From Armatimonadota bacterium (lineage in GTDB: Bacteria; Armatimonadota; Chthonomonadetes; Chthonomonadales; CAJBBX01), in assembly GCA_026392115.1 (NCBI GenBank), contig JAPLCQ010000082.1, positions 1 through 36,515 on the forward strand: 36,515 nucleotides of DNA, given 5' to 3'. The position numbers and the translations under genes are program-made. The notes under the pieces were generated by a model that saw only the letters and a program-made list of their open reading frames with translations, had not been told where the DNA came from and ran no database searches. The first letter of the stretch is position 1, and each line of letters begins with the position of its first letter. Positions 1 through 36,515 of this stretch are shown here, in pieces.

Positions 1-436
1 GGATGTGCACGCAGAGCGTGTTCCGGCCCCTAAGCCTGCCGGTGACGTCGATGCGGTGCTCGATGAGCATGTTGTCGGGGCAGGCGACCAGGTCGCCGTT
101 CAGGAAGACGCGGGCGTGGCAGTCGATGCCCTCGAAGAGCAGGAAGGCGTCATGCCCGGGCGAATCCTCGGCATCGAACTCGCGGTAGTACCAGAGGCGC
201 CGATCCTCCAGCGCGGGCAGCAGGGCCATGTTCATGCCCTGGAACGGGTCGGGCAGGAGGCCGGCCCCGACCAGGTCGAGCTCCATGCAGCCGGGCGTCG
301 CGGCGGCGATGACGGGCAGTCCCGCGTCTCGGGCCTCCGCCGCGGTCATCGGCGCGGCGGCGCCGGGTCCGTCGTGGTACGCGCACTCCCACTGGCCGTT
401 GAGGCTCAGGCACGCTTGCTGCTGTCTCAGGTTCAT
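1..436 (-). CDS. GH2-like glycoside hydrolase (beta-mannosidase type), N-terminal part, runs off the window
   Basis: Reading the minus strand from ATG at 436-434 gives about 145 residues open to the window edge, so the C-terminus and catalytic domain are not visible. A GAGGGAG ribosome site lies 6 bases before the ATG. The protein starts MNLRQQQACLSLNGQWECAY, continues with TPGCMELDLVGAG and EDRRLWYYREFDAED, then LLFEGIDCHARVFLNGDLV. This is the sugar-binding jelly-roll of GH2 enzymes, where the W-Y-R-x-F strand and a hydrophobic 'F-G-I/V-D-x-A-x-V-F-L-N-G' strand are the family signature. No signal peptide is seen, so it is probably cytoplasmic. Exact substrate (mannoside, galactoside or glucuronide) cannot be told without the barrel domain. 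It is divergent from the kimA-like gene across a 124-base spacer. Confidence 0.8.
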   Translation of the reverse strand, partial: MNLRQQQACLSLNGQWECAYHDGPGAAAPMTAAEARDAGLPVIAAATPGCMELDLVGAGLLPDPFQGMNMALLPALEDRRLWYYREFDAEDSPGHDAFLLFEGIDCHARVFLNGDLVACPDNMLIEHRIDVTGRLRGRNTLCVHI

Positions 437-560
437 GTCGGCTCCCTCGTCGCGAAATCGCCAACAGATTCACCCGACAGGGGCCGGACTCCTGCGTCAG
501 GGGGAGCCGCACCAATAGCGGTACACTATCGACCGATCCGCTACCAGAGGCCACCCACAC

Positions 561-2675
561 ATGCCACTCAACGCCCAACCCGGCCAGACCCGCTGGCGAG
601 CGGGCCACAAGCCCGTAGCCGAGCAGATGCAGCGCTCACCGATGGAGCTCCTCCGCACGATCCTCTTCGGCAAGCCCATCGCCACGGAGCATCAGGAGCA
701 CTCCAAGCTGCCGAAATACCTGGCGCTCCCGGTGTTCTCGTCGGACGCGATCTCGTCCACCGCGTACGCCACGCAGGAGATTCTGCTGGTGCTGGGCGCC
801 GCGGGCCTCTGGGCGATGTCCAGCAAGGACCTCTACTCGCACCTGGGCATGGGCATCACCTTCGGCATCGTGAGCCTGCTGCTGATCGTGGTGGCGTCGT
901 ACTACCAGACCGTCTTCGCCTATCCCCACGGCGGCGGCTCGTACATCGTCTCCAAGAGCAACCTGGGCATCCTTCCGGGCCTCGTCGCGGCATCCGCGCT
1001 GCTGATCGACTATGTGATGACCGTGGCGGTCTCCATCAGCTCCGGCGTCCAGAACCTGGTGTCGACGCCCTTCGCGCAACACCTGGGGTTGCACAACCAT
1101 GTGGTGCCGGTCTGCGTGATCCTCATCTCGGTGGTCACTATCCTGAATATGCGCGGGCTCAAGGAGTCCGGCGCCCTCTTCGCCGGACCCACATACCTCT
1201 TCATCGCCATGGCGGCACTGATGATCGCCCTGGGCGTGGCGGGCTCGTTCGGCCTCTACAGCCTGAACCTGGGCGCCGTCGAGGCGGAGCGCCTCCGGGC
1301 CGAAGCGGCGGGACTGAAGCAGGCGGCCGGCGGCATCTCGGGGCTCGTGCTGGTGGGCGTGATCCTGCGCGGCTTCGCCAACGGCTGTTCGGCCATGACG
1401 GGCACCGAGGCGGTGAGCGACGGCATCCCGGCCTTCCGCAAGCCGGAGAGCCGCAACGCGTCGATCACCCTGATCTGGATGGCCATCATCCTGGGCTTCC
1501 TCTTCCTGGGCATCTCCTACCTGGCGACCCGGTACCACGTGGTCTACGTCCACTACGGGCACGGGCACGGCAGCGCCTCCTCGTCGCCGGTCATCGAGCA
1601 GCTCGCCAACATGGTCTTCGGCCAGACCGGCGCGCCCTGGCGCGTGGCGCTCTACTACACCATGCAGATCAGCACCATGCTCATCCTGGTGCTGGCGGCA
1701 AACACGGCGTTCGCCGACTTCCCGAGGCTCAGCTACTTCCTCTCGCGCGACCGCTACCTGCCCCGGCAGCTTGCGAACCTGGGCGACAAGCTGGTCTACA
1801 CCAACGGCATCCTGATGCTGGGCTTCTTCGCCTCGCTGCTCGTGATCCTCTACCACGGCAGCGTCGACCGGCTGATCCCGCTCTACGCCGTGGGCGTCTT
1901 CACGGCCTTCACGCTGTCGCAGTCCGGCATGGTCAAGCGCTGGTTCACGGAGCGCGGGCCGCGCTGGCGCCTCAAGGCCACGATCAACGGCTTCGGCGCC
2001 ATGTGTACCGGGATCGTGATGATCAACGTCCTCTTCGAGAAATTCCTCGAGGGCGCGTGGATCGTCGTGGTCACGTCCGTCGCACTCGTCTTCATGTTCC
2101 GAGGCATCTGGAACCACTACGAGAACTGCCGGCGATGCCTCTCGCTGGTGAACCGCGAGCCCGACCGCGAGCAGCCGATCAACACCGTGCTGCTGGTGCT
2201 CCCGAGCCTGCATCAGGGCGTCTTCCCGGCGCTCAACTACGCCAAGAGCCTCTCACAGGACTGCCGGGCCATCCATATCGAGATCGACCCCGCCGACACG
2301 CCGCGCCTCATTCGCGAGTGGGACCGATACGTGGGGCCGGACACGCCGCTGGTCATCATGCCGAGCCCGTTCCGGTCGCTGGTGGCCCCGCTGGTGCGCT
2401 ATGTGCGCGAAGTGAGCAGCGAGCGACCCAACCACGTCGTCACGGTCGTCGTGCCGGAGTTTGTGCCTGGCAAGTGGTACCATCGCCTGCTCCACAGCGC
2501 CAACGGCCTGCTGGTGAAGCACTACCTGAGCCACCTGCCGGGCGTCATCGTCAGCAACGTGCGCTACTTCCTGGTGCATGAACAGGGCAAGGTCGAAACG
2601 CCGCCCGTGGCCTGCCTCACCCAGCCCAACGGCGCCCCCGAAGGCATGCGACCCGACACAGGCAGTGGTGACTGA
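561..2675 (+). CDS. kimA: KimA-type potassium transporter (APC superfamily)
   Basis: This is a polytopic membrane protein of 704 residues with a soluble C-terminal domain (about 530-690), the plan of Bacillus KimA, a proton-coupled potassium importer often mis-annotated as an amino-acid permease. Potassium-site residues of KimA are preserved: SSDAISSTAY gives D62 and Y69, and LLIDYVMTVAVSIS gives D150, T154 and S158. Other matching blocks are AYPHGGGSYIVSK and VLAANTAFADFP. It is about 100 residues longer than KimA, with an extra N-terminus and loop insertions near 245 and 335. ATG 561 has an AGAGG 10 bases upstream. KimA aligns best from the in-frame ATG at 642, so the first 27 residues are uncertain. 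The downstream hydrolase overlaps its 3' end by 8 bases, suggesting coupled translation. In Bacillus, kimA responds to c-di-AMP. Nothing like the ydaO riboswitch is visible in the short leader. Confidence 0.87.
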   Translation: MPLNAQPGQTRWRAGHKPVAEQMQRSPMELLRTILFGKPIATEHQEHSKLPKYLALPVFSSDAISSTAYATQEILLVLGAAGLWAMSSKDLYSHLGMGITFGIVSLLLIVVASYYQTVFAYPHGGGSYIVSKSNLGILPGLVAASALLIDYVMTVAVSISSGVQNLVSTPFAQHLGLHNHVVPVCVILISVVTILNMRGLKESGALFAGPTYLFIAMAALMIALGVAGSFGLYSLNLGAVEAERLRAEAAGLKQAAGGISGLVLVGVILRGFANGCSAMTGTEAVSDGIPAFRKPESRNASITLIWMAIILGFLFLGISYLATRYHVVYVHYGHGHGSASSSPVIEQLANMVFGQTGAPWRVALYYTMQISTMLILVLAANTAFADFPRLSYFLSRDRYLPRQLANLGDKLVYTNGILMLGFFASLLVILYHGSVDRLIPLYAVGVFTAFTLSQSGMVKRWFTERGPRWRLKATINGFGAMCTGIVMINVLFEKFLEGAWIVVVTSVALVFMFRGIWNHYENCRRCLSLVNREPDREQPINTVLLVLPSLHQGVFPALNYAKSLSQDCRAIHIEIDPADTPRLIREWDRYVGPDTPLVIMPSPFRSLVAPLVRYVREVSSERPNHVVTVVVPEFVPGKWYHRLLHSANGLLVKHYLSHLPGVIVSNVRYFLVHEQGKVETPPVACLTQPNGAPEGMRPDTGSGD

Positions 2676-3618
2676 AGCGCCCGGCGCCGGGGCCCGCCGC
2701 GCCGCCCTGCTCCGCTGCCTGGGCGGCCCCTGGCCCGAAGCAGGTCCGCTCGCCATGGAGGAGCACGGCTCGGAGCCGTGTGACGGCTACACGCTGCGCC
2801 GCGTCTCCTACCTGACCGAGCCGGATGAGCGCGTCCCCGCCTACCTGCTGATGCCCGACACGGCCACTCCGGCTACGCCCGCACCCGCCGTCGCGGTCTG
2901 GCACCAGCACAACGGGCAGTACGACCTCGGCGGCTCCGAGCCGGCGGGCCTGTCCGGCGACCCCATGCACCATACCGGCGCCGCCCTGGCGCGCCTCGGC
3001 TACGTGGTCCTCTGCCCCGACGCGCTCTGCTTCGGCGACCGGCGCTGCGAGAAGCTCCATGGCGGAGACTACGAGCGCTTCGAGTTCCTGCGGTACGTAG
3101 TGCGCGGAAAGAGCCTGGCGTGGAAGTCGATCCTGGACATGCGCCGCGCCGTAGACCTGCTCTGCTGCCTGCCCGAGGTGGACGCCACCCGCCTGGGTTG
3201 CTATGGCCACTCCATGGGCAGCACGCACACATGGCTCGTGGGTCCCTGGGAGCCGCGGTTGAAGTGCCTCGTGGGCAACTGCTGCCTGCCCACCTATGCC
3301 GCCGTCGAGCGGACGCACCTGCTCCACTGCTTCCCCAACTTCGTGCCCGGCTGGATGGAGCACGGCGATACACCGGAGATCGCCGCCCTGACGGCGCCCC
3401 GCGCGTTGCACCTGAACTTCGGCACGGACGACGGCGGCAGCCCCATCGCCGAGGTCCGCGAGGCCGTCCGGACCGTCGCCACCCGCTACACCGAGGCCGG
3501 AGCGCCGGACGCCTTCACATGGTACATCGAGGAGGGCGCGGGCCACGTCCTCACCGAGGAGATGTGGCGCGTCACCCACCGATGCTTCGCGCGACACCTG
3601 GGCGGCGGGGCGGAGTAG
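2668..3618 (+). CDS. alpha/beta-hydrolase, dienelactone hydrolase/acetyl-xylan-esterase-like
   Basis: A 316-residue alpha/beta-hydrolase. GTG 2668 overlaps the transporter stop (GTGACTGA) and has an AGGCAG upstream; GTG 2665 is an equal alternative. The frame extends further up, but that lies inside kimA and codes for nothing recognisable. The nucleophile elbow is GCYGHSMGS with Ser182. The acid is probably Asp254 or Asp255 in NFGTDDGGSP, and the base is His293 in GAGHVLTEE. WHQHNGQYDLGGSEPAG and CPDALCFGDRR resemble the oxyanion and lid region of large dienelactone-hydrolase-type carbohydrate esterases. There is no signal peptide, so it acts in the cytoplasm. Given neighbours, an ester-linked sugar substrate is plausible but unproven. 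No terminator is obvious after it. Confidence 0.8.
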   Translation: MTEAPGAGARRAALLRCLGGPWPEAGPLAMEEHGSEPCDGYTLRRVSYLTEPDERVPAYLLMPDTATPATPAPAVAVWHQHNGQYDLGGSEPAGLSGDPMHHTGAALARLGYVVLCPDALCFGDRRCEKLHGGDYERFEFLRYVVRGKSLAWKSILDMRRAVDLLCCLPEVDATRLGCYGHSMGSTHTWLVGPWEPRLKCLVGNCCLPTYAAVERTHLLHCFPNFVPGWMEHGDTPEIAALTAPRALHLNFGTDDGGSPIAEVREAVRTVATRYTEAGAPDAFTWYIEEGAGHVLTEEMWRVTHRCFARHLGGGAE

Positions 3619-3892
3619 GCAACCACCGGTCCTTGGGCATCATAGGCTCGGCGCGTCACTGTCGGGTTCAGATCACGCTCGCACTCATCGTCAAAGCGGT
3701 CAGGCCGTGATCCGCGTCACCGTAAGCCCGGCACGAACGCGCCAGGCTTGGCACAAACACCCACTGCCACCAGCCGCGCCGCTTTCGTGCTCTTCGCGTG
3801 CAGGGACTTGCGACCCCGACGGCGCATCTATAGCCAACAACGCCGAACCTCGGCGCCGGGAGGCGCGATGGCGCGGTATGAAAGGACTTCAA

Positions 3893-4618
3893 ATGAACTA
3901 CAGGAACTGGACGCGCGGGGCCCTGGCGGCGGTCGGCTGTCTGGTGGCCGTCGGTGTGGCGGGCGCTCAGGATGCCCCCAAGGCCAAGGTCGCCAAGCTG
4001 CCCACCAAGGCGCCCAAGGGCGCCGTCGTGCTGCTGAGCAAGAACGCCACCGATATGGCGTCGAACTGGTACCAGCGCCGCACCACCAATGATGCCGGCT
4101 GGACCGTGGATGCCGCGGGCGTGGCGACGCACCCGAAGCATGCCTACGACATCACCAGCAAGAAGGAGTTCGGCGACTGCTTCATCCACGTCGAGTTCCA
4201 GTGCGGCGCCGACGCTGCGGGCAACCCCACCGACGGCGGCAACTCGGGCGTGGGACTGCAGGGCCGCTACGAGATTCAGATCAACAACTCCTTCGGCAAG
4301 GCGGCCGAGATGCATGAGTGCGGCGCCGTCTACGACCGCGTGGCGCCCATCGTCATCGCCTCCAAGAAGGCCGGCGAGTGGCAGACCTACGACATCAAGT
4401 TCACCGCGGCCAAGTTCGGCTCCGACGGCGCCGTCACGGCGCGGCCACGCGTCACGGTCTGGCAGAACGGCATCCTGATCCAGGACGACACCGAGATTCC
4501 GAGCCCCACGGGCATCCAGTACGGGGACTTCAAGGGCGAGGTCCCGGTGGGTCCCATCGTGCTGCAGGGCGACCATGACGTCGTCAACTACCGCAACATC
4601 TGGGTGAAGACCAAGTAA
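3893..4618 (+). CDS. secreted DUF1080 (3-keto-disaccharide hydrolase) protein
   Basis: A 241-residue protein with an N-terminal signal peptide: MNYRNWTRGALAAVGCLVAV, then cleavage likely after VGVAGAQ. I chose ATG 3893 because AAAGGA lies exactly 6 bases upstream; an in-frame ATG at 3878 overlaps that ribosome site. The mature part is one DUF1080 beta-sandwich (PF06439): LLSKNATDMASNWY, WTVDAAGVATHP, a strand DCFIHVEFQC, then GGNSGVGLQGRYEIQI and the closing VVNYRNIWVK, which is the usual C-terminal strand. Characterised members hydrolyse 3-keto-glycosides; many others are only carbohydrate-binding. The 274-base leader holds no gene. It contains TTGCGA at 3808 and TATAGC at 3829, only 15 apart, so at best a weak promoter, and a small CGCCGA/TCGGCG hairpin at 3841-3855. 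The next gene follows in the same frame after this stop. Confidence 0.85.
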   Translation: MNYRNWTRGALAAVGCLVAVGVAGAQDAPKAKVAKLPTKAPKGAVVLLSKNATDMASNWYQRRTTNDAGWTVDAAGVATHPKHAYDITSKKEFGDCFIHVEFQCGADAAGNPTDGGNSGVGLQGRYEIQINNSFGKAAEMHECGAVYDRVAPIVIASKKAGEWQTYDIKFTAAKFGSDGAVTARPRVTVWQNGILIQDDTEIPSPTGIQYGDFKGEVPVGPIVLQGDHDVVNYRNIWVKTK

Positions 4619-4669
4619 CCCGCACCGGCGCGCGGGAGGGGGGTTCCCTTTCCCGCGCCACAGGAGCGC

Positions 4670-7051
4670 CTGCGGCTCTGGTACGAGGCGCCCGCGGGGC
4701 GCTGGCAGGACGCCCTCCCCCTGGGCAGCGGCCGCCTGGGCGCCATGGTGTTCGGCGGCGTCGAGCGCGAGCGGATCGCGCTGAACGAGAGCTCGGTCTG
4801 GTCCGGCTCTCCGGAGGATAACGACCGCCCCGACGCCCACGACGCGCTCCCGGAGATCCGCCGACTCCTGGCCGAGGGCAAGAACGCCGAGGCCGCCGAC
4901 CTGATGATGGCGCACTTCACCTGCAAGGGTTCCGGCTCCGGGAACGGCAACGGAGCCAACGTGCCCTTCGGCTGCTACCAGGCGCTGGGCGACCTGACGC
5001 TCGACTTCGCCGACGCCGCGGGCGCCGTCTCCGGCTACATCCGCGAGCTGGACCTCGCCACGGCCGCAGCCTCGGTCGCCTTCACGCGGCGCGGCGTGCG
5101 CCATTCGCGCACGGTCGTCGCCTCGGCCCCGGATGAGGTTATCGCCATCCGCCTGGCGGCCGATAGACCGGGATGCGTCTCCTTCCGAGCGGGTCTGACG
5201 CGTTCCGAGAGGCGACGCACCGAGGCCGCCGGGCCCTCCGAGCTGCTGATGACCGGCACGCTGAACGACGGACGGGGCGGCTCCGGCCTCACCTATGCCG
5301 CCCGCCTTCGAGCGGTGGCCATTGGCGGCTCGGTCCGCACCGAGGGCGAGACGCTCATCGTGGAGAAGGCCGACTCGGTCACACTCCTCCTGGCCGCCGC
5401 CACCGACTACCAGGGCTTCGCCGGCCGCCGCACCACCGATCCGCTCGCCGCCACGCGCGAGGATGTGGCAGAGGCCGCGACCAAGGGCTTCGACAAGCTC
5501 CAGCGCCGTCAGAGCGCCGATCACGCCCGCTGGTTCGACCGCTGCGCCGTTCACCTGGGCCCCGAGGCGCCCGCGCCCAACGCGCTGCTCCCCACCGACA
5601 AGCGGTTGGCCGGCTTCGCGCGCGGCGCCGACGACCCCGGTCTCGCCGCTCTCTACTTTGCCATGGGGCGGTACCTGCTCATCGGCTCCTCGCGGCCCGG
5701 CGGGCTTCCCGCCAACCTGCAGGGGCTCTGGGCCGAGGAGGTCCAGACGCCGTGGAACGGCGACTGGCACCTCGACATCAATGTGCAGATGAACTACTGG
5801 CCGGCCCAGGTGTGCGGCCTCGCTGAACTGCAGGAGCCGCTGAACAAGCTGATCGCCTCGCTGGTGGCGCCGGGCCGCAAGACCGCCGCCGCCTACTACG
5901 GCGCCCGGGGCTGGGTCGCCCACGTCATCACAAACCCGTGGGGCTTCACCGCTCCCGGCGAGCACGCCTCCTGGGGCGCCACGGTCAGCGGCTCGGCATG
6001 GCTCTGCCAGCACCTCTGGACCCACTTCGCCTTCACACGCAGCTACAGCTTCCTCGCGTGGGCCTACCCGATCCTGAAGGAGTCCGCGCTCTTCTACCTG
6101 GACAACCTCTGGGAGGAGCCGAAGCACAAGTGGCTCGTCACCGGTCCGTCGAACTCGCCGGAGAACGGCTTCCGCCTGCCCGACGGGCGCACCGCGGCCG
6201 TCTGCATGGGGCCGACCATCGACATGCAGCTCCTGCGCGAGCTCTTCGGCAACACGGCCCGCGCCGCCGCCCTGCTCAAGGTCGATCCCGACCTGCGCAC
6301 CGAACTCGCGGAGAAGGCGGCCCGCCTGGCGCCCAATCAGGTCGGCCCCGACGGTCGCCTGCAGGAGTGGCTGGAGCCCTACCCCGAGCCGGAGCCGCAC
6401 CACCGCCACGTCTCGCCGCTCTACGGCCTCCACCCCGGCGAGGAGATCACGCGCTGGGCCACCCCCGAACTGGCCGCCGCGTCGCGCAAGCTGCTGGAGG
6501 GGCGAGGCGATGAGGGCACGGGCTGGTCGCTGGCCTGGAAGGTGAACTTCTGGGCCCGCCTGGGCGAGGGCGACCGCGCCCACCAGCTCCTCCGAATGCT
6601 CCTCCGCCCCGTGGCCTCCACGGAGATGAACTACATGGGCGGCGGAGGGTCGTCCAACAACCTCTTCTGCTTCCACCCGCCATTCCAGATCGACGGCAAC
6701 TTCGGCGGCTGCGCCGGGGTGGCCGAGATGCTGCTGCAGGGCCAGGGCGGACGTGTCAGCCTGCTGCCGGCGCTACCCGCCGCGTGGCATACCGGCTCGT
6801 TCCGCGGCCTGCGCGCGCAGGGCGGCGTGGAGGTTGACATGGAGTGGAAGGACGGCCTGGCGACCGGCGCGCGCATCCATGCGCGCCTGGGCGGCCGCAT
6901 CGACCTGGCGCCGCCGCCGGGGCAGGTGATCACACGCGTGGGGTACGAGGGCGGCGCCGAGATCCGAGTGGGCGTCGACGGCGACGTGCGCTCATGGACG
7001 CGGCGGGCGAGCAAGACCTACGCGGTCACCTTCGGGACCAAGCCCGACTGA
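4670..7051 (+). CDS. GH95 family alpha-L-fucosidase-like glycosidase, start codon uncertain
   Basis: About 793 residues from a tentative CTG start at 4670. Family GH95 inverts alpha-1,2-L-fucosides (some members act on alpha-L-galactosides). The conserved family N-terminus, LRLWYEAPAGRWQDALPLGS followed by GRLGAM, is encoded before the first ATG (4745). Starting at 4745 would remove it. No ATG, GTG or TTG lies in frame between the DUF1080 stop and 4745. CTG 4670 has AGGAG only 3 bases upstream. Core motifs are present: NLQGLWAEEVQTPWNGDW, HLDINVQMNYWPAQ, GPSNSPENGF, GTGWSLAWKVNFWARL and FHPPFQIDGNFGG, whose Asp is the expected base-side residue. The paired catalytic Asn positions (N-x-N) read D369-I-N371 here. 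There is no signal peptide, so it is cytoplasmic unless a leader was lost. It ends at a strong hairpin. Confidence 0.88.
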   Translation: MRLWYEAPAGRWQDALPLGSGRLGAMVFGGVERERIALNESSVWSGSPEDNDRPDAHDALPEIRRLLAEGKNAEAADLMMAHFTCKGSGSGNGNGANVPFGCYQALGDLTLDFADAAGAVSGYIRELDLATAAASVAFTRRGVRHSRTVVASAPDEVIAIRLAADRPGCVSFRAGLTRSERRRTEAAGPSELLMTGTLNDGRGGSGLTYAARLRAVAIGGSVRTEGETLIVEKADSVTLLLAAATDYQGFAGRRTTDPLAATREDVAEAATKGFDKLQRRQSADHARWFDRCAVHLGPEAPAPNALLPTDKRLAGFARGADDPGLAALYFAMGRYLLIGSSRPGGLPANLQGLWAEEVQTPWNGDWHLDINVQMNYWPAQVCGLAELQEPLNKLIASLVAPGRKTAAAYYGARGWVAHVITNPWGFTAPGEHASWGATVSGSAWLCQHLWTHFAFTRSYSFLAWAYPILKESALFYLDNLWEEPKHKWLVTGPSNSPENGFRLPDGRTAAVCMGPTIDMQLLRELFGNTARAAALLKVDPDLRTELAEKAARLAPNQVGPDGRLQEWLEPYPEPEPHHRHVSPLYGLHPGEEITRWATPELAAASRKLLEGRGDEGTGWSLAWKVNFWARLGEGDRAHQLLRMLLRPVASTEMNYMGGGGSSNNLFCFHPPFQIDGNFGGCAGVAEMLLQGQGGRVSLLPALPAAWHTGSFRGLRAQGGVEVDMEWKDGLATGARIHARLGGRIDLAPPPGQVITRVGYEGGAEIRVGVDGDVRSWTRRASKTYAVTFGTKPD

Positions 7052-7071
7052 GATCAACGGTCAATCGGAGA

Positions 7072-7119
7072 ACGGCCTTGGGCGACGGCGCCGCGCGGCG
7101 CACGAATGCCCAAGGCCGT
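7072..7119. terminator. long perfect hairpin between convergent genes
   Basis: ACGGCCTTGGGC (7072-7083) is repeated exactly as its reverse complement at 7108-7119, giving a 12-bp perfect stem. The 24-base loop holds a second self-complementary run, GCGCCG-CG-CGGCGC, that would fold on top. It sits in the 81 bases between the stops of the GH95 gene (plus) and the dgoD-like gene (minus). A bidirectional transcription stop is the natural reading, although a long T-tract is absent on either side. Confidence 0.65.
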
Positions 7120-7132
7120 CTTGCCGCCCGAC

Positions 7133-8254
7133 CTACCAGTCCGTGACCGAGCCGTCCTCCAGGTAGAGTTCCGGGTTTGGCCAGCCTCGCTCCATGATCT
7201 GCGACTGCAGCGCCTCTTCGTCGAGTTCGATGCCCAGGCCCGGTCCCGTGGGCAGGTCCACGTAGCCGTCCTTCACCACGAAGGGCTGCTTCAGGATGCC
7301 CTCGCCCAGGTGGGCGTGCTCCTGCGCCACCAGATTGGGGATGCAGGCGTCCAGCTGGATGCAAGCCGCCAGCGCCACGGGACCCAGCGGGCAGTGCGGC
7401 GCGATTCCGGCGTAGTAGGCCTCGGCCATCCCCGCGATGAGCCGGCATTCCAGGATCCCGCCCGCGTGTGACAGGTCGGGCTGCAGGATCGACGCCGCCC
7501 GTTTCTCCAGCGCCTCGCGGAACTGCCATTTGGTGAAGAGCCGCTCGCCCGTAGCGATGGGGATATGCGTCTTGCGCGCCATGTCCGCGAGGATGTCGAG
7601 GTTCTGGCACTGCACCGGCTCCTCGATGAACATGGGCTGGTAGGGTTCCAACGCCTTGATGAGCACCATGGCGGTCTGCGGACTCACCGCGCCGTGGAAG
7701 TCGATCGCGATGTCGATCTCCTTGCCCACCGCCTCGCGCATGGCCGCGAAGACCGAGACGGCGCGCTCCACGTAGGCCATATCCTCCACGATGCGCGGCG
7801 GACGTCCCCCGGCGATGCCGGTCTTCAGCGATCGGAAGCCCTGCGCCACGCGCGCTTTGGCGGCGGCCGCGGCCTCCTCGGGCGTTCCGCCGCCGCACCC
7901 GGCGTACATCCGGATGCGGTCGCGGGTGGCGCCTCCCAGCAGGGCGTAGACGGGCAGCCCCACGGCCTTCCCCGCCAGGTCCCAGAGGGCCTGCTCCACG
8001 CCGGAGAGGGCGCGGGTGAGGATGGGACCGCCGCGGGAGAAGGCGTGGCGGTACCTGGCCTGCCAGTGGTGGGCCACGCGGGTGGGGTCCTTGCCCAGCA
8101 GGTAGGGCTCCAACTCGGCCACCGCCGCCGCGCAGGTGGCGGCACGGCCCTCCAGGATGGGCTCTCCGAGCCCGACGAGCCCCTCGTCCGTGTGAACCTT
8201 CAGGTAGAGCGACCGCGGCCGCACCATGAACGTCTCAAGGCGGGTGATCTTCAC
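7133..8254 (-). CDS. dgoD: D-galactonate dehydratase (enolase superfamily)
   Basis: A 373-residue mandelate-racemase-type enolase. It converts D-galactonate to 2-keto-3-deoxy-D-galactonate in the DeLey-Doudoroff pathway. I chose GTG 8254 because GGGAGGT lies 6 bases upstream and the protein then begins MKITRLETF as DgoD does; the frame continues 15 codons further to an ATG at 8299. Metal ligands are Asp185 (in AIDFHGAVS), Glu211 (FIEEPV) and Glu237 (IATGERLF). Acid/base residues are His187 and His287 ([14 protein letters not shown]). All sit at a constant +2 offset from E. coli DgoD (D183, E209, E235, H185, H285). [14 protein letters not shown] also matches closely. No dgoK/dgoA aldolase is nearby, so the rest of the pathway lies elsewhere. 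A related acid sugar (fuconate-like) cannot be excluded, given the fucosidase next door. Confidence 0.85.
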
Positions 8255-8403
8255 GCGCACACCTCCCGTGCCGGATGCCGACGCGGACATGGTACCCACT
8301 GCCGAGGTATTGGCAGGGTAAACGCGGACCGGGCCTCCGCGCCGCGTCTGGGTACAATCTCCCAGCGCGCGGACGTGCGCATACCCGGTTCAGGAGGATG
8401 GAG

Positions 8404-8823
8404 ATGGCGTTGGAGCGCACGTTTGTCATGGTCAAGCCGGATGGCGTGGAGCGGCGGCTGGTGGGCGAGATCATCGGTCGATTCGAGCGCCGCGGGCTTC
8501 GCCTCGTGGGGCTGCGGCTGGTGCGGCCCGATCGCGCGCTGGCCGAGAAGCACTATGCCGTGCACCAGGGCAAGCCATTCTACGACGGCCTGGTCGACTT
8601 CATCGTCAGCGGGCCCGTGGTGGCCATGTGCTGGGAAGGTACGCAGGCGGTCTCACTCGTCCGCAAGATGATGGGCGCGCTGAAGCCCGAAGAGGCGCTG
8701 CCGGGCACCATCCGCGGCGACTTCACCACCGAGGTTCAGACCAACCTCGTGCATGGCTCCGACGCCGTGCCGACTGCCGAGGCCGAGATCGCGCTCTGGT
8801 TCGGCAACGACCTGCTGCCGTAG
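8404..8823 (+). CDS. ndk: nucleoside diphosphate kinase
   Basis: A 139-residue Ndk, the normal family length, which transfers phosphate from ATP to other NDPs in the cytoplasm. ATG 8404 has AGGAGG 6 bases upstream; the ATG at 8398 directly abuts that ribosome site and is out of frame. It begins [20 protein letters not shown]. The phospho-histidine is His117 in NLVHGSDA, at the canonical number. GTIRGDF and the C-terminal EIALWF are also conserved. A TACAAT hexamer at 8353-8358 could be a -10 element but has no convincing -35 partner. The deacetylase-like gene begins 12 bases after the stop with its own ribosome site, so they are probably co-transcribed. The promoter side is shared with the divergent dgoD. 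Confidence 0.97.
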
Positions 8824-8835
8824 GAGGGCCCGCCC

Positions 8836-9834
8836 ATGTTCGCCACACTGCTGCTGGATGTCGAGGACATCATCGCCCCGGAGGCCGACGACGCCGCCCG
8901 CGACGTAGCCGACCTCCTGAGCGAGGAGGGGCTGCGCGCCACCTTCTGCGTTGTGGGCGAACGGGCGCGGCAGTGGGAGCGGCGCAAGCGGACCGACGTG
9001 GTGGCGGCCCTGGCCCGGCACGATGTCGGCTACCACACCAACTACCACAGCGTTCCGCCCACCGTTTCGCAGTACCTGGCGCCGTTGGGCTGGCATGAGG
9101 GCATCGAGGAGGTCCTGAAGCGCGAGCGAGACGGCGTCGACGCCGTGTCGCAGCTCTTCGGCGACCTCCCTTCGTGCCACGGCGGGCCGGGCAACACCTG
9201 GGGTCCGCAGATGAACGCGGGTATGGCCCTCCTCGGCGTGCCTGCTTGCGTCTACGCGCACAGCCGCGTGCCCGGCGGCGACGTGCACCTCTACTGCGGG
9301 GCCATCGCCTACCCCGGCGGCACGTACCTGGGCGACGGCCAGTACCACCTGCCCGACCAGCGCGAGGCCAACACGCAGGCGGCGTTGCGCTCGCTGGCAG
9401 GCTGGTCGGCGTCCGGCGTGCAGTGGGCCGAGATTTTCACGGGGCACCCCACGCGCGTGCGCCACGAAGCCTTCTGGGACGCGGCCAACTTCAGCGGCGG
9501 CGCCAACCCGCCCCGCGAGCAGTGGCGGCCCGCGCCGATGAAGAGCGACGCCGACTACGCCGAGGCGCTGGCCGGCATGCGCCCCGCCGTACGGGCCGTG
9601 CGCGACCAGTCCGGCGTGACGCTCCAGACCATCCGCGAGATGAACGCCCGCTTCGCCGCCGCAACGCCGGAGACGCTGACGCCGGAGGAGCTTCAAGTCG
9701 CGGCAGGCGAACTGGACGCCAACGTGGCGGGCATGGCAGGCTGGATCATCGTGCCGCCGGACCTCGACCTGACGCGCCTCCGGGCCGTGGCCAGGGAACA
9801 CGTCGGCTCGCTACGGAGGCTGCGCTTGGGGTAG
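8836..9834 (+). CDS. NodB-like polysaccharide deacetylase family protein
   Basis: A 332-residue protein with AGGAGG 8 bases before ATG 8836. The N-terminus MFATLLLDVEDI carries the acidic first motif of NodB/YdjC-type metal-dependent deacetylases (D8, E10, D11). The second motif is GYHTNYHS, an H-T-x-x-H metal pair (H67, H71). RATFCVVGERARQW is the usual beta-strand/helix after motif 1. The C-terminal part (about 200-332), including PTRVRHEAFWDAANFSGGANPP, is typical of a subgroup of uncultured-lineage proteins and not of classical chitin deacetylases. No signal peptide is seen, so a cytoplasmic sugar-amide or ester is more likely than cell-wall polymer. The true substrate is unknown. Confidence 0.72.
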   Translation: MFATLLLDVEDIIAPEADDAARDVADLLSEEGLRATFCVVGERARQWERRKRTDVVAALARHDVGYHTNYHSVPPTVSQYLAPLGWHEGIEEVLKRERDGVDAVSQLFGDLPSCHGGPGNTWGPQMNAGMALLGVPACVYAHSRVPGGDVHLYCGAIAYPGGTYLGDGQYHLPDQREANTQAALRSLAGWSASGVQWAEIFTGHPTRVRHEAFWDAANFSGGANPPREQWRPAPMKSDADYAEALAGMRPAVRAVRDQSGVTLQTIREMNARFAAATPETLTPEELQVAAGELDANVAGMAGWIIVPPDLDLTRLRAVAREHVGSLRRLRLG

Positions 9835-9886
9835 AGGCAGGGCGGCCCAGGGCGCCGTCAGCACGTAAACACGGTCATGCCCCCTG

Positions 9887-9969
9887 GCCGTCATCCTGAC
9901 GCGAAGCGGAAGGACCTCCCGGCCTGAGCCGCCGCACCTGCGGGCTCGGGCACGGAGGCCCGAGCCACC
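9887..9969 (+). repeat. 83-base intergenic repeat, copy 1
   Basis: This begins gccgtcatcctgacgcg and ends gaggcccgagccacc. It matches 10116-10198 almost base for base over 83 bases; I see three substitutions. It lies in the non-coding 406-base spacer between the deacetylase and dehydrogenase genes. The opening 'gtcatcctga...gaaggacc' resembles a motif I have seen scattered between genes in many bacterial genomes; I recall this but cannot check it here. Confidence 0.85.
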
Positions 9970-10041
9970 AGGGCAAGCCCCCGGGACAGCGCGACGCCAA
10001 CGGAAGCGCCGGGCAACGCGGAAGTGCGGCGGGCGGCCTAC

Positions 10042-10080
10042 GGGGGGTCCTTCGGCCAAACGGCGGCCTCAGGATGACGG
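10042..10080 (-). repeat. inverted partial copy of the same repeat
   Basis: Read on minus, this is ccgtcatcctgaggcc, a short divergent middle, then gaaggacccccc. Both ends match the first 28 bases of the flanking direct copies, in opposite orientation. It could pair with either copy to form a large hairpin. Confidence 0.6.
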
Positions 10081-10115
10081 CAAGGGGTCAGTGGGGTCAG
10101 TCCGGTCAAGCCGAG

Positions 10116-10198
10116 GCCGTCATCCTGACGCGAAGCGGAAGGACCCCCCGGCGTGAGCCGCCGCACCTGCGGACTCGGGCACGGAGGCCCGAGCCACC
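10116..10198 (+). repeat. 83-base intergenic repeat, copy 2
   Basis: Second direct copy of the element at 9887-9969, with about three base differences (for example 'accccccc' for 'acctccc' and 'ggactcggg' for 'gggctcggg'). It ends 43 bases before the stop of the dehydrogenase gene. Confidence 0.85.
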
Positions 10199-10240
10199 GG
10201 CCCGAACCACCAGGGCGAACCCCGAGGCGGGCCGCTGCGC

Positions 10241-11206
10241 CTACGGGCTCCGCGGCGCCACCGCATGCGGCAGCGGCCGGCATTGCAGGCCTGCCACGAG
10301 GTTATTGGCGGCGATCATGGCCATGCGGGTCCTTGTCGCCACTGAGGCGGAGCCTATGTGCGGGGCGAGGACCACGTTCTCCAGCGTCAGCAGCGGGTCG
10401 TCCATGGGGAGCGGCTCGCTCTCGTAGACGTCGAGGCCCGCGGCTGCGATCCGACCGTCGCGCAGGGCCTCGTACAGGGCGCGCTGGTCCACCACGGCGC
10501 CGCGGGCGGCGTTCACCAGCACCGCCGTGGGCTTCATCGCCGCCAGCTCGCGGGCGCTGATCAGGCCTCGCGTGGCGGGCGTCAGGGGGCAGTGGAGGCT
10601 GACGAAGTCGCTCTCGCGGAGCGTCTCGTCCAGCGTCACGCGACGGGCGGACAGGTCGCGCTCGGCATCGGGGCAGGGGCGCGGGCTGGTGTAGAGGATG
10701 CGCATGTCGAAGCCCCGAGCGCGGCGGGCCATCTCGAAGCCGATGCGGCCCATGCCGACGATGCCCAGCGTTGCGTGGTGGATGTCGGCTCCCGCGTAGA
10801 GCAAGGGCGACCATGCGCCCCAGCGGCCGGCCCGCAGGTCGCGCTCGGCCTCGCCCAGGCGCCGGGCCGCGGCCATGAGGAGGGCGAAGGCGAGGTCGGC
10901 CGTGGTCTCGGTGAGCACGCCCGGCGTATTGCCGACCACGATGCCGCGCCGGGCGCAGGCGGCCACATCGATGTTGTCGATGCCCACGGCCATCTGGCTC
11001 ACCACGCGCAGGCGCGGGGCGCAGGCAAGCAGCTCCTCGTCGACGGCGTCGGTCAGGAGGCAGAGGAGGCCGTCGGCGTCGCGGACGCGCTCGCGCAAGG
11101 CGGCGGCGGGAGGCGGGCCGGGCTCGGGCCAGACGTCCGTCTCGGCGACGGCGCGAATGCGGTCCAGCGCGGCGGCGGGCAGATCACGGGTGACGAAGGC
11201 GCGCAT
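10241..11206 (-). CDS. D-2-hydroxyacid dehydrogenase (glyoxylate/hydroxypyruvate reductase type)
   Basis: A 321-residue NAD(P)-dependent D-isomer 2-hydroxyacid dehydrogenase. ATG 11206 is preceded by GGGAGGA; the frame runs 60 codons further upstream without homology. The Rossmann signature is TLGIVGMGRIG (about 146-156). The catalytic triad is Arg235 (VNAARGAVVD), Glu264 (VYESEP) and His283 (APHIGSAS). NTPGVLTETTADLAFAL and the W-G-A-W-S-P segment fit the GyaR/GhrB group of glyoxylate or hydroxypyruvate reductases better than PGDH, since no ACT domain follows. It would reduce glyoxylate to glycolate or hydroxypyruvate to D-glycerate in the cytoplasm. It faces the sugar transferase across a 203-base divergent spacer. 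Confidence 0.9.
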   Translation of the reverse strand: MRAFVTRDLPAAALDRIRAVAETDVWPEPGPPPAAALRERVRDADGLLCLLTDAVDEELLACAPRLRVVSQMAVGIDNIDVAACARRGIVVGNTPGVLTETTADLAFALLMAAARRLGEAERDLRAGRWGAWSPLLYAGADIHHATLGIVGMGRIGFEMARRARGFDMRILYTSPRPCPDAERDLSARRVTLDETLRESDFVSLHCPLTPATRGLISARELAAMKPTAVLVNAARGAVVDQRALYEALRDGRIAAAGLDVYESEPLPMDDPLLTLENVVLAPHIGSASVATRTRMAMIAANNLVAGLQCRPLPHAVAPRSP

Positions 11207-11222
11207 GGAGTCCTCCCAGGCC

Positions 11223-11236
11223 GCCGCTCGAGCGGC
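11223..11236. promoter_or_regulatory. 14-bp perfect palindrome in divergent spacer
   Basis: GCCGCTCGAGCGGC is a perfect palindrome 17 bases upstream of the dehydrogenase start and just outside its ribosome site. The position fits an operator for a dimeric repressor of the minus-strand gene, but chance is not negligible in such GC-rich DNA. Confidence 0.3.
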
Positions 11237-11267
11237 AGGCGTAATCGTTATGGCCCAGAGTCGGCCT

Positions 11268-11297
11268 TTGGCGTACACGGGCCCGGCTGGGTAAACT
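11268..11297 (+). promoter_or_regulatory. candidate sigma70-type promoter for the sugar transferase
   Basis: TTGGCG (11268-11273) and TAAACT (11292-11297) are separated by 18 bases; each matches 4 of 6 consensus positions. They lie about 110 bases before the TTG start at 11410, with no better pair in the spacer. Confidence 0.35.
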
Positions 11298-11409
11298 GTT
11301 CGGGCATTCGGCGCGGTCGTCCGCGGCCAAGTAGCGCGGGGACCTGCAAACTCGAACGGCCGACCGGCCACCCAGGGCCGGAGCACCGCGCACCCATTAG
11401 GATTACGGT

Positions 11410-12090
11410 TTGGCGCAGAAGAGAGCCGTCGACATCTTCGGGGCAGTGGTGGGCCTGCTGCTGCTCTGGCCGGTGGCCCTGGTGGTCGCCGCGCTCATCA
11501 AGGTGGGTTCGCCGGGACCGGTGCTCTACCGCGGGCGCCGGGTGGGCCGGCACGGCAAGCCGTTCTACCAGCTCAAGTTCCGCACCATGCGCGTGGGAGC
11601 CGATGCCGGCAGCACCGGCCTGAGCCCGGACAACGACCCCCGCATCACCCGCATCGGGGCCTTCCTGCGCAAGTTCAAGGTCGACGAGCTGCCGCAGCTC
11701 TGGAACGTGCTCGTCGGCGAGATGAGCCTCGTGGGTCCGCGGCCCGACGTGCAGCGCTTCGTCGACATGTTCCCGGACGAGCAGCGCGTGATCCTGCAGG
11801 TGCGCCCGGGCATCACCGACTGGGCCTCCCTCTGGAACAGCGACGAGGGCGCCGTGCTGGCCACCTTCGACGACCCGGACGCCGCCTACCTGGAGCTGAT
11901 CCACCCCAAGAAGCTCCACCTCCAGATGGAGTACGTCCGCACCATGAGCGCCTGGTCGGACCTCAAGATCATCTTCTTGACCATCGCCCGCGTCTTCCGC
12001 AGGGATCGGGTTGAGCCCGACCTGGCCGCCATGATGGCGAAGATGGAGGACTCCGCGCCGCCCGCGTCGAAGTCCCAGACGACCGGCTGA
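11410..12090 (+). CDS. polyprenyl-phosphate sugar-1-phosphate transferase (monotopic PGT)
   Basis: A 226-residue bacterial sugar transferase of the PglC/WcaJ C-terminal type. It moves a sugar-1-phosphate from a nucleotide sugar to undecaprenyl phosphate at the inner membrane, the first step of exopolysaccharide, O-antigen or glycoprotein glycan assembly. TTG 11410 follows an AGGATT by 6 bases. Visible features are KRAVDIF, one hydrophobic re-entrant helix (about 8-32), [18 protein letters not shown], the catalytic Asp92-Glu93 dyad in [12 protein letters not shown], and SLVGPRP. It is the short form without the N-terminal four-helix and CoA-binding-like domains of WbaP. No glycosyltransferase, flippase or polymerase gene is adjacent, so it is an orphan here. 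The URO-D-like gene starts 39 bases downstream. Confidence 0.92.
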
Positions 12091-12129
12091 CCATCGCCCG
12101 CCAGGGCCGCCGCCGGGAAGGAGGCCCGC

Positions 12130-13302
12130 ATGGAGAGCGAGACGACGACCACCCCACCCGCCGACGGCATCCACGCCATGGTCCCGCGCGAGCGGATGTG
12201 CGAGGCCGCCCGCCGCCTGCGCGATACGTACGCCATGACGCCCGGGATGCCCCTGGTGCGCCGCGAGTTCGGCTACTACTGCCTTGACCGCTGGTTCGAA
12301 GAGGGCCTCTCCCGCGACGCCAACTTCGCCGAGGAGTTCAGCTACGAGGCAGGCGGCGCCGTGTCGCTCGGTCAGCTCGGCTGGTGCGAGGCGGCCTTCG
12401 TGCCCTTCTTCGAGGAGAAGGTTCTGGAGGACCGCGGCGACCACGAGGTGGTGCAGGACTTCGCAGGGCGGCACGTCCTCTACTTCAAGGGGCGCCGCAA
12501 CGGCTTCATGCCCGAGTACATGGACCACCCGGTCAAGGACATGACGACCTGGCTCCGCGACGTGAAGTGGCGCATGGACCCCGACTCCCCCGAGCGCCGC
12601 GAAGGCTTTGACGAGCGGATGGAGGCCGTGAAGCGGCTCGCAGGGCAGGGCATGATGGTGCAGCAGAACCTCATCGGCGGCTACATGTACCTGCGGAGCC
12701 TGATCGGCCCCGGCGACCTGCTGCTGAAGTTCATCGACGAGCCCGAGTTGATCCACGCCTGCATGCAGGCATGGCTGGACCTGGCCGACCGCGTCATCTC
12801 GTGGCACCAGGCCCACGTCACGCTGGACGAGGTCTATCTGGCCGAAGACATCTGCTACAACCACGGCCTGCTCATTTCGCCCGCCATGATGCGGCGCTTT
12901 CTCTTTCCCTACTACCGGCGGCTGCTGAACAACATCCGTGCGCGGCAGATCGACCAGAGCCGCCACCTCTATCTGCAAATCGACACCGACGGCGACGCCC
13001 GCGCTGCCATCGACGTCTACCGCGAGGTCGGCATGGACGTGATGTCGCCCTTCGAGGTGGCCTCGGGCTGCGACGTGGTGGAGATCGGCAGGCGGTACCC
13101 CGACCTGGTCATGTTCGGCGGCATCGACAAGCGCGTCCTCGCACGACCCACCGAGGAGATCGACGAGATGGTGGAGCGCATCCTGCCCGCCATGCGCGCA
13201 CGGGGCGGCTACATACCCACCTGCGACCACGGAGTGCCCGAAGAGGTGAGCCTCAGCAACTATCGCCACTACCGCAGGCGGTGCGTCGAGCTGGGAGGCT
13301 AG
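12130..13302 (+). CDS. uroporphyrinogen decarboxylase (URO-D)-like methyltransferase family protein
   Basis: A 390-residue URO-D superfamily TIM barrel with AAGGAGG 7 bases before ATG 12130. True HemE decarboxylates uroporphyrinogen III; the wider family includes corrinoid/CoM methyltransferases such as MtaA and CmuA. The C-terminal block is diagnostic: MDVMSPFEVASGCDVVEIGR, MFGGIDKRVLARPTEEID, GGYIPTCDHGVPEEVSLSNY. The strand that bears the zinc ligands H-x-C in MtaA-type enzymes reads HLYLQIDTDGD here, without His-x-Cys. HemE hallmarks at the N-terminus are also absent. It therefore belongs to the large uncharacterised group common in glycan-degrading uncultured bacteria. Its place between a sugar transferase and secreted sugar-active proteins hints at a carbohydrate or O-methyl role, which is inference only. 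The next gene starts 7 bases downstream. Confidence 0.82.
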   Translation: MESETTTTPPADGIHAMVPRERMCEAARRLRDTYAMTPGMPLVRREFGYYCLDRWFEEGLSRDANFAEEFSYEAGGAVSLGQLGWCEAAFVPFFEEKVLEDRGDHEVVQDFAGRHVLYFKGRRNGFMPEYMDHPVKDMTTWLRDVKWRMDPDSPERREGFDERMEAVKRLAGQGMMVQQNLIGGYMYLRSLIGPGDLLLKFIDEPELIHACMQAWLDLADRVISWHQAHVTLDEVYLAEDICYNHGLLISPAMMRRFLFPYYRRLLNNIRARQIDQSRHLYLQIDTDGDARAAIDVYREVGMDVMSPFEVASGCDVVEIGRRYPDLVMFGGIDKRVLARPTEEIDEMVERILPAMRARGGYIPTCDHGVPEEVSLSNYRHYRRRCVELGG

Positions 13303-13309
13303 GTTCGCG

Positions 13310-14551
13310 ATGAGGCGGCCCATGGCCGCTATCGGGCTGGTGTGGCTGGCGCTGGCCGCCTCGCAGGCGGCCCCGGCGCAGCGGTACCTGCCCGAGCCGG
13401 CCTCCGCGGACCGGCTGCGCGACCTGACGGCGCGGTGGGAGGCGCCCCGCACCCGCTTGCTGGGGCCCTTCCACAACCTTTACAACGCACGCATCGTGCA
13501 GGTCCCCGACCGGCGCCATCCCTACCGGATGTGGTTCTTCGGGTGGGCGGCGCACGACAACAACCTGCCGGGCCCGGGCGGCGACGCCATCTACCACGCC
13601 CGCTCGCGCGACATGGCGACCTGGGAGGTCTACGCCGGAGACGTGCAGGGCCGCGCGACGTGGGATACGAGCGTCAGGGCGGACCTCTGGGCGCCGGTGC
13701 TGAGCCGCGGGACGAGGACCTTCGACAATGCTGCCGTGGGCGACCCGTCGGTGGTGTTTCGTAACGGGACCTACCATATGGCCTACTCCAGCGTCGGCTT
13801 CGAGCCCCACGTCGAGATGACGCCGCAGCGCATGTACATCACGAACTGCGTCATGGGCGCCACCTCGCGCGACGGCATCCACTGGCGCACCTCTGAACGG
13901 CCGCTGCTGCTCTGGGAGGGCGAGGCGGCGCAGCGATGGGACATCTCGGACAAGGCCGCTGCCGGCTTCCCGCCCGACGGCCACTACGGCTCCTACCATC
14001 GTCCCAGCCTGGCGCTCGACGGGGCGCGGTGGCGGCTCTGGTTCGACTACTACCACCCCGGCACCTTCCTTTGCGGCGGCGAGGCGGAGTGCCGGGGCGA
14101 CTTCATGAACCCCGCCGACTGGCGCGTGCTCCGGTCGGGCCGTGATCCGATCCTGCGCGACTGGCCCAACACCTCCGTGGTGAAGGCCGGGCGGGTCTGG
14201 TACGCCTTCTCCGACGCGCCGGGCTTCCCCGAGGCCATGGGCGGCGACGGGCGGCAGATCACCGTGGCCCGCTCCGACGACGGCCGCGAGTGGCGCGTGC
14301 TGGGCCACGTTCGGCCGGAAGGGCGGGCCTCGTCGCACGTGCCGGAGGCGCTGGTGGTGCGCAAGGACAGCGCCGCGTGGCTGTATGTCACCTACGCCTG
14401 GAAGCCGGAGACGCGGCCCGGAGCCGCATGGGACTACCGCTACAAAGAGATGCGCTGGATGCGAATGCGGCTCACGGACGCCGACATGCGCCCGGCTAAG
14501 GCGCCATCGACCGCCAGACTCGACAACCGCCATTCCGCACTGCCGCACTGA
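13310..14551 (+). CDS. secreted five-bladed beta-propeller glycosidase-like protein (GH43/GH117/GH130-like)
   Basis: A 413-residue protein with a signal peptide, MRRPMAAIGLVWLALAASQA, then cleavage near PAQRYLPE. ATG 13310 is preceded by GGAGG at a long spacing; ATG 13322 would also keep the leader. Repeating blade motifs show a five-bladed propeller: HNLYNARIV/YRMWFFGWA, DAIYHARSRDMATWEV, VGDPSVVFRNGTYHMAYSS, GATSRDGIHWR, YHRPSLALDGARWRLWFDYY, VWYAFSDAPG, ITVARSDDGREWRVLG and EALVVRKDSAAWLYVTY. Such alternating 'D-P-S-V' and 'S-x-D-G-x-x-W' turns mark GH32/43/68/117/130-type folds. The exact family and catalytic acids cannot be assigned by eye. It is flanked by the URO-D-like gene (7-base gap) and the WbsX-like gene (14-base gap), so this is one operon. 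Confidence 0.75.
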   Translation: MRRPMAAIGLVWLALAASQAAPAQRYLPEPASADRLRDLTARWEAPRTRLLGPFHNLYNARIVQVPDRRHPYRMWFFGWAAHDNNLPGPGGDAIYHARSRDMATWEVYAGDVQGRATWDTSVRADLWAPVLSRGTRTFDNAAVGDPSVVFRNGTYHMAYSSVGFEPHVEMTPQRMYITNCVMGATSRDGIHWRTSERPLLLWEGEAAQRWDISDKAAAGFPPDGHYGSYHRPSLALDGARWRLWFDYYHPGTFLCGGEAECRGDFMNPADWRVLRSGRDPILRDWPNTSVVKAGRVWYAFSDAPGFPEAMGGDGRQITVARSDDGREWRVLGHVRPEGRASSHVPEALVVRKDSAAWLYVTYAWKPETRPGAAWDYRYKEMRWMRMRLTDADMRPAKAPSTARLDNRHSALPH

Positions 14552-14565
14552 TAGGAGCGCCACCC

Positions 14566-16161
14566 ATGCCCAGGTTCCACCGCGCCGGCTCTGCGATCTT
14601 CACGGCGATGCTGGTCTGCGCCGCGACCGCCGGGCGGGCTACGTCCGCGCCCAGGGGAGTGCCGGCGCCGGCGGCTCCACGCGCCGACCGGACCGTAGGC
14701 GTCTACTACTTCACCGGTTGGGAGCGACCCGAGTCGTGGTGGCCCATCCTGGCCAACCCCAAGGTGCTCCATCCGTTGCTCGGGCCCTACGACCAGGCGC
14801 GGGTCGAGACCGCCGACTGGCACATCAAGTGGGCGCTCGATCACGGCGTCAACTTCTTCGCCTACGACTACTACACGCACGACGGCACGGAGATGCTCGA
14901 AGGCGCGCTGGAGCGGAGCCTGCTTCGCTCGAAGTACATCGACCGGTTCAAGTTCTGCATCAACTGGTGCAACCACGCGCCGTGGCAGACCATGACCGCC
15001 GAGCAGATGCGGAGGTTCGCCGACGTCATCGTGCCGAAGTACCTGAAACACCCGAGCTGCCTGTGGCTGGACGGCAAGCCCGTGGTCATGATCCTCTCCG
15101 CCGCCAGCTTCGTGAAGAACCTGGGCGTGGAGGGAGCGCGGCAGGCGTTCGGCCTGCTAGACCAGCGTGCGCGGAAGGCGGGGCTGCCCGGCGTTCGGAT
15201 CGTCAGTTGCGAGGGCGAGATCGTCGGCGAGCAGATTCTGCGCGACACGCTGGCGGCGGGTGTCAGCTCGTTTTCGATCTACAACTACCCCTATGCGGGC
15301 ACCAAGATCACGGGGCCCGGCACGGAGGCCGAGGCGCCCTACGCCGCGCTGGAGCAGGAGGGCGTGAACCTGTGGAAGTACTGGGGCAAGCTCACGGACG
15401 GCCGCTTCTGGCCCACCGTGATGCCCGGCTGGGATAGGCGCCCATGGTGCCGCGACAAGGACCTGCTCCGCACGGGCTCGACACCTGACCTGTTCGAGAA
15501 GCAGCTCCGCAACGCCCGGGAGCATGTGAACCGCGACAACATCGTCATGATCGAGGCCTGGAACGAGTGGGGCGAGGGGTGCATCCTGGAGCCGACCTTG
15601 GAGTGGGGCTTCGCCTACCTGGACAAGGTGCGGACCGTCTTCTGCCCCGGCGCCCCGAAGCACTCGGACCCGACGCCGCGAAAGCGCGGCCAACCCAATC
15701 CCGCGTTCAGCGCCACGCTGCCGCGCGAGACCCTTTGGACCTTCGACCGGGAGACGCAGGGCTGGACCTCAACCGGGACGACGGGCTTCAAGGCCGAATG
15801 GGGCGCACTGCACATGGCCGCCGAGCACGGCGACCCGCAGATCACGAGCCCCTGGACCTTTGTGCCCTGCGCCGAGGTGAGCGCGCTACGCATCCGTATG
15901 CGGGTGACGCTGACCGGGCCCGCAGCCGAGCGGACGGGCCAGCTCTTCTGGGACACGGCCGACCGGGCCATGTCGGAGAAGAGCAGCGCGTCGTTCCGCG
16001 TACAGGCCGACGGAACCTGGCGCACCTACGACATCCCGCTGACCGCGTCGCCGCGGTGGACGGGTGTGCTGCAACGCCTGCGCCTGGACCCGGTCGACAC
16101 AGCAGGCGCCGCCATCGACGTGGACAGCGTGGAGTTGGTGGCGGCCGCGAAGGCACGGTAA
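14566..16161 (+). CDS. secreted WbsX/GH99-like protein with C-terminal beta-sandwich
   Basis: A 531-residue protein with an AGGAG ribosome site about 9 bases before ATG 14566 and a signal peptide of about 28 residues ending near RATSAPRG. Residues about 45-365 form a TIM-barrel of the Glyco_tran_WbsX / GH99-like group: GVYYFTGWERPESWWP, GVNFFAYDYYTHDGTEML, HPSCLWLDGKPVVMI, and the signature EAWNEWGEGCILEP with Glu330 and Glu334. Despite the 'glycosyltransferase' domain name, this group is related to GH71/GH99 endo-glycosidases. A C-terminal domain (about 385-528, TLWTFDRETQGWTSTGTTGF onward) looks like a jelly-roll carbohydrate-binding module. It probably acts on an extracellular or periplasmic glycan. 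It is the last gene of the plus-strand run. Confidence 0.78.
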   Translation: MPRFHRAGSAIFTAMLVCAATAGRATSAPRGVPAPAAPRADRTVGVYYFTGWERPESWWPILANPKVLHPLLGPYDQARVETADWHIKWALDHGVNFFAYDYYTHDGTEMLEGALERSLLRSKYIDRFKFCINWCNHAPWQTMTAEQMRRFADVIVPKYLKHPSCLWLDGKPVVMILSAASFVKNLGVEGARQAFGLLDQRARKAGLPGVRIVSCEGEIVGEQILRDTLAAGVSSFSIYNYPYAGTKITGPGTEAEAPYAALEQEGVNLWKYWGKLTDGRFWPTVMPGWDRRPWCRDKDLLRTGSTPDLFEKQLRNAREHVNRDNIVMIEAWNEWGEGCILEPTLEWGFAYLDKVRTVFCPGAPKHSDPTPRKRGQPNPAFSATLPRETLWTFDRETQGWTSTGTTGFKAEWGALHMAAEHGDPQITSPWTFVPCAEVSALRIRMRVTLTGPAAERTGQLFWDTADRAMSEKSSASFRVQADGTWRTYDIPLTASPRWTGVLQRLRLDPVDTAGAAIDVDSVELVAAAKAR

Positions 16162-16177
16162 GGGCGACCGGGAACCG

Positions 16178-16535
16178 CTACGAGGAGCCAGGCTGGGGCG
16201 GCGGCTCGGCCACTCCGCCTGCCAGGCGGACGGCCTCCTCCATGACGAGACGACTGACGTAGATACCGTGGCTCCGCATTCGACTACTCGCCTCGGTCCA
16301 GCGACGATGCCAGTAAGAGGCCCGGCGCCACAGGGTGAGGCCACTTGGCCAGCCAGGTGGCCGCCTCAAACGCCTCAGTACCGAAGCCATACAGGCCGCC
16401 TGCGATGACCTCGTCCTGAACCTCCCGGGGTACGAGGACACGGCCATACAGCGCCCGAAGCATACCAAGGTGGCCCGCGGCTATCAGGGCCAACAAGGGC
16501 CCCGTGTTGATGACAAGGTTCCGTCCGTCAGGCAT
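16178..16535 (-). pseudogene. PIN/DUF3368 toxin-like gene, internally deleted and frameshifted
   Basis: The N-terminal third reads normally from ATG 16535 (MPDGRNLVINTGPLLALIAA, then GRVLVPREVQDEVIAGG and LLLASSLDRGE) and hits TAG at 16284-16286. DUF3368 PIN proteins are about 150-165 residues and continue after D-x-G-E with the AIALA helix and an acidic L-L-D-D metal site. That middle is missing. In the neighbouring frame directly past the stop the minus strand reads RMRSHGIYVSRLVMEEAVRL then AGGVAE, which matches the end of the family (a 'G-x-x-x-S-x-x-L-x-x-x-x-L-x-L-A-G-E' tail). About 60 residues therefore seem deleted with loss of frame. The start overlaps the UPF0175 stop by 8 bases. 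A nuclease function is very unlikely. Confidence 0.7.
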
Positions 16536-16782
16536 TGGCGACATCGGCGGCGAGGTCGCCGGGGTCCAGATCGATCATCGCCACTCCAAACCGGTGCAGG
16601 CCGAGCAGGAACTCGACCCGCCCCACCCCTGCCATCTGGGCGGCGGCGCCTGACGAGACGCGGCCCATCTCGAAGAGCTTCGCCGCCATTGCCATGCGGG
16701 CCTCGCGGGCGAACTCCTCCGGTGTCTGCCTGAGGACATCCGGCAGGGCCTCGGGATATGAGACGATCATCGTAGCGGGCAT
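16528..16782 (-). CDS. UPF0175 family antitoxin-like protein
   Basis: An 84-residue protein from ATG 16782, chosen because GGAG lies 6 bases upstream; an ATG at 16794 adds four residues and has no ribosome site. The sequence MPATMIVSYPEALPDVL, then FAREARMAMAAKLFEMGRVS, SGAAAQMAGVGRVEFLLGLH and RFGV is the UPF0175 pattern, with a helix-turn-helix-like 'S-S-G-x-A-A-x-x-A-G-x-x-R-x-E-F'. These proteins typically precede a DUF3368 PIN gene and are predicted antitoxins or DNA-binding autoregulators. The partner here is broken, so this is an orphan. A 7-bp stem hairpin sits 18 bases upstream of 16794. Confidence 0.82.
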   Translation of the reverse strand: MPATMIVSYPEALPDVLRQTPEEFAREARMAMAAKLFEMGRVSSGAAAQMAGVGRVEFLLGLHRFGVAMIDLDPGDLAADVANA

Positions 16783-16811
16783 TGTCTGCTCCATGGTCGG
16801 GCGCCGCCGGT

Positions 16812-16828
16812 CGGGTTGCGGCAACCCG
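16812..16828. promoter_or_regulatory. perfect hairpin/operator-like palindrome upstream of UPF0175 gene
   Basis: CGGGTTG-CGG-CAACCCG is a 7-bp perfect inverted repeat with a 3-base centre. It lies between the GH42-like stop and the UPF0175 start on minus. It could be an autoregulatory operator of the old toxin-antitoxin pair or the end of the upstream transcript; there is no T-tract. Confidence 0.35.
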
Positions 16829-16864
16829 TATTCCCAGCGTACCCCCAAGCAACCCCCGCCCGCC

Positions 16865-18820
16865 TCACCGGGCCTTCAGCAGGATCGCCTCGATGGAGTG
16901 CGGGGGAAGGGTCAGCTCCTGCTCCATGGGGTCCGGGCGCAGGCGGCTGCGGGCCCAGTCGGCCGGGCGGAAGCGGATGCGCTTGGTGATCGCCTTGTCC
17001 GTCGGGTTGAAGTAGAGGATGCGGTCGGGCAGGAGGGTGGACTGCACGCCGTCGGCCACGCCGTCGATGAGCGGGGCCGAGGCGGCGCCGGGCACGAGGT
17101 CCCCGGCGTGGTGCGCCAGCCGCTCCACCGCCTCCATGAGCCGTTCACGGTTGCTGGGAGCCACGGGCAGCGAGACAACCGCACCCTTGCCCATGCGCCG
17201 CGCGCAGGATGCCCGTACGGCCGCCCAGTCCCATCCCTGAGCCCCTGGAGAGGCCATCGCGGGCTCCGGGCCGACCAGCCGCCGCCACGCGCTACGGTCG
17301 CCTTCTACGGTCTCGACGCCGCCCAGGCTGCAGGTGAGCAGAATGCCTCCCGCCCGCACCCAGACCTCCAGCTTGGCCAGCGTCCGGGCCTCCACCACGC
17401 GGCCCGCCACGTAGACCAGCGCCCGGTAGCGCCGCAGCGCACCGTCGGCGATGAGCGACTCGTCCACGACGTCGAAGTCGTACCGGTCGCGCCCCTGCTC
17501 GCCCAACAGGAAGACGTCCAGCGGGAAGTTGCCCTCGCCCGCGTTGAGCCTGTGCTCCGTGGTCGGGTGGAAGAGCGCCAGGTCGACGCGCGGACGCCCG
17601 CCGGTCATGTGCTCTTTGTACGTGACCAGCTTGGCCCGTGCGCGGTCCAGGTTGTCGGGGTACTCGAAGTAGACCTGCACGCCGTTTGAGATATCGCAGA
17701 AGAAGCGCGCGACCTCGGCGTCCGGCGGCACATCGCCCGGCGGCTCGGTGTAGAAGGGGCACCCGTAGAAGTGACACGCCGTGGATACGCGCTTGACGCC
17801 GTAGTAGGAGACGTTGCCGGGCGTCTGCAGGGCCAGGCCCGCCCTGGCGGCCATCTTGGGGATGGCGGTGTAGTCGTTGCCGAAGCAGGTCACCTCGGAG
17901 GCGTAGCCCACAGAGGCGACGAGCGGGTTGGTGGGGTAGATGGACCGGAGCAGCGTCGCCATGCGGGGCGTGAAGCGGATCCAGACGCCGTAGTACCAGT
18001 CGACAAAGTCGAGCCAGCGGCGGCGGTCCTGCGCGGAGCCGCTCTTACGGGCCTGCGCGGCCCCCTGACTGCCCTCCAGCGCCGGGTAGGCCACTGCATC
18101 CCACGTGGCGAATGCCGTGCCCCAGCGAGCGTTCAGCGCGGCCAGGCCACGGAACTTGCGGCGCATCTCGGCGCGGAAGTCCTCGCGGGCGTAGGGGTCG
18201 CCGCACCAGTAGCCGGCGTGGGCGTGCTTCTGGGGCACGAGCCACGAGGTCATGGCGGCGGGGTAGCCGATCTCGCCGTAGTCCGACGGGGTGGACATGC
18301 GAATCCAGCCCACGCGCTCTCCCATGGCCTGGCGCTGGCGCTTGTAGAACTCCCGGTAGATATCCCAGACATTGGGCGCCCAGGGCGAGAGCTGGAGCAG
18401 CTTCCCGCCATGCTCGGCGCACTGGTAGGGGACGAACTCGGGCCGCTGCAGATACCACTTCGGCGGGAAGTGGACCCAGGAGAAGGGCACGTAGCCCAGG
18501 CCAGCGTCGTGCAGGGCGTCGGCGTTGCCGCGGTAGAGCGAGAAGTCCCAGTTGCCCGGCGCCTGCTCCACCATGCACCACGACTGGTAGTCGCAGTCGG
18601 CGAAGACGCCGATCCGCTTGAGTTGCGCGATGCGCTGCGGCGTCGCCAGATCGGACGCCGGCCCGGCAAAGGTGCCCCAGTAGGACATGAACGGGTAGAC
18701 GCTCATGTTGCCGGTGTACCAGGGGATGCGGGTCTTGCCGATGGGCGGCGCGTCCTGTTGTGCGCCGGCGCAAGCCGCCAGGAGCGCAACAGCCGCGACG
18801 ATGAGGCAGGTTCTGTTCAT
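16865..18820 (-). CDS. GH42-like beta-galactosidase-type lipoprotein
   Basis: A 651-residue protein. I chose ATG 18820, since it gives a lipoprotein leader, MNRTCLIVAAVALLAACAGA, with lipobox LAAC and Cys17; the frame continues 19 codons upstream. No clear ribosome site is visible. Residues about 40-400 look like a GH42/GH-A barrel: GVFADCDYQSWCMVEQAPGN, FSWVHFPPKWYLQRPE, then RMSTPSDYGEIGYPAAM with candidate acid/base Glu183, and CPFYTEPPGDVPPD with candidate nucleophile Glu359. Residues about 405-560 (RVDLALFHPTTEH, VDESLIADGALRRYRALVYV, WVRAGGILLTCSLGG) form the glutamine-amidotransferase-like trimerisation domain of beta-galactosidases. A small C-terminal beta domain ends LPPHSIEAILLKAR. 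The catalytic assignments are guesses from motif position, and substrate is open. It is probably membrane-anchored and extracytoplasmic. Confidence 0.72.
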   Translation of the reverse strand: MNRTCLIVAAVALLAACAGAQQDAPPIGKTRIPWYTGNMSVYPFMSYWGTFAGPASDLATPQRIAQLKRIGVFADCDYQSWCMVEQAPGNWDFSLYRGNADALHDAGLGYVPFSWVHFPPKWYLQRPEFVPYQCAEHGGKLLQLSPWAPNVWDIYREFYKRQRQAMGERVGWIRMSTPSDYGEIGYPAAMTSWLVPQKHAHAGYWCGDPYAREDFRAEMRRKFRGLAALNARWGTAFATWDAVAYPALEGSQGAAQARKSGSAQDRRRWLDFVDWYYGVWIRFTPRMATLLRSIYPTNPLVASVGYASEVTCFGNDYTAIPKMAARAGLALQTPGNVSYYGVKRVSTACHFYGCPFYTEPPGDVPPDAEVARFFCDISNGVQVYFEYPDNLDRARAKLVTYKEHMTGGRPRVDLALFHPTTEHRLNAGEGNFPLDVFLLGEQGRDRYDFDVVDESLIADGALRRYRALVYVAGRVVEARTLAKLEVWVRAGGILLTCSLGGVETVEGDRSAWRRLVGPEPAMASPGAQGWDWAAVRASCARRMGKGAVVSLPVAPSNRERLMEAVERLAHHAGDLVPGAASAPLIDGVADGVQSTLLPDRILYFNPTDKAITKRIRFRPADWARSRLRPDPMEQELTLPPHSIEAILLKAR

Positions 18821-19078
18821 ACCGCGTAGGTTCGGCGGATGCGACGGCGTTCCCTGCCCGCAGGCGCCGAGCCCCATGCACCCGGAAAGCGATGCTCACG
18901 GCTCGGGCGGCAAGAAACCACAAACGCACCAGCGACGGAGGCGCGTTGCGGAGCACCTTCCGAGTCCTGTTACCAGTCTGCCTATCATGGCGTCACCTTG
19001 CTGCAGTAGTCGCTGACGCTCGCAGACGCCGCACCTCGCCAAGCCTGACCTTGTGATCGCCCGATGACCCACCTGCCG

Positions 19079-19100
19079 CGACCGCCCCAGGTGGCGGTCG
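19079..19100. promoter_or_regulatory. 8-bp perfect inverted repeat in a 475-base gene-free spacer
   Basis: CGACCGCC (19079-19086) pairs with GGCGGTCG (19093-19100) around a 6-base loop. An overlapping second pair, CCACCTG (19069-19075) with CAGGTGG (19088-19094), could form an alternative fold. The spacer 18821-19295 between the GH42-like and kinase starts shows no other gene or RNA that I can support. It could be an operator or leader hairpin for the kinase pair. Confidence 0.35.
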
Positions 19101-19154
19101 ACAGGCTCCGAGCATAGGGTGGCAGCATGTGAGTGTGCGGTTGGGGATCGTCCA

Positions 19155-19163
19155 TGGTACTAT
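19155..19163 (+). promoter_or_regulatory. candidate extended -10 promoter for the kinase pair
   Basis: TGG-TACTAT matches the extended -10 pattern (TGn plus a TATAAT-like hexamer), about 130 bases before the first kinase start. There is no good -35 at the expected distance, which extended -10 promoters tolerate. Confidence 0.3.
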
Positions 19164-19295
19164 CAGATTGCGCGTGCTGGTCATGCCACGCAGTGCGCTA
19201 CAGCATCCATATGCCTGCTTCCGCCGAGTGCCCAGCCGTGCCAGTATGGCGGTAGTGCCGCCCAGAATCAGATCTCGGGAGAGGTGGCAACAGGT

Positions 19296-21101
19296 ATGAC
19301 GGTTCCGCAGCGCCTGCGTCTGCTCGTGCCGGCGCTCCTTCGGCATGTGAGCATGGCTGCAGCGGCGGTTGTGGCTGCGAGCCTGATGCGCGGCGTGCTC
19401 CTGTCTGCGCTCGGCCCTCGCATCGCGTGGGTAACCTTCTATCCTGCGGTTACGCTCGCCGCACTATATGGCGGTCTTGTCACCGGCATGCTGGCGGCCC
19501 TGGGCTCCTGTCTCGCCGTTGTATACGCTTGGCCGCTGCTCTGTGCGGTTCCGTTCGTCAAGGATTCGGCCGACTGGCTTGGTCTATTCGCATTCGTGTT
19601 TAACTGCCTCCTGATCAGTGGCGTTGCCGAAGCCTCTCGGCGTGCGCGACTGCAAGCTGAGCACGCCCGGACCGCTGCCGAGCACGCGAACAAGGCCAAG
19701 AGCGTGTTCTTGGCGACGATGAGCCACGAGCTTCGCACCCCACTCAACGCAATCCTGGGCTTCTCAAGCCTGATGCGAGACGACACGACGATGCTTGGTG
19801 AGCACCGCGAGATGCTCAGCACCATCAACCGTAGCGGCGAGCATCTGCTGAAGCTAATCGACGATGTTCTGGACATGGCCCGGGTGGAGTCAGGCAAGGT
19901 GACCATCAGCCACTCGCCGTTCTGCCTCACCGGAATGCTGGGGGACCTCGTGCACCTGATGTCTGTGCGAGCCGAAGCAAAGGGTCTCACCCTCCGCATG
20001 CAGACGGCGTCTGATGTGCCGGAATGGGTGTCATCGGACGAGGCCAGGATCAGACAGGTTCTTACCAACCTGCTGGGCAACGCCATTAGGTACACGGATC
20101 AGGGCGGTATCGACTTGCGTGTGCGGATGGACGCTCAGAGCGGTGCTGCTCCGTTGCCGATGTTGGTGATTGAGGTGGCCGATACCGGCCCGGGGATCGC
20201 AGCCGGCGACACTGAGCGGGTGTTTCAGGCGTTCGTGCAGGTGGGTACGACAGCAGGGCAGCAGGGCACGGGACTGGGCCTGGCTATCACGCGTCAGCTT
20301 GTGAATGCGCTGGGAGGGGGCATTGAGCTTGAGAGCATTGTTGGCCGGGGCGCCCTCTTCCGTGTGAGATTGCCCGTTGCGCCAGCGGAGCCGGACGTGG
20401 AGGGCGTGTCCGACTCCACGGAAGGTGGCACGCTACGGCTGGCGCCGGGCACGCCGGAGGTGCGTGTGCTGATCGCTGACGATAACGTTGATAACCGCCT
20501 GCTGCTGAAGCGGATAGTAGAGCGAGCCGGCTTCACTGCTCAGGTGGCGCACAACGGTGTCGAGGCTGTGAAGCTGTTCGAGGCATGGCGTCCGGCGTTC
20601 ATCTGGATGGACTGCCGGATGCCGATCATGGATGGTCTTGAGGCTGCGCGCCGCATACGCAGCAGTGCCGGGGGCGATGAGCCGAAGATCGTGGCTCTGA
20701 CGGCATCCGTGTTTAAGGAGGAGCACCAGAATGTCCTGGCGGCCGGAATGGATGACCTGGTGCGCAAGCCCGCAAAGCCTGAAGCGATCTTGGCCTGCAT
20801 GTGCCGTTTGCTAGGGCTTTCGTATGTGAGCGTGTTGTCCGCTACAGCACCAAGGCAACAGCCGACCGGTCCGCTCGACGCGGTGTCGCTACTCCGGCTG
20901 CCAGCCTCGGTACGCGCAGACTTGGCGGCGGCGTTGGTAACGCTGGATCGTCAGACCGTGGCGGCGGCGGTTGCCTCGGCGTGCGTAGCTGATGCCACGT
21001 TGGGGCAGATACTACGATCTTACACTGATCGTCTGCGCTATTCCGAGGTACGTCAGGCGCTTCAGGTTGCGGAGTCCGCAACCGAGATGAGGGAGCATTG
21101 A
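19296..21101 (+). CDS. membrane hybrid histidine kinase with DUF4118 sensor and receiver domain
   Basis: A 601-residue kinase from ATG 19296; the frame runs 59 codons further up but those residues are low-quality. Order: DUF4118 membrane segment (about 15-118, KdpD-like, with AWVTFYPAVTLAALYGGLVT); HisKA with phospho-acceptor His144 in TMSHELRTPLNAILG; HATPase_c with N-box NLLGNAIRY, VADTGPG and QGTGLGLA; receiver with IADDN, phospho-acceptor Asp439 (WMDCRMPIMDG) and Lys491. A C-terminal tail of about 95 residues resembles the end of similar hybrids but has no clear Hpt histidine. It autophosphorylates and passes phosphate within a relay at the inner membrane. Its stop overlaps the next kinase's start (TTGA), so the two are translationally coupled. 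Codon use is less GC3-biased than in the sugar genes. Confidence 0.9.
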   Translation: MTVPQRLRLLVPALLRHVSMAAAAVVAASLMRGVLLSALGPRIAWVTFYPAVTLAALYGGLVTGMLAALGSCLAVVYAWPLLCAVPFVKDSADWLGLFAFVFNCLLISGVAEASRRARLQAEHARTAAEHANKAKSVFLATMSHELRTPLNAILGFSSLMRDDTTMLGEHREMLSTINRSGEHLLKLIDDVLDMARVESGKVTISHSPFCLTGMLGDLVHLMSVRAEAKGLTLRMQTASDVPEWVSSDEARIRQVLTNLLGNAIRYTDQGGIDLRVRMDAQSGAAPLPMLVIEVADTGPGIAAGDTERVFQAFVQVGTTAGQQGTGLGLAITRQLVNALGGGIELESIVGRGALFRVRLPVAPAEPDVEGVSDSTEGGTLRLAPGTPEVRVLIADDNVDNRLLLKRIVERAGFTAQVAHNGVEAVKLFEAWRPAFIWMDCRMPIMDGLEAARRIRSSAGGDEPKIVALTASVFKEEHQNVLAAGMDDLVRKPAKPEAILACMCRLLGLSYVSVLSATAPRQQPTGPLDAVSLLRLPASVRADLAAALVTLDRQTVAAAVASACVADATLGQILRSYTDRLRYSEVRQALQVAESATEMREH

Positions 21102-24100
21102 GCGATCACGCAACAATCCTGCTCGTAGACGATGTGCCGGAATCCCTTTCGGCCCTTGCTGAGATACTCGGCGCCGCAGGCTTCGTCGTCCTACCTGCGG
21201 ACAGCGGGGAACTAGCGCTGGCCTCGGTGGCTGCCCGGCCTCCGGACTTGGTGCTTCTCGACATCCGGATGCCTGGAATGGATGGATTCGAAGTATGCCG
21301 TCGGCTGAAGTCAGATGCCGCAACGGCTGAGATTCCGGTGATCTTCCTTTCTGCCGGAACCGACCTATCAGACCGCGTCGGTGCCTTCGAGGTGGGCGCG
21401 GTCGATTACGTCTCCAAACCCGTCCAGCCGATCGAGTGCCTAGCCAGAGTGCGAACGCACATTGCGCTCAGTCAGACCACGAAGCTCCTTCGGCAACGCG
21501 CCCTTGAGCTTGAGCGTGCACAGGCAGAGACTTCCGCCAGCGAGGAGCGGTATCGAACGACTCTGGTAGGCATCGGCGATGCGGTAATAAGCACCGATGC
21601 GGACGGCCGGATCGACCTCATTAACCCCGTGGCAGAAGCGATGACGGGCTGGTCGGTGGATGAGGCGCGCGGGCGACCGCTGCAGGATGTGTTCCGCGTT
21701 GTGAACGAGGTGACACGCGTCCCGGTGGTGGATCCAGTGACCATCGTGCTCCGTGAGAACGCCGTTGTGGGCCTGGCGAACCATTCGGTGCTGATAGCAC
21801 GGGATGGTACTGAAAGGCCGATCGCTGACAGCGGTGCGCCGACACATGGAAGTGATGGGCAGATCACCGGTGTGGTGCTGGTCTTTCGCGATCAGAGCGT
21901 CGAACGGACTGCAAGCGAGGCCCTATACCGATCAAATGCGCATCTCCATCGTGCACAGAGCATCGGGAGCGTTGGGAGCTGGACATGGCATACCGAGGCC
22001 GATCGGCTAGAGTGGTCGGACCAGATGTACCGGCTGTTCGGCATTGACCGTGAGGGGTTTGATGGCAACCTTGCCACGGTGATCGCCCAGGCCATACATC
22101 CAGACGACAGGGCCATCGTGGAGGAGGCCAACCGATCCGTCGTCGATGCGGCGGTACCCCGTGCATGCGAGTACAGGATCGTACTGCCAGATGGTACGGT
22201 GCGCACGGTGTGGGCGGAGGCCGAAGCACTGGAACTCGATGCGGCGGGGAAGCCGGTCCGCCTGACAGGTATCGTTCAGGACATCACCGCTCGCAAGCTC
22301 GCGGACGCCGCACTGGCAGCACGCTCGCAACAACAATCGGCTCTCGCCGATATCAGCCGTGCGGCGCTTCTCTGCGCGGATATCCAGGGCGTTCTAGACA
22401 TGGCCGTCACGCGCGTAGCCTCAGTGCTTGGCGTCGAGATGGCGAAAGTGCTGGAGATGCAGGCCGACGGAGCGGCGCTGCTTCTGCGTGCTGGTGTGGG
22501 ATGGCACGACGGTCTAGTTGGTTCGGTAGCCATCGGCGTGGGCGAAGAATCGCAGGCAGCATTTACGCTGGCCGGCTGTGAGCCCGTTGTGGTCACCGAT
22601 CTCGCCACCGAAACACGTTTCCGTGGTCCTGATCTCCTTCTGGACCACCATGTAGTCAGCGGCGTGAGCGTCGTGGTGGGCAGCGACGACACCCCGTACG
22701 GAGTGCTGGGCGCCCACACTACGCAGCGACGTGCTTTCACATCCGATGATGTCGGGTTCGTGCAGACCGTCGCCAACATTCTTGGGGAAGCTTTCTCCTC
22801 CGCCAGAGCGCGAGCCGCTCTCGCCCAGACAGCAATCGAGTGGCAGCAGACCTTCGATGCGACCAGTAGCGCGATCTGGATCCTGGACCAGGACCAGCGC
22901 ATCATCCGGAGTAACCGAGCGGCTGAAGCCTATTTCGGCCAGCCATGCGAACGGATGCTGGGCCTGCACTGCTGGGAGATCGCTCACGGTACGACGGCAC
23001 CGGTCTGTGAGTGCCCGGCGCTCCGGGCATTCCGGACGATGCAGCGCGAGTCAATAGAGATGCCGATCGGTGACAGGTGGGTCGATGTGACGGTGGATCC
23101 CTTCCAGAATGCCGATGGGCTTTGTGCGGGTGCGGTGCACACTGTTCGCGACATCACGGAGCGCAAGGAAGCCGACGCGGAACGCGAGCGACTGCTCGGC
23201 CAACTCGCCCAGGCGCAACGCACCGAGGCCGTAGGTCGGCTGGCCGGGGGGGTAGCGCACGACTTCAACAATATGCTCATGGCGGTGCTCAACTACACTG
23301 AGCTAGCCCGAGATTGTGTGGAGCCAGACCATCCGGTAATGGAGTGCTTGGACGAGATCGAGAGTGTCTCGCAACGGTCCGCCAACCTCACGCGACAGCT
23401 TCTGGCGTTTGCACGCCGGCAGACCATCGCGCCCACGGTGCTAGACTTGAACACGGAGATCGGCAGCATGCTCAAGATGCTTCGTCGGCTCATCGGCGAG
23501 CATATTGACCTGGTCTGGAAGCCTGCTCAGGACCTTTGGCCAGTGAAGGCTGACCCGTCACAGATCGACCAGGTGCTGGCCAACCTTAGCGTCAACGCCC
23601 GCGACGCCATGCCCGGAACGGGCACGCTGACCGTAGAGACCGCCAACATCACGGCTGATGCAGCTTGCAGCCTGCTGACCAGTGACGCCCTCCCGGGCGA
23701 CTATGTCATGGTGTCGGTGAACGATACCGGGCATGGCATAGATGCTGACACCATGCAGCACATTTTTGAACCTTTCTATACTACCAAAGCGTTCGGCGAA
23801 GGCACGGGTTTAGGGCTGGCAACTGTGTTCGGGATCATCCAGCAGAATGCCGGATTTGTGAATGTGACCAGCGAGCCCGGCCGGGGCACTGCATTTAGGA
23901 TCTACCTGCCGAAGTCGGCCGCAATACCACCAGCCGTGGCTCCGGCGCCGGGCGCAACTCAACAGCCGGGTAGCGGTGAGACGATTCTGCTTGTCGAGGA
24001 TGAGCGAGCTATCAGGGTCTCGACCGAACGACTGCTCGAGCGGCTCGGGTACCGCGTCCTCGCCGCCGGCGCGCCAGCGGAAGCCCTCCTACTTGCACAG

Positions 24101-24352
24101 GAGTGGCACCAGACAATCGACCTGCTCCTCACCGATGTCGTAATGCCGGAGATGAGCGGACGCGAGCTCGCGACGCGCCTGCTGGAGTTGCGACCGGGCC
24201 TCAGATGCCTATACATGTCCGGCTACACGGCCAGTGTGATCGCCCAACACGGCGTGCTCGACGAGGGCGTGCGGTTCCTATCCAAGCCATTCACGCGCGA
24301 CGCCTTGGCCCGAGGCGTGCGGGCAGCGCTTGACGACACGCCGCCCGTGTAG
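21098..24352 (+). CDS. soluble multi-PAS/GAF hybrid histidine kinase, receiver at both ends
   Basis: A 1084-residue cytoplasmic sensor; no membrane segment is seen. TTG 21098 overlaps the previous stop by 4 bases and has GGGAG just upstream. Order: REC1 (5-122, Asp55 in LLDIRMPGMDG, Lys107); PAS1 (about 150-270); PAS2 with PAC (about 285-398, WSDQMYRLFGI); GAF (about 415-570); PAS3 (about 580-690, including a cysteine-rich HCWEIAHGTTAPVCECP); HisKA with His721 in GGVAHDFNNMLMAVLNYTEL; HATPase_c with NARDAMP, NDTGHGID and GEGTGLGLATV; REC2 (963-1075, Asp1013 in LTDVVMPEMSG, Lys1063). The N-terminal receiver suggests it accepts phosphate from the DUF4118 kinase just upstream, which would make a two-step relay. 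No DNA-binding output is present, so a regulator is missing from the window. Confidence 0.92.
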   Translation: MSDHATILLVDDVPESLSALAEILGAAGFVVLPADSGELALASVAARPPDLVLLDIRMPGMDGFEVCRRLKSDAATAEIPVIFLSAGTDLSDRVGAFEVGAVDYVSKPVQPIECLARVRTHIALSQTTKLLRQRALELERAQAETSASEERYRTTLVGIGDAVISTDADGRIDLINPVAEAMTGWSVDEARGRPLQDVFRVVNEVTRVPVVDPVTIVLRENAVVGLANHSVLIARDGTERPIADSGAPTHGSDGQITGVVLVFRDQSVERTASEALYRSNAHLHRAQSIGSVGSWTWHTEADRLEWSDQMYRLFGIDREGFDGNLATVIAQAIHPDDRAIVEEANRSVVDAAVPRACEYRIVLPDGTVRTVWAEAEALELDAAGKPVRLTGIVQDITARKLADAALAARSQQQSALADISRAALLCADIQGVLDMAVTRVASVLGVEMAKVLEMQADGAALLLRAGVGWHDGLVGSVAIGVGEESQAAFTLAGCEPVVVTDLATETRFRGPDLLLDHHVVSGVSVVVGSDDTPYGVLGAHTTQRRAFTSDDVGFVQTVANILGEAFSSARARAALAQTAIEWQQTFDATSSAIWILDQDQRIIRSNRAAEAYFGQPCERMLGLHCWEIAHGTTAPVCECPALRAFRTMQRESIEMPIGDRWVDVTVDPFQNADGLCAGAVHTVRDITERKEADAERERLLGQLAQAQRTEAVGRLAGGVAHDFNNMLMAVLNYTELARDCVEPDHPVMECLDEIESVSQRSANLTRQLLAFARRQTIAPTVLDLNTEIGSMLKMLRRLIGEHIDLVWKPAQDLWPVKADPSQIDQVLANLSVNARDAMPGTGTLTVETANITADAACSLLTSDALPGDYVMVSVNDTGHGIDADTMQHIFEPFYTTKAFGEGTGLGLATVFGIIQQNAGFVNVTSEPGRGTAFRIYLPKSAAIPPAVAPAPGATQQPGSGETILLVEDERAIRVSTERLLERLGYRVLAAGAPAEALLLAQEWHQTIDLLLTDVVMPEMSGRELATRLLELRPGLRCLYMSGYTASVIAQHGVLDEGVRFLSKPFTRDALARGVRAALDDTPPV

Positions 24353-24353
24353 C

Positions 24354-24384
24354 GCGCCTCCGACCAATCAGAGTGGTCAGGCGC
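24354..24384. terminator. hairpin at the convergent ends of two kinase genes
   Basis: GCGCCT-cc-GACCA, a 7-base loop, then TGGTC-AGGCGC: stems of 5 and 6 bp interrupted by a 2-base bulge. It lies directly after the plus-strand kinase stop and overlaps the minus-strand kinase stop, the right place for a bidirectional terminator. Confidence 0.5.
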
Positions 24385-27300
24385 CGGTAGTCTGTTTGCC
24401 GAGCCACTTCTGGATCACTGCATACAGGTCATCTGACTTAACAGGCTTGCTGACATAGTCGTCCATACCGGCCTCGAGGCATGCCTCACGGTCGCCCTGC
24501 ATGGCCGCCGCGGTCATGGCGACAATCGGTATCGTATGGTCCAATCCCTGTGACTTAGGGTCGCGAATTCTGCGAGCGGCCTCGAACCCATCCATCTCAG
24601 GCATCTGGCAATCCATGAGAACGAGGCCGTACGGTACGGCGCGAAGGGCTGACAATGCCTCGAACCCGTTGGCCACGGCATCCGCTTGGAAGCCAAGCTT
24701 TCGCAGCACCATCAGTGCCACCAACTGATTTGTCGGGTTGTCCTCGGCGACCAGTATCCGGGCGACGGGGCCGGCATCGATCGCCCTTGTTCGGCCGACG
24801 ACGGGGCCTGCGCTCTTCTCGTGCGACTCCCGCTGGTCAAGGACATCAAGAAGGCACGTTTTGAGTACAGACTGCCGCACGGGTTTCGTCATGCATCGGG
24901 CCACGCCATAGGCGGCAAGGCGAACTGCAGCGCCACCGTCGGCCATAGACGTCAGCATCACGAGTAGCGTGGCCCGGATTGCAGCGCTCTGCGATATGGC
25001 TGCTGCCAACTGCTCTCCGTCCATGCCCGGCATGTGCATGTCGAGTAGCGCCATTCGGAAGGGCCTTCCTGCTGCGGCAGCCTCATGCAATATCTGCAGC
25101 GCACCTTCGCCGTCCTTGGCCGAGGCCTGCTCGCATCCCCAGGTTCGGAGCAGCGTGGTCACGAGTAGCAGGTTCACATCGTTATCGTCAACCACGAGCA
25201 CGCGCACACCTTCAAGGGCCATCGACGACATTGCGGCATGGTCCTTCCGAGAGGCATCCTTGCCCAGAACGGCGGTGAACCAGAAGGTAGAGCCTCTGTT
25301 CGGCTCACTCTCGACCCCGATCGAGCCACCCATCAGTTCCGCGAGCTGCTTGCTGATGGCGAGGCCCAATCCGGTGCCGCCGTACTTGCGCGTCGTGGAG
25401 CCGTCGGCTTGGGTGAATGCAGCAAAAAGTATCGGTAGCTTATTGGGCGCAACACCGATGCCTGTGTCGGTCACGGAGAAGCGAACCGTGATAGACCGTT
25501 CATCCTCGGACGCCACCGATGCATGCAACGTAACGCTACCTGTATCGGTGAACTTCACAGCATTGGCACAGAGATTGACGGCGATCTGGCGAAGCCTGCC
25601 CGCATCGCCGCGGACCCACTCCGGCACATTAGCGTCCACCATGCAAACAATGTCTAGGCCCTTCTGCTGCGCCTTGACTGCCAGGATCTCTACCGCGTCC
25701 TCAAGGGTGGTACGCAGGTCGAAGCTCAGCACCTCGAGCTCAAGCTTGCCCGCCTCGATCTTCGAGAAGTCGAGGATATCGTTGATGAGTGCCAGCAGCG
25801 TGTCGCCGCTGGAGCGAACGATCTGGGTGTACTGCCGCTGATCCGGAGTGAGCTCGGTATCGAGTAGCAGGCCCGTCATGCCGATGATGCCATTCATGGG
25901 GGTCCGAATCTCGTGGCTCATGTTGGCAAGGAACTCGCTCTTCGCGCGACTAGCTTGGCTCGCCTGTTCGGCCAGAGCTTTGGCCTCCTCAGAAGCCCGT
26001 GCGAGGCGAGAGTTGGCCTCGATGAGCTGCCTCTCAGCACGGAGACGCTCGGTGATGTCGCTTAGGATGCCAACGGCGTGCCAGCCGCCGTCCAAGTAGA
26101 TCGCCGACAGTGATAGACGGATATCGATCTCAAGGCCGTCCTTGCGGATGGCCGCCAGATCCAGCGTTCGACCGACTGCGGCGCCTTCACCGGTCTTGAG
26201 GAACTCTGGGTAGGCGGCCTCGTGTGCCGGTCGAAAGCGCTCCGGCGTCAACAACGCATGGAGGGAACGGCCAAGAGCCTCGCCGGCTGTGTATCCGAGT
26301 ACACGCTCCGCAGCGGGATTCCAGTAGCTGATGCAGCCCTGAGGGTCCATCATCAGGATGGCTTCCTGGGCCGATCCCGTGATCGCCCGTGTTCGGCTCT
26401 CACTTTCGCGCAGTTCGGCGATCAGGGCATCCAGGCGGGATTCGGCTTGGCCGGTCACAGACCAGAGCAGCAGTAGCACGCCGCCGAGGACCACCAGCGC
26501 CGTGGCGAGGCTCATGGCAAGCGAGGCGCGTGCCGCATGCGCCTGCACAGTCATGTCTCGCAGCACGATCAGGTCGGCGACCACGCGGTCGGCTCCGTCG
26601 TGGACCCCGATAGCGCCGCATGCCACCTGGCGACCGCTCGAATCCGTCTGCAGGCTGGGCACGAGCGTGTCCCGTGAATGGTGCCCGGAGAACCAGCGAG
26701 ACAGACCGGGCGGCAGGGCAACGGCAGAGGGACTGATCACCGCGAAGTCTGGGAACTCGCTCCAGCGCTGGTCGGCCCGCAGTGCGCGCCGGACTGACTC
26801 GACAGCCTCCCGCGGCAGGTTTCGTTTCCTGAGCGCGATCAGCAGGTCCGCCTGCAAGTCCCTGGCCAGGTGGTTCAGTGTCTGGTCCAGCTGCAGGCCT
26901 ACCTCGATGCTTCCCAATCGCGTATCGGCATCGAAGCACGGGCGCACATACCTGAACGTGATCGCGCCGAACGTACCGGGCTCAACGCCCCAAGCATCCT
27001 CGCCGGTTCGCTGCGCAGTGAGAAGCGTCGATCGATCGATCCGGTCACCACGTCGCGCCGGATCGTGGGCTCGGAAAATGGCAACGCGGTCTGGATCGAT
27101 CAACGTAAGATGCGTCACACCGTACTCGGCCTTGAGACGCCGCCACAGACCGTTGGCCCGCCCGGACAGCGCCGGCAGGTCGCGGCGTCTCCATGCCGTC
27201 AGTAGCCCCGCATCTTGCGCCAGGCGATCGGCATGCGCCCTTAGGAGTAGTGCCCGGCTAGCGATGCCCCGAGTCCAGACATCCTGGGCGTGCTGCCTGA

Positions 27301-28105
27301 ACTGGACAGCGTCTGCTCGCGAGGCTTCAGTGAATTGACCATACCGATCCACTCCGTACACGGCTAGTGCCGCCAGCATAGCAGCCAGAGTGGGCGCCAC
27401 CACCCACCCCCGGAGCCGTGGAGCAGCAGACTTGTGGCGCAGGCCGCGCAGGCCGACGGCCACCCCCGCGAGCGCCAGAAGAACAAGAAGCGCCCCCACG
27501 GCCAGCAACGGCCGTAGGCGCTCGGCGGCCAGACGCGAGCCCCAGTCCGCAGCCAGGACGTCGATACCCACCACTGCGGCGGCAGATCCTCTCGCCGCAT
27601 CCACAACTGGCGCGAACACGGAGACAAAGGTTCCATACTCATCCGTGTACGGTCCAGCGGTGCGCGGCCGCAGATCCTCGAACACAGCCGTGAGCTCAGC
27701 CGGTGGCTTCTTGTACTCGTCGCCCGGCGCACTGGCCAGCGGGTCCGTGCGCTGATACGTTTCCGGTCCGAAGTGGAAGTGACCACCGCGAGCGCGCACC
27801 ATGTAGATGCCTTGCTGACTGCCCTCTTCGGCCGCGGCCGTCAGTTGCTCACGAAGCCGTTCGTCGGCCGTCGTCCCCAGATCGGCGATGGTGAACGTAA
27901 GGCGGCTCACGAGCCGCTGATTCACAGTGTTGGCGGTACCGACGGCCCGTTGGACCAGGCTCTCCCGCATGCTGTGGTCCAGTGCCATGGCCCGAACCCC
28001 ACCCACCCACCAAGCAAGCGCGCACAGCAGGGACGCCAGCACGATGCAGCCCGCAAGCCGGGTCGCTGGTCCGAGCCGGGCGTGACCGTCGCCAATGGAT
28101 GCCAT
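24377..28105 (-). CDS. hybrid histidine kinase with two extracytoplasmic sensor domains and two receivers
   Basis: A 1242-residue protein from ATG 28105, with GGGAG 8 bases upstream. Order: TM1 (about 17-35); a first periplasmic sensor (about 40-195); TM2 (197-220); TM3 (235-252); a second large sensor (about 255-525, resembling the double-Cache type: [59 protein letters not shown]); TM4 (528-550); PAS (565-690); HisKA His731 ([15 protein letters not shown]); HATPase_c ([26 protein letters not shown]); REC1 Asp1022 with Lys1074; REC2 Asp1165 ([18 protein letters not shown]) with Lys1220. This is a BarA/TorS-like layout without an Hpt domain. It diverges from the gas-vesicle operon across about 170 bases. 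Confidence 0.92.
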
Positions 28106-28276
28106 AGGTGCTTCTCCCGAGAGTAGTCAATCTGAACCTGAAGAGGAGACAGGGGCAGGGCGGAATACGAGCGGCGCAGCCGGAATCTGTCACGGGGATC
28201 GCCGACGCTACCGAGCAGCATAACAGTGTAGCCACCTTGCGCCCGCTACGGACACGGCCACGCCGAAGCAGCGCGA

Positions 28277-28870
28277 GTGCGGCCCGAGCGCCGCCACCTG
28301 CAGGCGCATCAGTTGGTCCTTCGCAGGCTCATGGAGATCGGGTCGGTGGTGCCTGCGGCGTTCGGCACCATCGCCCCCTCCGTGGGCGCTCTGGAGAAGG
28401 CCCTCACCCTGGGCCAGAAGTCGCTTCACGAGCAGGTGGTTCGCCTCGACGGCCGCGCCGAGATGTCCCTGCGCATCGCCTGGGACGTGCCCGATATCTT
28501 CGCCTACTTCGTGCAGACGCACGCCGAGCTCAAGGCCCTGCGCGACAGCGTCTTCGGCGACGGCGAGCCATCGCGGGAGGCCATGATCGAGGTGGGCCGG
28601 GCATTCCAGGCCGTCCTCGACCAGGAGCGGACCGCCTGCCAGCAGCGCGTCGAGGGCATCATGAAGCGCTACGGCTTCGGCGTAATCCTCTCGCCCGTCC
28701 GTACCGAGCCCGAGATCGCCAACGTGGACTGCCTGGTGCGCCTCGACCAGGTGGACACGTTCGAGGAGGCCACCATGGAGGCGGCCAAGGGCTACGACGA
28801 CAACGTCAGCTTCCGCATCAGCGGCCCCTGGGCCCCGAGCCACTTCGTCAATGTGGAGCTGCACTTCTGA
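28277..28870 (+). CDS. gvpF: GvpF/GvpL family gas vesicle protein, N-terminally truncated
   Basis: A 197-residue product from GTG 28277. GvpF/L proteins are about 230-280 residues and begin with a Y-L-Y-G-[IV] strand roughly 55-65 residues before the H-E/H-Q motif. Here the family match starts at once with QAHQLVLRRLMEIGSVVPAA followed by FGTIAPS, and continues well: LDGRAEMSLRIAWDVPDIFA, the helix REAMIEVGRAFQAVLDQERT, then SFRISGPWAPSHFVNVELHF, the usual C-terminal end. The frame is closed by TAG at 28229-28231 and no Y-L-Y-G strand appears in any frame back to the kinase start. GTG 28277 has no ribosome site. F/L proteins bind GvpA subunits during assembly. This one lacks most of its N-terminal ferredoxin-like half, so function is doubtful. 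Whether it is F or L cannot be told. Confidence 0.8.
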   Translation: MRPERRHLQAHQLVLRRLMEIGSVVPAAFGTIAPSVGALEKALTLGQKSLHEQVVRLDGRAEMSLRIAWDVPDIFAYFVQTHAELKALRDSVFGDGEPSREAMIEVGRAFQAVLDQERTACQQRVEGIMKRYGFGVILSPVRTEPEIANVDCLVRLDQVDTFEEATMEAAKGYDDNVSFRISGPWAPSHFVNVELHF

Positions 28871-28891
28871 GCGGCAAGTGAGGGCGGACCG

Positions 28892-29230
28892 ATGCTTCTA
28901 GTGGACGATATCCTGCTGGCTCCGCTCTCGGCCCTGCTCTGGGTCTTCAAGGAGATTCGTGCGGCAGGCGAGGAGGAGCTGGCGTCGGAGCCCGACCGGA
29001 TCATGGCCGCCCTCCGCACCCTCCACATGCAACTTGAGGCCGGCCTCATTGAGGAGGCCGAGTTCGACGTCCGCGAAGGCGAGTTGCTGGACCGATTGGA
29101 CGCCGTCAACGATGCCCTCGGCAAGGGCGAGGATGACGATGAGGAAAACGAGGACGACGACGGCGACGAGGATGAGGAGCAGCCGAACGACGACGGCGAG
29201 CCCGACCCCGGCGGCGTAAAACCAGCCTAG
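28892..29230 (+). CDS. gvpG: GvpG gas vesicle protein with long acidic tail
   Basis: A 112-residue GvpG. The N-terminal MLLVDDILLAPLSALLWVFK followed by EIRAAGEEEL and LHMQLEAGLIEEAEFDVREG then ELLDRLD is the classic G pattern: a short hydrophobic helix, then an amphipathic 'E-x-G-x-I-x-E-x-E-F' coiled-coil helix. GvpG is a small assembly factor found beside GvpF/L in nearly all clusters. ATG 28892 is preceded by AGGGCGG at a short spacing. Residues 79-105 form an almost purely acidic tail (runs such as EDDDEENEDDDGDEDEE) absent from typical 80-90-residue GvpG proteins. The third codon positions here are strongly GC-rich, like the sugar genes and unlike the kinases. Confidence 0.9.
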   Translation: MLLVDDILLAPLSALLWVFKEIRAAGEEELASEPDRIMAALRTLHMQLEAGLIEEAEFDVREGELLDRLDAVNDALGKGEDDDEENEDDDGDEDEEQPNDDGEPDPGGVKPA

Positions 29231-29272
29231 ACGAGCCGCGCCGCAGGACGGACGCAGAGAACTGGAGATGCC

Positions 29273-31279
29273 ATGGGCGCTAGCCCGCAGATAGGCTTAC
29301 CGGGACAGCAGGCCGCTGTGCCATCGTTCCTCACCGATCCTCGCCTGCGGTTGTGGCTTTTCGGCGGCAAGGGTGGTGTAGGCAAGACGACGTGCGCCGT
29401 GGCAACCGCCCTGACCATGGCCGCCCGCGAGCCCAACGAGCGGTTCCTCCTCATGTCCGTCGATCCGGCCCACTCGGTGCTGGACAGCCTCGCCGGCAGC
29501 GCCCCGCCACCCAACCTCTCCGTCGTCGAGTTCACCGGCGAACGAACCCTCGACGTGCTTCGCAGGCGCTACGGCGCCGCCATCGAGCGCATCCTGACGC
29601 TGGGCACCTTCATGGACGGCGAAGACGCGCACCGCATCGTCGGCGTCACCGTGCCCGCGCCGGAGGAACTCGCGGCCGTCGTGCATATCGCGCACTGGGT
29701 GGAGACCCGCAAGTACCGCGGCATCGTGGTGGACCTGGCGCCCACGGGCCATGCGTTGCGCCTGCTGGATGCGCCGAAGCTCCTGGTGCAATGGGCCGAC
29801 GCGCTGGACAAGCTGCTGGAGAAGCACCGCGAGATGCGGAGCGCCTTTGGTGCGGCCGCGAGGCCGGACCTCCTGGATGCCCTCATCGCCCGCGGCAAGG
29901 CCATGGGCACCCTGGCGCGCTCCACCTTCACCGCCAAGGCCGGCTGCCGCTTCGCCGCCGTTGCCAACGCCGACGCTCTCACCATGGCCGAGACCCTGCG
30001 GTTGGTGGCCGAGCTTCGCCGGCGGCGCATCCCTGTGACCGACATCGTCATCAACCGCATGCACGGCTCCGAGTGCGCCGTCTGCCTGGAGCAGCGGCAG
30101 AGCGAGGAGGCCGTGCTCCGCGCCAATGCCGAGCAGCTGTCGGCGCAAAGCCTCTGGGAGCTGCCGATCCTGGCCGGCGAGGCCCGCGGCAGGCCGATCC
30201 TGGACGGACTCTGGGAGCAGGTCAAGCCGCTGGCGCCAGCCGCCCCGCCCGAGGCCGACGCGACGGCCCCCGCGGCCTTCGTGCGGACCGTGGTGGAGAA
30301 CCCCGCCCCGGAGCCGGGTCGGCAGCGCTTCATCTTCCTCGCGGGCAAGGGCGGCGTCGGCAAGACCACCATGGCCTGCGCCACGGCCCTCGACCTGGCG
30401 GCTGACGAGCCCCCGCGGAGCGTGCTGCTCCTCTCCACCGACCCGGCGCACTCGCTGGCCGATGCCCTGGGCATGGCCGTGGGCGACGCCGCGGGACCGG
30501 TGTCCGATCGTCTCTCCGCCATGCAGCTCTCCCCAGCCGACGAACTGGCCGCCTTGCGGCGCGACGTGCGGCGCGGACTCAAGCCGCTCCGGTCGGCCTC
30601 CTCGTCGTTCTCCATCGCGTTCGAGTCCGAGGCCTGGGACAAGCTCCTGGACCTCTGCCCGCCGGGGATCGATGAGATTATGGCCATCACCCGCATCACG
30701 GCCACCGCCGAGGCGGGGCGGTTCGACACCATCGTGGTGGATACCGCTCCCACGGGTCATCTCCTGCACCTCCTCCGCATGCCCGCCGTCATGCAGGAGT
30801 GGCTGCAGGCCGCACTGAGCATCCTGCTCAAGTACGACGCCGCCACCCGCGCACCCGACCTCGCCGACCGGCTCATACGCCTCTCCCGCGACCTCAAGGG
30901 CCTCCGCGCCGCCCTGGACGATCCGGCCGAGGCCGCCATCTACGCCGTGGCCATTCCCACGCGCATGGCTTTGGCGGAGACGATCGACCTTGTCCAGGAG
31001 ACCCGGTCACTGGGAATCGACGTGCCGCTCCTGCTGGTGAACCACTGCACACCGGCCACCGAATGCCCCCGATGCGGGGCGCGCCGGATCGGCGAGCAGG
31101 AGGTCCTTGCGGAGATCGACGGTCGCTTCGGCCGGACGCATGTGGCCCGCATCCCGCAGATGCCGGGGCTCCGCGGCGCCGGCCCGTTGCTGGAGTTGGG
31201 ACGGGCGCTCTACGGCGGCCCGGCAGCCGGCGCGCAAGCTGAACCCTCAGGCAATGGAGAAGGCAAATGTCCGCAATAG
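29273..31279 (+). CDS. two-domain ArsA/Get3-like ATPase in the gas-vesicle operon
   Basis: A 668-residue tandem ATPase with GGAG 5 bases before ATG 29273. Each half has a deviant Walker A of the ArsA/MinD class (GGKGGVGKTT 31-40; GKGGVGKTT 358-366), a switch I (SVDPAHS with Asp54; STDPAHS with Asp390) and a switch II (DLAPTGH 154-160; DTAPTGH 490-496). Each half also has one CxxC (CAVC 268-271; CPRC 598-601), at the place where Get3/TRC40 dimers coordinate zinc. ArsA itself lacks this motif. A linker (about 320-350, Pro/Ala-rich) joins the halves. No arsenite-site cysteines or arsB are seen. By family, it could be a targeting factor or holdase for hydrophobic proteins, and the hydrophobic Gvp shell proteins next door are obvious clients. 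That is inference. Its stop overlaps the next gene by 13 bases. Confidence 0.88.
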   Translation: MGASPQIGLPGQQAAVPSFLTDPRLRLWLFGGKGGVGKTTCAVATALTMAAREPNERFLLMSVDPAHSVLDSLAGSAPPPNLSVVEFTGERTLDVLRRRYGAAIERILTLGTFMDGEDAHRIVGVTVPAPEELAAVVHIAHWVETRKYRGIVVDLAPTGHALRLLDAPKLLVQWADALDKLLEKHREMRSAFGAAARPDLLDALIARGKAMGTLARSTFTAKAGCRFAAVANADALTMAETLRLVAELRRRRIPVTDIVINRMHGSECAVCLEQRQSEEAVLRANAEQLSAQSLWELPILAGEARGRPILDGLWEQVKPLAPAAPPEADATAPAAFVRTVVENPAPEPGRQRFIFLAGKGGVGKTTMACATALDLAADEPPRSVLLLSTDPAHSLADALGMAVGDAAGPVSDRLSAMQLSPADELAALRRDVRRGLKPLRSASSSFSIAFESEAWDKLLDLCPPGIDEIMAITRITATAEAGRFDTIVVDTAPTGHLLHLLRMPAVMQEWLQAALSILLKYDAATRAPDLADRLIRLSRDLKGLRAALDDPAEAAIYAVAIPTRMALAETIDLVQETRSLGIDVPLLLVNHCTPATECPRCGARRIGEQEVLAEIDGRFGRTHVARIPQMPGLRGAGPLLELGRALYGGPAAGAQAEPSGNGEGKCPQ

Positions 31280-31941
31280 ACCCGGGAGCCGCGCTGGCCG
31301 CAGGCGCGGGGACGTCCCTGGCAGGAGGGCAACGGGTCTCCCTGTGCGAGGCCGTCGACACGCTCCTGAACACAGGCGTGGTGGTGGTGGGCGACGCCGC
31401 CATCTCGCTGGCCGACGTCGATCTGGTGTACGTCCAGCTCCAGCTGGTCATCGCCTCCGCCGGCAAGTTCATGAACTCGGCCAAGGAGGCTGGCGGCGGC
31501 TCCACGTGGAAGCCCGGTCTCCGGTCCGTCGGGGCGCCCGCCTCCGCGGTCGAAGCGCCGCCCGCGCCGCCGCCCATGTGGGAGGCGCCCGAGGCGCCGG
31601 CGGGTCATGAAGCGCCCGCCGAGCCCAGGCCCGCCACCGCGCCGTCGCAGCCGTTGCGTCCCGTCTCCTCCGCCGTCGCCGTTAAGGACGACAGCGAGGG
31701 CGGTAGGGCCACCAACGGCGTGGCGCAGCTCGTGCTCACGGTCATCAAGCTGCTCCAGGAGCTGGTCGAGCGCCAGGCCCTCCGCCGCATTGACGACGGC
31801 GACCTGACGGCGGATCAGATCGAGAAGCTGGGCACGGCCCTCATGCGCCAGGTCGAGGAGCTCGACCGGCTCAAATCCGCATACGGCCTCACGGACGACG
31901 ATCTGAACCTCGATCTCGGCCCGCTGGGTCACCTACTCTAG
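31267..31941 (+). CDS. GvpJ-GvpK fusion protein
   Basis: A 224-residue protein with GGAGAAGG directly upstream of ATG 31267. Residues 24-70 are a GvpA/J-type shell domain: VSLCEAVDTLLNTGVVVVGD, then AAISLADVDLVYVQLQLVIA. Residues about 75-148 are a Pro/Ala/Glu-rich linker. Residues about 150-224 are a full GvpK: NGVAQLVLTVIKLLQELVER, QALRRIDDGDLTADQIEKLG, ELDRLKSAYGLTDDDLNLDL, then GPLGHLL. GvpK is normally a separate protein of about 90-150 residues. No stop or frameshift scar is visible between the parts and the linker is not homologous to either. J proteins start the conical vesicle tips, and K is an accessory needed for tip formation, so the fusion may tether the two. Coupled to the ATPase upstream. 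Confidence 0.88.
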   Translation: MSAIDPGAALAAGAGTSLAGGQRVSLCEAVDTLLNTGVVVVGDAAISLADVDLVYVQLQLVIASAGKFMNSAKEAGGGSTWKPGLRSVGAPASAVEAPPAPPPMWEAPEAPAGHEAPAEPRPATAPSQPLRPVSSAVAVKDDSEGGRATNGVAQLVLTVIKLLQELVERQALRRIDDGDLTADQIEKLGTALMRQVEELDRLKSAYGLTDDDLNLDLGPLGHLL

Positions 31942-31959
31942 AAAGGCAGTAACAAGCCG

Positions 31960-32274
31960 ATGCAATCCCGACAGATCATGCAGGCGACCAACTCGGCCAC
32001 GCTGGCCGACATTCTGGAGCGCGTGCTGGACAAGGGCGTCGTCATCGCCGGCGACATCCGGGTGAACCTGGTCAACGTCGAACTGCTCTCCATCCAGATA
32101 CGGCTGGTCATCTGCTCGGTGGACAAAGCCCGCGAGATCGGGCTGGACTGGTGGACCGGCAACGCCGCATTCGCCAACCACGGCGCCGATGAGGCCATGG
32201 CAGGCACGCTGGAGCGCATCGACGAGCGCCTGGCGCGTCTGGAGCAGGCGGCGGCGGCGCCGGCTGGGGCGTAG
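31960..32274 (+). CDS. GvpA-family gas vesicle shell protein, J/S type
   Basis: A 104-residue protein from ATG 31960; the AAAGG upstream is rather distant, and ATG 31978 is a possible alternative. Residues about 12-63 are a GvpA-fold domain: SATLADILERVLDKGVVIAG, then DIRVNLVNVELLSIQIRLVI, then CSVDKAREIGLDWW. The 'GVVIAGDI-x-V-x-L-x-x-V-E-L-L' and 'SVDKA-x-E-x-G-x-DWW' forms are those of minor J/S-type shell proteins; the main GvpA usually has GVVIDAW in the first strand. The C-terminal part (75-104) is a short helix, MAGTLERIDERLARLEQ, with an Ala-rich end. It would sit at tips or act in nucleation. It is the last gene of the operon and converges on a minus-strand gene 42 bases later. Confidence 0.88.
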   Translation: MQSRQIMQATNSATLADILERVLDKGVVIAGDIRVNLVNVELLSIQIRLVICSVDKAREIGLDWWTGNAAFANHGADEAMAGTLERIDERLARLEQAAAAPAGA

Positions 32275-32316
32275 GCGGCGGCGCGCCGGGCCTGGCCGGC
32301 TCGCAAGCCATTGCCC

Positions 32317-35300
32317 CTACCTGGCCATCATCTCCAGCCTGTAGACGCGACCCCTCGTCGGGCGGGGCACCACCACCGTCTCGCCGCTCCAGCTCTCCAG
32401 CGGCTTGCCGTCCAGGCGCACCGAGGCGAGGGAGCGGCCGTTGGGCAGGCGGGCCGATAGAACCACTTTGGCCGGCGGGCGGGCGACCTGGTCTCCTCGC
32501 GGGACGATGCGGAACGTGGCGATGATCCGCCTGCCGCCGTCGCGCGGCTGCACGTTCAGGTCCAGCGCGCCGAAGTGGGTGGGCAGGCCCGTAACGCTGA
32601 CGGCCTTGCCGGAGCCCTGCCAGCGACGGAGCGTGGCCGGCGTCAGGAGCAGCGTGTCGCCATCCTCCATGGCGAAGAGGTGGCGGTAGAGGTTCAGCCA
32701 CTGGGCGTCGGCCCACATGTGGGGCTGGTCGCCGGCGGCCGTATTCTGCTTGTTGTCGTACCCCTCGCCCCAGCTGTAGGTGTGGCCGGCGGTATCGGTG
32801 AAGGCGCAGAAGTAGTCCGCGGCCCGCTCCGGCTCGCCTCGCAAGATGGCGCCGATGGCCCAGTCCACACCGATGTAGGGCCACGAGCTACCCGCGCCCT
32901 CGCTGAAGATGCCGCCGCCCCACTCGTGGGAACCACGCAGCATGCGGCGGTCGGTGGCGGTCCAGAGCGGATCGTGGGGCTCGAAGACCCGCGTGGGCCA
33001 GAGGAGCGGCGTGTGGCCCCACATCCCGTACATACCGTCGCGCTGCGGCTCCACGCCGAACCAGAGTGAGCCCTCGTAGAGGCCCGAGCGCCGGAAGGTC
33101 ATGCGGCACGATCGGAGCAGGCAGGCGCGCAGGTCGGCGGCCTCGCGGCGGAAGCGCGCGGCATCGGCCGGGACGCCCGCCGCGGCGGCAGCATCGGCGG
33201 CTTCGTTGAGGCCCAGCACGGCCCAGGCGTCCATGTAGTACATGTGCATGCCCTTTGTGACCGAGCCCACCTCCATGGCGCCCGGCTCGATGAGCCCGTA
33301 GCGCGGGTCGCTCGGGTCCCGGATCTCGGCCATGTGCTTGTGCCGGGAGTTGACCAGCCATTGCGCACCGCGCCGCACGAAGGGGTAGGCGACGGCGCGG
33401 AGCCATGGGCGGTCGCCGGTGAGCTTGTAGTGCTGCACCAGGCACCAGATGTTCTGCCCTTGGGTGTCGAACTGGCCGGGGCGGGTGTTCCACAGGCCGT
33501 CGGGTCTCATGCCGATCCGGATCGGGATGTCCGCGAAGCCGGTCGGGCCCAGCGGCGCATCCTTCAGGTCCATGCAGTAGGCCCGTAGCAGCCGCCGCGA
33601 CCTGTCGTGGAGGCCCGCCAGGTCGTAGGCATAGATAACGTAGGCCTGGTCGCGGAAGGCGAAGTCGTAGTAGAACCAGGCGCTGCAAGGGTTGAACCAG
33701 ACATCCCCGGCGATCCGCACATCCAGGATGGCCCGCGCCGCCAACCGAGAGCGGTAGACATCGCCCAGCACCGGGTCGGGCGTGCTGATCTGCGCGGACG
33801 CAGCCGAGAACGCGGCCCACCAGCGCAGCGAGGCGTTCCACTCGGCGACCGGGTCGCGGCGGGCGAGGTCGGCCAGCCGCGCCTCAGAGAAGGGCGGCGC
33901 GGCCTCGCGCGGCAGCGCCTCGCGGAAGGCGTGGGAGTAGGTCCCCATGCTGGCCGGGTCGCGCCGCTGGAAGGGGGGAGCCTTGAGCCAGAAGACCCTG
34001 GACCCACCGGCCGGCACCACACCGCCGAGCGGCAGGTTCAGGCGCGAGAGGCCCACGTCGGTCATGCCGTAGTTCTGGTTCTGCCACCCGGTCTCGGGTG
34101 TCGCGCCCACGTCTATGTGCCGCACGCAGAGGGCGTTCATCCTGCCCGCGACCACGTCGGCGGGATCGGCCACGGGCGTGCCCTCGGGGAAGACGTAGAT
34201 GACGCTGAGGCGGGTGTGCCGCAGGCGCGACCGGGCATCGCACCCGGCCCGCACCTCGATCATACCGTCGCCGTCCATATCGCGGGCGCAGCGGAAGCCC
34301 ACGCAGATCGGCCTGGGCTTCTGCGAGACGAAAGTGAACCAGTCCACCGTCTGGGAGCCAGCGCCCTCCACCTCGTAGCGCAAGATCAGGTCGCCAGCCC
34401 CTGTCACCTTGCCCAGGAAGGCGGCGATGTGCGGCGAGGCGGCGGTCCAGACATCGTAACGGGCGCCGGGCCCGGCGGCGAAGCGGTAGACCACGGGCAA
34501 ACCGTCCATGCCGATGCGCGTGCTGGAGACGGCTGCCTCGGTATCGCCCGGTCCGCCGCCGCACTCGTAGCTCTTGGCCCGCTTGTCGCAAAGGCCCCAG
34601 TCGCGGTTCAGGGCGGGTTCGAACCGGCAGTCGGCGGGCGCCACCAGGAACGGAACCGAGCCCAGCCCGCGGATCACGCCGTCGGCGGCCCTCATGTCCG
34701 GCGGGCCGTCCAGCCCGGCGATCAGGGCGCTTCGCAGTGGCCCTGAAGTCGGGTTGGACACCTCTACGCGATACAGGTCGTAGGCCCCGGCACCGAACGG
34801 GCGCGACATGGCCGCAACCTTGTACCGCAACCCGCCGTGCTCCCAACCAGCCCTGATGGCGGGCAGGTAGCCGCCGACCAGTCCGAGGCGAACGCTCTCC
34901 AGGTCGCCGGGCTCCAGCTCCACGCCCTCGTCCCGCAGCCGGAAGACGAGGTCGAACGTGGGGTAGCGAATCCGCATGCCGCGTCCGAGGCAGTTCACGT
35001 CGCTCCGGCCGGTGGGCCACCCGAAGGCGCTCCACTCGTTGGCGGCGCTGTTGCGGCCGGGCGCGGCCTCCTCGAAGCTGGTGTCGAACCGCTCGTCGCG
35101 GGCCTCGCCCAGTCGCCTGAGGCGCGGCGGCGCGTAGCTGCCCGTCCCGATCCTCGACATCCGCGCCATCAGCCGGGCGCGCTCGGCCGACGTCACGTCC
35201 TGCGCGGTGACCGCCTCGAAGGTCATATCCGCGAACTCCCCGGGGCTGCCGTCCCAGGGCGAGAGATAGACCTCGCGCACCTCGGCGGAGTTCCAGCCCA

Positions 35301-35790
35301 GGGCGGCGCGGATGTCCTCCGCGAGGCGGCGCGTGACCCGCGTCCACTGCCGGGGCGGCGCCGGGTCGACCCATACCTCCACGGTGGGGTCGGCCGCCGC
35401 CGGTTCGCCCAGCCCGCCGGCGCCGAAGCCCAGGTAGCGCGAGGCGCCCGTCTCCGGGTTCACCACCTGCAACTGCACCACGCAGACCGTCCCCTCGGCC
35501 TTGCGCCACGACCAGGTCAGCACGCTGTCGCGGCCGACGAACAGGGGCTTGGCCAGCTTGAAGCCGTACTGCTTGTCCGCGACACGGTAGGCCGCGCCTC
35601 CCGACGGCGCCGCTCCCGCCCAGGCGACGGCGCCCGAGATCGGCGTCGCGGCGGGTCCCGCGGCGCCGAGAACGTCGGCCCGAAACGGCTCGGCGGGCGG
35701 CATGGCGGCGGCGCCGGGTCCGACCAGGCAGGCCGACGACGCCGAGGCCCAGAGCAGGGCCAGGGCCGTGATTCGCAGGTTCAAGGACAT
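32317..35790 (-). CDS. large secreted six-hairpin (alpha/alpha)6 glycosidase-like protein
   Basis: A 1157-residue protein. ATG 35790 was chosen since GGAGG lies 4 bases upstream and a signal peptide follows (MSLNLRITALALLWASASSA, cleavage near GPGAAAMP); the frame extends 17 codons further. The N-terminal half (about 35-620) is beta-rich and looks like two or three sandwich modules (TWSWRKAEGTVCVVQLQVVN; AGDLILRYEVEGAGSQTVDW). Residues about 680-1060 form an (alpha/alpha)6 toroid: YYDFAFRDQAYVIYAYDLAG, DTQGQNIWCLVQHYKLTGDR, YYMDAWAVLGLNEAADAAAA, GTHT-like WGHTPLLWPTRVFEPHDPLW, SSWPYIGVDWAIGAILRGEP. A C-terminal beta domain follows. GH families 63/78/94/106 or similar are possible; I cannot assign one. 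It diverges from the GH2 gene at 35905. Confidence 0.65.
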   Translation of the reverse strand: MSLNLRITALALLWASASSACLVGPGAAAMPPAEPFRADVLGAAGPAATPISGAVAWAGAAPSGGAAYRVADKQYGFKLAKPLFVGRDSVLTWSWRKAEGTVCVVQLQVVNPETGASRYLGFGAGGLGEPAAADPTVEVWVDPAPPRQWTRVTRRLAEDIRAALGWNSAEVREVYLSPWDGSPGEFADMTFEAVTAQDVTSAERARLMARMSRIGTGSYAPPRLRRLGEARDERFDTSFEEAAPGRNSAANEWSAFGWPTGRSDVNCLGRGMRIRYPTFDLVFRLRDEGVELEPGDLESVRLGLVGGYLPAIRAGWEHGGLRYKVAAMSRPFGAGAYDLYRVEVSNPTSGPLRSALIAGLDGPPDMRAADGVIRGLGSVPFLVAPADCRFEPALNRDWGLCDKRAKSYECGGGPGDTEAAVSSTRIGMDGLPVVYRFAAGPGARYDVWTAASPHIAAFLGKVTGAGDLILRYEVEGAGSQTVDWFTFVSQKPRPICVGFRCARDMDGDGMIEVRAGCDARSRLRHTRLSVIYVFPEGTPVADPADVVAGRMNALCVRHIDVGATPETGWQNQNYGMTDVGLSRLNLPLGGVVPAGGSRVFWLKAPPFQRRDPASMGTYSHAFREALPREAAPPFSEARLADLARRDPVAEWNASLRWWAAFSAASAQISTPDPVLGDVYRSRLAARAILDVRIAGDVWFNPCSAWFYYDFAFRDQAYVIYAYDLAGLHDRSRRLLRAYCMDLKDAPLGPTGFADIPIRIGMRPDGLWNTRPGQFDTQGQNIWCLVQHYKLTGDRPWLRAVAYPFVRRGAQWLVNSRHKHMAEIRDPSDPRYGLIEPGAMEVGSVTKGMHMYYMDAWAVLGLNEAADAAAAAGVPADAARFRREAADLRACLLRSCRMTFRRSGLYEGSLWFGVEPQRDGMYGMWGHTPLLWPTRVFEPHDPLWTATDRRMLRGSHEWGGGIFSEGAGSSWPYIGVDWAIGAILRGEPERAADYFCAFTDTAGHTYSWGEGYDNKQNTAAGDQPHMWADAQWLNLYRHLFAMEDGDTLLLTPATLRRWQGSGKAVSVTGLPTHFGALDLNVQPRDGGRRIIATFRIVPRGDQVARPPAKVVLSARLPNGRSLASVRLDGKPLESWSGETVVVPRPTRGRVYRLEMMAR

Positions 35791-35904
35791 GTCGCCTCCA
35801 GTGCGCGCGTGCCGGGTCCGCTGTTGCGGCGGCAGGTACACTCAACCAGAGCATAGCTTACGGCGACGCCCGCGGCGGCAGTCGGCCCGAGGAGAGTTCG
35901 GCAA

Positions 35905-36515
35905 GTGAAAGAGACCTTCGACCTGTCGCAGTTGGATTGGACGCTGTCCGGTTGGACGCCCTACCTCTGGGGCCTCATGCAGACTCTGGAACTGGGTGAA
36001 CAGCCCGACGCCGAGGTGCAAGGCATGCCGGCCCGCATCCCCGGCTCTGTGCAGGCCACCCTCCGCGACGCGGGGCTGATCCCCGACTGGAACCTCGGCG
36101 CCAACTGGCAGCAGTGCGAGTGGGTCGAGAACCGCCACTGGATCTACGAGGCCGTCCTCCCCGCATCCATGCTGCCCGAGGGGCGCACCGTTCGGCTGGT
36201 CTGCGACGGGCTCGACTTCTCCGGCTGGGTCCACCTGAACCACGCGCAGATCGGCGAGTTCCGGGGCACCCATGCACCACACAGTTTCGACCTGACCCCG
36301 CACCTGAAGCCCGGAGACAACAAGCTCAGGATCATTTTCGACATGCCGCCGCGCTGGCTCGGCCAGTTCGGGCACACCTCCCGTATGACGGAGTGGAAGG
36401 TGCGCTTCAACTACACCTGGGACTGGCAGCCCCGCCTGGTTCAGACCGGCATCTGGGAGCCCATGCGGCTGGAGGTGACCGACGGCGCCGAGATACGCAG
36501 CTTCACCGCTGTGGG
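35905..36515 (+). CDS. GH2 beta-mannosidase-like enzyme, N-terminal part, runs off the window
   Basis: From GTG 35905, with GGAGAG 8 bases upstream, 203 codons are open to the window end. The protein reads FDLSQLDWTLSGWTPYLWGL, then ARIPGSVQATLRDAGLIPDW, ENRHWIYEA, RLVCDGLDFSGWVHLNHAQI and FNYTWDWQPRLVQTGIWEPM. The tract 'N-x-x-WDW-x-P-R-x-x-x-x-G-I-W' between the sugar-binding domain and the next beta-domain is a beta-mannosidase-type GH2 hallmark. There is no signal peptide. The catalytic barrel is outside the window. It is not the same gene as the one at 1-436; the two N-termini differ. Confidence 0.83.
   Translation, partial: MKETFDLSQLDWTLSGWTPYLWGLMQTLELGEQPDAEVQGMPARIPGSVQATLRDAGLIPDWNLGANWQQCEWVENRHWIYEAVLPASMLPEGRTVRLVCDGLDFSGWVHLNHAQIGEFRGTHAPHSFDLTPHLKPGDNKLRIIFDMPPRWLGQFGHTSRMTEWKVRFNYTWDWQPRLVQTGIWEPMRLEVTDGAEIRSFTAV

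Follow-up and report, generated by a model that had tools for sequence, protein, structure and literature searches.

What can a tandem ATPase of the ArsA/Get3 type be doing among gas vesicle (gvp) genes? The question is raised by a locus within the window, i.e. the whole stretch of 36,515 nucleotides analysed here, where five plus-strand open reading frames make up a compact gvp run from 28277 to 32274. The run opens with a gvpF/L fragment (28277-28870; 197 aa; PF06386, E 7.5e-37, matched from profile position 48) and gvpG (28892-29230; PF05120, E 1.5e-14), which are followed by the ATPase (29273-31279; 668 aa), by a gene in which a gvpS/M-type Gas_vesicle domain is fused to GvpK (31267-31941; 224 aa; PF00741 at 25-63 and PF05121 at 146-224, type assigned by alignment) and by a gene for a GvpJ-type protein (31960-32274; 104 aa; PF00741, with the signature GDI...ELL...DWW by alignment). 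Alignment separates three types of Gas_vesicle domain, namely A (shell, DAWVRVS...), J (the signature just given) and S (ADVDL...); the window holds a single domain each of types S and J, and this typing found no A-type domain in it. What the first-pass annotation had called a GvpJ-K gene is really the S/M-type domain joined to GvpK, the J-type protein having a gene of its own, and the first gene is an incomplete gvpF, which lacks 60 N-terminal residues that are found in a sister genome.

Concerning the ATPase itself, Pfam profiles match ArsA_ATPase (PF02374) twice (E 2.2e-96), once in an N-terminal half (29348-30211, P-loop at 29363-29392) and once in a C-terminal half (30326-31213, P-loop at 30341-30370), and both P-loops are intact, with the deviant Walker A KGGVGKT. 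Among the NCBI models, TIGR00345, which covers the TRC40/GET3/ArsA subfamily, scores 316 bits vs a cut-off of 135, so that the protein belongs to this superfamily by both domains and motif; its naming as the tandem ArsA/Get3-type ATPase of gas vesicle clusters also draws on a tree of the halves, a structural model and fold matches. Each half carries a CxxC pair at the Get3 zinc position, CAVC at residues 268-271 (30074-30085) and CPRC at residues 598-601 (31064-31075); the protein has ten cysteines in total, and at least two CxxC motifs arise by chance in 0.8% of shuffles. The ATG lies 42 bases after the end of gvpG at 29230 and immediately downstream of a GGAG motif, and the gene overlaps the gvpS-gvpK fusion gene, which starts at 31267, by 13 bases. 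The two full ArsA-class halves, the placement of the CxxC pairs and the tight spacing to both neighbours had all been noticed at first reading, and each of them holds.

It had also been suggested that the chain has the shape of a single-chain Get3 dimer, and the predicted fold, a two-lobed ArsA/Get3 pseudodimer, agrees with this. The AlphaFold2 model (pLDDT 84, pTM 0.85), built from an alignment in which 20 of the 25 homologues are arsenic-type ArsA, superposes 524 residues on the closed ArsA 9nbw at 2.8 A, ArsA itself being the best whole-chain structural match, and its C half reaches Z scores of up to 32.6 against Get3/TRC40 structures. By sequence, the best PDB match is Chlamydomonas ArsA1 (Cr-ArsA1; 5zme/5zmf, E 6e-45), an algal single-chain pseudodimer that carries tail-anchored proteins and has no CxxC (PMC11170914). 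Within the gvp-associated proteins, CxxC is present in both halves in the window, in the sister genome (G003), in Thiohalocapsa, in G032 and G040, and in every complete tandem protein from Myxococcota. Neither half of the cyanobacterial gvp tandem ATPases has the motif, nor do the Chlorobi single-domain ones, and six plasmid proteins annotated as arsA have none. Since the cyanobacterial and Chlorobi proteins lack the motif, a putative zinc clasp cannot, judging from these sequences, be general to the gvp ATPase family or essential to its gvp role throughout.

The linkage of the ATPase to gvp genes recurs. Within the window's phylum, Gas_vesicle matches over the cut-off occur in 9 of 291 genomes, and in a survey that scored four candidates per genome the tandem ATPase was found in 5 of these 9 vs 0 of the other 282 (Fisher 7.5e-9, kinship uncorrected). 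A search across genomes, which the first-pass annotation had proposed as a check, finds the linkage in several phyla: the tandem ATPase sits inside gvp clusters in Thiohalocapsa, in Myxococcota and in the window's phylum; in Nostoc its distance to gvp genes is 3.4 kb, and the gvp clusters of Chlorobiaceae contain a single-domain relative. One tandem ATPase, that of G049 (L156:10036-12067, minus strand), is split between frames in its N half, either by a real lesion or by an assembly error. The earlier caution that the co-location might not be unique was well placed, as Castillo & Saier 2010 (PMC2963123) had already described ArsA homologues with two domains from gvp operons in several phyla and had proposed that gas vesicle biogenesis draws its energy from them; the linkage has thus been known since 2010 and is not new. 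Many gvp clusters have no ArsA (those of G192, G204 and G229, and most in Myxococcota), and its function in gvp clusters therefore appears, from gene content, to be dispensable or replaceable.

On balance, and with slightly better than even confidence, we favour the reading that the protein represents a gvp-specific branch of ArsA/Get3, a single-chain pseudodimer acting as an ATP-gated chaperone for GvpA-, J- and S-type subunits, in a system that is here a decaying remnant. The two halves of the one chain would close on each other upon ATP binding, with both CxxC pairs lying at the domain interface where Get3 has its zinc site, and the ATPase would shield or hand over the very hydrophobic subunits together with GvpF and GvpG, whose genes belong to the same run. 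Chaperoning of hydrophobic shell subunits seems the best mechanism; the reading builds on linkage to gvp genes, phylogeny, conserved motifs, the predicted fold and purifying selection (dN/dS 0.09 between the sister genomes), all shown here, while zinc binding, client binding and the ATP cycle of the ATPase are what we infer. Cr-ArsA1, the best PDB sequence match, offers a precedent as a single-chain pseudodimer carrying tail-anchored proteins. The papers found contain no client, zinc or ATPase assay for the gvp ATPase clade. The current candidates for keeping GvpA-type proteins soluble and feeding the growing shell are GvpF/G and GvpN, and a recent interaction study proposed GvpF and GvpG as GvpA chaperones (PMC11445434). 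A Get3-like, zinc-clasped ATPase in the gvp cluster would point to a defined chaperone cycle for shell subunits, and could serve engineered gas vesicles.

A different reading, which we regard as rather doubtful, is that the ATPase, instead of holding monomers, provides the energy by which the shell grows or is remodelled, either replacing the AAA+ ATPases GvpN and CDC48 or working alongside them. Gene content speaks for it. In G032, G049 and eight Myxococcota loci (L020, L022, L178, L179, L183, L185, L186 and L190), the clusters with ArsA are ordered F-G-ArsA-F-S-F-K, J and A being present too where the contig extends far enough, and none of them shows GvpN or CDC48, L178, L179 and L186 lying near contig ends; the ArsA cluster of G040 is likewise without both, and genome-wide no GvpN over the cut-off was found in G032, G040 and G049 nor in the genomes of L020 and L022. 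In the window's phylum, the four gvp genomes without ArsA all have GvpN, and within Myxococcota CDC48 is present in 0 of 7 gvp clusters with ArsA vs 13 of 17 without it (Fisher 0.001, kinship uncorrected). Against this reading, Thiohalocapsa and G003 combine ArsA, GvpN and CDC48, and the L187, L191, L193 and L195 clusters have none of the three. To our knowledge, moreover, no ArsA/Get3 protein is known to act as a ring unfoldase. A strict rule by which each gvp cluster has either ArsA or GvpN fails, both on these four clusters and on the Myxococcaceae-like ones (L172-L177, L181, L182 and L184), which have CDC48 alone. The pattern, while not strict, suggests that the roles of ArsA, GvpN and CDC48 overlap. 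It is a possibility, to be held tentatively, that a tandem Get3-like ATPase with a zinc clasp, doubled apart from ArsA, is an alternative assembly ATPase that takes on what GvpN and CDC48 do elsewhere and is the sole recognised ATPase of many gvp clusters.

Some further features of these clusters should be mentioned. The CDC48-type protein, a double AAA ATPase (e.g. L136:5092-7314, minus strand), recurs in the gvp clusters of G003, Chlorobiaceae, Thiohalocapsa and Myxococcaceae-like genomes, and a literature search combining gas vesicles, GvpN and CDC48 turned up no publication on a CDC48-type gvp ATPase. A small cysteine-rich protein with CxxC repeats, resembling a DnaJ zinc finger and with no Pfam match, adjoins gvpA/gvpN (L136:2-292, minus strand; also in L159 and L161). 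The A-type proteins of GvpN-less clusters (L155:14394-14897, L156:6805-7518 and L157:1966-2616) bear long C-terminal extensions, vs the short classic GvpA, and in L191, L193 and L195, which the Myxococcota search found in 12-13 Mb genomes, the motif applied picks out no clear A-type shell domain.

Returning to the chaperone reading, the part of it that describes the system here as a remnant comes from comparison with the sister genome. Homology to the sister gvpF begins only at 28282/28283, at sister residue 61, as located by blastn, junction sequences and protein comparison, and GvpF is accordingly 257 aa in G003 vs 197 aa in the window. In G003, GvpN and a full-length GvpF adjoin the equivalent gvpG-ATPase-SK-J run, and a second contig (C156) carries a GvpA gene, a further GvpF/L and the CDC48-type AAA ATPase before it runs on into a block matching 8362-18858 of the window. 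This syntenic block lies upstream and flanks the locus in both genomes. From 18858 to 28283, three hybrid histidine kinase genes identified by Pfam (19119-21101 and 21098-24352 on the plus strand, 24377-28105 on the minus strand) stand instead of the sister's gvp genes and occupy the place of the front half of its cluster; their counterparts in the sister genomes G002 and G003 are, bar very short stretches, paralogues sharing at most about 76% identity. From the start of homology inside gvpF and the kinases filling the space, the front half of the cluster, including the shell gene, appears to have been lost or replaced in place. No direct or inverted repeats, as a transposon would leave, were found near the breakpoints, nor a sigma-70 promoter upstream of the truncated gvpF. 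The designation of the locus as a gas vesicle assembly operon is thus right as to the gvp run, and does not extend to the shell: beyond the S-type and J-type proteins, the 5.7 Mb assembly (98.6% complete) yielded no other Gas_vesicle match, and hence no GvpA-type gene, no GvpN over the cut-off and no other GvpF/L. This genome has probably lost the capacity to make gas vesicles. Having lost gvpA and gvpN along with the beginning of gvpF, the system would be a decaying remnant, and since the shell gene is missing, the function of the ATPase here is probably lost or being lost.

The truncation is seen in a single metagenome-style assembly of 181 contigs, where a misjoin is possible, and it might be an assembly chimera of a strain with a complete gvp cluster like that of G003. 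This we consider unlikely. Identity to G003 shows a step, with 98-100% over gvpF-gvpG (28283-29300) and about 91% over 29400-32285, and dS rises from 0.01-0.07 over gvpF-gvpG to 0.28-0.42 over the rest of the run; such a step suggests recombination or a chimeric join. The absence of any second gvpF, gvpN or gvpA match in a nearly complete assembly and the synteny block at 8362-18858, flanking the locus in both genomes, argue against a chimera. A step further down in plausibility is that the ATPase and its gvp neighbours were co-opted to a role other than buoyancy after the shell gene was lost, which seems to us quite improbable. The reading frames are still open despite the absent gvpA and gvpN, and in the sister comparison dN/dS is 0.03-0.18 across ArsA, JK and J. 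These low values mostly reflect the time before truncation, however, and with GvpF 100% identical to the sister protein at a dS of 0.07, very little time may have passed since the truncation; a new partner gene is not evident either.

The ATPase can also be told apart from the arsenic pump. In a tree of half-domains, whose bootstrap values are not fully settled, N halves and C halves of the gvp proteins group with the Chlorobi single-domain protein in one clade (support 97/90), apart from the arsenic ArsA clade (100/99). A topology in which all N halves are constrained to group, the one expected from a tandem duplication shared with ArsA, is 95 log-likelihood units worse and is rejected (p-AU 2.6e-8); together with the separate clades, this indicates that tandem proteins arose by separate duplications in the gvp and the arsenic lineages, and that single-chain Get3/ArsA dimers would have evolved more than once. 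A position firmly within ArsA together with arsenite genes, named at the outset as one of the results that would count against a holdase for shell subunits, was looked for and is not the case. That the protein is an arsenite-pump ArsA lying beside gvp genes by chance is hardly credible, for although its tandem architecture, its matches to PF02374 and, weakly, to arsenical-pump models and its best whole-chain fold match recall that pump, phylogeny, motifs and neighbourhood reject this identity: it scores 147 bits with the ArsA equivalog TIGR04291, far below the cut-off of 650, falls outside the ars clade, keeps CxxC, lacks equivalents of C113, C172 and C422 by alignment (as do the gvp ArsA clusters 4 and 6 of PMC2963123) and adjoins no ars gene.

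Comparison with known systems places the protein as follows. With the ars-operon ArsA (1f48, 9nbw) it shares tandem architecture and, by prediction, the closed pseudodimer fold, whereas that ArsA has its own clade and duplication, no CxxC, the arsenite cysteines and linkage to arsD/arsB/arsR. Cr-ArsA1 is likewise a single-chain tandem pseudodimer, but is plant/algal, has no CxxC and is not known to be gvp-linked. Yeast and archaeal Get3/TRC40 (2woj, 3zq6, 4xtr) have the same deviant Walker A, switch and PGIDE motifs, CxxC at the same position and, according to the model, the same fold; they are homodimers with tail-anchored clients, in contrast to the gvp ATPase, which is one chain with two unlike halves, sits among gvp genes and is known here from its sequence and predicted fold. 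No literature joining Get3 and gas vesicles was found. The window's ATPase fits the gvp-associated tandem ArsA of Castillo & Saier by its two domains, its gvp setting and its clade apart from ars ArsA. Their clusters 4 and 6 comprise proteins of about 640 aa with two ArsA domains, encoded among gvpF/L, G, J, K and M, in which the arsenite cysteines are not conserved and for which a gas vesicle role was proposed; the words Get3, zinc and CxxC have 0 occurrences in that text (PMC2963123). To that description the present analysis adds CxxC in both halves, the separate duplication, the single-domain sister and the many clusters without GvpN or CDC48, and what is new are the signs of a zinc-clasped, single-chain Get3-like dimer, of a doubling independent of the arsenic pump and of a truncated cluster.
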